Positions 1-64,000 are shown, counted from the first letter of the stretch. The stretch is 64,000 bases of DNA from Methanosphaera sp. ISO3-F5 (GCF_034480035.2 NZ_CP118753.2:917001-981000), one strand, 5' to 3'. The notes: generated from the letters alone by a model not told the origin. Translations and numbers: made by a program.

Positions 1-105
1 AGTGATGACAGTAAAACAGAATACAATTTTGAATATTTACAAGATGGAAAAATTGTTAAAATAGAAACTTACAATGAAGGAGTAATAAGTCAAGTACTTG
101 CTTAG
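1..105 (+). CDS. 3' end of an unidentified gene (partial)
   Basis: An open frame enters from the left edge and ends at TAG 103-105. The 34 visible residues end in ...GVISQVLA and are hydrophilic and charged. They contain no recognisable motif. The gene lies just left of the first TnpB element. No function can be proposed from this fragment. Confidence 0.5.
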   Translation, partial: SDDSKTEYNFEYLQDGKIVKIETYNEGVISQVLA

Positions 106-286
106 TTTCAATAGGTTTTTTATAATATTGGCCCTGTAGAAATCATATGAATAAAGTGTGAAAAGTAATACTTTTTATCAAAATATTTAAATACTATTAT
201 CGAATAATTATTAACTATACAATAAGTAATAATTTATTATCTATATTTAATATTTTATTATTTAGTGTATTTTTTTGAAAGTTGTT

Positions 287-1384
287 ATGTATAAGAGTTT
301 TGTTGTTCGTATTTATCCTGATGAGGTTCAGGAGAATTTTTTCACCAATCAGTTTGGTTGTTGTCGGTTTGTTTTTAATACTTTTCTGGATGCCAAAAAG
401 AAAGTATATGCTGAAAATGGAGTGTATTTGTCTTTTTATGATTGTTCAGCTATGTTAACTGAGCTAAAAAAGTCTAAAACTTGGTTAAAACGAGTTGATT
501 CCACAGGTTTAATTGAATCATTGAAAAATTTAGAAAATGCATTTAACAGATTTTTTAACCAAATCAGCAAGTATCCACGTTATAAAAGCAAGTATAATCC
601 TGTACAATCTTATAAAACCCATAATATCAATAACAATATCAGAATTAGGGACAAATTTATTCGTCTTCCTAAGGTAGGTTGGATCCGATTTCGTACCCAT
701 CAAAAGATAACTGGTCAAATACAATCTGTAACTGTTAAAAGAAAAGCATCAGGCAAATATTTTATTTCTATCTTATGTAAAAATGTTACAAGACATGTTT
801 ATAAGACTAATAATCGTAGTTGTGGTATAGATTTGGGAGTATCACGTTTTGTCACAATAAACACGGGCAAAATAATACCTTTCCCACAACAAAACAAAAT
901 CATACAACTACACAATAAAATACGAAGATTACAAAGAAAACTATCCAAAAAAGAATTTAGCAGCAAAAACTACAATAAAATCAAAAAGAAAATAGCACAA
1001 ACATATGAAAAAAGACATAACATACTAGACTATCACTTCTATAAGATAGCACAACAATTAACAGAAAAATACCAAGTAATCTGCATGGAAACACTAAACA
1101 TCAAAGGCATGCTAAAAAACAGCAGACTATCTAAGAGCATACAAGAAAAATCATGGCACATGTTCACAAAAATAATAGAACAAAAAGCATATGAACACGG
1201 AAGAAAACTAATACACATTGACCAATGGTACCCCTCCAGTAAAACATGCAACAACTGCCAATACTACAATGACAAGTTAAAACTAAACAACCGAACATGG
1301 ACATGTCCACAATGTGGAAACACACATGACAGAGACATAAACGCAGCCAAAAACATACAACGAGAAGGATTAAAAAAAATATAA
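287..1384 (+). CDS. tnpB: TnpB RNA-guided nuclease, IS200/IS605 family
   Basis: About 365 residues, the usual TnpB length. TnpB proteins are transposon-borne RNA-guided DNA nucleases with a RuvC fold, related to Cas12. Three RuvC motifs are visible: GIDLGV (first Asp), ICMETL (Glu) and DRDINAAKN (last Asp). The zinc finger between the last two, CNNC...CPQC, is complete, so the protein looks intact. The frame can open at TTG 275, but ATG 287 is the first standard start. Codon use is odd: the first half uses T-ending codons and the half after GIDLGV uses C-ending codons. The structured 3' flank probably supplies the guide RNA. No tnpA is adjacent, so movement would need help in trans. Confidence 0.9.
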   Translation: MYKSFVVRIYPDEVQENFFTNQFGCCRFVFNTFLDAKKKVYAENGVYLSFYDCSAMLTELKKSKTWLKRVDSTGLIESLKNLENAFNRFFNQISKYPRYKSKYNPVQSYKTHNINNNIRIRDKFIRLPKVGWIRFRTHQKITGQIQSVTVKRKASGKYFISILCKNVTRHVYKTNNRSCGIDLGVSRFVTINTGKIIPFPQQNKIIQLHNKIRRLQRKLSKKEFSSKNYNKIKKKIAQTYEKRHNILDYHFYKIAQQLTEKYQVICMETLNIKGMLKNSRLSKSIQEKSWHMFTKIIEQKAYEHGRKLIHIDQWYPSSKTCNNCQYYNDKLKLNNRTWTCPQCGNTHDRDINAAKNIQREGLKKI

Positions 1385-1410
1385 TTATATAAACAAAGTA
1401 TTTTATATGT

Positions 1411-1490
1411 GAACCGAGGGTTTCCCGGAGATCGCCTGTACCACTTACTATGCTTAGCATTAGCGGCAATTAGGCAGGAATCAAATGAAA
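1411..1490 (+). ncRNA. Putative TnpB guide RNA (omega/reRNA) scaffold
   Basis: Directly after tnpB lies a stretch far richer in G+C than its surroundings, with self-complementary blocks such as GAGGGTTTCCCGGAG and GCTTAGCATTAGCGGC. TnpB elements encode their guide RNA at the 3' end of the gene, overlapping the right end of the element, which matches this position. The exact ends and the guide segment cannot be set from sequence alone; if the element ends at 1629, the guide would extend into the flank after it. Confidence 0.5.
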
Positions 1491-1722
1491 AATATGATTA
1501 CTCAATATGAGTGAGAATTGTATTATGATGAAGAAAGGAGAATATTGAAATAAAATATTTCCCTCTGTAAAAAAACTATATTTGGGTTATTACTCATATT
1601 TCTCTCAATGCAAGGTTTTCTACAGAGCCATAAACTGTTTTCTTATATATTAATCCAAAAGTCATAAATATATAATGATAACATAAAAGTCATATATATA
1701 AGAAAAATGGGGGGAAAGAAAT

Positions 1723-2511
1723 ATGAAAAATGTAGAAATACTTAAACAATCATTACTATTTCCTATAAGATATTATAAACATTTTGCAATAGTAACATTA
1801 TTATTTCTAATAGCGGAACTAGTTCAGGAACACTTCGCACACCATCACGGCAGTGTAATAATATCAGTTATAGCATTAATATTACCTTTAATAGCTCTTG
1901 GAATTAATCTACAAATTATATTTCATGCAATAAAGGCCAATAAAGGATTTCCAAAATTATCATTAAGAAAAGCCCTTGATGAATCAGTAAAAGACACAAT
2001 ACTAGAATCATACTATCTTGCAATAACCATAATAATTACAGCAATTATAGTGGCGATAATAGCAGCAATTCAAGGTATTGTTGATATTCCAAATCGTACA
2101 GCCCATCTTCTGGTAGCATATGAACATTCAAATGTAATAGAAATTATTGGATCAGCACCTCAACTGTTAATGAATCACAGTATGGATATAATAGTAACAG
2201 CATTACTAATATTCATCCTTATATTGACTGTAATGTTTACATTTTGTACTATAGGTAAAGTAGATTTAGAAGTAAATCATAATTTCAGACAAATATTAGA
2301 CCTCGGATATATAGGTGGTATAGTTGGAAAGATAGGAGTAACGAGGTATCTGCAATTTTTAGCCTTAGTAATGGTTCTGTGTATAATTATATCAAATATT
2401 ATAGTCTTTTTAGAAGCTAAACATACACTTGGTTGTCTGTTATCATCATTGTTGGAAGCATTTTCGTTATTCTTCTTCCTACATGCATTCTCACAATTAT
2501 ACCCAGAATAA
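1723..2511 (+). CDS. Multi-pass membrane protein, DUF4013-like
   Basis: 262 residues with about six hydrophobic segments (approximately residues 18-35, 43-70, 95-120, 150-178, 200-225 and 230-258) joined by short charged loops. Length and layout resemble the archaeal DUF4013 membrane family; this is a resemblance, not a secure match. The start ATG 1723 is supported by a strong purine ribosome-binding site, GGGGGG, about 8 bases upstream. A possible TATA element, CATATATATAAG, lies near 1692. The gene stands alone, so its role is unknown. Confidence 0.7.
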   Translation: MKNVEILKQSLLFPIRYYKHFAIVTLLFLIAELVQEHFAHHHGSVIISVIALILPLIALGINLQIIFHAIKANKGFPKLSLRKALDESVKDTILESYYLAITIIITAIIVAIIAAIQGIVDIPNRTAHLLVAYEHSNVIEIIGSAPQLLMNHSMDIIVTALLIFILILTVMFTFCTIGKVDLEVNHNFRQILDLGYIGGIVGKIGVTRYLQFLALVMVLCIIISNIIVFLEAKHTLGCLLSSLLEAFSLFFFLHAFSQLYPE

Positions 2512-2677
2512 CATTTTCACCACCCCTTCGAAACTCCTTTTTTTTATTAAATGAAAATTATTTTTTCCTTTAAATTTTATTTAGTGTAATCTAATATTTT
2601 TAGTAGAGAAAGGGATAGTATCATATTATTAAACAGATAATTTGATAAAAAATAGTATTATAGTGGGGAAGGGGAGA

Positions 2678-4003
2678 TTACAGTATACTACCACCAACAG
2701 ATTCAACATACTGTTCAACATAATCCTTATCTTTCACATCAAATAAAGAATAATGGAAGGTAAAACATGAGAACGAGTCATTAACCTGATTATCATCCCT
2801 GTCAATTATTTCTACATCAATAACAGGTTCAATATTCTTAAACATTTTAATCAAGAATTCATCATCACATTTACGAGGAAACAGTACAGATAAATCAAAA
2901 TATTCTAAATTAATATTATTCTTTTTCCATTCCTGAATATCCTCATCAGATAATATGTCAACATTTGAAATATCTAAGTCAATCACATTATCCTCTGAAG
3001 TTCGAAGAGCCACACTTTTAGATTTTACATCAGAAATAATTCCAACATACACTTCATTAGTGAAATGATGTTTCAAGCCCATCTCTTTTCCAACAGATTT
3101 CTTGAGAAGATTAATCTTACGGTTAATCATATTAATAGCTAAATCTGAACGTTTCAAGGATTCTTTTTCATCATTTAAATGTTTTGCAGATTCAACAATA
3201 ATTTTAACAAAATCTTCCTCATCTTCATTTTTAATCAAGTTAGAAATATATATGCTTTCATCTATTAATGTTTGCCTAGCATTTTCTGTTTCATGGTTAT
3301 TTTTTTGTATGGAATAATAAAGATAAGGATTCTGATAAACTATACGTCCAACCATGTCAAGCATTAAACTGTAAACAGGGCTTGAAAAATTTCTAGATTT
3401 TTTAACATTAATATTTAACTTTTTAATGGTAGCAGCTAAGCTAATGAATGAAAAATGAGTAAGGCCCTGAACTATACTCATATATTTATCATGTTCTTCA
3501 GGTGTAGTTTCTACTATTTCACACTTATTTTCTATTAAAAATTCCTTAATTCGTGGCAACCAATTGTTTGACCTGCCCTGTACTGGTGTTAATACTATTA
3601 TTTGCTTTTTAAGATTGGGAACACGAGGACCAAACATAGGATGACTTGGTACAATCTCCGTATCTTCTGGTGCAAACTTTTCAAGAGCATCTGAAACTTC
3701 GCTTTTTATACTCGCAACATCCATAAGCACTGACCCTTTTGGAGCATATGGTGCTACTTCCTCGATAGTTTTCACCATACTCTCAATAGGAACACTGAAA
3801 ATAATTATTTTAGCATCTTGTATGGCTTCAATGTTATTGCAATTATAATTTACCCCTATTTCCTGTGCAATTTCTGTTCCTGTACTTTTGTTACGACTGG
3901 TGATGGTAATATCATATTTTTCTTTCAAATGTTCTGCCAACCATCTTCCCAGACCTCGGGTACCTCCTATGATGGTCATTTTCTTTTCATTTTCTCTAGT
4001 CAT
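2678..4003 (-). CDS. tyrA: Prephenate dehydrogenase
   Basis: 441 residues. The N-terminus is a dinucleotide-binding Rossmann fold (IIGGTRGLGRWLAEHL, about residues 11-26), followed by the family motifs FSVPIESM and VPSHPMFGPRVP and the helical region around GLTHFSFISLAAT. TyrA oxidises prephenate to 4-hydroxyphenylpyruvate with NAD(P)+ in tyrosine synthesis. About 150 residues at the C-terminus go beyond the catalytic core and could be a small regulatory domain, but I cannot name it. The gene is separated by about 130 bases from the PspC gene, which is on the same strand upstream. An alternative start at the Met just before TIIGG is possible. Confidence 0.9.
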   Translation of the reverse strand: MTRENEKKMTIIGGTRGLGRWLAEHLKEKYDITITSRNKSTGTEIAQEIGVNYNCNNIEAIQDAKIIIFSVPIESMVKTIEEVAPYAPKGSVLMDVASIKSEVSDALEKFAPEDTEIVPSHPMFGPRVPNLKKQIIVLTPVQGRSNNWLPRIKEFLIENKCEIVETTPEEHDKYMSIVQGLTHFSFISLAATIKKLNINVKKSRNFSSPVYSLMLDMVGRIVYQNPYLYYSIQKNNHETENARQTLIDESIYISNLIKNEDEEDFVKIIVESAKHLNDEKESLKRSDLAINMINRKINLLKKSVGKEMGLKHHFTNEVYVGIISDVKSKSVALRTSEDNVIDLDISNVDILSDEDIQEWKKNNINLEYFDLSVLFPRKCDDEFLIKMFKNIEPVIDVEIIDRDDNQVNDSFSCFTFHYSLFDVKDKDYVEQYVESVGGSIL

Positions 4004-4136
4004 ATATAAGCATCTCTAATTTTTTCAAATATTTTATTGTAAATTATGGTTTCTCCTATTATTAACATTTAATGACAATATCTTTTTTTTATTATTATTT
4101 AGTATATGGGAGATATAAATTTTAAAAATAAAAATC

Positions 4137-4424
4137 TTATTCTATTTTAACATTAACTACATCTTTTTCATCTTTTACAGTATTAGTCTCATCTTCAACG
4201 TCTTTTTCAGAAGTTATGTTAACTTTAGTTTTCACATTATTCTCTTTTATAGGAATGATTAAACAAGCTAATATGTAAATTAAAATGCCTCCAGGAAATA
4301 AAACAGTGAAAACAGCCCATAATAATCTTACAATCACTGGATCAATATTAAGGTACTCTCCTATTCCACCACAAACTCCTGCAATACAGATATTGCTTTC
4401 TGAACGATATAATCTTTGAACCAT
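4137..4424 (-). CDS. PspC-domain membrane protein
   Basis: 95 residues. The first 60 form a PspC domain: RLYRSESN..IAGVCGGIGEYLNIDPVIVRLLWAVF followed by a hydrophobic helix ending LACLIIPIKE. PspC domains occur in envelope-stress membrane proteins. The acidic, lysine-rich tail (about residues 62-95) is low complexity. An AGGTGA ribosome-binding site lies 6 bases before the ATG. The tyrA gene follows on the same strand. The specific partner or stress signal is unknown. Confidence 0.85.
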   Translation of the reverse strand: MVQRLYRSESNICIAGVCGGIGEYLNIDPVIVRLLWAVFTVLFPGGILIYILACLIIPIKENNVKTKVNITSEKDVEDETNTVKDEKDVVNVKIE

Positions 4425-4689
4425 GAATTCTCACCTAAAAATTTTTATAATAATACTTCTATCAATACTCTATTAATTATTTTTTTGTGAAATTATTTAA
4501 TATCATAAATATATGTTGTGAATTTAATGTACAATAGGATATTAAAGTTCTTTTATAGAGACTTGGCATAAATTAGTTTCAAGAGAAAAAAAGTAATACT
4601 CGAAAAAATATTAACCTTTTTATCAAAATGATAACCAGCATTATGTCTTTGTTCAAATCAAATATAACAAAACCCTTTTCTTTTATTGT

Positions 4690-6018
4690 TTATTTTTGAA
4701 AATAGTCTTGTATTTTTTTGATTTTCCCAGGGGCAGTCCGTGCCCACTTATACAGTCGTTCCTTGGGGAAGTTCTGCTTACTTTTACGTATAATATTACA
4801 TGCTGCATTGATATCTGCATTTATTAATATTCCGGTGCTTGTTTTATAGAGTCCTCTTTTTATTCGTTTTCCTTTAAATTTATATTCCTCATTTTTTTCT
4901 TCATCTGCTTTGTAGGTTGGTAATATGTCGTTGTCTAGGAAACTGCTTTTGCTTGTGTATGATTCTTCGGTAATAATTAGTTTGATGTCGTATTTTTGGC
5001 ATTGTGTTTCTAGTTTGTTTATGAATTTTTTGAAAGCTATTTGTGTGAATATTTGGTTTTGTTTTTTTCCCATATCTGTTTCGTATTGGAATTTTTTGTT
5101 GTATCCGAGTATTATGGTTCCTATGTCTTGTTTTTTGCATGTTTCTATTATGAATTTGGTTGTGTGATCTAGGAAGTTGTTTTGTATTGCTTTAAATTTG
5201 GTGTTTATTTTTTGTAATCGTTTGGATGTTTTTAGTCCCTGTTTGTTTAGTATTGATTGATATTGTGCTGTTTTTTTGCATTTGAAGGCTATTTGATTTT
5301 TTAAAAATCGCCCGCCCACAATGTATGGGGTCCCTTCACTTGTAACAATACTTGCAAAATTATTAACACCCAAATCAATACCCATCATTTTACTTTCATC
5401 TAAACCTAGAGACTCTTTTTCCATTTGATATGTGAAATTGGCTTTAAACATTTGTCCATTCTTTAATGGTATAATTTCTACTTGTATAATCTTTTTATCA
5501 CGTATATTTTCAGGAATTCTAATACGTGGTCTGCAATCTTTGGATTTTAATTGTTTTTTATATTCTCTGCTTAAGGGTAATTCAATGTAACCCTGGGCTA
5601 ATTTTTTCTTGGAAGAAGTTATTGACTCATTTGATATTATGATATTATGTAAACGGTTATCTCTGGTTTTAGGTTTATTTGATGGTCGTTTATATTCATT
5701 ATCGATGCTTTTATTTTTTAATGCAACATAAGAATTAAAAGATTCAACATGTTTTTTAATAACATTATTTGCTATATTGGCTTGAATAAGTGAATAATCT
5801 TTACTGAATTCAGTTTTAACTTTAGTGATTATTGATTTGAAATTCAACTGTTTAAAATGTTTATCATCAGCACATTTATCTAATTTAGTAGTTTTTATAG
5901 CACAATTTCGTAAATCATTTAATTTCAATGAAATATCCACTAAAACATTGAATTGTTTCTTAGAAAGACCTCTAATAAGAGTACTTTGAGTTAAATATAT
6001 ACAATTTTCATCTATCAT
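4690..6018 (-). CDS. tnpB: Divergent TnpB-family protein without zinc-finger cysteines
   Basis: 442 residues. The RuvC-like aspartate motifs are recognisable (MGIDLGVNN at about residue 215 and ILINADINAACNIIRK near the C-terminus). The usual glutamate motif is replaced by ILGYNKKFQYE, and the CxxC...CxxC zinc finger is replaced by EESYTSKSSFLDN...GKRIKRGLYKT. From memory, this layout is shared by a bacterial subgroup of IS605 OrfB proteins, so the protein may be functional with a moved glutamate rather than dead. Codon use changes from T-ending in the N-terminal half to C-ending in the C-terminal half near 5300. Starts at ATG 6018; no strong ribosome-binding site is seen. Confidence 0.85.
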   Translation of the reverse strand: MIDENCIYLTQSTLIRGLSKKQFNVLVDISLKLNDLRNCAIKTTKLDKCADDKHFKQLNFKSIITKVKTEFSKDYSLIQANIANNVIKKHVESFNSYVALKNKSIDNEYKRPSNKPKTRDNRLHNIIISNESITSSKKKLAQGYIELPLSREYKKQLKSKDCRPRIRIPENIRDKKIIQVEIIPLKNGQMFKANFTYQMEKESLGLDESKMMGIDLGVNNFASIVTSEGTPYIVGGRFLKNQIAFKCKKTAQYQSILNKQGLKTSKRLQKINTKFKAIQNNFLDHTTKFIIETCKKQDIGTIILGYNKKFQYETDMGKKQNQIFTQIAFKKFINKLETQCQKYDIKLIITEESYTSKSSFLDNDILPTYKADEEKNEEYKFKGKRIKRGLYKTSTGILINADINAACNIIRKSKQNFPKERLYKWARTAPGKIKKIQDYFQK

Positions 6019-6156
6019 AATAATTAATACTGCTTATTTCACTCCATTAACTTTAAAACCGAAAATCAAGAAAAGAATTTCATAAACAACAATTCTATGA
6101 CTTCGATAATATAAATTATAGAATAAAATGTATATAAGTTTAATCCAAGAGCAGCT

Positions 6157-6210
6157 GGTAAGTAATCAAGGGGGTCTTGGTAAGTAATCAAGGGGGTCTT
6201 GATAAGTAAT
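6157..6210. repeat. 22-bp tandem repeat, about 2.5 copies
   Basis: A unit beginning GGTAAGTAATCA and ending GGGGGTCTT is present at 6157-6178, again exactly at 6179-6200, and in part at 6201-6210 (with GG changed to GA). It lies between the start of the second tnpB and the right end of its element, so it is probably part of the element's 5' region. Its role is unknown. Confidence 0.85.
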
Positions 6211-6489
6211 ATATTTCATATTCCTATACATACTTAACAATCATACTAAAAAAAAAGTTTCATCCACATAAAAAAGTATTACAAAAACGAATTTATGCCA
6301 ACACTCTTATATTAGAAAAATATTAAATATGATGTAAAACCTTTCCACACAACATGCATGTTTTTTTATTTTTTGGATACTTTAATTTTTCGGAGAATTT
6401 ATTAAAAATTAAATCATTACTTCCTATATAAATAATCTTATAATCTAGAAAAGACAAACACTAAACTAAGATTAAATGAGGAATAAAAT

Positions 6490-6946
6490 ATGTTAACAGT
6501 TGGAACAAAGGCACCAGATTTTAGTTTACCCGATTATGATGGAAAAACCAGAAAACTATCCGTTTTCGTGGACAAAAAATAATATTATACTTCTTCTATA
6601 AAATCACAACAGCTGGCTGTAAAAATCAGGCATGCACATTCATGGACTTATATCCACAGTTTGATGAAAAAGGAGCAACAATAATAGGAATAAGCAGAGA
6701 CAGTGTAGAAACACAGAAAGGATTCCTGGAAGAATACAAGTTACCATTCATATTACTCTCAGACACGGGAAATGGAAGTTATAAAACAATATGATGTATT
6801 GAAGGAGAAGAAAAATGTTTGCTCGGCCAACAATAGGGCTTGAAAGAACTACATACCTGATTGATGAAGAAGGAATTATCATTAAAGCATTTGATAAGGT
6901 AAATCAGGTAAAAAATCCAAAACAGATGCTAGATGAACTAGACTGA
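6490..6946 (+). pseudogene. Peroxiredoxin (Bcp/AhpC-TSA type), broken by frameshifts
   Basis: The start is clear (GAGGAATAAAATATG; MLTVGTKAPDFSLPDYDGK). Reading then has to shift near 6575 to continue with IILYFFYKITTAGCKNQACTF, which contains the peroxidatic cysteine region, again near 6775 (EVIKQYDVLKEKK), and once more near 6815 (MFARPTIGLERTTYLIDEEG), ending at TGA 6944-6946. Together the pieces match a full-length thiol peroxidase of about 150 residues, which would reduce peroxides using thiols. Three separate frame breaks make function unlikely. No downstream partner gene is seen. Confidence 0.85.
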
Positions 6947-6997
6947 TTACATTACATTTCTCCTCTCCCTAGTATTTTTTTTTGCACATAATTTTAT

Positions 6998-7288
6998 TCA
7001 TATGTTTGGATGGTATGTTAGCACTGAGAAAAACCAGAATATAAGGAATAATAGACAACAGATTCCAAGGCACGTTTTGTCATGATTGTTTTGTTCATTG
7101 TTTTCTTGTGGTTTGTAATCATAATTATTATCCCAGTTCATGTTATGGGGAATTATATAACCTCTGGAATCAAAATCTGACCCGCTTAATTCATTCAATA
7201 CTTCTTCTGGGTATTCACAATCTTCTATACTTAAACGACCTGCTTCTACTTCCTCTGCTTCGTATATGACTGTTGATCTATGTGACAT
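6998..7288 (-). CDS. Small C-terminally membrane-anchored protein of unknown function
   Basis: 96 residues. An acidic, soluble N-terminal part (many Glu, Asp and Asn; about residues 1-70) is followed by one hydrophobic helix, CLGICCLLFLIFWFFSVL, at the C-terminus, giving a tail-anchored layout. No known motif. It lies between the broken peroxiredoxin gene and a decayed insertion sequence, a neighbourhood of gene loss, so it may itself be non-essential. Confidence 0.5.
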   Translation of the reverse strand: MSHRSTVIYEAEEVEAGRLSIEDCEYPEEVLNELSGSDFDSRGYIIPHNMNWDNNYDYKPQENNEQNNHDKTCLGICCLLFLIFWFFSVLTYHPNI

Positions 7289-7382
7289 GTTCTATAATCC
7301 TCCAGTATTATTCACTATTATTTCTTATTTATTACATGTGTTGAATTATATTATTTTTAGAATTTAGATGTTATTGAATATA

Positions 7383-8602
7383 CTATATGTTTTTATTATC
7401 TATTATAGGGTACTCGATTTTAACTGAATGCAAGAGTGTTGTTTGGTGTTCTTTTGTGAAGTCGTCTAGTGTTGTTTGGTTGTTTTTGTAGGGTACACGT
7501 GGATTTTTTGTTTTTTGTTCTGTTTTTTGTTCTGTTTTTTGTTCTGTTTTTTGTTTTTTCTTTCTTCTGTGTTTTATTACTGGCCGTAGTTCTATGTTTC
7601 CTTCTGCTAGTTGTTGCATTTTGGTTTTTGTATTGTAACCTTGTTGTATGCAGATTGTTGTTAATAATATGCATGGATATATGTATTTGCTTATTGATTT
7701 GGTTGTATATTTGTGGAATTTGCCTAAACCGAATGCATCTTTGGCTACTTTGAAAAAATCTTCTATTAATCCTCGTACAGGTTTTAGTTTTTTCCAGTTT
7801 TCTAATTTTTTTATTAAGATGGTTTTTAATGTTATGTACTCTTTTTTTAATTTATTTACTTTCTTATTTTTGAATATTTCGAGAGGATAAGCTAGATTAT
7901 CTTTTATTTTTTGTATTGTATTTTTGTATTTTGGTGCTATTACTGGAACTATGTTATAATGGTTAATTCCTATTTTATAGTTTTCTAATAGTAATATCCT
8001 CTATCTAGGTATAATGATGTTCTTTTTGTTAAAAGTCTTCTTCTTTTTAATTCGTTTAGTACTTCTTCATAAAGTACGGAATCATGTGGTGATCCTGGAT
8101 GAATAAGAATGGATACTGGGCATAATGTATCTTTATCAAGTGTTACTGTTACTTTAAATCTTATATAATAGTTTTTAGTTTTAGAAAATCTCCATTTGAG
8201 TTTCAATTTATCTAATTCTTCTTGAGATATGTATTTTTTGATCGTGTTTATATCTACTTCTACAGAGGTTGCATCAACTATAAACGTTCTTATTGGATTC
8301 CTATTTTCTTTATTTATTCTAGAACATATGCTGTTTGTTATATTATTAAATAATTATGGGTCAAAACGATTAAAATAATCGTAAAATTGTTGTTCTGTAA
8401 AATTATTTTGTATTTTAAAATGAGTTTGTAATTTTTTATCTCGATTTATTTCACGAACTGTATCTGATATTGTATAATTATAAAACAATGCTATTAGTAT
8501 AATTTTCATAGAATCTATCATTTTGTTGATATTTTTTACACCATTTCTTGATAATATTTGTTTGGTTGATCTTTTATCGAAATATTTAAGTATTTTGGTC
8601 AA
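7383..8602 (-). pseudogene. DDE transposase, broken by a stop and a frameshift
   Basis: The N-terminal part (MTKILKYFDKRSTKQIL..., 8354-8602) ends at an in-frame TAA after NRFDP. The same frame then continues through FIVDATSVEVD (first Asp) to HPGSPHDS and LYLDRGYYY, where a 1-2 base shift near 7988 is needed to continue into ENYKIGINHYNIVPVIAP and the C-terminal RGLIEDFFKVAKDAFGLGKFHKYTT (catalytic Glu region). The first stop codon of the C-terminal frame (7383) lies outside the right-hand repeat, so the last residues are coded by flanking DNA. Homologous to the relics at 52039 and 53102. Confidence 0.85.
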
Positions 8603-8773
8603 TAAACATATTTTTGGGTCAGTTTTATCTAAATTTATACTTATTGACCCTATTTTTATGAATTAAGAACTAATTTTTTGTACTTAAAAATATAACAACA
8701 TATACATATGGTTAATCATGAAAATAAGCTTTAATAATACTTATTTTATAAGCTATTTTTCGAGTACCCTATA
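7404..8773 (-). mobile_element. Decayed DDE-transposase insertion sequence with intact 14-bp inverted repeats
   Basis: The ends are TATAGGGTACTCGA (7404-7417) and its exact inverse TCGAGTACCCTATA (8760-8773), giving a 1,370-bp element. The enclosed transposase is the same family as the copy inside the CRISPR array (52919-54178), whose ends TTTAGGGGTCTAGA are similar. The 5 bases outside each end differ (TCTAT and CCAAT), so no target duplication remains. The element abuts the Cna-B gene remnant, which lacks its 5' end. Confidence 0.85.
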
Positions 8774-10590
8774 CCAATATATACAATACAATAATCGAAG
8801 AGAAAAATGAAACAGTAAACATTACTGTACATAAAGTATGGGAAATACTGGTAACAAGAATCCGGTACATGTAACTGTGAACATAATAGCACATGGTCAT
8901 ACCATTGCATCAGCAACACTATCTGAAGATAATAGTTGGACTTACACTTTCACAGGACTTCCAAAACATGATGAAAACAAAGAAATCATACACTACAGAG
9001 TAGATGAAATAACCATACCTGAAGGTTACACGGCTACATATTCAGGAAATATGCATAATGGATTTACCATTACAAACACCTATGAATATGAAGAAGTTGA
9101 AGAAAACAAGGAAACAGTAAACATCACAGTACACAAAGTATGGGAAAACAATGGACATAAAATACCAGATTCAATAACTGTAAGTTTAATGGCTAATGGA
9201 CAGCACATAACCAGTACAAAACTATCAGCTGGTAATCGTTGGACTCATACATTCAGTAACCTTGACAAGTATGGTGCTAACGGTAAACAGATAGTTTACA
9301 CGATAGATGAAATCAGAATACCTGAGGGTTACATGGTAGATTATACTGGAAACATGAAAGAAGGATTTATCATAACTAACACTTATCCATTAAATGATAG
9401 TGTGAAGGTAAGTATTAACTTTCACTGTAGTTAAAAATTGGAGAGCTAACACTACACAGCCACAACCAATTATGGTGAACTTATATGCTAACGGTAAACA
9501 TATAGCATCAACAATTTTGAACGAAGAAAATATGTGGATGCACGTGTTCACACATTTGGATAAATATGATAGTAATGGAAAAACTATTCTTTACTCAGTG
9601 AATGAATTTAGAGTTCCTGAAGGATATGTTGCATCATATGAAACAAAAACTGAGGATATTGTATTTATTACAAATACTTATCAGTCAAGTAATATAATCA
9701 TTGTAGAAAATCATACTTTGGAGCAAGATGATGATATTATAGTTCACGTTCCGGAAGATGATGAGAAAAAGGATAATATTACCTTTGATGAACATACAGA
9801 ACTTGTACATTTCAAGTGGGGTTGGGAATTAATAAATATGAGTAAGTATTTTGAACTTTACGAGCAAAACCTTAATGATACAGGAGATTCATTGAATGTA
9901 CTTGGTAATGCTTCAAATAGTCCAAGTATTCCAAACAATCCGTATACATCAAATCCATATAATAATGGATATAACAGAAATGATGGTAATCAAGGTTCCT
10001 ATCTGCAGTCCGGATATTCTAATAATCAAATAAGTGGATATAACAGGTATAACAGCTATAATTACCGATATAACAGGTATAACAGGTATAACTGGTATTC
10101 AAGAAACAATTATTACAACAGAAACAGGCAACAAAGCAGTGGATATTCATATCAGGATGAAGGAAAAATATACAAATAACATTTATACATTTACTTATAC
10201 GAGGAATACCTCTTAGGACATATGAGCTTTGCAGACTTTATAGCTGCATTAGGGCATGAAGGAATAAATATATTCAAGCATCATACTCATTGGGATGAAA
10301 ATGGAATTCTTGTTGTTGACTATGAAGACATAGATGATGTGCCTCACACAATAAATCTTGTAAACCAGCAGGGCCACGTTGAAAATTCTTCCGCTCAAAT
10401 AGATAAGAGTGGATCAAACAGTAATGGTCATATAATAGATTCAGGTGAAGTTCATACAGAAGTAAACACGGATCATGAACATTATAGAAGTCAATCAAAT
10501 TCAAACAGTGGTTCAGGTTCAAGCAGTTCAGGAAGTTCTAGTAGTAATGAAAATCCTAGTGCTGGCACTGAAAGTATAAGTATAGAATAA
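8774..10590 (+). pseudogene. Cna-B-repeat surface protein, fragmented and missing its 5' end
   Basis: Three Cna-B (collagen-adhesin B) repeats of about 85 residues are recognisable from NITVHKVW...EGYxxxYxGNM..GFxITNTY. Coding similarity begins right after the insertion sequence (about 8795) and shifts frame near 8836 (one A lost after GTATGG), again near 9412, and meets an in-frame TAA at 10177-10179. Beyond that stop the same frame continues without a break into the 10222-10590 segment. The C-terminal part is rich in Tyr/Asn/Arg (repeats of YNRYN) and then Ser/Gly/Asn. No signal peptide or 5' end is found. Probably once a large cell-surface protein. Confidence 0.75.
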
Positions 10591-10942
10591 TTTGTTTTAT
10601 TCTATTTTTTTCATAATCTCCCATTTTTTAATTTTTTTTATTTTTAACTTTTTTTTGATATATCTTTTAAAAGTATTATCTTTTTTATATAAAAATCATA
10701 ATTGTAATGATTAATCATAATATTTATATTTTACAAATATTCATATATAATATTAAGTAAATATTATAATTTCCAGCAAAAAAATAGAAGATGTTCAAAA
10801 GAGTAGGAGACTAAAAGAATATCCTCAAAATTTTAAACAAGCATAAAAAAAATTATAAACAACCTTAAAAATAAACATGCCCCAATATTTACTTAAAAAT
10901 ATAATAAAAAAATCAACATTACTTATAATAGGTGAAAACGAC
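10591..10942. other. AT-rich intergenic region upstream of the redox operon
   Basis: No gene seen. T-rich runs at about 10590-10665 fit transcription termination after the upstream remnant. Possible TATA-like stretches (TATATAATATTAAG near 10745) could belong to the redox operon promoter. An in-frame ATG at 10877 exists, but the ribosome-binding site favours the start at 10943. Confidence 0.4.
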
Positions 10943-11974
10943 ATGTTAACAATAAACCATACAATATGTCCCCAATGTAGCATAGGCTGTGGAATTAACC
11001 TCATAAGCAAGGATGGAAAAATAATGGGAATCAATCCATACAAAAACCATCCAATAAACGAAGGAAAAAACTGTAAAAACTGCATAGAATACATAGAAAG
11101 AATCAAAGAAAACAACCAAGAAAAAAACTTCGACTACAAAAACAAAATCAGAGAAATAGCACAAACCATCAAAAAATACCAGAACAACCAGATAAGTATA
11201 ATCACCTCAGGAAAAACAGATAACGAAGACCTGGAAGAAATAATAAAATTCACAAACAAAAACAACTACAACATCCTATCATACGAAGACGGATTCACAA
11301 AAACAGACAAAAAATTAATAACATCCTATGAAGAAATAGAAGAAGCAGAACAAATCATAATCATAGGCGACATATACAGGAAAAACACCCTAATAGCCAG
11401 AAGAGTAATACACGCACAACAAAACGGTGCAAAGACAATAAACATAAACACCAACAAAAACCTGACAGGATACAACTCCGACCAACTATTACAAATTGAT
11501 TCACTTGAAAACATAACCACAGCACTAAAAGACATAAAATTAACCCCCAAAACAATACTAATTCTAAACGAAGTTGAAAACTACAAAGACATAATAAGCT
11601 TTGCAGAAGAAAACAACATCAAATTACTGCCATTACTAAAAAATCCCAACAGCTACTCAATCCTGGAAAAAATAGAAAAAACAAGCAAAAAAGATGTTAC
11701 AGACACCATACAGGATTCAAAACTACTAATATTCATCAACGAAGAAAAGGAAAACTATGAAGAATATAACATAAAAGATAAAGAAACAATAACAATAACA
11801 CAAGAACCCAAAGGAAACAAAAACGAGATACCAGTAAAACAATGGTGCGAAAAACGAGGATCCTACACAAATACCATGGGCACAACACAATACTATGAAG
11901 ATGCAATCAATGATGAAAACAATAACCTAAAAACAGTTGGAGAAATACTTGAAAATATAACAAACAACATATAA
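10943..11974 (+). CDS. Shortened FdhA-like iron-sulfur protein of the molybdopterin oxidoreductase superfamily
   Basis: 343 residues; FdhA is normally about 680. The N-terminus has a complete [4Fe-4S] site: CPQCSIGC (Cys 9, 12, 16) plus Cys44 in NEGKNC. Next come family segments like formate dehydrogenase (ISIITSGKTDNED and EEAEQIIIIGD...RRVIHAQQNGAKTI), then a short stretch ending EKRGSYTNTMGTTQ, which resembles the EKxGTFTNTEGR region. The catalytic Cys/Sec region and the C-terminal cofactor-binding domain are absent. AGGTGA at 10930-10935 selects ATG 10943. The stop overlaps TAATG with the next frame. It could be an iron-sulfur electron-transfer scaffold for the FdhB/MvhD proteins that follow. 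A NuoG- or FwdB-like ancestry is also possible. Confidence 0.75.
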   Translation: MLTINHTICPQCSIGCGINLISKDGKIMGINPYKNHPINEGKNCKNCIEYIERIKENNQEKNFDYKNKIREIAQTIKKYQNNQISIITSGKTDNEDLEEIIKFTNKNNYNILSYEDGFTKTDKKLITSYEEIEEAEQIIIIGDIYRKNTLIARRVIHAQQNGAKTININTNKNLTGYNSDQLLQIDSLENITTALKDIKLTPKTILILNEVENYKDIISFAEENNIKLLPLLKNPNSYSILEKIEKTSKKDVTDTIQDSKLLIFINEEKENYEEYNIKDKETITITQEPKGNKNEIPVKQWCEKRGSYTNTMGTTQYYEDAINDENNNLKTVGEILENITNNI

Positions 11975-11988
11975 TGGTGGTGGAATTG

Positions 11989-13143
11989 ATGAAATATTTA
12001 CAAATAAAAGCAACAGATGAAGAAATACTATCAAAATGCGAAAATGGTGGAGCAGTAACAGCAATACTTCTATCATTACTCGAACAAGAAAAGATCGATG
12101 GAGTATTAAACCTTAAAAAAGGAGAAGACGTGTATGATGGAATACCAGCATACTCAACCACCAATGAAGAACTAATAGAAACAGCAGGATCACTGCACTG
12201 TGCACCAATAATGACATCATACCTGATAGCACAATACCTAAAAGACGAAAAAATAGCAGTAACCACCAAGGCATGCGACCTAATGGCCATCGATGAAATA
12301 ATAAAAAGAAAAGGAATAAACAGGGACAACATATTCATCATAGGATTAAACTGTGGCGGAACAGTAAACCCATTGACAGCAGAGAAAATGATACAATTAT
12401 ACTATGATGTAGACCCAAAAAGAGTAGTGAGTGAAGAAATCAGCAAAGGAAAATTCATAATAGAACTAGACGATGGCGAAGAAAAAGAAGTGAAAATAGA
12501 CGACCTCGAAGATGAAGGATACGGAAGAAGAAACAACTGCCAAAGATGCGAATTAAAAATACCAAGAAAAGCAGACATAGCCTGTGGAAACTGGGGATCA
12601 AGCAAGGGATACACATTCGTAGAAATAAACACTCCACGGGGAGAAGAAATAGTACAAAATGCCATAGACAAGGGATACATAGAAACTAAGGAAGCAAGCG
12701 AAAAACAAGTCGCAATACGTTCTAAAATAGAGAATGTAATGAAGAAAATGGCTAAGAAGAAACAGAAAACACAACTGGAAAAAGAATATCCGACACCAGA
12801 GGAATTTAACTCAATACTTACAAGATGCATAAAATGTTACAGGTGCAGGGATGTATGCCCAATATGTAACTGTAAAACATGCTCCCTGGAAAAGGAACAT
12901 TTGCAGCAAGAAGATTATGAAAAACCAGACCCACTATTAATGCATGGAATAAGATTATCACATATGGCATTCAGTTGCATTAACTGTGGCCAGTGTGAGG
13001 ACGTGTGTCCAATGGATATACCATTAGCAAAGATGTATCAGAAAGTTCAATTATGCTACAGAGAAGAAACAGGATATGTTGCCGGTTGTAGTGATGATAA
13101 GGCACCAATGTTCAGTGGACTTAAAGAGGAAATAACAGAATAA
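11989..13143 (+). CDS. fdhB: F420-reducing subunit, FdhB/FrhB family
   Basis: About 384 residues. FdhB proteins move electrons between F420 and iron-sulfur clusters using FAD. The N-terminal domain begins [27 protein letters not shown], close to FdhB of related methanogens. Middle cysteines include GLNCGG and [22 protein letters not shown]. The C-terminus has two ferredoxin motifs, [12 protein letters not shown] and [15 protein letters not shown] 11989 follows GGTGGTGG by 5 bases and matches the family start; an upstream ATG at 11974 overlaps the previous stop. It lies between the FdhA-like gene and mvhD, which suggests one complex. Codons are strongly C-ending in the first two thirds and more T-ending after about 12700. 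Confidence 0.9.
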
Positions 13144-13165
13144 GTTGTGGTGGAGGATTAATAGT

Positions 13166-13561
13166 ATGAATGATGATGAAATAAAAATAATAGGATTTTG
13201 TTGTAACTGGTGTTGCTATGGTGGAGCAGATAATGCTGGAACAGGTAGAATGGCTTATCCGCCAAACATTAGAATTATACGTGTGATGTGTTCTGGACGA
13301 ATAAATGCAGAAATGATATTCAAGGCATTCCATGAGGGAGCAGATGGGGTATTTGTAGGAGGATGTCATATAGGTGACTGTCACTATGATGCAGGAAATT
13401 ATAAGTGGAGAAGAAGAGCACAATTGGTACGTTACATCCTTGATGAGATGGGTATTGATCAGAGAAGGTTCCGTTATGAATGGGTATCCGCATCGGAAGG
13501 TTCAAAGTTCCAGAAGTTAATGAACGAATTCCATGAAGAACTGGCGGCAATAAAAGAATAA
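13166..13561 (+). CDS. mvhD: MvhD-type hydrogenase/heterodisulfide reductase linker subunit
   Basis: 131 residues with the MvhD signature: [16 protein letters not shown] at the N-terminus and [20 protein letters not shown] in the middle. MvhD carries a [2Fe-2S] cluster and hands electrons from hydrogenase or formate dehydrogenase to HdrA of the heterodisulfide reductase complex. The start ATG 13166 is set by GGAGG at 13152-13156. It follows fdhB by 22 bases and is almost certainly co-transcribed. HdrA is not in the window. The context suggests that FdhB plus the FdhA-like protein use this subunit to dock on Hdr. Confidence 0.9.
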
Positions 13562-13896
13562 TGATTGATTTAATATAGTTAATGTTAATTATGTATTGTT
13601 GACAGTATTCTTATTGTAACATGTTGTAATGGGTGCTGTCAGCATTCCTATTTTTATTTTTTTGTGAATGTCATATGTTATAGTAATTTTTGAGTTATTT
13701 TAAAGTTCAGATATAATAATGATTATTGGAATAGTTGATGATTTTTTAATTAAGCTATTGATAAATTGTGTTTTTAATAGAATTTATATTACAACATATA
13801 TATGAACTATATAAGAAATATACATTTAAGACTGTTTTCATAATGTGCATAAGTAATCATCTAATTTTTCCAGGTAATTTTTAGAATTATAGAATG
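13562..13896. other. Intergenic region without a visible gene
   Basis: About 335 bases between mvhD and the first miniature repeat. GTTGACAGTATTC and GTGCTGTCAGCATTCC (13597-13650) are weakly similar, but no convincing hairpin or gene is seen. Confidence 0.4.
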
Positions 13897-13951
13897 TTGA
13901 CATAAACTCTCTTTTTGTAATACTTTTTATTTCTAAACAAATTTATGCCAA
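13897..13951. mobile_element. 55-bp MITE-like element, copy 1
   Basis: Begins TTGACATAAA and ends TTTATGCCAA, with the core TTTTTGTAATACTTTTTAT between them. The copy at 14885-14939 is identical except for one base (A versus G in the left terminus). Both ends match the ends of the TnpB element at 4563-6301, so it looks like an internally deleted derivative. It lies directly upstream of the toxin-antitoxin promoter. Confidence 0.75.
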
Positions 13952-13972
13952 GTCTCAATTGTTGTAGATTTG

Positions 13973-13996
13973 TATATAAATATATTTATATATAAA
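13973..13996 (+). promoter_or_regulatory. TATA-box region for the toxin-antitoxin operon
   Basis: TATATAAATATA followed by TTTATATATAAA lies about 35-55 bases before the antitoxin start. It forms an almost palindromic A/T block, suited to TBP binding and possibly to autorepression by the ribbon-helix-helix antitoxin. The latter is inference. Confidence 0.45.
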
Positions 13997-14026
13997 ATTT
14001 CATAGGTTATTATAGGTGGTATTTCT

Positions 14027-14443
14027 ATGGCAACTACGATACGTATTAATGAAGATGTTAAACAACAATTAAAACATAAAAGTGTGCTTACTGGGGTTAG
14101 TCAGTATAATCTAGCTAACAAATATATTCTTGAGGGTATTAAAAATGATTCTACACCTAATAAGCCCTTAAAATCTATTGAAGAAATAGAAAAAATATTG
14201 GATAATGATAGAAAAGATGAAATGACCTCTTATGATATTGATTTATCTGATGATATTCCTGATGAATTAAAATTAAATGATGATGATAATTTAAATATTC
14301 CAGTTTCGGATATGAATGATGTAAAGAACTTATTAGATTTTGACAATGACTCAAATGATGATGTTTTAAAAAATTTGGATGGTGCAGTAGTATTTGACAA
14401 AGAAACTAACAGTCTTAAGTTAAAAAAAGAAGCTTATAAATAA
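14027..14443 (+). CDS. Ribbon-helix-helix antitoxin-like protein
   Basis: 138 residues. The N-terminal 45 residues (TTIRINEDVKQQLKHKSVLTGVSQYNLANKYILEGI) fit a ribbon-helix-helix DNA-binding domain. The rest is very acidic (many Asp) and probably wraps the toxin. AGGTGGT lies 6 bases before ATG 14027. A PIN-domain gene follows after about 20 bases, the standard order for a VapBC-type pair. It probably represses its own promoter and neutralises the PIN protein. T-ending codons differ from the C-ending codons of the redox operon upstream. Confidence 0.8.
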   Translation: MATTIRINEDVKQQLKHKSVLTGVSQYNLANKYILEGIKNDSTPNKPLKSIEEIEKILDNDRKDEMTSYDIDLSDDIPDELKLNDDDNLNIPVSDMNDVKNLLDFDNDSNDDVLKNLDGAVVFDKETNSLKLKKEAYK

Positions 14444-14463
14444 TTAATAGGTAAATGATATTT

Positions 14464-14856
14464 ATGATTTTTTTGGATAGCAGTTATTTGATTGGATTAA
14501 TAATAGATAATGATGTGCATCATCAAAAAGCTCACATGTTACGTCCATTGTTGGAACATGAAAATAAGATAATTAACAACACGGTTTTAACAGAAGTTTT
14601 GAATAGTTTAAAGAAGAATAATTATCATTGGGATAGAAAAAAAGTCATTCATTCCTTATTGGATATTGGAGTTGTCAGTATATTATCCAGTAATGACTAT
14701 GTAGAGTCAATTAAATTATTTAATTATTATAATCATGCTATTAATTTTTCAGATTGTACTATTCTTAAGACAATGCAGAATAATAAGGTTAATAAAATAG
14801 TATCATTTGATTCAGACTTTGATAAAATAAAAGGAATTATACGAATTACACATTAG
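14464..14856 (+). CDS. PIN-domain toxin (VapC-like ribonuclease)
   Basis: 130 residues. PIN-domain acidic residues are visible: Asp in IFLDSSYLIG near the N-terminus, Glu in NTVLTEVLNSL, and Asp in NFSDCTIL and SFDSDFDKI near the C-terminus. VapC toxins cleave RNA, often tRNA or rRNA, using Mg2+. AGGT at 14449-14452 suits ATG 14464 better than the in-frame ATG at 14455. The cognate antitoxin is directly upstream. The whole pair sits between two 55-bp repeats, so it could be gained or lost by recombination between them. Confidence 0.85.
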   Translation: MIFLDSSYLIGLIIDNDVHHQKAHMLRPLLEHENKIINNTVLTEVLNSLKKNNYHWDRKKVIHSLLDIGVVSILSSNDYVESIKLFNYYNHAINFSDCTILKTMQNNKVNKIVSFDSDFDKIKGIIRITH

Positions 14857-14884
14857 ATTTTTTCCTTTTTTTTACTATGCTGTG

Positions 14885-14939
14885 TTGGCATAAACTCTCT
14901 TTTTGTAATACTTTTTATTTCTAAACAAATTTATGCCAA
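14885..14939. mobile_element. 55-bp MITE-like element, copy 2
   Basis: Same sequence and orientation as 13897-13951 with a single mismatch. The ends are TTGGCATAAA and TTTATGCCAA. It lies about 28 bases after the PIN toxin stop, so the two copies flank the toxin-antitoxin operon as direct repeats. Confidence 0.8.
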
Positions 14940-15071
14940 GTTTGGATATAATACTGTTTTTTCATGAATTTCATTAAATATTAATATGTTTATGTTTTAA
15001 ATATTATAATAAGTCTTAACTTAGTTAATTCTTACATGGTATTAAAAAAAATAGAAACAGGTGATATATAA

Positions 15072-15254
15072 ATGAACAACAAAGATAAAGTAATAGAAGC
15101 ATTCAAAAACTCAGAAGACCCATTAAATGCTACAAAAGTAAGTGAAATCAGTGGAGTAGAAAAAAAAGAAGTAGATAAAATAATGAAAGAACTAAAAAAA
15201 GATGAAACAATAATTTCACCAAAACGATGCTACTGGACATTAGCAGACAAATAA
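15072..15254 (+). CDS. Small winged-helix-like DNA-binding protein
   Basis: 60 residues: DKVIEAFKNSEDPLNATKVSEISGVEKKEVDKIMKEL is a helix-turn-helix pattern of the kind in short archaeal winged-helix regulators. It ends with a strand-like CYWTLADK. AGGTGAT lies 8 bases before the ATG. A MarR-like gene follows within about 25 bases on the same strand. Its target is unknown. Confidence 0.7.
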   Translation: MNNKDKVIEAFKNSEDPLNATKVSEISGVEKKEVDKIMKELKKDETIISPKRCYWTLADK

Positions 15255-15278
15255 TATAATAAAACAGTGGTTATCATA

Positions 15279-15804
15279 TTGGAAGACAACAATTACCCAC
15301 ACAAAGAAGCAATAGAAAACCTGGAAATCATCTCACCCCCTAATATCATTGATTGAAGAATCAAAAGAAAACTATATCAAAGAAAACCTCAGTCAACACT
15401 TACACAAAAGAGAAATAAAACTACTAAAACAAGCAAATTCACATTCCATGCCCGTACATAAAAAAGCCAGAATAAACCAGTACAAAAAACTACAAGAAAC
15501 ACCAGAACAAATAAATGGAATATTCAATCTACATAAGAACATATTCATCAAAAAATACCAAAAACTGGAAAACAAGGGATTAGTAGAAGTAAACACGAAA
15601 AGTGAAGATTTACCCTACGATGTAACATTAACATCAAAAGGAAAAGAAATAATAAAAGAAATGAAATCTCTGGAAATGGAATGGAACAAATATATGATGG
15701 AAGATATAGACAGAGAAAAACTACTAGAACTATTAAAAGAAGTAACACACAAAGCAGCTCCAATAAACCATAAACATAGAAAACAACAAAAATTCATATT
15801 CTAG
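15279..15804 (+). pseudogene. MarR-like transcriptional regulator with a frameshift at a C5 run
   Basis: The main frame (from 15349) contains a winged-helix core, NIFIKKYQKLENKGLVEVNTKSEDLPYDVTLTSKGKEI, typical of MarR-type regulators. The expected N-terminal helix is coded one frame over, from TTG 15279 (EDNNYPHKEAIENLEIISP). The two frames join if one C is removed from the CCCCC run at 15336-15340. It may be a pseudogene, a phase-variable gene or a sequencing error; TTG 15349 could also start a shorter protein. A weak GTG 15267 start is an alternative. Confidence 0.55.
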
Positions 15805-16029
15805 AAAATCATCCACTCCAATTAATCTAATCTTTTTAGAAAGATGATAAATTATCATCTTACAATTTTTTTTTTATCCAGTAAATACTTGTAGTAATCT
15901 GGAAAATTTCATATAACTATCGTACAATCATATTTATTAAAAAAAAATATTTTAGACATTACCTTCTCCCCCCAATTATTTGTAGTAACATTACTGTTTG
16001 CAATCTCCTATTTTATGATGAAAAGAATT

Positions 16030-16143
16030 TCATCTGCTGAGTAATGTTAATAATTCCTTATGAGTAAGTTTATAATGAGTATACTGGTTTGGTAATCTTT
16101 CTTCATCTATTCCATGACAAACATAATGTACTTCCGGTCGAGA
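16030..16143 (-). pseudogene. 3' remnant of an unidentified gene cut at a TnpB-type terminus
   Basis: On the minus strand an open frame reads RPEVHYVCHGIDEERLPNQY and on to TLLSR before TGA (plus 16030-16032). It has no start codon. Its upstream edge coincides with the TTGGCATAAA terminus at 16145. It looks like the tail of a gene truncated at that point. The family is not recognised. Confidence 0.35.
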
Positions 16144-16144
16144 C

Positions 16145-16154
16145 TTGGCATAAA
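16145..16154. repeat. Solo TTGGCATAAA terminus
   Basis: The context GAGACTTGGCATAAAT is identical to the left end of the TnpB element at 4560-4574 over 14 or more bases (GAGACTTGGCATAAAT). No inverse partner is seen nearby, so it may be a remnant end. Confidence 0.5.
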
Positions 16155-16403
16155 TACTGTTTAATTTCATTTTAACTGACTTTTAATAATTTAATTATAT
16201 TAAAGATAGAAAAAATAATAATTATTCTTCAATATATGTCCTGACAAAATTTCTGTTAAACAATAAAATAATAGTAAAAAAGAATAAAAAGGGGTATTTA
16301 ATTATAATATATCTTTTTTAAAAGAAAAAAGGTATTTAAATGATTATTTGTAATTATACTCTTGGATAAAATGGTATTATCCTTATTTTTAAACATTTTC
16401 TTG

Positions 16404-16535
16404 TCATATTGTTATAAGTAATATTAAACAAATAACAAATATTATCATTGTTAGTATGCTTGGGGCAAAGATTACAGCTGATAAAGAGAAGCAGAATATT
16501 ATGATCATAAAGAATGCAGCGTATGGATTGCTCAT
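16404..16535 (-). CDS. 43-residue membrane peptide
   Basis: A short frame, MSNPYAAFFM then two hydrophobic stretches with the break FAPSIL, ends at TGA (plus 16404-16406). A strong ribosome-binding site, GAGGTG (plus 16542-16547), lies 6 bases before the ATG, which is the main reason to believe it is translated. Nearly the whole peptide is hydrophobic, so it should sit in the membrane as a helical hairpin. Function unknown. Confidence 0.6.
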   Translation of the reverse strand: MSNPYAAFFMIIIFCFSLSAVIFAPSILTMIIFVICLILLITI

Positions 16536-16547
16536 ATTTAACACCTC

Positions 16548-16937
16548 AATAGAATGTAATTATTTTATCATTTTAATGTTGCTATATTTGTTTTCTATAT
16601 CATCACTGTTTATATCTTTTTTCATTTTTAAATAACTATCATACATTAATTGACTCTTAATATACCATGTAGTACATTTATAGCTTTTAAAAGAGGATAA
16701 TCACCTAATTGAAAAATAAGTTAAAATTTAATAATAATATTAATATAATATTATATAGTTAATTTAAACAATTAAATAAAATGAATAATAACATGGTTAA
16801 TCTGATAAACAATTCAACAACAACAGAATAAGAATATACATAATAAAATCCAACAAATTCAAAAAACATCACATAAAATCACAATCCAGAATAATATTAA
16901 ATTAACTAAAAAAATACAAGAAAGGAGGAAATGATAG
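16548..16937. other. AT-rich upstream region of the first adhesin gene
   Basis: No gene is seen. It ends in AAAGGAGGAAATGATAG, containing the ribosome-binding site for the adhesin. A-rich and T-rich runs near 16735-16760 (AATATTAATATAATATTATATAG) are plausible TATA elements for either direction. Confidence 0.4.
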
Positions 16938-19900
16938 GTGATAAATAAGAAATTAGTACTGCTTATATTAACAATAATACTAATCACAAGCCTAGGCGTA
17001 ATAAGTGCAACAGACATACAAGAAAACAGCACTGACACAAACACGATACAAAAAACACAAACAAGCACAAACCTACAGGAAAACACAAAAACAATCACAA
17101 AAGCAGAAAAACTAGAAAACAAAAAGGCAACAAACACAGAAGCACCAGACTATGAAACATTATATAACACACTAACAACCAGTACAAGTGACGAAGTAAC
17201 CGTAACACTAACAAGCACAACAGACACATACACAATCACAAAACCAGTAACACTAAACGAAGCAATAAACAAACTAACAATAAATGGTAATGGAAAAACA
17301 ATAAATGGAGACAATAAACATAATTTCCTGACAATTAAACATGCCTGTAACTTAATACTTAATAACATAACAATTACTAAATGTAATTCAACAGACATGT
17401 ATGGTGGAGCATTATACCAGGAAAATGGTAATATTACAATTAATAATTCCGCTTTCACAGAAAATCATGTGAATACAAGTTTAATATACCGTTTTGGTGG
17501 AGCAATAGCATTAAAAAATACTAACTTAAACGTGTTTAAATCAACATTCCAATCAAACGGAATACTGGAAGAAGAAATTAAATTACCTGAATATCAAGAT
17601 CAGAATATGTTTGGTGGAGCAATATACTTCAATGGAAAACAACACAATATCAGTATTATTGATTCTGAATTCAACGAAAATGGGTTAAGTACCGATAACA
17701 CATACCAGAGGGGTGGAGCATTATTTATAGATACTGCAGGCACTACCACTATCATAAATACAAAATTCTCATCCAACAAAGCAGGAGAAGGTGCAGGAAT
17801 TTATTATAATGGAGCTGAAGGAAGCACATTCAACATGAATGACACAGTATTTGAATATAATAATTATGATGTCATCTCCAATCTTGGAGCTGGATTATGC
17901 ATAGAAAACAATGGTAGTATTAGCTTCAATAATGTAAACTTCACAAAAAACATAGCATACCAGGGAAGTGGATTCTATTATATTGGATCTAAGGATAGTC
18001 ACATGCAACTAAGAAAATCCAATTTCGAATCAAATGGTTATAAAGAGGGTTTTCTTTTTAACTCGCATATTGGTAGTATCCAAATAGAAACGGATGGGTA
18101 CGTACTGGTAGAAGACTCTAACTTCACTTCAAACAAGGTAGAAGGATGGGGTGCAGGAGCAATAGACTATAATGGTGGTAATAACAGTATACTAGTGCTA
18201 GAAAACAATATATTTGATTCAAATGGTTTAGTAACTGAGAAAGTAGAAAGTGGGGCATTAGGCCTATGGACTAGTGGTAATGTCACCATAAATAACTGTT
18301 TATTAAAGAATAATAAGGCAGAATCATCTAGTGCAATCACATACCGTAACGGAAACAGGAACTCAAAACTAACTATTAACAATACAGTATTTGACTCTAA
18401 TAATTATGAAAATGAGGATAATAGATGTGCAGCAGTTGACATCCTGGCATATTGTGATGTAACAATAACCAATTCCGAGTTCAAATCCCATAAGGACAAT
18501 ACCAGCGCTCTTAGATTACAAGTCCTTGAGGGAAGCATCACTCTAGAAAATGATACATTTGATTCCAATATCAATACTGGTGAATTAGGAGCATTATTTA
18601 TCATGAGCAATGTCACAACATTGATAAAAAATGTTACATTCACAGATAATCTGGGTAAAAATGGTAGTGCCATGACATATTATGGTGCTGATAACAGTAC
18701 CCTAATATTATCAGATTCCTTGTTTGATAGAAATGATGAGTATACAAGGTATGAGAGTAATGGTGGAGCATTATATGCTATGATTAACGGTACAGTCCAT
18801 ATAACAAACACCACATTCACAGACAATAATGCAGAGAAAGGTGGAGCACTCTATGTATACAGTTTCGATAATGGTAATTTAAACATAACAAATTCCACAT
18901 TCAAAGAAAATAAAGCAGGCTATGGAGGTGCAACTTACATTGAAACTGAAGGAAATGTCAGCATAACCGATACTAGTTTCATTTCTAATCTTGGTGAAGA
19001 AGGATCTGGATTATTTTACAAGAATACTAACAATGGCGAATTAATTATAAGAAATTCATTATTTGATTCAAATGGTGAAGTAGGCTATGATTGTGAGGTT
19101 GGTGGAGCAATATACTTTGCATCAACAGGAAATATCCTGATAGATGATACAGATTTCACAAGAAACTATGCACAGTATGGTTCTGCAATATACTTCTATG
19201 CTGATGGTAATGCTAATATTACAGTAAATAATTCACGATTTAATGGTAATGGTGGAAGTGATGATGAGCCAGCACAGGGAGGAAGCATTATCCTTATCAG
19301 AGGGTATTGTCTAGTAAATAATTCTGAATTCATTAATAATTCAGCAGTTGATGGAAGTGCTATATGTTTAAGTGATTCATCATGTCTGGTGAATAATTCA
19401 TTATTCAAGAATAATCTTGTTAATAATGGATGTATCAATAACTATGATGGTAACCTTACAGTCATTTACAGTAAATTCATAGAAAACACTTTATATGAGA
19501 ATGAAGATGAAAGTGATGGATATGGTGTAGCAATCAATAATGGTGGAGGTAATGTAACAATAAATCATACAAAGTTTATAGGAAATAACTTTGGAGATAA
19601 TGTTTATGGTGAAAATAGTGGTGGAGCCATTTACTCAGATGACGGAAATCTATATATTGATAACAGTGAATTCATATCCAATAAGGCAGCAGAAACCGGT
19701 GGAGCAATAGAGACTTCAGGTAATGAATTAATCATCACAAATTCATTGTTTAAAAACAATAAAGTAATAGGTCAGGATACTAATGGTGGAGCTATAAGTG
19801 CAAGACATAAAAGGACAGTGATTGATAACTGTACATTCGATTCAAACACTGCAAAAGACGATGAAAATAGTGGTGGAGCTATATATGCACCAGATAATCA

Positions 19901-22900
19901 TTGGTATGAATATGATTACTTTAATGTAACAAACTGTGTATTCATAACCAACACTCCGAACACTTTCACACTATCTGGTAATAGGATAGTGTTGAATAAT
20001 AGTGACAATTATGTTCCGGACTTTGCAAATGTAACAGTATATGTTAATGAGGAAAACGGTGGAGTAAACACTACCCTAATAAGAGATCCTGAAACAGGTG
20101 ACGTATACATCAAGGATTACATTGCAAGTAAAACAAACTATGCATACAAAATAATAGTAACACAGACCGAGGAATCAGAATACTATGGATTAAACGACTT
20201 CATAAAAAACATCTACTATATAAAATTACCACACGACTACCTGTTATCAGTAACAGCAGACAATGTAACCCTGGAAGATAACACCACAATCAGGGGAAAA
20301 CTATACTACATTACAGAAGAAGGACAGGAAATAGCACTACCAAATAAAGACATAGAAATCTGGATAAACAACACACTTATAGACACTACAAGGACAAATG
20401 AGGACGGAACATACTCCTACAACCACACAGTTGACACCCTAGGAGAACATAACGTGGAAATAAAATTCACGGGAGATGCATATCTAAACGAAATAACAAA
20501 CCACACAACATTCAATGTAGAAAAACGAAACACCACAATAACAGTAACAGCAGAAAACACAACAATAAACAACCAGACAAATATCCACATAGAATTAAAG
20601 GACCATGAAGACAAGCCAGTAGCAAATGCAAACATAACAGTATACATAAACGAAAAAATAATAAACAAAGAAACAGACGAAAACGGTAAAATAAGCATAA
20701 CATACAACACAACACTAGCCAGCGAAAACCATGTATTCATATTATACGATGGAAACAATACATACAACCCATCACACAACATAACAACATTCATAGTAAA
20801 CAAACTAAACACAACAATAACAATACAGGCAACAAACTGCACAATCGGAGATACCATAACAATCAAGGGAAAACTAAGTGACCAACAACAAAAAGCAATA
20901 GCAAATGCAGCATTAATACTATTCATAGACGAAGAAGAAATACCATTAAACACTACCAGTAACGGAGAATTCACATACAATTACAAGACAATACACACCA
21001 AAGACAATTACATAGAAGTATTCTATGAAGGAAACGACACATACAAGGACACATACAACCACACAACATTCAACGTAGACAAGATCAACACAACAACCAC
21101 TGCAAATATAACAAGCCAAACAGTAGGAAACCTGTCATTCAATGTTAACATAAAAGGAGACGACAATAAAAAAATAAACAATGGAACAGTAATAGTAACT
21201 GATGAAAAAGGAGAAATCATAGCAGCACACAACATACAAGACAAGACAACACTCACAATACAGGACATAACTAGTGGAACATACACATTCAACATAACAT
21301 ATCAGGGAAACGACACATACAACCCATCCACAACAACACAAACAATAAAAATTAAAAAAGAAGCAAACATCACAATAAACGTAAAAAATAACACTGAAGG
21401 AAACGTGGAAATAGAAGTCACACTAACAGATGATAAAGATGAAACAATACCAGACCAGACAGTGGAAGTAACACTACCAAACGGTTCAAAAACAAACAAG
21501 ACCACAGACAAGAACGGAAAAATACTAATAAAAGATACCACCACACCACCAGGAAACACAAAAATAACAGTAAAAGTACCAGACACAAACGAAATAACAG
21601 GAACAAATAAAACCGAACAAATAACAATCCAACCAAACTACCAGAAAATCATTGACGAACTCGAAAAAACAAGTATTATAACAGCAATACCAGAAAACGG
21701 CACAGTAGACGACAACAAAGTCACAGTAACCCTAAATAATAAGATGGGAACACCAATAAGTAACGCACCAATCACAGTTAAAAACAGTAAAGGCTACATT
21801 ATTGGTAATGCAAGCACAGACAACAAAGGTATTGCAGTAATACCAGTAAAAACAAATGCTGGAACAGAGAACATCACAGTAACCTACCCTGGAAACGCTA
21901 AGTACTCGCCGGCCAGTACAACAGTTAGTATCACAACAAGTAAAAACAATGTAACAGTAACAGTTGATCCAGTATATGGAATAATCGGGGAAGACATCAT
22001 ACTAACAGCACACATTACTGACATTAAGGGTAATCCTGTCAGTGGCGGAAACCTTGTATTCAAACTAAACGGTAAAACACTACGAACAGATGGTAGATTT
22101 GACAGTAACGCAAGTGCATGGAAGTTCCAAGTTAAAAATGGAATAGTAACAATAAAAATCAATGCTGACCTTTACCTGCGTAACACTAAAAACCTAACAG
22201 CAAGCTACAGTGGAAGCTACAAGTACAATGAAGCAAAAAGCAAGACAGTAACTGCCCAGATCAAGAAACGAAATGCTAAATTAACAGTAACAACAAGTCC
22301 TAAAGCACAGAAACAATACAACAAGATAACATTCACGGCAAAACTAACAGACACAACACCAAACACCAAAAACACTACAGCAATGAGTACTGGTACCAAG
22401 GTAATATTCAAGGTTAACGGTAAAACAATAAAAGACAACAAAGGAAACAACTTACAGGTAAAAGTTGTTAACAACACTGCAACCTACAAGTACACTGTAC
22501 CGGCTGGTATGGGTGGAATCAGTAAGGACGGGTCAATACGTGACTACACTGTAGAGGCTGTACTGGTAAGTGACACTTACTACCCGGACACAAGGAATAC
22601 TGCAACCTTCAACATACAGAGAAGTCCAACAAGTATAAACATTAACAAGGTATCTGTAAACAATAAAAACATGTTAACAGTAAGTGCAGATATCAAGGAC
22701 TACAAGAACAATTATGTTATCGGAAACAGTAGTATAAACATTAAAATTAATGGTAAAAGTTATGTTAACCCTAAAACTGGTAAGACTCAGAACTTCCGGG
22801 CAGTAAATGGTAAATTAAGCCTTAAGAATATTCAGGTAAAACAGGATATTAAAATCAAGAATGTTATGATTGTGACTGGTGCTCGTCAGGCTTACCTTGG

Positions 22901-22937
22901 ACAGCGTAATGAGACAAGTAATATTGTTAAAATTTAA
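16938..22937 (+). CDS. Giant adhesin-like surface protein
   Basis: 1,999 residues. The N-terminal signal peptide is hydrophobic (KKLVLLILTIILITSLGVISA, split near residue 24). Residues about 70-1,030 are parallel beta-helix repeats with recurring GGAI/GGAL and INNS/ITNTTF motifs, the pattern of Methanobacteriales adhesin-like proteins. Residues about 1,090-1,999 are Ig-like repeats of about 85-90 residues, rich in NxT/NxS sequons. No sortase motif or C-terminal helix is seen; it ends ARQAYLGQRNETSNIVKI. The start is GTG 16938, about 10 bases after GGAGG, because the nearer ATG 16932 runs into a stop. Likely exported and held at the pseudomurein wall. Paralogue of the next gene. Confidence 0.9.
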   Translation: MINKKLVLLILTIILITSLGVISATDIQENSTDTNTIQKTQTSTNLQENTKTITKAEKLENKKATNTEAPDYETLYNTLTTSTSDEVTVTLTSTTDTYTITKPVTLNEAINKLTINGNGKTINGDNKHNFLTIKHACNLILNNITITKCNSTDMYGGALYQENGNITINNSAFTENHVNTSLIYRFGGAIALKNTNLNVFKSTFQSNGILEEEIKLPEYQDQNMFGGAIYFNGKQHNISIIDSEFNENGLSTDNTYQRGGALFIDTAGTTTIINTKFSSNKAGEGAGIYYNGAEGSTFNMNDTVFEYNNYDVISNLGAGLCIENNGSISFNNVNFTKNIAYQGSGFYYIGSKDSHMQLRKSNFESNGYKEGFLFNSHIGSIQIETDGYVLVEDSNFTSNKVEGWGAGAIDYNGGNNSILVLENNIFDSNGLVTEKVESGALGLWTSGNVTINNCLLKNNKAESSSAITYRNGNRNSKLTINNTVFDSNNYENEDNRCAAVDILAYCDVTITNSEFKSHKDNTSALRLQVLEGSITLENDTFDSNINTGELGALFIMSNVTTLIKNVTFTDNLGKNGSAMTYYGADNSTLILSDSLFDRNDEYTRYESNGGALYAMINGTVHITNTTFTDNNAEKGGALYVYSFDNGNLNITNSTFKENKAGYGGATYIETEGNVSITDTSFISNLGEEGSGLFYKNTNNGELIIRNSLFDSNGEVGYDCEVGGAIYFASTGNILIDDTDFTRNYAQYGSAIYFYADGNANITVNNSRFNGNGGSDDEPAQGGSIILIRGYCLVNNSEFINNSAVDGSAICLSDSSCLVNNSLFKNNLVNNGCINNYDGNLTVIYSKFIENTLYENEDESDGYGVAINNGGGNVTINHTKFIGNNFGDNVYGENSGGAIYSDDGNLYIDNSEFISNKAAETGGAIETSGNELIITNSLFKNNKVIGQDTNGGAISARHKRTVIDNCTFDSNTAKDDENSGGAIYAPDNHWYEYDYFNVTNCVFITNTPNTFTLSGNRIVLNNSDNYVPDFANVTVYVNEENGGVNTTLIRDPETGDVYIKDYIASKTNYAYKIIVTQTEESEYYGLNDFIKNIYYIKLPHDYLLSVTADNVTLEDNTTIRGKLYYITEEGQEIALPNKDIEIWINNTLIDTTRTNEDGTYSYNHTVDTLGEHNVEIKFTGDAYLNEITNHTTFNVEKRNTTITVTAENTTINNQTNIHIELKDHEDKPVANANITVYINEKIINKETDENGKISITYNTTLASENHVFILYDGNNTYNPSHNITTFIVNKLNTTITIQATNCTIGDTITIKGKLSDQQQKAIANAALILFIDEEEIPLNTTSNGEFTYNYKTIHTKDNYIEVFYEGNDTYKDTYNHTTFNVDKINTTTTANITSQTVGNLSFNVNIKGDDNKKINNGTVIVTDEKGEIIAAHNIQDKTTLTIQDITSGTYTFNITYQGNDTYNPSTTTQTIKIKKEANITINVKNNTEGNVEIEVTLTDDKDETIPDQTVEVTLPNGSKTNKTTDKNGKILIKDTTTPPGNTKITVKVPDTNEITGTNKTEQITIQPNYQKIIDELEKTSIITAIPENGTVDDNKVTVTLNNKMGTPISNAPITVKNSKGYIIGNASTDNKGIAVIPVKTNAGTENITVTYPGNAKYSPASTTVSITTSKNNVTVTVDPVYGIIGEDIILTAHITDIKGNPVSGGNLVFKLNGKTLRTDGRFDSNASAWKFQVKNGIVTIKINADLYLRNTKNLTASYSGSYKYNEAKSKTVTAQIKKRNAKLTVTTSPKAQKQYNKITFTAKLTDTTPNTKNTTAMSTGTKVIFKVNGKTIKDNKGNNLQVKVVNNTATYKYTVPAGMGGISKDGSIRDYTVEAVLVSDTYYPDTRNTATFNIQRSPTSININKVSVNNKNMLTVSADIKDYKNNYVIGNSSINIKINGKSYVNPKTGKTQNFRAVNGKLSLKNIQVKQDIKIKNVMIVTGARQAYLGQRNETSNIVKI

Positions 22938-23604
22938 TCAAACTTTTCTCTTTCTCTCTTTTTTTTTGATATGGATTGCAAATATTATTCTTTTTTTTAG
23001 TGCTATTTTAATCATGGAACATTTGAATAATGTTTAATTTAAATGTAATTAATTCTTATAAGAGCTTCTTTTTTATAAAATATTTTTCTAATTTGAATAA
23101 TGGTTATTTGATAACTTATTTTAACATATTTTGGTTATTTTGGGATTATTTTAATTATTATCCTTTTTTTATTGTTTATTCATATTTTTTTAAAATTTAA
23201 TTGGTTATTTTGTGGGTTGTTTTTTCTTATTCTTCCTTTAATTTTACTATAATATATTTCGTTTTATGATATATTTTTAAATGATATGTATCTTATTTTT
23301 TGTAGATTTTTATGGGAATGTTTGCCGGATATTTTTTTTTATTTTCTAAGAAATTATAATAAAATTTAATAGTTTTGTAATATAACTATATATAGTTAAT
23401 TTTGTTGTTTTAATAGGGCATAAAATAAATTATATTAGATTAAACAATTATTAATAAAATAAATAACTATATAAATAATTATTAACTTTCATATTAATAC
23501 TTTAAACAATATTATTATTGAAAAAACATATGGAAAAAAACATATTCAAACCCCTTTATAACAGTGGCATTAATTAACTAATCATCAATCTAAAGGAGGA
23601 AAAA
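22938..23604. other. Intergenic region between the two giant adhesin genes
   Basis: No gene is seen in about 670 bases. It starts with pyrimidine-rich runs (CTTTTCTCTTTCTCTC then TTTTTTTTT, about 22942-22968) that suit archaeal termination. It ends with the ribosome-binding site AAAGGAGGAAAAA before the next gene. The middle is T-rich and without clear structure. Confidence 0.5.
22944..22968 (+). terminator. Pyrimidine/T-run terminator after the first adhesin gene
   Basis: A CT-rich stretch passing into nine consecutive T residues immediately follows the stop codon. Archaeal RNA polymerase commonly terminates at oligo-T runs on the non-template strand. Confidence 0.4.
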
Positions 23605-26600
23605 ATGGTGATAAATAAGAAATTCTTCTTCATTTCACTAATAATCATACTTATCATGAGCTTAACCGTGATAAGTGCAACAGATGATTCAGGTAATTAC
23701 ACAACAGACCAGACATCACCAACACTCAAAGATATACAATCAGACACCACACCACAAACAACAAAAACCATAAACAAGAACACACAAACCAACACCAAAG
23801 AAGCAGCCAACACGAGCGTGACAAGTTACACACAACTATACGAAACACTCACAAGCTCAACAGCTGATGAAGACACAACAGTAAACCTGGGCGGAGATGA
23901 AGAAACATATACAATAACCGATACCATAACAGTTAATGAAGCAATAAAAAAACTCGTAATAAATGGTAACGGAAAAACAATAGATGGAAACAACGAAAAA
24001 CAATTCCTAATAGTAAATCATGCATGTAACCTAGTAATAAACAACCTTACAATCAAAGGATGTAATAATACAAGAGAACCAATTGGACATGTTGGTGGAG
24101 GAGCAATCTACACAAACAATACGGATATAACTCTTGAAAATGTTAATTTTATTAACAATTTAGCATATGTAAATCCTAAACCAAATATAGACTATGGTGA
24201 TGATTATTCATATGCAAGAGGTGGAGCATTATCTGTCAGTAATGGAAAAGCTACCATAATTGGTTCAACATTTGATAACAACAAGGTAGATTTCCGTCCA
24301 TATACTTTCGTAGCTGATCCTGATGAATATTATACATATCTTGCAGATAGTGAGGCAGGAGCATTATTTGTGGAAAATTCAACTCTAGAAATATCAAACT
24401 CCAATTTCATTAACAACGATGCAAATTTCTTTGCTGGTGCAATATTAATACAGAATAGTCAGAGTAAAATTAACAATACTTACTTCTCATCAAACAGAGC
24501 ATATGCAGGTGGAGCAATCTACTATGATGGGGATGATAAAAGCACACTAGAAATAGCCAATTCAACATTTGAAGATCACGAATACATAAAAGAAGTAACC
24601 TACTGGGATTTCACTACTGACTGGGAACAAAAAACTCGTTTAGAAGTGGATGGATACGGGGGAGCTTTACTAATACGATCCAATAATACTGTAATCATAA
24701 ACAACACTGTATTCACACATAACCTTGTAGACAAAGGTGCAGCAATAATGTACTATGGTAAAGCTGCAAGTAAACTGATCATAGACAAGTCAAAATTCAC
24801 AGAAAATGGGGTCGATGACACTGAAAGATTCTATACTAATGCAGGTGGAGCAATAAACATAGAAACATTAGGAAATACAACTATTACAAACACAATCTTT
24901 GACTCCAACACAGCACAAGGATACGGTGGAGCAATAAGCTACTATGGACTATTCTCAACAAACTTGGAAATTGACAACACAACATTCACATCAAACAAAG
25001 CTAATGTTGGTGGAGCAATAGACATGGAAACTATTGGAAAAACCAAAATAACCAACTCAACATTCACCACAAACCAAGCATATTACGACGGAGCAATATC
25101 ATATACATCAATAGACATTAACGGTGACGAGTTCCTAATTGGAACTGAAACAGTAAGCATCGAGGATATGGGTGAAATAAACTTAATAATAGATAATTCT
25201 ATCTTCGAATCAAACACTGCTGAAAGTTATGCTGGAGCAATATCCGCATCAAATCCACAGAACATGTCAATTACAAACAGTAAATTCAACTCAAACAATG
25301 GTACGTTCGGAGCAGTAGCAATCGTTAACGCTCAAGACAATACGGTTATTGAAAATGTTACTTTTGATTCTAACATTGGAATTTTAAATGGTGGAGCAAT
25401 CACATTTATCAACAACGCAACTGCAACCATAAAAAACAGCACATTTACAAATAATACTGGTGCAAGTAGTGGTGCAATAGTATACTTTGGATTTAATGAA
25501 AGTAATATTAACATAACAGATTCAGAATTCTATTTAAATGGTTATGCTGAAGAGGAACCTAGTAAACATGGTGGAGCAATAGCTATACAAACATATGGTA
25601 ATGTAACATTAGACAACAACAATTTCACATCAAACATTGCAGATGAGGGTGGAGCAATCTACTATACCAGCAAATTTGATGAAGAATTACAGATTGAATC
25701 AAAAGACACTAAACTGGTTATCAATAACAGTAACTTCAATTCACACGTTTATGATTCAAGAATTGGAATGCCAACTTCTGGAGGGGCATTATATATTGAA
25801 TCTAATAATTCTGTGATTATAGAAAACAGTAACTTTACAGAAAATCAGGCAGTGCAGGGTGGAGCAATAAATTATAACGGTTACAGTGAAAGCGATTTGA
25901 CAATCTGTTCATCAAAATTTGATTCAAACGGAATATTTTCAACTCATGAATCAACAATTGGTGGGGCAATATCGATAGAAAGTGAGGGTAATATAACAAT
26001 TAATGATTCCAAGTTCACAGGAAATCATGGACAAGAAGCTGCTATAATATATTATATTAATGCAAATGAAAACACATCATTTATAGTAGATAAGAGCATT
26101 TTTAATTCAAATGGAGATACATATGGTTATAATAGTTACCATACTTATCAAGGAATATACACGAAAAATGTAAAAAACATAAGTATTACAAATTCAGAAT
26201 TCAAAAACAATCTAATGAATTACGGTTTAATTTATTCCGATAATGAATTAGAAAACAGTTCCATATTGATTAAGAATGTAACAATAGAATCTACGGGTAA
26301 AACAGCTCATCATACTGAATCAGCGATAACTCTGTATAATTATGAAAATGTTAATATAATAAATACTACATTCTATGATAATATTGCTTGTGAAGGTGTA
26401 TTGTATATACGTTATTCTAATAATACTCTTATCGAAAATTCTACCTTTGATACCAATGGACAAATTCGTAATGCCAACGATGTTAGTGGTCATATCTTAT
26501 ACATAGAGGATTCAACTAATTTAACAGTATCCAATTCCAAATTCTTTAATAACAGAATAAATAGTGAAGGAGTTATTAGTTTTCATTCACAATTAAATGA

Positions 26601-29600
26601 TACTTATGTGAATATTACTGATTCAGTATTTGATTCTAATAAGGGTACAACAGGAGGAATACTAAACTTACGTACTTATAGTGGTAATGTGTATCTTATC
26701 AACTCTAACATCACAAACAATGTAGTAAATAATGAAAGTTATACAAGTGAATATTATGGCCTGATAATATACAATACAGCAGATAGGTATTATGATAGTG
26801 ATAATTATGAATATATCTACTATAATGGAAGTAACATATACATTAACAACAGTAACTTCATAGGAAACGGTCTTCCAAAAGAATATTCAAATATACAACA
26901 TGCATCTAGTTTAATATATCATGATGCTAACTCAAATTTAACTATTGATAATTCTAATTTCACTGCAAATCGTGGAGGAGATTATGAAGCAGGATTAATA
27001 TATTATTCTGATACAAATCCAGACATACTACTACTCATCAACAACACGTCATTCAAAGATAATATAATATTACATACAGGTGAAGACATCAGTATCAGGA
27101 ATATGATAATATATGCACTAGGAAATGTTAGAATTGATAACAGTCTTTTCAGCAACAACCGATTTGATGATTCAAGAATTGTTAAAGAAAATATGGAAAA
27201 GAAAATTACTGTAATTGATGGAGAATGTAATGTAACCAACACAATATTTGTAGATAATTACCATTCCAACTTTATTATCCAGGATAACAAAATCGTTCTA
27301 GACACTATCAATTATGTATCGACAGGACTATTGGATGATGGTTACATTCCAGACTTTGGAGATGTAGTAATATATGTAGATGAGAGTGATGAAGGAAAAC
27401 ATTACAAGTTAGTATCAGAAACAGATGCAGAAACAGGAATAAGAAAAACATATGTACAAGACTTCAAGGTAGATGATGAAAATTATGTGATAAAAATGGT
27501 GGTAAACCAGACCAGCGAATCACAATACTATGAAGATCAAACTTTCCACAACAACACATACTACTTCATATTACCACACGATTATAAACTAACAGTAAAC
27601 GCAACAAGCCCAATATACGTGGGAGATAACACAACAATCACAGGAAAAGCATACTACACCAAATCAGATGGAACAATAGTAGCATTCACAGAAAAACCAG
27701 TAGACCTATACATTAACGGAACATACATAGCAACAACAAACACAGACAGTAATGGAGGATACGAATTCAATTACACCGGAAACATTATAGGAACACATAA
27801 TATTACAATAGGATTCAACAAGACAATATACCTGCCAAAAACTACAAACACAACCACATTCACAGTACTAATCAGGGAAAGCATCCTAAACATTGATGTA
27901 AACAATACAAAAATAGGAGACAAAACAAACATCACAATCACACTCAAAGACAAGACAGGTAAACCAATAAGCAACGCACCAATACAATACCTCGTAGATG
28001 ATAAGCTGGCAAACGGCACAACAGATGAAAACGGTACACTCAAAATTACATCTGAAATAGAATACACAGGACATAACTATGTAGTAGCATCATATGCTGG
28101 AAACTACAGCTACACAGATGCAATAAACTCAACAATATTCACGGTAGACAAACTCAACACCACTGCAACAATAACCGCAACAAACACAACACTCGGCAAA
28201 GAAACAACAATAACCGGAAAAATAGTGGATGAAAACAATAAAGGAATAAAAGTACCAGTAATCATATACATAGACGAGGAAACTATAAACACAGAAACTG
28301 ATGAAACAGGTTCATTCACATTCACATACCCAGCAACATTAGCAGGTGAAAACCATGTTGCAATATTCTATGAAGGAAACGACACCTACGCAGACAGTAC
28401 CAACAAAACCAGCTTCCACGTGGAAAAACATAACACCACAATAACAGTAACAGCACAAAACACTAAACTCGGCGAAAAAACAACTATCCGAGGAAAACTA
28501 GTGGACGAAAATGGTAACAAAGTACCAAATGCACCAGTAATACTTATCATAGAAGATGAAGAAGTAGACCTCACAACCAATGCTAATGGTGAATTCACAT
28601 ACAACTACACAACCAAGTATGAAAATGAAAACTTCGTAGAAGTATTCTATGAAGGAAACGACACACACAAGGACAGCTTCAACCATGCAAAATTCAACGT
28701 AACCAAAAAAGCAGAAGCACAAATTGATATTGATATCTTAAATGATACAGTAGGAAACGTTGAAATAGAAGTAACAGTAACTGATGAAAAAGCAAAAGCA
28801 TTACCAGACCAGACAGTGGAAGTAACACTACCAAACGGTACAAAAACAAACATGACCACTGACAAGGATGGTAAAATACGGGTAAAAGACACTACCTCAC
28901 CAGAAGGAAACACTAACATAACAGTAAAAGTACCAGACAGTGCAGATGTAACTGGAACAAACAAAACCAAACAGTTCACAATAGAACCAGACTACCAGAA
29001 AATCATAGAAGACATGAAAGATAAAATACAAGAACTAGAAGACACACTGGACAAACTAAACAAAACTAGTATTATAACAGCAATCCCAGAGGAAAGCACT
29101 GTGGATGATGCAGAAGTCACAGTAACCCTAAATAATAAGATGGGAACACCAATCACTAATGCACCAATAACAGTCAAAAACAGTAAAGGCGAAATTATTG
29201 GTAACGCAAGCACAGATAACAAAGGTATTGCAGTAATACCAGTAGATACCAAAGCAGGAACAGAGAACATCACAGTAACATACTCTGGAAACAGTAAGTA
29301 CACACCAGCAGAAACTACTGTAACAATGAAAACAGTTAAAAACAATGTAACAGTAACAGTAGACCCAGTAGAAGGAATAATAGGCGAGAAAATCACATTA
29401 ACAGCACATGTCACTGACATTAAGGGTAATCCTGTAAATGGTGGAAACCTTGTATTCAAACTAAACGGTAAAACACTAAGAACAGATGGTAGATTTGACA
29501 GTAACGCAAGTGCATGGAAGTTCCAAGTTAAAAATGGAATAGTAACAATAAAAATCAATGCTGACCTTTACCTACGTAACACTAAAAACCTAACAGCATC

Positions 29601-30333
29601 TTACAGTGGAAGCTACAAGTACAATGAAGCAAAAAGCAGCACAGTAACTGCCCAGATCAAGAAACGAAACGCTAAAATAACAGTAACAATAAGTCCTAAA
29701 ACACAGAAACAGTACAATACAATAAAATTCACAGCAAAACTAGCAGACACAACACCAAACACCAAAAACACTACAGCAATGAGTACTGGTACCAAGGTAA
29801 TATTCAAAGTAAACGGTAAAACAATAAAAGACAACAAAGGCAAAAACGTACAGGTAAAAGTGGTTAACAACACAGCAACATACAAGTACAAGGTACCGGC
29901 TGGTATGGGTGGAGTAAGCAAGGATGGCAAGGTACGTGACTACAATGTAGAAGCAGTACTGGTAAGTGACACTTACTACCCGGACACAAGAGACATTGCA
30001 ACATTCAATGTCGAAAGAAGCCCAGTAACGATAAACATAGCAAAGGTAAGCCTTAACAGCAAAAACGTGCTTAATGTACAGGCAACAATCAAGGACTACA
30101 AGGCTAAAAACGTGATAGGCACTAACCAGGTGAACATTAAAATCAATGGTAAAACCTATGTTAACCCTAATACTGGTAAGACACAAAACTTCCAGGTTAC
30201 TGATGGTAAGATAAGTCTTAAGAATATTCAGTTAAAAGATGATATTACAGTTAAGAAGGTTATGATTGTTACTGGTGCACGTCAGGCTTACCTTGGAGCT
30301 CGTAACGAAACAAGCAACATAATAAAAGCTTAA
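23605..30333 (+). CDS. Giant adhesin-like surface protein, paralogue of the preceding gene
   Basis: 2,242 residues. The signal peptide (MVINKKFFFISLIIILIMSLTVISA) is followed by a long beta-helix region (about residues 75-1,230) with GGAI, ISNSNF and ITNSTF repeats, then Ig-like repeats and a short coiled segment (IIEDMKDKIQELEDTLDKLNKT, about residues 1,795-1,815). The last 350 residues are almost the same as the previous gene's, down to many synonymous bases. It begins ATG-GTG-ATA-AAT-AAG after AAAGGAGG, so it starts one codon earlier than its paralogue. It should be secreted and wall-associated, acting in attachment or surface variation. No anchoring motif is visible. Confidence 0.9.
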   Translation: MVINKKFFFISLIIILIMSLTVISATDDSGNYTTDQTSPTLKDIQSDTTPQTTKTINKNTQTNTKEAANTSVTSYTQLYETLTSSTADEDTTVNLGGDEETYTITDTITVNEAIKKLVINGNGKTIDGNNEKQFLIVNHACNLVINNLTIKGCNNTREPIGHVGGGAIYTNNTDITLENVNFINNLAYVNPKPNIDYGDDYSYARGGALSVSNGKATIIGSTFDNNKVDFRPYTFVADPDEYYTYLADSEAGALFVENSTLEISNSNFINNDANFFAGAILIQNSQSKINNTYFSSNRAYAGGAIYYDGDDKSTLEIANSTFEDHEYIKEVTYWDFTTDWEQKTRLEVDGYGGALLIRSNNTVIINNTVFTHNLVDKGAAIMYYGKAASKLIIDKSKFTENGVDDTERFYTNAGGAINIETLGNTTITNTIFDSNTAQGYGGAISYYGLFSTNLEIDNTTFTSNKANVGGAIDMETIGKTKITNSTFTTNQAYYDGAISYTSIDINGDEFLIGTETVSIEDMGEINLIIDNSIFESNTAESYAGAISASNPQNMSITNSKFNSNNGTFGAVAIVNAQDNTVIENVTFDSNIGILNGGAITFINNATATIKNSTFTNNTGASSGAIVYFGFNESNINITDSEFYLNGYAEEEPSKHGGAIAIQTYGNVTLDNNNFTSNIADEGGAIYYTSKFDEELQIESKDTKLVINNSNFNSHVYDSRIGMPTSGGALYIESNNSVIIENSNFTENQAVQGGAINYNGYSESDLTICSSKFDSNGIFSTHESTIGGAISIESEGNITINDSKFTGNHGQEAAIIYYINANENTSFIVDKSIFNSNGDTYGYNSYHTYQGIYTKNVKNISITNSEFKNNLMNYGLIYSDNELENSSILIKNVTIESTGKTAHHTESAITLYNYENVNIINTTFYDNIACEGVLYIRYSNNTLIENSTFDTNGQIRNANDVSGHILYIEDSTNLTVSNSKFFNNRINSEGVISFHSQLNDTYVNITDSVFDSNKGTTGGILNLRTYSGNVYLINSNITNNVVNNESYTSEYYGLIIYNTADRYYDSDNYEYIYYNGSNIYINNSNFIGNGLPKEYSNIQHASSLIYHDANSNLTIDNSNFTANRGGDYEAGLIYYSDTNPDILLLINNTSFKDNIILHTGEDISIRNMIIYALGNVRIDNSLFSNNRFDDSRIVKENMEKKITVIDGECNVTNTIFVDNYHSNFIIQDNKIVLDTINYVSTGLLDDGYIPDFGDVVIYVDESDEGKHYKLVSETDAETGIRKTYVQDFKVDDENYVIKMVVNQTSESQYYEDQTFHNNTYYFILPHDYKLTVNATSPIYVGDNTTITGKAYYTKSDGTIVAFTEKPVDLYINGTYIATTNTDSNGGYEFNYTGNIIGTHNITIGFNKTIYLPKTTNTTTFTVLIRESILNIDVNNTKIGDKTNITITLKDKTGKPISNAPIQYLVDDKLANGTTDENGTLKITSEIEYTGHNYVVASYAGNYSYTDAINSTIFTVDKLNTTATITATNTTLGKETTITGKIVDENNKGIKVPVIIYIDEETINTETDETGSFTFTYPATLAGENHVAIFYEGNDTYADSTNKTSFHVEKHNTTITVTAQNTKLGEKTTIRGKLVDENGNKVPNAPVILIIEDEEVDLTTNANGEFTYNYTTKYENENFVEVFYEGNDTHKDSFNHAKFNVTKKAEAQIDIDILNDTVGNVEIEVTVTDEKAKALPDQTVEVTLPNGTKTNMTTDKDGKIRVKDTTSPEGNTNITVKVPDSADVTGTNKTKQFTIEPDYQKIIEDMKDKIQELEDTLDKLNKTSIITAIPEESTVDDAEVTVTLNNKMGTPITNAPITVKNSKGEIIGNASTDNKGIAVIPVDTKAGTENITVTYSGNSKYTPAETTVTMKTVKNNVTVTVDPVEGIIGEKITLTAHVTDIKGNPVNGGNLVFKLNGKTLRTDGRFDSNASAWKFQVKNGIVTIKINADLYLRNTKNLTASYSGSYKYNEAKSSTVTAQIKKRNAKITVTISPKTQKQYNTIKFTAKLADTTPNTKNTTAMSTGTKVIFKVNGKTIKDNKGKNVQVKVVNNTATYKYKVPAGMGGVSKDGKVRDYNVEAVLVSDTYYPDTRDIATFNVERSPVTINIAKVSLNSKNVLNVQATIKDYKAKNVIGTNQVNIKINGKTYVNPNTGKTQNFQVTDGKISLKNIQLKDDITVKKVMIVTGARQAYLGARNETSNIIKA

Positions 30334-30389
30334 CATGTATATTACAGGGTATATTCCCCTCCCAAAATAACCCCCCTTATCATTTTTCC

Positions 30390-31524
30390 TTATTTTTCTA
30401 GTAGTTCTGCTATTTTTTCTAGATTATCCACTATATCTATTTTCTGTGGACAAACTTTTTCACATTCATAACAGGATATGCAGGCAGATGCTCTCGCATA
30501 TTTTCGTGCATAATTATCATAATAAATAGTGTGTAACAATTGATTAGCATTGCATTGCATCTTATTATTATAAACCGAGAAATATTTTGGAATAGGTATT
30601 TCCTGTGGGCATCTAACAGTACAGTAATCACAGTACGTGCATGGTATACTATTAGTTCTAAGCAGGATCTTCTTCACTTGTTCAATCATTTCTTTTTGAT
30701 TGTTATCTAATTTTCTGAATTCATGTACTGTTTTTATATTGTCTTTAACGTGTTCTAGGCATGACATGCCGGAAAGAACAGTGTCTATGCCATCATGATC
30801 TAATGCGAATCTTAGTGCTCAGGAGGCATTTGTATCATCAGAGTATTCCCGGAATATTTTCTCAGCATCCCTGGGTAAGTGTACAAGGTTTCCTCCCTTC
30901 ACGGGTTCCATTACCTTCATGGGTAGACCATACTTTCGTGCTACCTTATAACATTTACCTGATTGTATTGATGGACTATTCCAGTCAAGATAGTTTACCT
31001 GTAATTGAATGAAATCTAATTCAGAATGTTCGCTTATTATCCGTTCTAATACTTCGGGTGTGTCATGAAAAGAGATGCCTAATTTTCCTATTTTTCCTTC
31101 ATCTCTGTACTTTTGAAGCTTTTCAAACACCCCGTATTCCCTGCATATGCCATCGTAGAGTTTTCCTGATGGGTTGTGTACGAGGTAGTAGTCAAAGTAG
31201 TTTACACCACACCTTTTTAGTTGTGTTCTGAATATTTCATCTGCACTGTGTGTCATATTGTATACTGGCATTTTATCAGCTATTTTCACTTCTTCCCTGG
31301 GATATCTTTCTATCACGGATTTTTTTTATTGTTTCTTCGCTCTGTCCGTTATGATAAAAGTATCCTGTATCAAAGTAGTTGCCGCCATGTTCTATGAAGT
31401 AGTCCACCATTCTATTAACTTCTTCATGGTTTATACTACCATTTATTGTTGGCAGCCTCATGAATCCAAAGCCTAATCGTTGAGTAAACCTGTTCTGCAT
31501 CACATACCCCCCCCCATATTTCAT
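30390..31524 (-). pseudogene. Aldo-keto reductase with C-terminal ferredoxin domain, broken
   Basis: The N-terminal part (RLGFGFMRLPTINGSINHEEVNRMVDYFIEHGGNYFDTG) shifts frame in an A8 run near 31315 and continues as SVIERYPREEVKIADKMPVYN. At 30819-30821 an in-frame TGA follows DDTNAS exactly where the family has Trp (WALRFALDHDG). After it the frame continues to the C-terminal ferredoxin part, CTYCDYCTVRCPQ and CISCYECEKVCPQ. The whole matches predicted iron-sulfur aldo-keto reductases of about 375 residues. With one shift and one nonsense codon it is probably inactive, although both changes are single-base. Confidence 0.85.
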
Positions 31525-31679
31525 TAGTTTAAATATTATGTTATGTATGTCATCACTATTTAATATTTGGCTTTTTCTTTCCTATTTTTTTCACCCATTT
31601 ATTATGGATTAATTCTAAATATTATAAAATACAGATATAAGTATTAGTATTTTATGATTATTAGTTTTTTGGGATTATT

Positions 31680-32531
31680 ATGATTAATAAAGAAGATCTG
31701 GAAAATGTTAATCGGGAAACAATGTCCGAGTTAAAAAGTGTTATTCTCTTAATTTTAACATTAATTGACTTAATATTCATTTTTCTTTCAACTATTTATT
31801 CATTTAGTTTTAAGGTAGATAATATTTTTGCTGATTATGATTTTCTTGTTTGTTTATTGTTATTTATTGATTTATCCTATGATTTCTATACTAGTAATAA
31901 GAGTTTCAAGGAATATTTTATTAAGGATAAGCAAATTATCTCCTTATTGTCTTTGCTGCCATTTGATATTCTGTTCAGGTATTTCAGTGTCTTCCGTTTG
32001 TTCAGGTTCCTGAGAATTATTAAAATTGTGCGTGTATGGCATGTTTTAAAGGATCTTGATTCATTATATTACTTTATTAAGCATCATATGCTGAAGTTAC
32101 TCCTGATATTGCTCTTAATTTATGTGGCTTTGTCTTCGGTACTGTTAATTGTATTTGACACTGCTATTGATAACCTGCAGGAAGCATTATGGTTTATTGT
32201 TGTAACCATATCATCGGTAGGTTATGGTGATATTGTACCTGTTAACCCGATTAGTAAATCATTAGCGGTTTTAACCATTCTTATCGGAACGGTATCGGTT
32301 GCAATTTTCACAGCATACCTGTCTGCAATGTATAATCAGAAGCCTGAAATGGAAAGAAAGGATGCTTTTATAGAATATTTTAATAAGCTTGATGAGACTA
32401 ATAAGGCATTGAATGAAAAGGTTTCTGATTTGGATGATAAGGTTTCTGTTATGGAAGAGGAGAATAAGCTTTTGAAGGATAAGCTTGATGAGATGACTGA
32501 CAAATTAGATGCCATATCAGATAAGTTATAA
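31680..32531 (+). CDS. Voltage-gated potassium channel
   Basis: 283 residues. Hydrophobic segments S1-S3 lie at about residues 18-105, followed by an S4-like voltage sensor with regularly spaced arginines (FRLFRFLRIIKIVR, about residues 107-120), S5, a pore loop with the selectivity filter TISSVGYGDIVPV (about 178-190), and S6 (LAVLTILIGTVSVAIFTAYL). The C-terminus (about 225-283) is a predicted coiled coil with leucine/lysine heptads that could hold the tetramer together. It should be a membrane K+ channel opened by voltage. T-ending codons dominate. Confidence 0.92.
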   Translation: MINKEDLENVNRETMSELKSVILLILTLIDLIFIFLSTIYSFSFKVDNIFADYDFLVCLLLFIDLSYDFYTSNKSFKEYFIKDKQIISLLSLLPFDILFRYFSVFRLFRFLRIIKIVRVWHVLKDLDSLYYFIKHHMLKLLLILLLIYVALSSVLLIVFDTAIDNLQEALWFIVVTISSVGYGDIVPVNPISKSLAVLTILIGTVSVAIFTAYLSAMYNQKPEMERKDAFIEYFNKLDETNKALNEKVSDLDDKVSVMEEENKLLKDKLDEMTDKLDAISDKL

Positions 32532-32678
32532 AACTATCACCCCCTCACTGTTTTTTTGCTTATTAGGGATTATTTTATCAATTACACCTATTTTACTGAT
32601 AATAAAGAGTAATATTCAATTAATTTAAAAATCATAATAATATATGAGATATTATAAAAAATGGAGGAGAAATATAGA

Positions 32679-32966
32679 ATGTTAGAGGAGTATTTACCAT
32701 TTGTAGGACTGCTAATATTTGGTAATATAGAAAACTTAATTCTTGCTTCACAGGGTGAAGTAAAAAATGCAAAAGTGCTCTCATTAAGTATAATGAGTAT
32801 AATCATAGTAATTGCATGGTATGCAATAGGAGCTATACTAACCAAGGAAGCAATCAGATATTCAAACATCATCGACTTTATAGGTGGATTAGCAATATTC
32901 ATATTAGGTGTTCAAGCAATCATTGAAGCACATAAATCAAAGAAAAGCAAAAAAAGGTGCAGGTGA
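32679..32966 (+). CDS. Small three-helix membrane protein A (MntP-half-like)
   Basis: 95 residues with three hydrophobic segments and the motifs FGNIENLILASQGEV near the N-terminus and IIDFIGGLAIFILGVQAI near the C-terminus; the tail is basic. The next gene encodes a related protein with the same two motifs, so they are a tandem duplicate and probably a hetero-oligomer. The IGGLxIxILG helix resembles the second half of MntP-type manganese exporters; this is a tentative similarity. GGAGGAG at 32663-32669 selects ATG 32679 rather than ATG 32661. Confidence 0.65.
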   Translation: MLEEYLPFVGLLIFGNIENLILASQGEVKNAKVLSLSIMSIIIVIAWYAIGAILTKEAIRYSNIIDFIGGLAIFILGVQAIIEAHKSKKSKKRCR

Positions 32967-32973
32967 ATAAATT

Positions 32974-33246
32974 ATGAATCTAATAAAGGATTGTAACGGA
33001 TTTTGGGGTTTGCTTGTTTTTGGTAACATTGAAAATTTAATTCTTGCTTCACAGGGAGCAATAGCAAGTGTAAACCTGGTAATATTATTAGTTTTAAGTC
33101 TTATCTGTGTTGTTTTATGGTTATTGGCCGGAAAATTTGGAACACAAATAGCAATCAAGTATGCAGATGAAATTGAGATTATCGGCGGATTAGCAATAAT
33201 AATATTAGGACTCCAGTCAATGCTCAGTGCAGTAGGAATATTATAA
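32974..33246 (+). CDS. Small three-helix membrane protein B (MntP-half-like)
   Basis: 90 residues. It shares VFGNIENLILASQGAI and IEIIGGLAIIILGLQSM with the protein encoded just upstream, with an 8-base gap and the same direction, so the two are co-transcribed paralogues. Three membrane helices are predicted. Two half-size proteins could form one transporter by pairing; substrate unknown. Confidence 0.65.
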   Translation: MNLIKDCNGFWGLLVFGNIENLILASQGAIASVNLVILLVLSLICVVLWLLAGKFGTQIAIKYADEIEIIGGLAIIILGLQSMLSAVGIL

Positions 33247-33668
33247 GAATATTAATATTCCAAATATTTCAAATAAAAAAAAATTTTTTTTTCTTCAAGA
33301 ATGAATAAGGAGTTTTATGAACAAGTAGTATACTGTTCATAGCATTCATTATTTCAAATAACAACTATTTTTTTCATATAATTAACTAATAATACTTACC
33401 CATTTTTTTCTTTAAAAGAATATTATGGATTAATTATAAAATATAAATACCATACTTATTATTAGATTAAATACCAAATATATAACCATAACCATACATA
33501 ACAGAATAAAATGAAAACATTATGGGGTGTAAAATGACAATGTTATAAGAGAACGAAACACAAATCGACACAAAAGAAAGATTCAACGAAATATATAAAG
33601 TAGCAAAAAAAAACATAACCTGGGAAAACTATTCCTAACATCATCCAAACGAACAAAAAACGGAAAAT
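33247..33668. other. Region with degraded 5' end of the UbiB-type gene
   Basis: Bases 33247-33520 hold no gene. From 33535 (ATGACAATG) a frame in register with the kinase gene encodes ENETQIDTKERFNEIYKVAKKNITWE but meets TAA twice (near 33547 and 33637). A second frame reads LFLTSSKRTKNGK. Together these look like the lost N-terminal 40-50 residues of the kinase, broken by compensating shifts. Confidence 0.5.
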
Positions 33669-35159
33669 ATGATGGAAGAACTAGACTCATCCGCACTAAG
33701 ACTAACAATGGAAGAACTAGGACCAGCATTCATAAAACTAGGCCAAATACTATGCACACGACCAGACCTAGTAGGCGTCGAAATGGCAGAAGACCTGAAA
33801 AAACTAAGAGACAACACTCCAACCACACCATTCACCGAGATGAAAAAAGTAATAGAAACAACACTAGGAAAACCACTAGAAGAAATCTACTCAGAATTCG
33901 ATGAAACACCACTAGGATCAGCATCCATCGGCCAAGTATACAAAGCAACACTCAAAACAACAGGAGAAAAAGTAGCAGTAAAAGTCCAAAAACCAGGAGT
34001 ATACGACATAGTAGCCGCTGACGTAAAAATAATGGAAGAAATAGCAATAACATCAGACAAATACATAACAAGCGTAAAAACATACAACCTACCCGCAATA
34101 GTAAAAGAATTCGAAAGATCAATATTCAAAGAATTAGACTACATGGAAGAAGTTATGAACATGCAAAAAGTAACACATAACTTCGAAAACGAAGACTACA
34201 TAAAAATACCAAAAGTATACACAGACTACTGCTCAGACAAAGTAATAACCATGGAACTCATCGACGGAATAGAAGTAACCGAACTCTTCGACAAACAAAT
34301 CAAAGGAATAGACAACAAAACCATAGCAAACTATGGAGTACGATCCTACTTCAAACAAGTAATACTAGACGGATTCTTCCACGCAGACCCACACCCAGGA
34401 AACATGTTCATCACAAAAGACGCAAAAGTATGCTACATAGACTTCGGAATGATGGGAATACTAAGCGACGATTTCCGAAGAGACCTCGCACGACTAATAC
34501 TACTACTACTCGACGGAAACACAAACAACCTAATCAAACAACTAATACACATGAAAGTAATCACACCAGAACACGACACAGAAGAACTAAGAATGGACAT
34601 ACAAGACCTCCTCGGACGGTACATGGGAGCAGAACTAAACCAGATGAATGGAATACTAGAAAAACTAATGAACACCATGATAAAACACAACGTAATACTC
34701 CCAAGAGAATTTGTGATGATAGGAAGAGGACTAGCACTCATAGAAGACACAGGAAGTAAACTAGACCCAGAATTCAACGCAGCCGAGGAAGTGCAGAACC
34801 TGGCATACATGATAGTAGCCCAGAGATTTGAGCCCAAAAACATAGCAGCAGGCAGCCTAAACTATGTAATGGATATAGAAAACCTTCTAAAAGACCTGCC
34901 AGACAGGATAAACAGCACACTAAACAAGGTAGAAAAAGGAGAAATAGAAGTAAACCTCAACCACACAGGCCTAGACACATTCAAAAACCAAATATCAGTA
35001 TCATTAATACTATCAGCACTAATAATAGGATCCTCACTAGCAATACTAGCAGACAAAGGACCAAAAATCTATGAAATATCAGCACTAGGATTCATTGGAT
35101 TCGTAATAAGCGCAGTCCTAGGACTATACGTGGTAATGGGAATAATAAAGAAAACATAA
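33669..35159 (+). CDS. UbiB/ABC1/ADCK-family atypical kinase, shortened N-terminus
   Basis: 496 residues. Family motifs: ELGPAFIKLGQIL (KxGQ, Lys23), Ala/Gly-rich loop GSASIGQVYKA, VAVKVQKPG (ATP-binding Lys), FKELDYMEEVMNM, HADPHPGNMF (catalytic Asp) and YIDFGMMG (metal Asp). Two hydrophobic helices near the C-terminus (about 425-445 and 460-485) anchor it. UbiB-type proteins have ATPase activity linked to isoprenoid lipid or quinone metabolism; methanogens lack ubiquinone, so the substrate is open. The first ~45 residues typical of the family are broken upstream, yet all kinase motifs remain. A HEAT-like gene follows after 29 bases. Confidence 0.85.
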   Translation: MMEELDSSALRLTMEELGPAFIKLGQILCTRPDLVGVEMAEDLKKLRDNTPTTPFTEMKKVIETTLGKPLEEIYSEFDETPLGSASIGQVYKATLKTTGEKVAVKVQKPGVYDIVAADVKIMEEIAITSDKYITSVKTYNLPAIVKEFERSIFKELDYMEEVMNMQKVTHNFENEDYIKIPKVYTDYCSDKVITMELIDGIEVTELFDKQIKGIDNKTIANYGVRSYFKQVILDGFFHADPHPGNMFITKDAKVCYIDFGMMGILSDDFRRDLARLILLLLDGNTNNLIKQLIHMKVITPEHDTEELRMDIQDLLGRYMGAELNQMNGILEKLMNTMIKHNVILPREFVMIGRGLALIEDTGSKLDPEFNAAEEVQNLAYMIVAQRFEPKNIAAGSLNYVMDIENLLKDLPDRINSTLNKVEKGEIEVNLNHTGLDTFKNQISVSLILSALIIGSSLAILADKGPKIYEISALGFIGFVISAVLGLYVVMGIIKKT

Positions 35160-35188
35160 AAAAAAGATATAGGGGGAACAAAAAAAAG

Positions 35189-36034
35189 ATGTTAGGCACC
35201 ATAAAAAAAATCAGAACAGGACTACTCCTAGCAAACTTCTTGAAAGATGAAATAATAAACCAAACAGTAAAATTCATAACAGACGAACCAAAACTAATGA
35301 AAATAATAAAAAACGATTCAAACACATTCATCATAAGAGAAATAGCAACTAAGCAGATAACAGACAATGAACTATTAAAAGAAATAATATTTGACACATC
35401 AAAAACATCATACACAAAAAACGTATTTGACCTACGAGAAATCGCAGCAAAACAAGTAACAGACGAAGAAACACTAACAGAAATAGTAGACAAATACTAT
35501 GACAAAACAATAAAAACAAAATATGGACTAAACGTAGTAAAAAGTGCGATAGAACAAATAAACGATGAAGACAAACTAATGACCATCGTAGAAAGCAACT
35601 ATGATGAAGAAATAAGAAAACTAGCACTAACAAGAATCAACAACAAATACGAAGAACCAGACCTAAGCGAACTAAGAACATTATGTGATGATGACATAAA
35701 AGTAAAACGAATGCATGCAATAGACAAAATAAACGACGAAGAAACACTCATTGACATAGCAATGAACGCAAACTACATGGATGTACGAGAAAAAGCAGTT
35801 AACAAAATCAAAACAGACGACACAACAATAAACATACTAAAACACTTAATCACCCAGGAAAAAGAATACAACAAGATAATGAGCGACTACATAACAACAA
35901 ACCAGGAAAACGAGGAAAACAAACAAGAAATAATCAGAAAAGCAAACAACCTAGGAGTACAATACAAAAAAATAGGAAACACCAAAAAAGAAAAATTCTA
36001 CAACCAACAAAGCAAACTACTAAAAAACAAATAA
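35189..36034 (+). CDS. HEAT-like repeat protein
   Basis: 281 residues made largely of helical repeats with the pattern ITDxExLxxI...xxVRExAxxxI (for example IIREIATKQITDNELLKEI, LREIAAKQVTDEETLTEI and VREKAVNKIKTDDTTI), about six units, suggesting a solenoid used for protein binding. The C-terminal 60 residues are charged and helical. GGGGG lies before ATG 35189. It follows the UbiB-type kinase gene closely, so it may be its partner. Codons are almost all A- or C-ending. Confidence 0.65.
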   Translation: MLGTIKKIRTGLLLANFLKDEIINQTVKFITDEPKLMKIIKNDSNTFIIREIATKQITDNELLKEIIFDTSKTSYTKNVFDLREIAAKQVTDEETLTEIVDKYYDKTIKTKYGLNVVKSAIEQINDEDKLMTIVESNYDEEIRKLALTRINNKYEEPDLSELRTLCDDDIKVKRMHAIDKINDEETLIDIAMNANYMDVREKAVNKIKTDDTTINILKHLITQEKEYNKIMSDYITTNQENEENKQEIIRKANNLGVQYKKIGNTKKEKFYNQQSKLLKNK

Positions 36035-36074
36035 CCTCCTCTTTTATACATTACCTCCTTTTTTTATTATTGTA

Positions 36075-36084
36075 TTGGCATAAA
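36075..36084. repeat. Solo TTGGCATAAA terminus
   Basis: An exact match to the 10-base end of the TnpB element and MITEs; no inverse partner is visible close by. It lies about 40 bases after the HEAT-like gene. Confidence 0.4.
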
Positions 36085-36234
36085 GAATCATATTTAGCAA
36101 CGAAACAATATATATGTATTGTTATTCTTCCAAATACTATGTTATTCATATTTATAGTATTCATTTATTTATATAATTGCCATGTAAACATATTATATAT
36201 AGTATATAAAATTCATGTGATATTAGGTGTAAAT

Positions 36235-36366
36235 ATGGAAACTAAATTAATGGGAGTAGGCAATTACACACCAACGCTTAAAATGATAGAGGAAAAAAAT
36301 CAGATACATTTGTTTCAGTTGTTAGTGTTGTTTTCATGCTTTGTGATTGAAAAAGATGAATTGTGA
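36235..36366 (+). CDS. Possible 43-residue ORF or gene fragment
   Basis: ATG 36235 follows TTAGGTG by about 7 bases and opens METKLMGVGNYTPTLKMIEEKN before a more hydrophobic tail. A one-base shift in the A7 run near 36295 would give SDTFVSVVSVVFMLCD instead. It could be the start of a gene whose remainder is lost. No family recognised. Confidence 0.25.
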   Translation: METKLMGVGNYTPTLKMIEEKNQIHLFQLLVLFSCFVIEKDEL

Positions 36367-36478
36367 TTTAAGTAATAGAAAAAAGAGCATATGATGAAGA
36401 GGATTAGGGTATAATTTTTTAACTTTTCATCCTCTAATTATTGTTTTTATATTATTGGATTTTTTTTGTCTCTATATA

Positions 36479-39400
36479 TTATATCTTTAGTACAGTTGTT
36501 ACTTTTCCTGTCTTGTACGCACTATTTTCTCCACTTATTATCAGTAACTCGTAGAGTCCTGGTCTGAGTGTTGTTGTGAATGACAGGTTTATTTTCCCGT
36601 TTTTACTCTTTACATTGTTTAGCAATGTTTTACCCTTTACTTTGAATGCTAGTTTAGTATTGGTTACGAGTAGTTTGCCTGTTTCATCCGTGATTGTTGC
36701 CTTAACTGTGGTTTTTTTGTTCTTGGTGGTTACACTGTCTGGTGTGATGAGTACTGCTTTTTTCTCTAGTTTTATGCTGCCATTGGTTTCGGTTCGTTGG
36801 TAGTATTTTCCTCCGAATACTGCTGTTAGTGTGTATGTTTTTGCACTGTATGTTGCTGGTATGGTATATTCTAGTACTGCTTCTCCGTCTTTTACCTTTG
36901 CGTATAGTGTGTTTCCTTTCTTGTCTTTTAGTGTTTTGCCGTTTATTTTGAACACTACTTTGTCATTGTTTACACGGTCACCATTGGCGTCTAGTACTTT
37001 TGCTCTTAGTGTTATTGTTTGTCCTGCCTTGGCTGTGATTGTTTTCTTGTCTAGTGTTATCTTGGCTTTTCCTTTGCTGATGTTTAGTATTCCTGTTGCA
37101 TTGCTTCGGCAGGTCTGGTACTTCTCGGTTCCACTGTATACTGCTTCGATATAAGTGGTGTTTTTTATCCATACGCTTTGTACTTTATAATTTATGCTTG
37201 CTATTCCATCTTTTACTTGTGCATAGATGATGTTACTGTTTTCGTCTTTTAGTGTTATTCCATTGATTTTGAAGATTGCTTTTCCACTGTTTACTTTTTC
37301 TTTATTTTCATCTTGTATGTTGGCTGTTAATTTGGTTATGCTTCCTATGCTGGATTTTATTGGATTTATTGTAATTGTCGTGTTTAATGGTGGTTGTGTT
37401 AGTTCTTTTATAATGTCATTTAATTTTTCTATTGTTTGATTTTGTTGCTCGATTATGTTCTGGTAGTCTGGTAATATGTTTATTTTTTGTGTTAGTGTGG
37501 TGTTTGTGTAGTCATCATTTTCTGTTTTATGGGCTGTGATAGTTGTTAATCCTTTTTGTGCCGGTATTCCTGTTAGGCTTATTTTTCCTTCATTGTCCGT
37601 GGTTTTTGTTATGCTACTTCCATTTGGTAGTGTGATATTGATTTGTTCTTGTTTTATTGGTTTGCTGTTTTCGTCTGTGACTGTTATTGTTGCTGTTAAG
37701 TTGTTTTCTATTGGATTTATTATGTCGATTTTTATATTGGTTTGATGTTTTACTTTAATTGTGACTTGGTAGTTGGATTGCATGTGTGTCTGATTTCCTG
37801 TGTATGCTGCTATAATGTTATGTTCACCATATGCATAGTAAGGTCTTATTATTGTTTCATTGTTATTTATATGTCCAATTATTGTCTGACCAGTTTCATC
37901 AGTAATTGTTATTGTTCCATTGCTTATATAATTATTTTCTTCATCTTGGACTGTTACTTTTACTATTGTGTTGGCAGCTGTGTTGTTTATGATTGTTATC
38001 TTGGTTTGTGTCTTAATTAATTTTTCATAATTTAATATGTATATGTTATCAGAGTAAGTGTCATTGCTTCCTTTAACTATGAGTTTTATTCTATGATTTC
38101 CAGCTGGTGCTGTGAAGTCCTCTATTTTTCTATCAGTTAAATTAAGGATTTCTCCTTCTCTATCATCAATGTATATTTGTACTGGTGATGTTTTTGGTAT
38201 AACTGTTGGATTCTCATTTAATATTACATTACGTGTTTCGTTTAATATGAATTCAGCCGGTGTTGAATTTATGAACGTGTTACCTGTTAGGTTCATACTA
38301 GAATTGAATGTGTTGAGTATTGCTCCTCCAATGGAGGCAGTGTTATTGATTATAGTGTTACTTGTTATGCTCATACTAGAATTGTATGTGTTGTATATTG
38401 CTCCTGCATATACTGTTGCAGTGTTGTTGTTTATTATGTTACTTGTTATGGTCATACTAGCAATGTACTCATTGTGTATTGCTCCAGCGTATATTGTTGC
38501 AGTGTTGTTGTTTATTGTGTTGCCTGTTATGATTATATTAGATTGGTAGTTGCATATTGCTCCTCCACGATCACTTGCGACATTATTGTTTAGTGTGTTG
38601 TCTGTTATAGTCATATCAGAATGGTTGAAGTTGATTACTGCTCCCCCATTTTTTCCTGCGTTGTTTTGTATAGTGTTTCTTGTTAGGATCATATTAGATT
38701 CGAGGTTGCATATTGCGCCTCCACTGCTTGTTGCGTTGTTGTAGTTTATTGTGTTTCCTATTAGAATCATATTAGCATTATGGATGTTATATATAGCTCC
38801 TGCTCTGGTTGCAGTGTTGTTGTTTATTGTGTTGCCTGTTATGTTCATAGTAGAACCATTACTGTTAAAAATTGCTCCTCCACCAACAAATGTGTCTGTT
38901 CCATTCGCATGATTGTTGTGTATTGTGTTTCCTGTTAGGGTCATACTAGCATGATTTGTGTTGAATAATGCTCCCCCACTTTGTTTTACATTATTATTGT
39001 TTAATATACTATCTTGTATGGTTAGTGTCCCCTGGTTAGATATTGCGCCCCCATTCGTTGCTGTACAATTTGTGATTGTAATATTTTTTATTGTTGCTGT
39101 GGTTTCACTTGGAATATTTAGGAATTGATATTGTCCATTCCCGTTTATTGTGTGATTGTTTCCATCTATAGTCAAGGTTTTTATTCCATTATTAACAGTT
39201 GTACTGGCAGTAAGTGTTATGTTAGATGTGATGCTAATTGTTAAGGCATCATATGTGCTGTTTGTCAGATAACTATTTAATGTATCATAATCATCTATGT
39301 CTACTGTTACTGGTGCTGTTTTCGTGTTTGTTGTCCTGTTTTTCTTTATTTTTTCTTTTATCGTTTTTAAATTATTTTCTTTTCCTGTTTGTATTTCTTT

Positions 39401-39553
39401 TACTTCAGTACCTGTTGCTACTTTTTCTACTTGTGTTGTTGTTTTTTCTAGCACGTCATCATCTGTTGTTGTATTATCACTAGCATTCACAACACTTATA
39501 CTTAGAAGCAATAGCATGCTTAGTACTAAGAAGTATTTGAATTTTTTCATCAT
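36479..39553 (-). CDS. Adhesin-like surface protein
   Basis: 1,024 residues. The signal peptide (MMKKFKYFLVLSMLLLLSISVVNA) precedes a Thr/Lys-rich linker, then about twelve regular 23-residue beta-helix repeats of the type MTITGNTINNNTATxGGAIYN (about residues 150-430), then Ig-like repeats (about 500-1,024) related to those of the two giant adhesins. No wall-sorting motif or C-terminal helix is visible. It should be exported and attached to the pseudomurein surface. The repeats are so regular at DNA level that slippage or recombination could change their number. It is on the minus strand, convergent with the UbiB/HEAT operon. Confidence 0.88.
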   Translation of the reverse strand: MMKKFKYFLVLSMLLLLSISVVNASDNTTTDDDVLEKTTTQVEKVATGTEVKEIQTGKENNLKTIKEKIKKNRTTNTKTAPVTVDIDDYDTLNSYLTNSTYDALTISITSNITLTASTTVNNGIKTLTIDGNNHTINGNGQYQFLNIPSETTATIKNITITNCTATNGGAISNQGTLTIQDSILNNNNVKQSGGALFNTNHASMTLTGNTIHNNHANGTDTFVGGGAIFNSNGSTMNITGNTINNNTATRAGAIYNIHNANMILIGNTINYNNATSSGGAICNLESNMILTRNTIQNNAGKNGGAVINFNHSDMTITDNTLNNNVASDRGGAICNYQSNIIITGNTINNNTATIYAGAIHNEYIASMTITSNIINNNTATVYAGAIYNTYNSSMSITSNTIINNTASIGGAILNTFNSSMNLTGNTFINSTPAEFILNETRNVILNENPTVIPKTSPVQIYIDDREGEILNLTDRKIEDFTAPAGNHRIKLIVKGSNDTYSDNIYILNYEKLIKTQTKITIINNTAANTIVKVTVQDEENNYISNGTITITDETGQTIIGHINNNETIIRPYYAYGEHNIIAAYTGNQTHMQSNYQVTIKVKHQTNIKIDIINPIENNLTATITVTDENSKPIKQEQINITLPNGSSITKTTDNEGKISLTGIPAQKGLTTITAHKTENDDYTNTTLTQKINILPDYQNIIEQQNQTIEKLNDIIKELTQPPLNTTITINPIKSSIGSITKLTANIQDENKEKVNSGKAIFKINGITLKDENSNIIYAQVKDGIASINYKVQSVWIKNTTYIEAVYSGTEKYQTCRSNATGILNISKGKAKITLDKKTITAKAGQTITLRAKVLDANGDRVNNDKVVFKINGKTLKDKKGNTLYAKVKDGEAVLEYTIPATYSAKTYTLTAVFGGKYYQRTETNGSIKLEKKAVLITPDSVTTKNKKTTVKATITDETGKLLVTNTKLAFKVKGKTLLNNVKSKNGKINLSFTTTLRPGLYELLIISGENSAYKTGKVTTVLKI

Positions 39554-40151
39554 AGTTATCCAGTCATTTATTTTTAATATTTTACATCATTATTAGCAAA
39601 GTTCATAATTTTTGATTTAATACTATAATCTTTTATTTAGTTTAATGAACTCATTACTTTGTATTATATATAAACATTTTATTTTATTTATATCTACTGT
39701 CATAAATAGTCATTTGAAACGTTTTAATCTGGTTTGAAGTTTAGTCTTTTAATGGATGTTGATTATTATTAACTTATTATTTTTTTCTTATGATAAAAGA
39801 GAGAATATATCCTTTGTACCCGAAAAACCTTAATACAAATCATTACAATGACTATTCAAACCCTGTTTGAAATTTATTTATTATTAGTATGAAAAAATAT
39901 TAACATTCCCCTTATAATTATTGGATATGAAATTCACTAAGAGAATGGATTAAAAAATAGTATAGAGAGGAACTGTTTTTTTCTTATTTTAGATTTTAAT
40001 TATGTGAGTCTAGATTTATAGTTCTTCAAAAAAGTATTCGTATCCTTTGTTTTTGTAGTATATCATTGATTTATGATATCATTATAAATTTACAATAATT
40101 TTGGTGAAAAAATCAAAAAAAAGAGGGGAAGATGGACTGAATAAAAAATTT
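39554..40151. other. Intergenic region between two minus-strand adhesin genes
   Basis: About 600 bases, very A+T-rich, with no gene. It should contain the promoter of the 36479-39553 gene (for example TATATATAAAC near 39665) and the terminator of the 40152-44537 gene. Similar pieces such as ATCTGGTTTGAAGTTTAG and CCCTGTTTGAAATTTA occur, without clear meaning. Confidence 0.45.
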
Positions 40152-43100
40152 TTATCCAATAATAATATTTTCCGTGTAAGTGTTTGTCTGATTTTCATTA
40201 TCTGTGAAAACTACTTTAATTTCATGAACTCCTAAGTATTTATCCAATAATTCAAGAATTAGCATTGCACTATCTTCTGATGTAGTTCCATTGAATACAA
40301 GTACTCCATCAATATACACTAGTAAATGACCGTTTGTAAAGTTTAAGTTAAATATTTTATTCAATGCATTTAATGTTAATTTATTTCCTGTAAATACTAC
40401 TGTGTTATCACTTGCAAGTTTAATTGTATAAATGTTTTGTCCTATTTTATTGTTTTCTATGCTTTTATGTAATCTTACATTTTCTGATGTCTTATGTGAT
40501 CTTTGAGGTGTTGTTTTATTTGATGAATTATCTGATTTTGAATCATCAGGTTCTATAGTACAATTATAGGTAAATGCATCACAATTAAATGTATCATTTG
40601 TATTATTTATTAAAACACAATTATATAATGATGGTTCTGTATTATTGGCATATATAGCACCACCGCTTTCAGCATTATTTGTTAAAAAACGGGTATTATT
40701 CACCAATAAAGTATCATTAGTAAAGATAGCACCACCAAATTTTGCATGGTTATCAATAAAGGAAGCTTTTTCTATTGTTGCGTTATGGACATATAATCCT
40801 CCACCGTATACTGCGGAATTGTTTATGAATTTGCCGTTGAATTTTACGTTTACCATGTTGTTTAAGAAGTTTATTCCTCCTCCATATTCGGCTTTGTTGT
40901 TGATGAAGTTGGAATTAAATACTATGTTGTATGGTGTTTCTCTGTAGTTTACTGCTCCACCATAGTTATTTGCGGTATTGTTTATGAAGTCGCATTCGAA
41001 TGAGTTATTGGTTGATGTGTCTCTGAATATGAGTGCTCCACCGTTACCGTTTGGTGCTGTGTTGTTTATGAATTTTCCTTTGATTTTGTTGTTGTTTGCT
41101 AGGTCGAAGAAGATTATTGCTCCTCCGTGTGCTTTTGCTGTATTGTATCTTAAGTCGCTGTTGAATGTGTTGTTGTGTGTTTGGTTGAAGAAGAATATTC
41201 CTCCACCGTTTACTCCTTCATTGTATTTAAAAATACTTTCGAATATGTTGTTTGTTGTGAGGTCGTGGAATAGTAATGCTCCTCCGCTTACTTCTTGTGC
41301 TTTGTTTTGGATGAATTCTGATTTGAATGTGTTGTTTTTTACGCGATTTCTGAAGTACATGGCTCCTCCGTCACGTTCTGCAATGTTTTCTTTAAAGGTT
41401 CCGAGAATACGTGTATTTTCTACTGGGCCTTCAAAGTATATTGCACCGCCCCGTATAGCAGAGTTATTTACGAAGACTGAGTCAATTAAACTATCAACAG
41501 TGGATGATTCGATGGTCGGATAAGTCAGAAAGATTACTCTTTCCTTCTCTCCTAAGAACCGTACGTGTCCCTTTCAAGACATACGGCTCAAGCATAATTT
41601 TTATCTCGAATATCAACTTTAGAATATTTCATTCCTTTATATTACTTTTCTTATTTTAATGTCTTTTAGAGTATAGACATTCGAATGGACTCATTTTCCA
41701 TCTGTTATAGATGTAATCTGAGTATTCTTTATTATATGGGCTACAATCATGTTTGATTTGTTTACCATATCTTATGTGTATGTTTTTCATCTTGATAATT
41801 TGTAATTTCGGGTCTTCGGGGTCAGTAAGTATATAACTATACCCGTAGTGTGGGTCTATGTCCTTCTGAAGGTACTTATTTCTAATCCAAGACCATGACT
41901 TCATCGGATGTTGTCTAACTAAATATTGTTTAGTTAAATTCCAAACGTATTCGTCAATTTGACCAAATGTCTTTTTGGCTACTGATTGTCTCCAATAGTA
42001 GGCTGTTCCCAAGATAATTTGATTGACTTTTTCGATGAGTTTTGAAATACTTTTACCTCGATTATTTACAAACACATCTCGTATTTTAGCTTTACACTCG
42101 GATATACTTTTCTTTGATGGTTTAATAAGAACTTTTTCATGGTTTTGTGTGTGATAGTTTCTTATATTGAATCCGAGAAAATCGAATCCATCATCAATGT
42201 GTGTTATCCGTGTTTTATCCTCTGCAAGAGTTAAACCCCTTTCTGACAAGTAAGGTTCTAGTAAACCATAAATATTTTCTGCATCTTCCTTTGTTTTACA
42301 AATTACTACAAAATCATCTGCATATCTAATCATAATATACTTGGATGTGTTATGATAATTTATGTTTCCTATCTTGTCAGTATGTTGTTTATATTCTATA
42401 TTTAGGGCATCTTCCATACCATGTAGGGCTACATTTGCCAATACTGGGGAAATAATTCCTCCTTGTGGTGTTCCCGTACTGGTTATGTTGATACAGCCGT
42501 TATATAGATATCCTGCTTCTAACCATGATTTGATAACTTCTTTAGCAGGGAAATTTCCCAGCTGTTTTATTATAAAGTCGTGGTTGAGTGTGTCAAAGCA
42601 TGATTTAAAGTCACCTTCAAAGATCCATTTTCTAATATGACCCTTAGTTGATGTGTGTATTTTAGCTATTGCATGTTCAACACCTCTTAAGGGTCTGAAT
42701 CCATATGAACATGGTTCAAACCAAGCTTCAACACGAGGTTCTAAAGCTAATTTAACAACCATCTGATAAATCCTATCAATAATTGTAGGAATACCTAATG
42801 GTCGCTTCTTACCATTTTTCTTATCAATATAAACTCTCCTAACCGGAGAAGCCTTGTGTAAGAAAACGCTACGCTCTTTAAGTTTGTAATACAAAGCCAT
42901 ACGCTCAGCATCTGATAGTATAATCATACCATCTATGCCAGGAGTACGCTTACCACCATTAATTTGTGTAACCCTCCTGATACTATACAAGAGAGTTGAA
43001 TCCTTGTTTAAAAGAATTCGTTGCAAATTTCTGGCTTTATTATATTCTTTGTTGATTTCGGCACTAAATATCCGTTGTTGCAAATCAAATATGCTTCTTT

Positions 43101-44537
43101 CAATTTTATGCCATGGGATTTCTTTCCATTCACATTCTAATTTAGAAGCATATAAACTCACGGACTGGCTAATATCATTGATATTATCAGTTTTACTCAT
43201 ATAGTTTATCTTCAATTTGATTCACTTTCCGTTTTATCTGTGTTTTACACCTGTTAAAGTCAGCATATCCTCAGCAATTATTATTTCCTATTTCTTGCTT
43301 GTCTTAACGACATTTGAGGCTTTAGCTTCCTTAACATCCTTTACCCAGTAAGGCTTATTAGCATCCGCTCACGCAGTAGCCTACCAGTACTATCTTATAC
43401 ACATGACTAGTTATAGACTGGACACAAACTGGGCTTACCAAGTTTATCTTCTGTCAGACTGCGACCAACTTAGACTCTCCCACTACGCCGGTAAACATAT
43501 GGGTTATGAACAAGTACACATCATATAACTGTGTACGACCTGTTTACAAGACGAGAGATTAACTTTCAGCATTCTATCCTCTCGCTGAGGTTGACGACGC
43601 TTATAAGAGTTCATTTATCATTAGTCATATTGGTCTTTCTCTAGCCCTCACACCCTTGAATGCTAGCGTGTGATTAGACATTAACTCTCATGCAACCCAC
43701 ATCCTTCGTTACCAAAAGATGCAGTTTCGAGTGAGAATAGCCCACATAACTGGGCTAACAGCATCCGAGAAACCTTAGATTCCTAAGATGCCATACTGAC
43801 TAATAAAGGAAAGAAGATAATTGCTTGTCGCACTATATTGCACCTCCACTGGTAGCATTATTGTTTTTGAAACTACAATCAATTATGTCTAAATCAGTAC
43901 TATTGGAATAAACTGCACCACCAAAATTTGCTACGTGATTATCCATAAAAGTACAATTAACTAATTTAACATTATTTCCAGTTATATAAAGTACTCCACC
44001 ATTTTCAGAAGCACCATTAACAAAAACTATGTTCTTGAACGTAATATTATTTCCAGTGACATTAAACATCCGGGCATGAGAACTTCCATCGATAATATGA
44101 TCATTTCCATCAATTATCAAATTGTTCCCATTTATCTTTATTCCATTCACATAATCCATGTCCTGAGCAGAACTAAAAGTAAAACTCTGATTCAAGAGAG
44201 CATAATCATCTGAACAAGAAATAAGATAATCTAAATTATTAAATGTGGAACCAAAATCAATTTCACCATTAAAACCACTAGTTAATGCCAATTCTTCAGA
44301 TAATCCCTTATCCGTATACTGGGCGGATGCTTCATCTGAAACATCCAAATTATTCATTTCACTGTTTGTTGAAGGGGTTTCCCCTTCAGCCATGTTGAAC
44401 GAATTATCATCTGTAACCGATTCAACATTTTCTAATCCATTATTTGTGTCATCCGAAGTATTTCCAACAGCACTAACAGCTCCAATTGTCAATACTGTCA
44501 ATAAAATACTCAGAAATATTACTCTTTTAATATTCAT
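40152..44537 (-). CDS. Adhesin-like gene interrupted by a group II intron (exons 44537-43834 and 41523-40152)
   Basis: Exon 1 (704 bases) encodes a signal peptide (MNIKRVIFLSILLTVLTIGAVSA), an acidic linker and the first beta-helix repeats up to ATSGGAI. Exon 2 (1,372 bases) continues with PTIESSTVDSLIDSVFVNN and many GGAI/GGAL repeats, ending in an Ig-like module before TAA. Removing 41524-43833 gives 2,076 bases, exactly 692 codons, with no stop at the junction (GGAI-Y-YPTIE). Without splicing, the frame ends at a TAG that starts 1 base before the intron. The protein should be a 691-residue secreted adhesin-like protein, made only if the intron splices. Confidence 0.85.
41556..41589 (-). 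ncRNA. Group II intron domain V
   Basis: A 34-base hairpin on the minus strand, starting GAGCCGTATG, with a GAAA-type loop and ending CGTACGGTTC. It closely fits the catalytic domain V consensus, including the AGC triad. It lies 32 bases before the proposed 3' splice site. Confidence 0.92.
41656..43200 (-). CDS. ltrA: Group II intron reverse transcriptase/maturase without endonuclease domain
   Basis: 514 residues from ATG 43200 (a TTG 15 bases earlier is in frame). Reverse-transcriptase motifs are present: GKRTPGIDG, KRPLGIPTIIDRIYQ, FEGDFKSCFDTLNH, GTPQGGIISPVLANVALHG and the catalytic YADDFVVIC. Domain X for splicing follows (about residues 360-450). The C-terminus ends soon after NKEYSDYIYNRW and lacks the CxxC/HNH endonuclease of many relatives. 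Such proteins help the intron RNA fold and splice and copy it into DNA; without the endonuclease, movement usually needs nicked or replicating DNA. No stops or shifts, so it looks functional. Confidence 0.93.
   Translation of the reverse strand: MSKTDNINDISQSVSLYASKLECEWKEIPWHKIERSIFDLQQRIFSAEINKEYNKARNLQRILLNKDSTLLYSIRRVTQINGGKRTPGIDGMIILSDAERMALYYKLKERSVFLHKASPVRRVYIDKKNGKKRPLGIPTIIDRIYQMVVKLALEPRVEAWFEPCSYGFRPLRGVEHAIAKIHTSTKGHIRKWIFEGDFKSCFDTLNHDFIIKQLGNFPAKEVIKSWLEAGYLYNGCINITSTGTPQGGIISPVLANVALHGMEDALNIEYKQHTDKIGNINYHNTSKYIMIRYADDFVVICKTKEDAENIYGLLEPYLSERGLTLAEDKTRITHIDDGFDFLGFNIRNYHTQNHEKVLIKPSKKSISECKAKIRDVFVNNRGKSISKLIEKVNQIILGTAYYWRQSVAKKTFGQIDEYVWNLTKQYLVRQHPMKSWSWIRNKYLQKDIDPHYGYSYILTDPEDPKLQIIKMKNIHIRYGKQIKHDCSPYNKEYSDYIYNRWKMSPFECLYSKRH
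43514..43536 (-). ncRNA. Candidate exon-binding (EBS1) hairpin loop of the intron
   Basis: On the minus strand, GTACAC and GTGTAC pair around the loop AGTTATATGAT, about 300 bases from the intron 5' end, where EBS1 loops commonly lie. TATAT in the loop can pair with the last five bases of exon 1 (ATATA). The pairing is short, so this is a candidate only. Confidence 0.35.
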
Positions 44538-44602
44538 AAAATCACTTTTACATGATATATAATATTATGAACATTTAAATTATAAATTTTTTTTTTCACA
44601 AA

Positions 44603-44965
44603 CACACACCATCCTCAAAAAAATTAAACAATCTAGATATAAAACATCTCACATATAAACAGTATATATTTTTATTTAAAAAATCTAAAACAACAGCACG
44701 AAGAGATAAAAATAATTTATTAAACCAAGGTTTAATTTATAAAGAAGAAAAAAGAAAAAAATTATGTATTACATATAATTTAGAAAAAAAATGCCATTCT
44801 GGTTCATTTGATGTTTTGACACACTATAAATTATTGTTTTTGGGTTGTTGTAAATATGGTTTTGTAGTTGTAAGTTTTATTATTTATTTTGATATGTTTT
44901 TGATATTTGAGGTGTGCCATTTTATGGTAGTACCAAGAATAATTTTTAAGGAAGTTCTTCGTTAA
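44603..44965 (+). pseudogene. Winged-helix fragment without a start
   Basis: A stop-free plus-strand frame reads LTYKQYIFLFKKSKTTARRDKNNLLNQGLIYKEE..., which fits the C-terminal winged helix (TAxRDLxxLxxxGLI) found in Fic-type or AlbA_2-type regulators. It continues as hydrophobic nonsense-like sequence to TAA 44963-44965. There is no good start codon or ribosome-binding site. Probably a remnant of a larger regulator gene. Confidence 0.3.
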
Positions 44966-45199
44966 AGTCCGCAATAACGAAACACAAAAATAAAACTCAC
45001 AAAACAAACTAATAAACTAATATTTCAAAACAAACATAAATCCAACAATAATTCAAAAATATAAACACATCAATACAATCATAAAACACCAAAAACTAAG
45101 AAAACCAATCTAAAAATTAAAAATTTATAAATACAATAATGAAAAAAACAAATAATATAAACAAAAAGGTTTATACCACTAATAATAGGGGAATATAAT

Positions 45200-45739
45200 A
45201 TGAGTAAAAAATCAATCATAGGTATTATAGCATTAATAGTCATAGTACTACTAGCCGCATACTTCCTATTCATACCACACTACAAAACAGTAGAAATGAG
45301 CGGCTACACCTTCGAAGTACCAGACAACAATGCACAAGTAAAAAACAATACCATCAACTACAACACATACCAAGACAAAGATAATGATTTAAACATAAAA
45401 ACATGGGCATGTAAAGACATAAACGACATAAACGGAACAGTAAACGGATCACTAGAAATTGGAATGCAACTAGAACAAAACAGTGGAAACAACATAACAT
45501 ACAACAATATCACACTAATCAACAAAACAGGAAACTACACCTACTACGACACAGACACAAACAACACAAGCATGATAATCATCACATCCAAAAACCCAGA
45601 CATAATCCAACACATAGTAGAAACAATGAAAAAACCACAAATAAACATTGATGTAAACCAACTAAACATAACAGCCACCCCATTAAACACATCCGAACCA
45701 GCAAACAACACAACAACAGAAAACCAAAGCATTATCTAA
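45200..45739 (+). CDS. Membrane-anchored extracellular protein of unknown function
   Basis: 179 residues. One N-terminal helix (IIGIIALIVIVLLAAYFLFI, about residues 6-25) anchors a hydrophilic domain beginning YKTVEMSGYTFEVPDNNAQV, rich in Asn/Thr with several NxT/NxS sequons. This domain resembles the short, stress-type extracellular modules often repeated in Methanobacteriales genomes, but I cannot name the family. The tail is Asn/Thr-rich low complexity. AGGGG precedes ATG 45200. Codons are nearly all A- or C-ending. Confidence 0.65.
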   Translation: MSKKSIIGIIALIVIVLLAAYFLFIPHYKTVEMSGYTFEVPDNNAQVKNNTINYNTYQDKDNDLNIKTWACKDINDINGTVNGSLEIGMQLEQNSGNNITYNNITLINKTGNYTYYDTDTNNTSMIIITSKNPDIIQHIVETMKKPQINIDVNQLNITATPLNTSEPANNTTTENQSII

Positions 45740-46023
45740 AAAATTGTTTTTAAATGACAAAAAGTTAAGAATTAGAATTTAACCACCCTCTTCATTACCT
45801 TTTCTTTTTTTAATCTGAAACTAGATTTGATATTCAGTAGATAAAAATACACACACAAGAACAAGGGTGTATAATCCAATCCTATTTCCTTTTATCTTCC
45901 AACAATCTTCAACAAACAACATATTTATTATGCAATTATAAAAAACACCACCAAATTTAAAAATAAAATAAATCAGATAATAAAACAATAACCATCATAT
46001 ATATTACTGATAGGAGCTCAATC

Positions 46024-47700
46024 ATGAATAAAAAGGATGTTATAGTAATAGGAGCAGGAGTATCCGGTCTAACATGTAGTGTAAAGCTGGCAGAATACGG
46101 AAATCATGTAAAACTATTTTCACCATCACCACCAGAAAGATCACAATCCGTAATGGCAATGGGTGGAATAAATGCAGCACTAGACAACAAGGGACAGGAT
46201 GACTCACCAAGCCAACATTACACAGATACAATAAAAGGTGGACATAAAATAAACAATCATAAGGCAGTAAAAAAATTAACCAATAATGCTCCAAAGATAA
46301 TAGAATGGCTAAGTCAAATCGGAACAAGCTTTACACGAGACGAAAATAATAATATAGACCAAAGATACTTCGGAGGACAAAAAAAGAAAAGAACAGTATA
46401 TGCAGGAACACGAACAGGAAAACAGATAATAACAGCCATCAATACAAGGCTAAGAAAATATGAACACGAACACCACATAGAACATTATGCCGGATGGAGA
46501 TTCCTATCATTAATACTAAATAAAGAAAATGAATGCAAGGGCGTAATATTAATCAACGAATTAACAGATGAAATAAAATCATTCACATCCGATAACGTGG
46601 TAATAGCAACAGGCGGAATGAACAAGATTTTTGGAAAAATCTCCGGATCACAACAGAATGATGGTGGCACAACAGCAAGACTATTCCTGCAACAAATAAA
46701 ACTAGCAAACCTTGAAATGATACAATACCATCCAACCACAATAAAAACACCTGTAAAAAACATGCTGATAACAGAAGCCGCAAGAGCAGAAGGAGGCAGA
46801 CTATACACAATAAAAAACAATCAGAAATGGTACTTCATGGAAGAATGGTACCCCGAACAAGGAGCACTCATGCCAAGAGATGTGGTAACACAAAGCATAT
46901 ACAAAGTATGCAACCAATATAACATGGGAATAGATGGCGAAAACAAGGTATACTTAGACATCTCATTCTTACCCGAAGAAACAGTAAAGACAAAACTAGA
47001 GGAAATATATGAAATATGTACAAAATACCTGAACATGGATCCGACAAAAGAACCAATACCAGTCTATCCATGCATACATTACTTCATGGGGGGCATATTA
47101 ACAGACGAAAACCATAAAACAAGCATCAAAAACTTATATGCAATAGGAGAATGCTCCACACAATACCACGGAGCAAACAGACTAGGAGGAAACTCACTAC
47201 TAGGAGCAATACACGGAGGAATAACAGCAGCCAAGGAAATAAACAAGAAAACACCAACAGCTACCGAAGACAACCTACCCATAGAAAAACAACTAGAAAA
47301 AGAACAAACACAATACAACAAATGGAAACAGAACCAATCACCAAATAACACATCATCCTATAAAATAGAAGAAGAACTAGTCCATATAATGAATAATGCC
47401 ATGAGCATATACAGAGAAGAAATAACACTAAAAAAAGCAATACAACAACTAAAACAACTGGAAAAAGAGGAAATATACTCCCACAATAGCTACTACGAAT
47501 ATGTTTTAATAAAATCATTAATACCATTAGCCAAAGCATTCCTCAAATCAGCAATAGAAAGAAAAGAAAGTAGAGGAGCACACCAAAGAATAGACTACCC
47601 AGAAAAAGATGAAAAATACCAGAAAACAACAGTAATACAACAAAACAACAACCAATACAATATAACATTCAACAAAACAGACGAACAAATGAGATGGTAA
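46024..47700 (+). CDS. tfrA: Fumarate reductase/succinate dehydrogenase flavoprotein subunit (TfrA-like)
   Basis: 558 residues. The FAD-binding N-terminus is VIVIGAGVSGLTCSVKLAEYG; other family segments are SVMAMGGINAAL, VVIATGGMNKIF, EMIQYHPTTIK and the catalytic Arg region TEAARAEGGRLY, with GECSTQYHGANRLGGNSLLGAIHGG near residue 375-400. It reduces fumarate to succinate, using electrons from the iron-sulfur subunit encoded next. In methanogens this step serves biosynthesis in an incomplete reductive TCA pathway, with coenzyme M and B thiols as donors. AGGAG lies before ATG 46024. The end overlaps the next gene's first ATG. Confidence 0.92.
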   Translation: MNKKDVIVIGAGVSGLTCSVKLAEYGNHVKLFSPSPPERSQSVMAMGGINAALDNKGQDDSPSQHYTDTIKGGHKINNHKAVKKLTNNAPKIIEWLSQIGTSFTRDENNNIDQRYFGGQKKKRTVYAGTRTGKQIITAINTRLRKYEHEHHIEHYAGWRFLSLILNKENECKGVILINELTDEIKSFTSDNVVIATGGMNKIFGKISGSQQNDGGTTARLFLQQIKLANLEMIQYHPTTIKTPVKNMLITEAARAEGGRLYTIKNNQKWYFMEEWYPEQGALMPRDVVTQSIYKVCNQYNMGIDGENKVYLDISFLPEETVKTKLEEIYEICTKYLNMDPTKEPIPVYPCIHYFMGGILTDENHKTSIKNLYAIGECSTQYHGANRLGGNSLLGAIHGGITAAKEINKKTPTATEDNLPIEKQLEKEQTQYNKWKQNQSPNNTSSYKIEEELVHIMNNAMSIYREEITLKKAIQQLKQLEKEEIYSHNSYYEYVLIKSLIPLAKAFLKSAIERKESRGAHQRIDYPEKDEKYQKTTVIQQNNNQYNITFNKTDEQMRW

Positions 47701-48407
47701 ATATGCAAACATTAAAAGTAATAATAAAAACACAAGAAAACGGAAAAGAGAAAATTAAGGAATATGAATACAAAGAAGAACTCCACATCACAGTAACAAC
47801 ACTACTAGAAAAAATAAACCACACCTATGATACAAAAATACATTACTCTTCCAGCTGCCAACAAGGAATATGTGGAAGCTGTACAATGCTAATAAACGGA
47901 TGGCCAAAACTAGCATGCAAAACATTCATAGATGAACTAATCATGACCAAACATTTCCAAAAAATAACAATAGAACCACTAACAAAATTCCCAATAATCA
48001 AAGATCTGATAGTAGACAGAAACATAATACATAAAAACATGAAAAAAGCACAACAATGGCTAGAAAACGAAGCAAAAATCAATCCAAACAACATACAATT
48101 CGAATACGAAGTCTCACAATGCCTACTATGCGGGTGCTGCCTAGAAGTATGCCCCAACTACAACGGAGAAAACGACTTTATGGGAATAATCCTACCAGTA
48201 ACATCATCAAAAATCACATCCCAAGAAACAAACAAAGAAAAACAAGAAAAACACAAACAAATATACAAAAAACATTTCCAAAAACACTGCGTAAAAGCAC
48301 TAGTCTGTGAAGACATATGCCCCATGAAAATACCAACACAAAAAGCAATAACAAAAATGAATAACCTACTCGACAATTATAAATCAATTAAAAAACAGGA
48401 AAAATAA
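47694..48407 (+). CDS. tfrB: Fumarate reductase iron-sulfur subunit, short form (TfrB/SdhB-like)
   Basis: 237 residues. The [2Fe-2S] ligands are in SSSCQQGICGSCTMLINGWPKLAC; the C-terminal clusters are bound by CLLCGCCLEVCP and CVKALVCEDICP. Methanothermobacter TfrB is about twice as long because of a C-terminal CCG-repeat domain like HdrB, which handles the CoM-S-S-CoB disulfide; that domain is missing here, with a clean stop. So the electron donor may be different or supplied by a separate protein. Start ATG 47694 overlaps tfrA by 7 bases; ATG 47703 is an alternative. Confidence 0.88.
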   Translation: MVNMQTLKVIIKTQENGKEKIKEYEYKEELHITVTTLLEKINHTYDTKIHYSSSCQQGICGSCTMLINGWPKLACKTFIDELIMTKHFQKITIEPLTKFPIIKDLIVDRNIIHKNMKKAQQWLENEAKINPNNIQFEYEVSQCLLCGCCLEVCPNYNGENDFMGIILPVTSSKITSQETNKEKQEKHKQIYKKHFQKHCVKALVCEDICPMKIPTQKAITKMNNLLDNYKSIKKQEK

Positions 48408-48813
48408 AAAAACATGATGTAAATAGAATACATAACTATCATTTTACTTATTTTTAATATAAACTATAACTTTATCTATTGAAATATCTTTTAAAGTTCA
48501 ATAATTTAATACCTATTGATTTATTAAAAAATCATCAATCAAAGTATGAATATCATAATTTACAAAAAGCAATAAACTCTATGAAACACTTTTTCTATTC
48601 TTAATTCAATATATTCATAACTAATTTTAACTATCATAATAAATGCACCAACGTATTATCTATTTAATTATGTTTACATAATATTAATCCATTCCATCCA
48701 AAATATCAGTTATACAATTTATGATCCAATTATCATATATATGAAATTCACGTAAATCTTTTATCATATTCTTGATAAAAATATATTATATAATAGTTTG
48801 GATCGTAAATAAT
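48408..48813. other. AT-rich intergenic region without a visible gene
   Basis: About 400 bases between the fumarate reductase pair and the Nudix gene. Very A+T-rich; a possible TATA element (ATCATATATATGAAA near 48733) could serve the Nudix-helicase operon. No coding frame or structured RNA is evident. Confidence 0.45.
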
Positions 48814-49197
48814 ATGAAAGAAGTTGAAGTAGTAGCAGCAATAATACAAGACGGAGATAAATTTCTTGCCACGAAGAGAGGATATGGTGAATTCAAGGGA
48901 TTATGGGAATTTCCCGGTGGAAAAATAGAAGAAAACGAAACAAGAGAAGAAGCACTTATAAGGGAAATAAAAGAAGAATTAACCTGTGACATAAAGATTA
49001 AAAAATTCATGTTGACAGTTGAATATGATTATCCAACTTTTCATCTGATAATGCACTGTTATCTTTGTGAATTACTATCAGAATTCACATTACTAGAACA
49101 TGATGACTATGAATGGTTAAACAGGGACAATATATTGGATGTTGAATGGCTGGAAGCAGACATTAGCGTCGTAAATTACTTACTAACAAAAATATAA
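48814..49197 (+). CDS. Nudix hydrolase, MutT/8-oxo-dGTPase-like
   Basis: 127 residues with a complete Nudix box, GGKIEENETREEALIREIKEEL, preceded by LATKRGYGEFKGLWEFPGG. MutT-type enzymes remove oxidised nucleotides (8-oxo-dGTP to 8-oxo-dGMP). ATG 48814 gives the normal family start MKEVEVVAAII; upstream in-frame codons are not needed. The helicase gene starts about 26 bases downstream, so they form an operon. This Nudix-plus-helicase pairing may mean a role in nucleic-acid defence or repair rather than general housekeeping. Confidence 0.88.
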   Translation: MKEVEVVAAIIQDGDKFLATKRGYGEFKGLWEFPGGKIEENETREEALIREIKEELTCDIKIKKFMLTVEYDYPTFHLIMHCYLCELLSEFTLLEHDDYEWLNRDNILDVEWLEADISVVNYLLTKI

Positions 49198-49223
49198 TCA
49201 TTTTGATTTAGGGGGTGTGTATA

Positions 49224-51971
49224 TTGACTACAAACAGTCTCATTCAAAACAAGCCAGAAGAAAATATGAGGGTATTAAACGTAATTAAACAAGAACTGGA
49301 AAAATGTGATGAATTCTTGATGAGCGTAGCATTCATCACAACCAGTGGAATCACACCCCTACTACAAGTACTACATGATACAACAGCAAAGGGCAAAATA
49401 ATAACAACAGACTATAATTACTTCACACAACCCAACGCAATAAAGTCACTAATGAAACTAGAAAACGTGGAAGTAAGAATATTCAAATCAGAAGAAGTAG
49501 CATTTCATACAAAAGGGTACCTGTTTAACGAGGAAGGAAAATACAACATACTAATTGGAAGCAGCAACCTAACAGCAAATGCACTGATGAAAAACAAGGA
49601 ATGGAACGTGTACAACACATATAGCCCAGATGACAAATTTACACAAGACTTACTACGAACATTCCATGAATACTGGACACAATCACAAAAAGCAGAAGAA
49701 TACATAGAAGAATACACACAACTATACCAGGAAAACAAGCCAAAATACACAGTACACCACCAAAACAAAGTACAAGTATTCAAGCCCAACAACATGCAAC
49801 AAGAATTCATCAAAAACTTCAAACAATTACTACAAAAAGGAGAAAAACGAGGACTACTCATAAGCGCAACAGGAACAGGAAAAACATACGCATCAGCATT
49901 CGCAATACGAGAAGCCAAACCAGAACGACTACTATTTCTAGTACACAGAGAACAAATAGCAAAACAAGCACTAAACACCTACAAAACAGTACTAGAAGAA
50001 GACAACTTCGGACTACTCACAGGAAACCACCACGACAAAAACGCCAAATACATATTCAGCACAATACAAACAATGTCCAAAGAAGAAACATACACACAAT
50101 TCAAACAAACAGAATTCGACTACATAGTAATAGACGAAGTACACCGAGCAGGAGCACCAAGCTACCAGAAAATAATGCAATACTTCAAACCAAAATTCTA
50201 CCTAGGAATGAGCGCATCACCAGACAGAACAGACGACTTCGACATATACAAACTATTCCACCACAACATCATCTACGAAATACGACTCAAAAAAGCACTA
50301 GAAGAAAACATGCTATGCGACTTCCACTACTTCGGAATCAACGACCCAGTAGATGCCAACAACACAAGCGACGAACACGTAGACAAAATAATAGAAAACC
50401 TAGAATACTACAAACACTCAGGAAACAGAGTCAAAGGACTAATATTCTGCAACACAATAGAAAACGCAGAAACATACTCAGAGAAACTAAACCAAAGAGG
50501 ATACAAAACAGTAAGCCTCAGCGGAAAAAACACACAAGAAGAAAGAGAACAAGCCATACAAAAACTAATCACAAACAAAGAAAACACAGAACAACTAGAC
50601 TACATACTCACAGTAGACATATTCAACGAAGGAGTAGATATACAAGAAATCAACCAAATAGTAATGCTCAGACCAACAGAATCAAGCATAATATTCATAC
50701 AACAACTAGGAAGAGGCCTGAGAAAATCACGAGACAAAGAATACGTAGTAATCCTAGACTTCATAAGCAACTATGACAACAACTACCTAATACCAGTAGC
50801 ACTATCCGACGACAGAACATACAACAAAGACAAAATGAGAAAATTCATCATCAACATACCACACACAACAATAGGAAACTCAACAATAAACTTCGACAAA
50901 ATAGCCAAAGAAAAAATATACAAATCAATCAACGACGCAAGCCTAGAAAAAATATCGTTCATACGAGAAAAATACAAAACACTAAAAAACAAATTAAACA
51001 AAACACCAACACTAAACGACTTCTACGACTACGACGAACTAGATCCAATGTTCATCATATCATACATCAAAGGAAAATACACATCATACCCGGAACTACT
51101 ACCAAAAATAGACAAAGAAGCAGAAATAAACCTAGCAAAAGAACAATTACTATACCTAAAATTCATAACAACAAAACTAGCAAATGGAAAAAGACCACAC
51201 GAACTAACAATACTAAAAACACTAATAGAAAACCTAGAATATTATAAGGAAGATGATATAAATTACCAACATGCACTAACAGTACTCAACAAAACATTCT
51301 ACAAAGAAAAAGAACAAAAAGAATACCAAAACATCAATTTCTACGAAGAAAAACAAAACAAAATAACCATCAACAAAAACTTCAAAAAACACCTAAAAAA
51401 CAAACAATTCAAAGAAAACCTAGAAGACCTAATAACACTAGGACTCAAACAATACCAAGACAAATACCAACACATAAACAACACACAAGACCCATTCAAA
51501 TACTACCAAAAATACTCAAGAGACGACGTAGTAAGACTACTAAACCTCAAAAGCAACGATTCATCAACAATGTACGGATACCGAACAAAACAAGACATAA
51601 ATAATAATTTACACTGCCCAATATTCGTAACATACAACAAAAAAGAAACAATATCCAAAACAACACAATACGAAGACAAATTCATCAACAAACAACAATT
51701 CAACTGGATGACAAGATCCAACCTCAAAATACAATCAAAAGAAGTACAACAAATCATCAACCACTCCAGTAACGGAAACCAATTCTACCTATTCATCAAA
51801 AAAAGTGACGACGAAGGAAACGAATTCTACTACATAGGACAAGCCACACCAACACAACCAAAACAAACAACAATACAAAACGACAAAGGACAACACAAAC
51901 CAATCGTCAACTTCCAACTACAACTCAAACAAACAATACGACAAGACATATACGATTACATAACAAGTTAA
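49224..51971 (+). CDS. PLD-nuclease/SF2 helicase fusion with C-terminal DUF3427
   Basis: About 915 residues. N-terminal phospholipase-D-type nuclease domain with AFHTKGYLF...ILIGSSNLTANAL (HxK and Asn of the HKD motif, about residues 95-120). SF2 helicase core: ISATGTGKT (Walker A, about 215), IVIDEVHRAG (DEVH, about 303), MSASPDRTDD, and QQLGRGLRKS (motif VI, about 495). The C-terminal ~170 residues match DUF3427 (YSRDDVVRLLNL...GYRT...CPIFVTYNKKE...FYYIGQA). GGGGGTG at 49211-49217 suits TTG 49224; GTG 49215 is possible. The set of domains suggests DNA cutting and unwinding in defence. Codons are overwhelmingly C-ending. Confidence 0.9.
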   Translation: MTTNSLIQNKPEENMRVLNVIKQELEKCDEFLMSVAFITTSGITPLLQVLHDTTAKGKIITTDYNYFTQPNAIKSLMKLENVEVRIFKSEEVAFHTKGYLFNEEGKYNILIGSSNLTANALMKNKEWNVYNTYSPDDKFTQDLLRTFHEYWTQSQKAEEYIEEYTQLYQENKPKYTVHHQNKVQVFKPNNMQQEFIKNFKQLLQKGEKRGLLISATGTGKTYASAFAIREAKPERLLFLVHREQIAKQALNTYKTVLEEDNFGLLTGNHHDKNAKYIFSTIQTMSKEETYTQFKQTEFDYIVIDEVHRAGAPSYQKIMQYFKPKFYLGMSASPDRTDDFDIYKLFHHNIIYEIRLKKALEENMLCDFHYFGINDPVDANNTSDEHVDKIIENLEYYKHSGNRVKGLIFCNTIENAETYSEKLNQRGYKTVSLSGKNTQEEREQAIQKLITNKENTEQLDYILTVDIFNEGVDIQEINQIVMLRPTESSIIFIQQLGRGLRKSRDKEYVVILDFISNYDNNYLIPVALSDDRTYNKDKMRKFIINIPHTTIGNSTINFDKIAKEKIYKSINDASLEKISFIREKYKTLKNKLNKTPTLNDFYDYDELDPMFIISYIKGKYTSYPELLPKIDKEAEINLAKEQLLYLKFITTKLANGKRPHELTILKTLIENLEYYKEDDINYQHALTVLNKTFYKEKEQKEYQNINFYEEKQNKITINKNFKKHLKNKQFKENLEDLITLGLKQYQDKYQHINNTQDPFKYYQKYSRDDVVRLLNLKSNDSSTMYGYRTKQDINNNLHCPIFVTYNKKETISKTTQYEDKFINKQQFNWMTRSNLKIQSKEVQQIINHSSNGNQFYLFIKKSDDEGNEFYYIGQATPTQPKQTTIQNDKGQHKPIVNFQLQLKQTIRQDIYDYITS

Positions 51972-52038
51972 CGTTATTTTTCTTAGTTAACTATTTTTTT
52001 AGGAAGAATATTCTGTGTTATAGTTCAGACATTTAAAT

Positions 52039-52440
52039 TTATATAATAAATAATTCCGTATTAGCAGACGAACCATCAACAACTAAAGTCCTATTTTTAC
52101 TTTTATAACCTTTATTTATTTTTTTAAGAATATTATTAACAGCATTTTGAAGATTATCTTTATCACAACAAATCTCCTCAATACTTCTTGAGCTGTTAAC
52201 AACATTTCAAAATTTAAATATTCTACAAGCTTAGATTTATTAAATAACTCAGTCAGTGTGAAAGATATATCATTTTCAAAAGATGATGATAAAAAAATAG
52301 TTTTGCTGCTGTTTTAAATCTTTTGATTCTTTAAAGCCATTTCTAGCTAAAATATTATCAGTTGATCTAGAACGTGATAATATCAAATATTTTGTTTAAC
52401 AACATATAATTAGGGTCTTGTTCATTGTAATTTAATCCAT
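52039..52440 (-). pseudogene. Transposase relic of the same DDE family
   Basis: Minus-strand pieces in shifting frames read MLHGLNYNEQDPNYMLLNKIFDI, LSRSRSTDNILARNGFKES, then SSSFENDISFTLTELFNKSKLVEYLNFEMLLTAQEV, and finally KGYKSKNRTLVVDGSSANT. These parallel the N-terminal half of the transposase at 53102 (MLLGLNFDNSN...IFNIID). At least three frame breaks and loss of the middle and C-terminal catalytic region show that it is dead. No terminal repeats were found. Confidence 0.7.
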
Positions 52441-52918
52441 GTAACATTAGTATAGCTAAAACTATATATATTATGGGTTTTATATAAATATAACAATTAA
52501 TAACCCATAATTTCTAAAATAAATTTCATAACATATACTATTTCTATAACACAATTAATATATATTTAAATAATAAAAATAAACGATATGTGAGTTAAAA
52601 TAAATTGATTTTCTAGAACCTAAAAGGATTAAATAAGAAAATAAGTTAGTACATATCATTGGTCAAAACTCATTATTTTTTGATTTATATAATTGATGGA
52701 AGTAGTTTCCATACTATTAAGTCTATTTTAAACATTAACAAATTCTTCAAGTTTTTCATAAACTTCTGGGTTTCCATACTATTAAGTATATTTTAAACAT
52801 ATTTAACTGGAAACATTGGAACTATGAAAACGGGTTGTTTCCATACTATTAAATATATAAACTAGGTAGTAATTGTTCATTTTTCTTCATCCTCACAGTT
52901 TCTATACTATTAAGTCTA

Positions 52919-54178
52919 TTTAGGGGTCTAGAAAATTAATATTTTTTTACGACCTAAAAACGCTGATTTTTTAGTATTAAACATTTAATTAATCTTGGTT
53001 AAAAATAATACATTTGATTTTTACTTGGATTTTTATGAAAGGTTTTTATTATCGAAATATTTAAATAAAACCTTTAATAAACATATTAATAGTGATTCAA
53101 AATGTTATTAGGTTTAAATTTCGATAATTCCAACCCATATACTAGTTTGTTAGAAGAAATATTTAATATTATTGATTCTAGAAGAATCCAACAAATAATA
53201 GCTTCAAATGGTATAAAACCATTGAATAAGTTTAATTTTACTTTAAAAGTTATTTTTATTAGTCAATTTTTTAATTTAAAGGTTTCATACATCATTGATG
53301 AAATAAATAGGAAACCCGAAGTCAAATCTTTTTTTAATATTAAAAATATGTTATCAGTTTCTCAGGTTACAGAACTGATTGGACGTTTTTCTGCCCAAAC
53401 AATAGAAAAAACTATCAATACAATACTCAGATATCTTAATAGAAATAATAGAGTTCAATCACATACTTATTTACTTGATACAACTCCATTGGATGTTGAT
53501 TATAATTTTGATAGTAAGAAGATTTCCAAGAAAAATCTTGAAAATAAAGATCCAAAATGAGGTCATGGAACAAGTATTGGCTTCTATATAGGCTTTAAAG
53601 GAACTTTTGTACTATATTACAATACCATGATGCCTGTTTTATTCATAATACACCCAGGTTCACCCCCCCCGACAGTCAAATATTCCTAAAAATACTAGAA
53701 CAAATGAAAAAACACCACCTATTACACCACAATGATAAAATACTAGCTGATAGAGGATATTATAATTATGAAAACTATGAAATAGGCTTAAAAAAATACC
53801 ACATACAACCATTAATCCTCACTAAATCCAATTCCAACATAGAAAAACTAAACAACGCATTAACCAGTCCATTAGAATATTTCAGACAAAACAAAAAAGA
53901 TAAAGAAAATAAAAGTAAATTCATAAAATTACAAACTCATTTTGAAAAACATAATCAAAAGAAAAAGAATTAAATATGTAAGAAGCCATATCGAAGACTT
54001 TTTTAAATTCCTTAAAGAAGGACTAAATTTAAAACATTTCCACAAATATACAACAGAATCCGTTAAAAAAACAACATTACTAACTGTATTATTAGCATCC
54101 TTAATAATTAATCAAGGATACACAACAAAAACAGACTTACAAATGCTTTCTGAAGGACGAATAATCTAGACCCCTAAA
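52919..54178 (+). mobile_element. DDE insertion sequence inside a CRISPR repeat
   Basis: 1,260 bp. The ends are TTTAGGGGTCTAGA (52919-52932) and the exact inverse TCTAGACCCCTAAA (54165-54178). The 5 bases GTCTA occur on both sides (52914-52918 and 54179-54183); deleting the element and one copy restores a full CRISPR repeat starting at 52898. It is the same family as the element at 7404-8773. The inverted repeats and target duplication are perfect although the transposase is broken. Confidence 0.95.
53102..54169 (+). pseudogene. DDE transposase of the CRISPR-inserted element, broken
   Basis: The N-terminal frame (MLLGLNFDNSNPYTSLLEEIF..., with the first Asp in YLLDTTPLDVDY) ends at TGA 53558-53560 after NKDPK; the same frame continues GHGTSIGFYIGFKGTFVLYY to HPGSP, where a C8 run near 53662-53670 shifts it. 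The next frame has ILADRGYYNYENYEIGLKKYH (second Asp), and another shift near 53965 leads to RSHIEDFFKFLKEGLNLKHFHKYTT (Glu). Its TAG stop overlaps the right terminal repeat. One nonsense and two shifts make it inactive unless some are sequencing errors. Confidence 0.9.
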
Positions 54179-55583
54179 GTCTATTTTAAACACGTTTCAA
54201 ATCATTATACTCCTCACGTTTACTATGAGTTTCCATACTATTAAGTCTATTTTAAACTCCATCCTTTAATCTTAGGATGTCCACTCGTATCTGGTTTCCA
54301 TACTATTAAGTCTATTTTAAACAAGCATTGAGGTATGAGTTTATATATTAAAAAAGAGTTGTTTCCATACTATTAAGTCTATTTTAAACATTGTACTGAG
54401 TTTGTGAGTATAGGGTATTCATGAGTAGTTTCCATACTATTAAGTCTATTTTAAACTCAAGTTCCACACCCATATTTATAAGGATCTCCTTGTTTCCATA
54501 CTATTAAGTCTATTTTAAACTTTTCTTGCCGGATTTGATTTCTCTTATGTTTTCTGGGTTTCCATACTATTAAGTCTATTTTAAACACATATCTTCATCA
54601 ACATTATACCCTACATCTAGGGTTTCCATACTATTAAGTCTATTTTAAACTCCGTTTTCTTTCATATATTCAACGCTTTTATTATGGTTTCCATACTATT
54701 AAGTCTATTTTAAACTGAATGTACAACATTATATTGCAATACAGATTAAGAAGTTTCCATACTATTAAGTCTATTTTAAACCCTATAATTTCATATGTAA
54801 AAGGTTTTATTTCAAATTCGTTTCCATACTATTAAGTCTATTTTAAACAACATACACACCAACCAAAAACAAGTAGTGGGAGGGGTTTCCATACTATTAA
54901 GTCTATTTTAAACAAAAAATATTTGGAAGGGGTGTAAGTGACATAAAAGCGTTTCCATACTATTAAGTCTATTTTAAACAAGAGAAATATCCTGATTGGA
55001 GGGAATGGAATAAAAAATGTTTCCATACTATTAAGTCTATTTTAAACATTACTCTTGTTATCTTAAATTCTTTTTGAACTGAATTGGTCGTTTCCATACT
55101 ATTAAGTCTATTTTAAACGCATTAATGAAGTCTGTTACGAAACCGGCTGCTTGTCCACGTTTCCATACTATTAAGTCTATTTTAAACCTCATATACTACA
55201 TCTCCCACATATAATTTTATCTGTTGTTTCCATACTATTAAGTCTATTTTAAACAGGATACGATTTAATCAGTTTCAGGAAACACTTCTTCGTTTCCATA
55301 CTATTAAGTCTATTTTAAACTCCTTGTGAACACTTTCATAGCAGGGTGGGAATGGCTGTTTCCATACTATTAAGTCTATTTTAAACCAGTTGCAGATGAA
55401 TTTAACAAGATTAAAGAGAAGAGTTTCCATACTATTAAGTCTATTTTAAACTTATGATCTTTAAATGTATTACTTAGTTCATCAATCTGTTTCCATACTA
55501 TTAAGTCTATTTTAAACCTGGTATAGTTGAAGTGTTTAGCAGATATGATAAACAGTTTCCATACTATTAAGTCTATTTTAAAC

Positions 55584-55619
55584 ATCATATAAATTGTCTA
55601 CAGCATCACAAACAGTGTT
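55584..55619. other. CRISPR spacer, one of two that target related sequences (a)
   Basis: A 36-base spacer starting ATCATATAAATTGTCTAC. It matches the spacer at 57047-57082 in 28 of 36 positions, far above chance for unrelated spacers. The two were probably taken from diverged relatives of the same virus or plasmid gene. Confidence 0.8.
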
Positions 55620-56047
55620 GTTTCCATACTATTAAGTCTATTTTAAACGGGGTTACGCCTCCTTATAAAACAGTTACACGAACTTAGTTTCCATACTATT
55701 AAGTCTATTTTAAACAAAATATACAGCATCAAAACAAAAAATTATTTTTTGAGTTTCCATACTATTAAGTCTATTTTAAACAACATATATAGTAATAGAA
55801 AGTGGCACACTGCCCTACCGTTTCCATACTATTAAGTCTATTTTAAACAAAAATTGGGTGTCGGGGATGCATATATTACAATGTGCGTTTCCATACTATT
55901 AAGTCTATTTTAAACACTTTGTTTTCAACGAGTGCTTTTATTTCTGCATCTGTGTTTCCATACTATTAAGTCTATTTTAAACTTTTGGTTTTGATTTGTC
56001 TGATAATTATACTGTTACGTTTCCATACTATTAAGTCTATTTTAAAC

Positions 56048-56085
56048 CCTGGTTCGATTCCAGGCAACCCCTAATCTACCATTTG
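56048..56085. other. CRISPR spacer resembling a tRNA 3' end
   Basis: The 38-base spacer begins with CCTGG-TTCGATT-CCAGG, a perfect tRNA T-arm (5-bp stem and a 7-base TTCGANT loop), followed by CAACCCC, which fits a 7-base acceptor strand, then TAATCTACC. This looks like the 3' end of a tRNA gene and its flank, a classic integration site of archaeal viruses and plasmids. Confidence 0.65.
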
Positions 56086-57046
56086 GTTTCCATACTATTA
56101 AGTCTATTTTAAACACTAGAAAAAATAAGGAGATGATGCGATATGAACCAACCAAGTTTCCATACTATTAAGTCTATTTTAAACTCACACTTGCGGCATC
56201 GTTACCCTCTTGTTCTATTTCCTCAAGTTTCCATACTATTAAGTCTATTTTAAACACATTCGGATACCAGTGACATTCAATGGTAGGTTCGGTTTCCATA
56301 CTATTAAGTCTATTTTAAACGAAATCTTTAAGAGCGGCGGTTCCTTTTCCATTGAGGTTTCCATACTATTAAGTCTATTTTAAACACACATGGATTGATG
56401 TCCCTGCAGGACAATTGGCAAGGTTTCCATACTATTAAGTCTATTTTAAACTTTCCTGCTTCATTACTTGCACCAGTACTCATACCACGTTTCCATACTA
56501 TTAAGTCTATTTTAAACATAATAGACCGTGAAAACGGTAAACTAAGAAAAAGGAGTTTCCATACTATTAAGTCTATTTTAAACACTAAACCGCTCCGGCC
56601 TTTAAAATGCTTTCTTAATGGTTTCCATACTATTAAGTCTATTTTAAACTTGTAATGTTTTTATTCAAATCATAATGTTTGGTGGTGTTTCCATACTATT
56701 AAGTCTATTTTAAACTTGTATTTCAATGTAAAGGGAATGGTAGTCAAGGTCAGTTTCCATACTATTAAGTCTATTTTAAACTTGACTTACTGTATTTGCA
56801 ATATTCTTTACAGCACTACTGTTTCCATACTATTAAGTCTATTTTAAACAGCAGGTATTGACATGATGGCAAGAGCAACTACGAGGTTTCCATACTATTA
56901 AGTCTATTTTAAACACAATAACAGACACAGACATAGACATCGACGGAAACAGTTTCCATACTATTAAGTCTATTTTAAACAAGACAACTACAATGTACTA
57001 ACCAACAATGCAGAAAAGTTTCCATACTATTAAGTCTATTTTAAAC

Positions 57047-57082
57047 ATTATATAGATTGTCTGCAGCCTCGCAAACTGTATC
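57047..57082. other. CRISPR spacer, one of two that target related sequences (b)
   Basis: A 36-base spacer starting ATTATATAGATTGTCTGC; it shares 28 of 36 bases with the spacer at 55584-55619 in the same orientation. It lies closer to the inferred leader, so it would be the later capture. Confidence 0.8.
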
Positions 57083-57966
57083 GTTTCCATACTATTAAGT
57101 CTATTTTAAACCTCACAGGATTCCAACAAGACTGTGCCACAAGCCTCATAGGTTTCCATACTATTAAGTCTATTTTAAACCGCAATACTGAAGATGATGA
57201 CACGTATCGTAAACGATGTTTCCATACTATTAAGTCTATTTTAAACTATTGTAGGTGCACTTTTAGTGTGAGCTGTAAGAGAGTTTCCATACTATTAAGT
57301 CTATTTTAAACAAATCCACTTCCAGTATTAGCACTATTAGTCCTTCCTTTGTTTCCATACTATTAAGTCTATTTTAAACTCTACAGCTTCGTCATCATCA
57401 TTTAATACTCTTACTCTGTTTCCATACTATTAAGTCTATTTTAAACAGTTACCCACCTGCCAATAAGGATTCATGAGGGCTTGTTTCCATACTATTAAGT
57501 CTATTTTAAACAGTAGAGAAACTAGTCATATACGAAGATGGCACTAGGTTTCCATACTATTAAGTCTATTTTAAACATCATTGTATCCTGTGTCAATAGT
57601 GAAATAATTAATAGTTTCCATACTATTAAGTCTATTTTAAACTGGTGTATTTGTACCCTGTGTTTCAAGTGGTATTCCGTTTCCATACTATTAAGTCTAT
57701 TTTAAACTAGGAATGTTCTGGTTACTTGTTCAGGTTGTCCTTGTTTCCATACTATTAAGTCTATTTTAAACTACAGGAAACAATACAAAGCATCTTGGAT
57801 AATGATCGTTTCCATACTATTAAGTCTATTTTAAACGTTAATGACTGTGACAATTGACCAAATAATGTATAGTTTCCATACTATTAAGTCTATTTTAAAC
57901 ACCGTAAATTAACGTATATGCTACGAGTTAATAGTGGGTTTCCATACTATTAAGTCTATTTTAAAC

Positions 57967-58069
57967 GCCGAAAAATTTTGCTTATTTTCCTGTATAATTT
58001 TTTGTTTGTTCTTTAAAAAATAGTTTTGTATAGTCCACCTTTAATGGTGTAATTTTATTGGTGGCTGGA
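57967..58069 (-). promoter_or_regulatory. Inferred CRISPR leader
   Basis: About 100 A+T-rich bases between the last (right-most) repeat and cas2, with long A/T runs and no coding frame. Its position beside cas2, the perfect repeats at this end and the repeat polarity support it as the leader driving leftward transcription and new spacer insertion. The length is short for a leader, so it may include the cas2 end. Confidence 0.6.
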
Positions 58070-58073
58070 CTAT
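58030..58073. terminator. Inverted repeat at the cas2 stop, possible terminator
   Basis: ATAGTCCA (58030-58037) and TGGACTAT (58066-58073) can pair around a 28-base loop. The right arm overlaps the cas2 stop codon. It may end the cas transcript or be part of the leader. Confidence 0.35.
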
Positions 58074-58330
58074 AATATCATGGTCATTGGATTTTTTTCA
58101 TAGCCGATTATTGTTCTGTTTAGATATTTTTCTGGTATTTCGTAGATGATAATTGAGTCTTTTTCTTCGTCTATTAATGTTTTGAGTTCTGTGGTTATGG
58201 TTTGGTATTGAGATTTGGTAATTTCTCCTTCGAATACTGAGTTTTGAATCCAAGTTAGGTATGTTTTGAGGTATTTGTGTACTTTGTTTACTCTTTTGGT
58301 ATTTATGTCATATATAATTATTACGTACAT
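58070..58330 (-). CDS. cas2: CRISPR-associated Cas2
   Basis: 86 residues from ATG 58330, which overlaps the cas1 stop as TAATG and is preceded by GGTGGT. The N-terminus MYVIIIYDINTKRVNKVHKYLKTYLTWIQNSVFEGEI is the Cas2 signature, with the conserved Asp in YDI. Cas2 dimers join Cas1 in the spacer-integration complex. Last gene of the operon, next to the inferred leader. The length is normal. Confidence 0.97.
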   Translation of the reverse strand: MYVIIIYDINTKRVNKVHKYLKTYLTWIQNSVFEGEITKSQYQTITTELKTLIDEEKDSIIIYEIPEKYLNRTIIGYEKNPMTMIL

Positions 58331-59304
58331 TACCACCACGCCTTGAAACTTTCATATGTTTTGTCATTTAAAATGTGTTTTATTAGTTTGTATCCTTCTA
58401 ATCTTATTAAATATCTGTATGATACTTTTTTATTTAAGTTTGGATGTTTTATTGTTGTTTTTAGTTTATTATTGTATTCTTCTATGAATTTTTGTCTTCC
58501 TTTGTCTGTTAGGTATACTCCCACATCATCTTTGAAGCTTTTTTTGTTGATCATGTTTGTGTTTACTAGTTTGAATATGGTTCTGCTGACTATTATGGGT
58601 TTAAATATGTCGGCTATGTCGCATGCTAATGAAAATCTTCTTTCTCTTGGTTCATGTAAGAAACTTATTGATGGATGTAGGTATGTGTGGTATATTTCTG
58701 AGAGTGTTGTTGTGTATAGTAATGAGTTTCCGAATGAGATTAATGCATTCATTTCGTTTGTGGGTGGTCTGAATTCTCTTTTTTTTAGGGGGAAGTTTTT
58801 TGTGATTTCGTTAAATGCTGGATAGTAATGTTGCCATAGTTTTCCTTCTGAGCTTAGTATTTGGTTTATATTTTTGTTTAGTATGGGTTCTTTTTCTATT
58901 TTTTCTATGTATTCTGTTACGTTTTTTCCTTTTTTAGAATAGTACATTAAGGTTTTTCTCATGTTATGTTTCATTCCTTGTACTATTTCTTGTGCTATGT
59001 AGTTTCTTTGGTCTGGGTTGTTGTATGCTAGTGCTTGTTTTACTATTGTTGTTCCTGAGTTTAGGGTTATTTTGGGGTATAATGATCCTTGGTAATGTCC
59101 ATATTTGTTGAAGGAGTTTACTATTATTTTTTCATTTTGTAGTAATGTTATTGCTCCTGATTTTAAAGATACTTTTCCATAACAGTTTATTTCGTTTATT
59201 GCATGTATTGGTATTGTTTTATCTACTTCTTTGTTAGTGTATTTGAGTGTGTTATCTTTTCTGTATAGTATACCATTTGAGTTTATATTTAATGGTTGTT
59301 TAAT
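58330..59304 (-). CDS. cas1: CRISPR-associated Cas1 with a non-standard start codon
   Basis: 324 residues if translation starts at ATT 59304-59302, which follows AAGGTGAT by 4 bases. No ATG, GTG or TTG lies in frame between the upstream stop and ATG 58974, which is too far inside (a 214-residue product would lose the N-terminal domain). The protein has the Cas1 catalytic residues: Glu in SSEGKLWQHYYPAF, His in SISFLHEPRERRFSLACDIADIFKP and the Asp in the same motif. Cas1 is the integrase that inserts new spacers. It lies between cas4 and cas2 with overlaps. The unusual start could lower expression or reflect a mutation or sequencing error. Confidence 0.9.
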   Translation of the reverse strand: MKQPLNINSNGILYRKDNTLKYTNKEVDKTIPIHAINEINCYGKVSLKSGAITLLQNEKIIVNSFNKYGHYQGSLYPKITLNSGTTIVKQALAYNNPDQRNYIAQEIVQGMKHNMRKTLMYYSKKGKNVTEYIEKIEKEPILNKNINQILSSEGKLWQHYYPAFNEITKNFPLKKREFRPPTNEMNALISFGNSLLYTTTLSEIYHTYLHPSISFLHEPRERRFSLACDIADIFKPIIVSRTIFKLVNTNMINKKSFKDDVGVYLTDKGRQKFIEEYNNKLKTTIKHPNLNKKVSYRYLIRLEGYKLIKHILNDKTYESFKAWW

Positions 59305-59316
59305 AGTATCACCTTC

Positions 59317-59829
59317 TCATATCATGCATAATTCATAGTATGTGCATTTTTTACAATATGGTTTATTGATTGGTTTGGGTGGCTTTTTTTGTTTTGCTAT
59401 TTCTATTATGTCCTGTGTTATTTCATTTAATTCGTTTATTATTTCATTATTTAGTTCAATTAATTTTTTCTTTTTTTCTTTAGGGTATACTAGGTATCCT
59501 TTGGCGTTTATGTTTGATTTTTTTAAAGTCCATAGATAGAAATATAATTGGTAACTTCCACCAATAGTTAATTTTGATGATTTTTTAATTTCATATATTT
59601 CTATTTCGTTTTTATTCTTCACAAAGTCGAATACTAGGTTTTCTAGGCGTATCTCTTTCTTTTCTCGTTTGTAACTATTTTCATGTATTAATTTTCCTAT
59701 TTCTATGTCATCATTGTCGTAGTTCATATTTATTTGATTTATATAAAACCATAATTCTCTTTTACATACTTTAAAGTATTGTACCATTACTCCAGTAATT
59801 TCTGATTCTTTTAGTATCATGTTAATCAT
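59317..59829 (-). CDS. cas4: CRISPR-associated Cas4 exonuclease
   Basis: 170 residues. Cys in YFKVCKRELWF near the N-terminus and CKKCTYYELC at the C-terminus form the [4Fe-4S] cluster typical of Cas4. The RecB-type nuclease core is visible in IEIGKLIHENSYKR and IEIYEIKKSSKL, the EhxK-like motif. Cas4 trims and selects prespacers with the right PAM during adaptation. ATG 59829 overlaps the cas3 stop (ATGA); ATG 59820 is an alternative. Its stop lies within the ribosome-binding site of cas1. Confidence 0.95.
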   Translation of the reverse strand: MINMILKESEITGVMVQYFKVCKRELWFYINQINMNYDNDDIEIGKLIHENSYKREKKEIRLENLVFDFVKNKNEIEIYEIKKSSKLTIGGSYQLYFYLWTLKKSNINAKGYLVYPKEKKKKLIELNNEIINELNEITQDIIEIAKQKKPPKPINKPYCKKCTYYELCMI

Positions 59830-62126
59830 ATTATAAATGCGTCTTCATCATCTAATGGTATGAAACCTATTTGTTCATCATATTTTCGTTCAATATCCTG
59901 TCTGTCAATATGACCAATATTATATTCTATTGGTGTTGTACCTAATTTTTTAACATCAATTGATATAATATATTTTCTAAATTCTGATTTTATCTTCTTA
60001 AATTCATATCGCTTTTCAATTACTGATGTTTCTGATGAGTATATTTCTGTATATTTATTCCAAATTTCATGTGAGTAATCATTTAAGTCTATGAACACGT
60101 CCTGTTTTTCAACATTTTCTTCAATTAACTTGAATTCATTTGTTATATTGGATATTTCTAGTTTTGATAATTTTTTAATTATATCTTTTGAAGAATCTTT
60201 TGAGATTTTTTCTAATATTTTATCATAATATTTGTCAATTATTGTTCCAAAATCTTTTTCACTTATTGTTTCTAAGTCTTTAATCAGTTCATATGTTACT
60301 TCTCTTGAAATTGAATCATAGATATATTTATTGTATTCTTTTTTATCATCGGCTAGTCTTATAATGTTTACTGTTCCTTTATCTTTTTGTTGGTTTCTGT
60401 TACATCTACCAGCAGTTTGTACTATGCTGTCTATAGGTGCAAAATCTCTGTATATTATATCTACATCTATGTCTACACCTGCTTCAATTAATTGTGTGGT
60501 TACAATAATTTTCCTATTTTCAGATTTTTTAATATTTGATATACGTTTTTTTCTTTCAATTGGAATGATATTAGTTGATAAGTAATATAATATATTATCC
60601 TCTAAGTAATTTGATAAGTATTTGTAAATATCAATAGAATTTTGAATAGTATTTACAACTATCATAATATCCTTATTGGTAGATAATATTTCATCAAGAA
60701 TAAACTCATTAAATTCAATAACACTTTGCTTTTCTAGACAAAACTTATAATTAACCCTATCAAATTTATTAAAATAATATTCTTTATTCTCAACCAAAGG
60801 AATCATTTCAGACTCACTGAAAATAGCAGGTTGTGTAGCTGTCATAAATATAATCCAGAAATTATATCTTTCAACCATATATTTAAGTAACACATTAACT
60901 AACTTCCAATACTTGGGAGGAATGGACTGTACCTCATCAAGAATAACAATAGAATTACTTAAATTATGCAACTTTTTCAATGACCTATTCTTATTACTAA
61001 TAATAGTATAAAAAAACTGATAAAAAGTAGTGATAATTATCTCAGAATACCATGATTCAATTAACATCTCAGCATTATCAATCTCTAATTCCTGATTATC
61101 ACTTGTTTTATAATAAATCTCTGACATAGAATTATGCTTAATAAAAACATCTTGACTATCAAAACCATTATCTGATAAAATATCTTTAATAACTTCCTCA
61201 TTCTGATCAATAATGCTTAAAAAAGGTAACGAGTAAATAATACGTGGCATAAAATTCAATTCATTTGTTATTCTATCTCTTAATTTCAAGGCAAAGGAGA
61301 ATGCATTCATAGTTTTTCCAGAACCAGTAGGAAGTGAAATAGAATATAATTTATTATCCAGGTCTAAAGAATCTATTATACTATTTAACTCTTGAAAAGC
61401 TTCCTCACGAACAAAATTAATACCCTCCGAATTAAACTTTTTATCAATTTTATATTTGTCAACAACATTCTTATCAATAGGTATTCTATTATAAGTACTT
61501 GTATGTGAAGCATCTAACTTATCAGAATCAATTAAAACAGAAAATAACAAAATATAATCCAAATAATTGTCTAGCAAATCTTCTCTTTTGAATTTAAATA
61601 AATCTTTTTTAAGATCTTCTTTAACCTCATTAATATTGGATAAGAAATAATTAACATCAATATCATATTGTGAGTAAAATGCAGTAAATGAATCTAAATT
61701 TCGACTCAAAAGATCATTTACTTGTACATCCACATTATCCATGTTTTTCTTAAAATGATTATGTTCATCAAAAATATTCTTTAAATTACCATGATGATTT
61801 TTAACAACCAAATAACCTAAAACTGGAAAATTCACATAGTTACTGTTTCCTTTTCTTTTAATAACATAATAACAGAATATGGCAGATAAAAAACCATGAT
61901 ATGCATTAGGAGAATGATTCCTGTTAAATAAATGATCTTGAAAAAAACTAGTGGCCTTAGCAAAATCATGAGTTAAGCCAATAAAAAAAGAAATATCAGA
62001 ATATAACTTATTATCAGTTATATTCATATTCTCAAAAATCTTACGAGAATTATTAGCTACATTTAAAAGATGATCAGTTAACAATATATTTGGATGAGAA
62101 TAAATCTCCTCAGAATAACATGACAT
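59826..62126 (-). CDS. cas3: CRISPR-associated helicase-nuclease Cas3
   Basis: About 766 residues. The N-terminal HD nuclease has GLTHDFAKAT plus His in LTDHLLN, AYHGFL and VKNHHGN. The helicase has SLPTGSGKT (Walker A, about residue 260), ILDEVQSIPP (DEVQ box), MTATQPAI, and TTQLIEAGVDIDVDIIYRD...QTAGRCNR (motifs V-VI). Cas3 is recruited to target DNA bound by Cascade and degrades it. GGTGAT selects ATG 62126 within the cas5 end (17-base overlap). Codons are mainly T-ending, unlike cas1 and cas2 downstream. Confidence 0.96.
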   Translation of the reverse strand: MSCYSEEIYSHPNILLTDHLLNVANNSRKIFENMNITDNKLYSDISFFIGLTHDFAKATSFFQDHLFNRNHSPNAYHGFLSAIFCYYVIKRKGNSNYVNFPVLGYLVVKNHHGNLKNIFDEHNHFKKNMDNVDVQVNDLLSRNLDSFTAFYSQYDIDVNYFLSNINEVKEDLKKDLFKFKREDLLDNYLDYILLFSVLIDSDKLDASHTSTYNRIPIDKNVVDKYKIDKKFNSEGINFVREEAFQELNSIIDSLDLDNKLYSISLPTGSGKTMNAFSFALKLRDRITNELNFMPRIIYSLPFLSIIDQNEEVIKDILSDNGFDSQDVFIKHNSMSEIYYKTSDNQELEIDNAEMLIESWYSEIIITTFYQFFYTIISNKNRSLKKLHNLSNSIVILDEVQSIPPKYWKLVNVLLKYMVERYNFWIIFMTATQPAIFSESEMIPLVENKEYYFNKFDRVNYKFCLEKQSVIEFNEFILDEILSTNKDIMIVVNTIQNSIDIYKYLSNYLEDNILYYLSTNIIPIERKKRISNIKKSENRKIIVTTQLIEAGVDIDVDIIYRDFAPIDSIVQTAGRCNRNQQKDKGTVNIIRLADDKKEYNKYIYDSISREVTYELIKDLETISEKDFGTIIDKYYDKILEKISKDSSKDIIKKLSKLEISNITNEFKLIEENVEKQDVFIDLNDYSHEIWNKYTEIYSSETSVIEKRYEFKKIKSEFRKYIISIDVKKLGTTPIEYNIGHIDRQDIERKYDEQIGFIPLDDEDAFII

Positions 62127-62823
62127 TATCATCACCAATCTTATAATATGTACAAGAATCTACAAGAATAGATTTAGCATTACTTTCATAAAAGTATTCA
62201 ATAAATAACTTAACGGAACGATCATTATTCATAAATCCTGGAGATTTCACAACACCATATTTTTTATCATGCTCAATATGAATATTAACATTATTCTTGA
62301 CAAGAACAGAATCAATTTGAACATTCTCTCCAACAATCTCTTCAACATTGTAAAGTCCATCACCAACTACCTCAAAATTACATAAACATTCAGTAATTCC
62401 AAGATATGGAGTATAAACACTTTTATGATTCCTTATGAATGAATATAATTTATTCATTAATTCCTTATCATCTAAACTAACATATAACCTATACTTCACA
62501 TCTTTTAAAAATTCAGCAGGCACTTGTGTTCTTTTACCATTAGATTTAATTTTAAATAAATGCATACTTTCTTTTGTATTAACATAATTTAAATTTAATC
62601 TAGTTTTCTTAATAGGATTAACAATTTTAATACCAATCTTACTATTTTCTTCATTAAATAATTCATGATAACTATCACGAGGATAACCTAATATTCCCGC
62701 AATAAATCCAGCAATTGTAGTTCGACTAGGGAATGGATATGAAATAGTGGAAGTAGTAGTGTAACCTCTTCTAAAATATGCATAATCACCCCACACATCA
62801 AAAACCACTACATCTTTTGTCAT
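62110..62823 (-). CDS. cas5: Cascade subunit Cas5, I-B (Csh) type
   Basis: 237 residues from ATG 62823, set by GAGGGAT 7 bases upstream; it begins MTKDVVVFDVWGDYAYFRRGYTTTSTISYPFPSRTTIAGFIAGILGYPRDSY, the Cas5 N-terminal RAMP-fold signature with a glycine-rich segment. Cas5 caps the 5' handle of the crRNA in Cascade. It overlaps cas7 upstream and cas3 downstream. The length is usual for Cas5h. Confidence 0.94.
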   Translation of the reverse strand: MTKDVVVFDVWGDYAYFRRGYTTTSTISYPFPSRTTIAGFIAGILGYPRDSYHELFNEENSKIGIKIVNPIKKTRLNLNYVNTKESMHLFKIKSNGKRTQVPAEFLKDVKYRLYVSLDDKELMNKLYSFIRNHKSVYTPYLGITECLCNFEVVGDGLYNVEEIVGENVQIDSVLVKNNVNIHIEHDKKYGVVKSPGFMNNDRSVKLFIEYFYESNAKSILVDSCTYYKIGDDNVMLF

Positions 62824-62834
62824 AAAAAAATCCC

Positions 62835-63815
62835 TCATAAACTAAGTTCTTCAACATCAATACCATAAGATTTAATCTTATCAACTAATGAACTATTATC
62901 ATTATCATCAAAGGATACATTTTCATCAATCTTATAATAAATCTTGTTAATTTTATCCTTAGATTTCTCTAAATTATCTAATAAATTTTTTACATCTATT
63001 TTAACATCAGCTATTTTTCTGATTTCCTTATCATTATCCAATTCATGAGTAATACTTATCTTATTATTTAGATCTCCAATGAAATAATAATCCTCAGAAT
63101 ATTCGATTTGTAATAATAATCTAGGAGTTTGACCGAATTTAGAACGTGTAATTAAATTCTTAGTACCATTCCACATAGCATCTAACAATTTATCAACATC
63201 TTCCTCTTTTAAATGAGTATCCTCTGCAGCAACCTCATTAATCACACCATAAAAAGCAATTAAAGAATACGGTAAAACATATTCTTCACGGAAAGTTTTC
63301 TGTGATTTGTTATCACCTGATGCAAATGCCCCCGTACCTTTAATATGGGTTAATTCAACTTTATGTAATGATCGACCCATTCTAAATTGTACTGGTCCTG
63401 TATATACTAAGGAACTTGTTTGTTTTTTTGTTTTTCCTTTGATTTTAAGTTCTAATGGTATAGTAGCTCCAAATAAACGAACATCAATGGAAGTAGATAA
63501 TAAATTTTTACTTAATTCATTTTTTGCTAATTCCATAGAATCATATTCATTTTTTGATAAATAATCCATTGCTCTCATTTTTGCATCTTGAATTCCTTCA
63601 CCAGAACTGGATGCTTTTTCTTTAACAAATATGTCATCATCGTATTTTTGATCAATATAATCACGAATAGTTCTTTTTAATCGTACATCAGTAACAATAT
63701 TTGTTTCAGTTTCTTCATCAATTCTTGGTTTGTTCTCATCTAATGGATCACCATTAGGGTTTGCATCATTTAAATCATATAAAAATAATAATTCACTTCT
63801 ATTCATTTGCATCAA
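62835..63815 (-). CDS. cas7: Cascade backbone subunit Cas7, I-B (Csh2) type
   Basis: About 323-326 residues. The start region RSELLFLYDLNDANPNGDPLDENKPRIDEETETNIVTDVRLKRTIRDY is the hallmark of Csh2/Cst2-type Cas7 proteins, and GPVQFRMGRSLHKVEL is a second family segment. Cas7 polymerises along the crRNA as the Cascade backbone. The start could be any of the closely spaced ATGs at 63815-63806; all overlap the cas8b end. No stops or shifts. Confidence 0.96.
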   Translation of the reverse strand: MMQMNRSELLFLYDLNDANPNGDPLDENKPRIDEETETNIVTDVRLKRTIRDYIDQKYDDDIFVKEKASSSGEGIQDAKMRAMDYLSKNEYDSMELAKNELSKNLLSTSIDVRLFGATIPLELKIKGKTKKQTSSLVYTGPVQFRMGRSLHKVELTHIKGTGAFASGDNKSQKTFREEYVLPYSLIAFYGVINEVAAEDTHLKEEDVDKLLDAMWNGTKNLITRSKFGQTPRLLLQIEYSEDYYFIGDLNNKISITHELDNDKEIRKIADVKIDVKNLLDNLEKSKDKINKIYYKIDENVSFDDNDNSSLVDKIKSYGIDVEELSL

Positions 63816-64000
63816 CCTCTTTTTTATTTAATTGTATTTTATTTCCAATAGTAAAACCTAAAACAAAATAATAACTTGTTTCATCTTTATTTAACTTCCA
63901 ATTATCCTCAGATTTTAATAAATTATATGTTAATTCTTCTTCAATACTTGGATAAGCTTTATCATATTCTCTGAGTTTATTCACAGCCATAGTATAAACT
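63799..64000 (-). CDS. cas8b: C-terminal end of the Cascade large subunit Cas8b (partial)
   Basis: 66 visible residues, entering from the right edge and ending DANE-stop at 63799. The frame is open to 64000 and the position just before cas7 fits cas8b (Csh1) of type I-B operons. The visible end (NWKLNKDETSYYFVLGFTIGNKI) matches the C-terminal style of that family; identification rests mainly on gene order. The large subunit recognises the PAM in target DNA. Confidence 0.75.
   Translation of the reverse strand, partial: VYTMAVNKLREYDKAYPSIEEELTYNLLKSEDNWKLNKDETSYYFVLGFTIGNKIQLNKKEVDANE

What the first reader, a model, noticed from the sequence alone, without database searches (positions are those of the whole stretch)
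40152..44537. Group II intron whose removal exactly restores an archaeal adhesin reading frame
The adhesin gene is split by a 2,310-bp element starting GTGCGAC and ending AC, with a 34-base domain V and an intact maturase. Deleting 41524-43833 leaves 704 + 1,372 bases = 692 whole codons with no stop. Group II introns in archaea mostly sit in intergenic regions or inside other mobile elements. Here a surface protein would depend on RNA splicing, which could act as a switch for adhesin production.
Basis: partly seen in the sequence, partly recalled or inferred. Interest (0 to 1): 0.85.

Follow-up and report, generated by a model that had tools for sequence, protein, structure and literature searches.

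The report
Mobile intron inside an archaeal adhesin gene
A self-splicing mobile intron sits inside a surface-adhesin gene of a sheep-rumen methanogen; a strain of the same species carries the gene without it, which fixes the exact intron ends, and seven related insertions in all sit in the same repeated Gly-Gly-Ala-Ile type motif of adhesin genes, which suggests that these introns use that motif as a recurring target.

Summary
The element is a 2,319-bp group IIB intron at 43833-41515 (minus strand), not 43833-41524. Domain VI, its branch A and EBS3 need the extra 9 bases. Because 9 is a multiple of three, the frame is still restored (688 aa).

The genome is Methanosphaera sp. ISO3-F5. The decisive test is a same-species goat-gut MAG that carries the intron-free allele: the in-silico spliced gene aligns to it over 2,067 of 2,067 bases with no gap.

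The case is not isolated. ISO3-F5 has four more introns in adhesin-like protein (ALP) genes, all at Gly-Gly-Ala-Ile (GGAI) type codons; splicing restores ORFs of 780-2,058 aa. Two of these also have empty alleles. The window's intron recurs in the MAG at a different adhesin gene, again at GGAIY. EBS1, EBS2 and EBS3 covary with the local exon sequences.

Best reading: endonuclease-free mobile group IIB introns that retrohome into a repeated, codon-phased motif of a large redundant surface-protein family, where splicing hides them. The proposed "adhesin switch" has no support. Splicing itself was not observed.

Verdict: new variant (target niche) of a known kind.

The parts
43834..44537 (-). 5' exon of adhesin-like protein gene (704 nt, signal-peptide-like start, ends GGA GGT GCA ATA TA)
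   Evidence: 98% identical to the intron-free allele in same-species MAG
41515..43833 (-). group IIB intron, 2,319 bp, GTGCGAC...TTATCCGAC
43842..43846 (-). IBS2 in 5' exon (GAGGT, -13..-9)
   Evidence: pairs with EBS2; covaries across copies
43834..43838 (-). IBS1 in 5' exon (ATATA, -5..-1)
   Evidence: pairs with EBS1
43587..43591 (-). EBS2 (ACCTC) in domain I
43523..43527 (-). EBS1 (TATAT) in a hairpin loop of domain I
43483..43483 (-). EBS3 (G), pairs with the first base of the 3' exon (C at 41514)
   Evidence: 11 of 11 introns pair at this column, one by wobble; best of all columns
41656..43215 (-). intron-encoded reverse transcriptase/maturase in domain IV (519 aa from TTG 43215; likely start ATG 43200, 514 aa); no HNH endonuclease domain found
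41556..41589 (-). domain V (34 nt, AGC triad)
41518..41552 (-). domain VI with bulged branch A at 41521
40152..41514 (-). 3' exon of the adhesin-like gene (1,363 nt, repeats of GGA[I/V/L], Chlamydia-PMP type)

Best explanation
This is a mobile group IIB intron with an intact maturase that lacks the HNH endonuclease. It belongs to a clade of Methanosphaera introns whose exon-binding sequences often match the codons of the Gly-Gly-Ala-Ile(-Tyr) motif, which is repeated many times in the adhesin-like proteins (ALPs) of these archaea. The intron RNA plus maturase recognises the motif through EBS2 and EBS1 (5' side) and EBS3 (3' side), reverse-splices into the coding strand and is copied into DNA. 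Because the motif is codon-phased, each insertion falls at a fixed place in a codon, and splicing of the pre-mRNA rebuilds the ALP frame. Without splicing, translation stops at the junction (TAG), giving a truncated 234-aa protein. Shown: exact boundaries, intron-free alleles, EBS/IBS covariation, same-motif insertions at different genes, open spliced frames. Inferred: that the intron splices in vivo, that the full-length adhesin is made, and that mobility is current and uses retrohoming with replication-derived primers.
For: Intron-free allele in the same species, 2,067/2,067 nt gapless, 97.9% identity. Empty alleles also for two sister insertions: i683 over 1,200/1,200 nt gapless, and c2_36 with a clean junction. 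Five insertions in this genome and two elsewhere lie in GGAI-type codons; those with both exons in hand restore ORFs of 688, 2,058, 782, 780, 945 and at least 809 aa. The window intron's copy in the MAG, 97.7% identical over nucleotides 1-2288 of 2319, sits in a different ALP gene (GGTGGTGGAGCTATATA|). Own EBS/IBS pairs score above all 50,000 permutations for EBS1 and for EBS2, and EBS3 pairs with +1 in 11/11. GGAI-type sites are abundant: 63 GGNGCNATATA vs 5 for the reversed control, and 152 TATGGTGGAGCAATA with up to 2 mismatches vs 6. Maturase and ALP are intact, with dN/dS 0.17 and 0.38 between strains.
Against: No RNA evidence of splicing. EBS1-IBS1 of the window copy is 5 of 6 pairs, so splicing efficiency is unknown. 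The full EBS2+EBS1+EBS3 pattern for the window copy is not enriched in the genome (7 vs 5 control): the pool is the motif, not a perfect match. Two ALP insertions (G008a, G010b) are not at GGAI, and relatives in the same clade are intergenic or in other genes. The four sister copies are closely related and not independent.
Confidence: 0.85

Rival explanations
1. Splicing of the intron is regulated and works as an on/off switch for this adhesin.
For: Unspliced message would stop at TAG exactly at the junction, giving 234 aa; a C. tetani group II intron in a surface-layer gene makes isoforms (PMC3919590).
Against: The same species lives with the intron-free allele; introns sit in several ALP genes on two different EBS registers, which suits target abundance, not control of one gene; in C. 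tetani the isoform levels did not change much with growth condition.
Confidence: 0.04
2. The intron no longer splices; the gene is a tolerated null allele in a redundant family.
For: ALP genes are many in this genome (four large GGAI-rich frames in this 64-kb window alone), so loss of one may be harmless; no transcript data.
Against: All catalytic parts look intact (domains V and VI, EBS1-3, maturase); both exons remain open with no frameshift against the empty allele and dN/dS is 0.38, though the time since insertion may be too short for decay.
Confidence: 0.1
3. Insertion in GGAI codons is chance: introns insert anywhere and ALPs are just a large part of the genome.
For: Other members of the clade are intergenic, in an IS66 transposase or in a symporter gene.
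Against: Five of seven non-nested complete introns in this genome are in ALPs; even if ALPs were 10-15% of the genome (a guess), P is 2e-4 to 1e-3 (copies not independent). EBS sequences pair with the motif, and the same lineage is at different GGAIY sites in two strains.
Confidence: 0.03

Closest known systems
Thermosynechococcus elongatus TeI3/TeI4 group IIB introns (PMC2882425; best solved-structure match 6me0)
   Same: Best solved-structure match of the maturase is 6me0 chain C (E 4e-91 over 499 residues; that this is the T. elongatus TeI4h maturase is from my own knowledge). Multi-copy IIB families that diverge in EBS1-3 and so move to new target sets; twintrons.
   Different: Host is an archaeon; targets here are a codon-phased repeat motif of one protein family; the window maturase stops short of the C-terminal part of the longer 6me0 chain and has no HNH hit.
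Clostridium tetani C.te.I1 in a surface-layer protein gene (PMC3919590)
   Same: Group II intron joined to surface-protein genes, with reading frames fused by splicing.
   Different: C.te.I1 has no maturase, lacks EBS2, has four D5/D6 motifs with alternative 3' exons and demonstrated splicing; here there is one intron with its own maturase, one D5/D6 and one pair of exons, with no RNA data.
Methanosarcina nested group II introns (cited in PMC2882425)
   Same: Archaeal mobile group II introns; nested introns also occur in relatives found here.
   Different: Those insert into each other; the window copy is in a host coding gene and is not nested.
Ll.LtrB mRNA invasion and trans-splicing (PMC6248898)
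   Same: An intron that recognises short IBS1/2-like motifs in many mRNAs.
   Different: RNA-level chimeras were shown there; nothing of the kind has been tested here.

Membership tests
Group II intron (IIB, mobile, maturase-encoding) | 5' GTGYG and 3' AY boundary | tested here: met
   GTGCGAC ... CCGAC; confirmed by the empty allele
Group II intron (IIB, mobile, maturase-encoding) | 34-nt domain V with AGC triad and domain VI with bulged A | tested here: met
   Rfam RF00029, 58.9 bits; fold z -4.6
Group II intron (IIB, mobile, maturase-encoding) | EBS1-IBS1, EBS2-IBS2 and a separate EBS3-IBS3 pairing (IIB) | tested here: met
   covariation across 15 introns; EBS3 11/11; full domain I model not drawn
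Group II intron (IIB, mobile, maturase-encoding) | Reverse transcriptase and maturase domain X | tested here: met
   RVT_1, RVT_N, GIIM; TIGR04416 above cut-off
Group II intron (IIB, mobile, maturase-encoding) | DNA endonuclease (HNH) domain, present in only part of the family (optional) | tested here: not met
   no HNH hit; match to 6me0 stops at residue 487 of 562; optional feature, does not exclude membership
Group II intron (IIB, mobile, maturase-encoding) | Mobility: occupied and empty alleles of one site | tested here: met
Group II intron (IIB, mobile, maturase-encoding) | Splicing in vivo or in vitro | not testable with these tools
   no RNA data
Adhesin-like protein (GGAI/PMP-type repeat surface protein) | N-terminal signal and repeats of the PMP/GGAI type | tested here: met
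   PF02415 E 1e-5 and TIGR01376 E 2e-14 on the 3' exon; hydrophobic N-terminus by eye. Adhesion itself not tested
C.te.I1-like alternatively spliced surface-protein locus | several downstream D5/D6 motifs as alternative 3' splice sites | tested here: not met
   only one group II hit in the 64-kb window

The most novel reading that the evidence does not exclude
Because related introns sit at the same codon position of the same motif in different adhesin mRNAs, trans-splicing or reverse splicing into other adhesin mRNAs could join the 5' part of one adhesin to the 3' part of another, always in frame and with the GGAI motif rebuilt: an RNA-level shuffler of surface proteins.
Probability: 0.06. 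Interest if true: 0.85.

Novelty: new variant of a known kind. Interest (0 to 1): 0.52.

Why it matters
Group II introns are usually thought to avoid host coding genes or to hide in mobile DNA and terminators. Here a clade of archaeal introns uses a repeated coding motif of a large surface-protein family as its target, so the host offers dozens of in-frame sites. The system comes with occupied and empty alleles in two strains of one species, and with a cultured, fully sequenced isolate. That makes in vivo splicing of an archaeal protein-coding gene by a group II intron, and its effect on a surface protein, directly testable.

Tried and rejected
An exact EBS2+EBS1+EBS3 target pattern for the window copy was not enriched over its reversed control. 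The search for the megaplasmid ALP/intron in PLSDB found nothing. The viral-contig search gave one distant RT only (44%), so there is no sign of a viral vector. Orthologues of the hosts of introns i1963 and c2_97 and of the MAG's GGAIY host were not found, so those empty alleles are untested. A first EBS2 test at positions -13..-8 failed because the register was wrong; -14..-9 is the register used. Literature searches in the held library found no paper on group II introns in adhesin-like genes of methanogens; subscription journals are mostly not held.

Full report
What is there. On the minus strand an adhesin-like gene runs from 44537 to 40152 and is split by one group II intron. The 5' end is GTGCGAC at 43833. 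Rfam places domains V and VI at 41591-41515 (RF00029, 58.9 bits), so the 3' end is 41515 and the intron is 2,319 bp. Because the error is 9 nt, the frame comes out open in both cases, which is why it went unnoticed. The correct product is 688 aa, and the junction reads SGGAIY|IESS.

Identity of the genome. The window lies in a genome of 2,506,044 + 174,118 bases. The total and the larger contig are exactly the sizes published for Methanosphaera sp. ISO3-F5 from sheep rumen, a PacBio-complete chromosome plus megaplasmid (PMC11008217).

Decisive test. The in-silico spliced window sequence aligns over 2,067 of 2,067 bases with 43 mismatches and no gap, straight across GGAGGTGCAATATA|CATCGAATC. 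The two alleles are both open; dN/dS between them is 0.38.

Not a single case. Searching the genome with the intron gave four more full-length relatives (about 68% identical) and fragments. All four lie in large adhesin-like genes. All four interrupt the Ile codon of a Gly-Gly-Ala-Ile type motif: GGAGCTA|TATTCC (GGAI), GGATCAA|TAATGA (GGSI), GGAGCAA|TACATA (VGAI), GGAGCAA|TAGTTA (GGAI). Removing the intron gives ORFs of 2,058, 782, 780 and 945 aa. For two of them the MAG again has an uninterrupted allele: i683 is gapless over 1,200 nt at 95.7%, and c2_36 at 92.5% has a clean junction. The window's own intron exists in the MAG as a copy 97.7% identical over nucleotides 1-2288, where domain VI is interrupted by a nested intron, but in a different adhesin gene, again at GGA GCT ATA TA|. 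A further species has an insertion at GGGGCTA|TAGCTC. Two other adhesin-gene insertions (G008a, G010b) are not at GGAI. Other relatives are intergenic, in an IS66 transposase (i1902), in a symporter gene (G017) or nested in other introns. In total 9 of 20 Methanosphaera intron loci examined are in adhesin-like genes.

How the site is chosen. In an alignment of the 5' 640 bases of 15 introns, the EBS2, EBS1 and EBS3 positions vary with the exons. Own pairs score 81.5 of 90 for EBS1 against 45.6 +- 5.3 for permuted pairs, and 71.5 against 33.4 +- 4.9 for EBS2; none of 50,000 permutations reaches the observed values, also in a non-redundant subset of 12. EBS3 pairs with the first base of the 3' exon in 11 of 11 introns, one by wobble; the column was chosen as the best of all columns, so that count is optimistic. 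In the window copy EBS2 ACCTC pairs with GAGGT, EBS1 TATAT with ATATA and EBS3 G with C. In the MAG copy EBS2 has changed to GCCAC opposite GTGG, a change on both sides at one pair. EBS3 is A there, which predicts a T after the junction, the other Tyr codon; the 3' exon is missing from the assembly, so this is a prediction. The window lineage and the sister lineage bind the same motif in registers 4 nt apart (GGTGCAATATA| and GGTGCAA|), so two different EBS solutions point at one motif. On the maturase tree they are separate lineages in one well-supported clade of 14 that also holds non-adhesin insertions; adhesin targeting needs at least 3 changes on the tree (G017 was labelled intergenic there and is in fact in a symporter gene, which does not change the count).

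Target supply. The genome has 63 GGNGCNATATA sites against 5 for the reversed pattern, and 152 sites within 2 mismatches of TATGGTGGAGCAATA against 6. The full three-part pattern of the window copy is rare (7 against 5), so the abundant resource is the motif, not perfect targets.

The enzyme. The maturase (519 aa from the first TTG, probably 514 aa from ATG 43200) has RVT_N, RVT_1 and GIIM domains and exceeds the TIGR04416 cut-off; no HNH domain was found. Its best solved relative is the maturase of 6me0. It is under constraint between strains (dN/dS 0.17). Mobility without endonuclease, using replication-fork primers, is established for other introns and is inferred here.

What it does to the host. 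Unspliced message stops at TAG on the junction, leaving a 234-aa fragment. Splicing would rebuild the adhesin. No RNA data were available; splicing is inferred from intact catalytic parts and intact exons. A regulatory switch is possible in principle, but nothing supports it, and the intron-free allele in the same species shows that the intron is dispensable.

Compared with the literature. T. elongatus shows multi-copy IIB families that shift EBS sequences to reach new targets (PMC2882425). C. tetani shows a group II intron that makes surface-layer protein isoforms, without a maturase and with several alternative 3' ends (PMC3919590). A survey of 296 archaeal genomes found introns mostly in Halobacterota and none in most other phyla (PMC8919778). 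I found no report of introns targeting a repeated adhesin motif in methanogens in the held library. I therefore rate this a new variant, by target niche, of a known kind.

Noticed in passing
L025 (ISO3-F5 C1:1944500-1954500) at about 3459; L033, L035, L039, L044, L048, L073: A different group II intron (GTGCGACAAGATAGG...) is inserted at the same point of domain VI (..AGGAGAGA| or ..GGGAGAGA|) in several different introns, making twintrons in four genomes; in L025 the outer domain VI is whole once the inner intron is removed.
   Followed up: partly
L167 near 15470-17773 (G078 C40) and L166 at 6693 (G074 C4): Introns sit in frame within pseudomurein endo-isopeptidase (Peptidase_C71) type genes of a related genus, at two different points of the same domain (YYRI|AKSLGY and VQF|VHV).
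   Followed up: partly
L178 at 1905-4179: Group II intron inserted in frame in the reverse transcriptase of another group II intron, exactly after YADDF.
   Followed up: no
L086 (MAG Ruminococcaceae bacterium RUG13829): Maturase of a rumen bacterial MAG falls inside an otherwise archaeal clade on the tree: inter-domain transfer or mis-binning.
   Followed up: no
L157 (G058 C1:538000-553000), maturase at G058 C1:545032-546513: The genome search reports this maturase in an open frame of 2,204 aa with one TGA inside; two other copies in the same genome also carry one TGA.
   Followed up: no
window 16937-22934, 23577-30330, 36482-39586: Three further large frames rich in GGA[IVL]-type motifs: the window holds several adhesin-like genes and many empty GGAI-type target sites.
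   Followed up: partly
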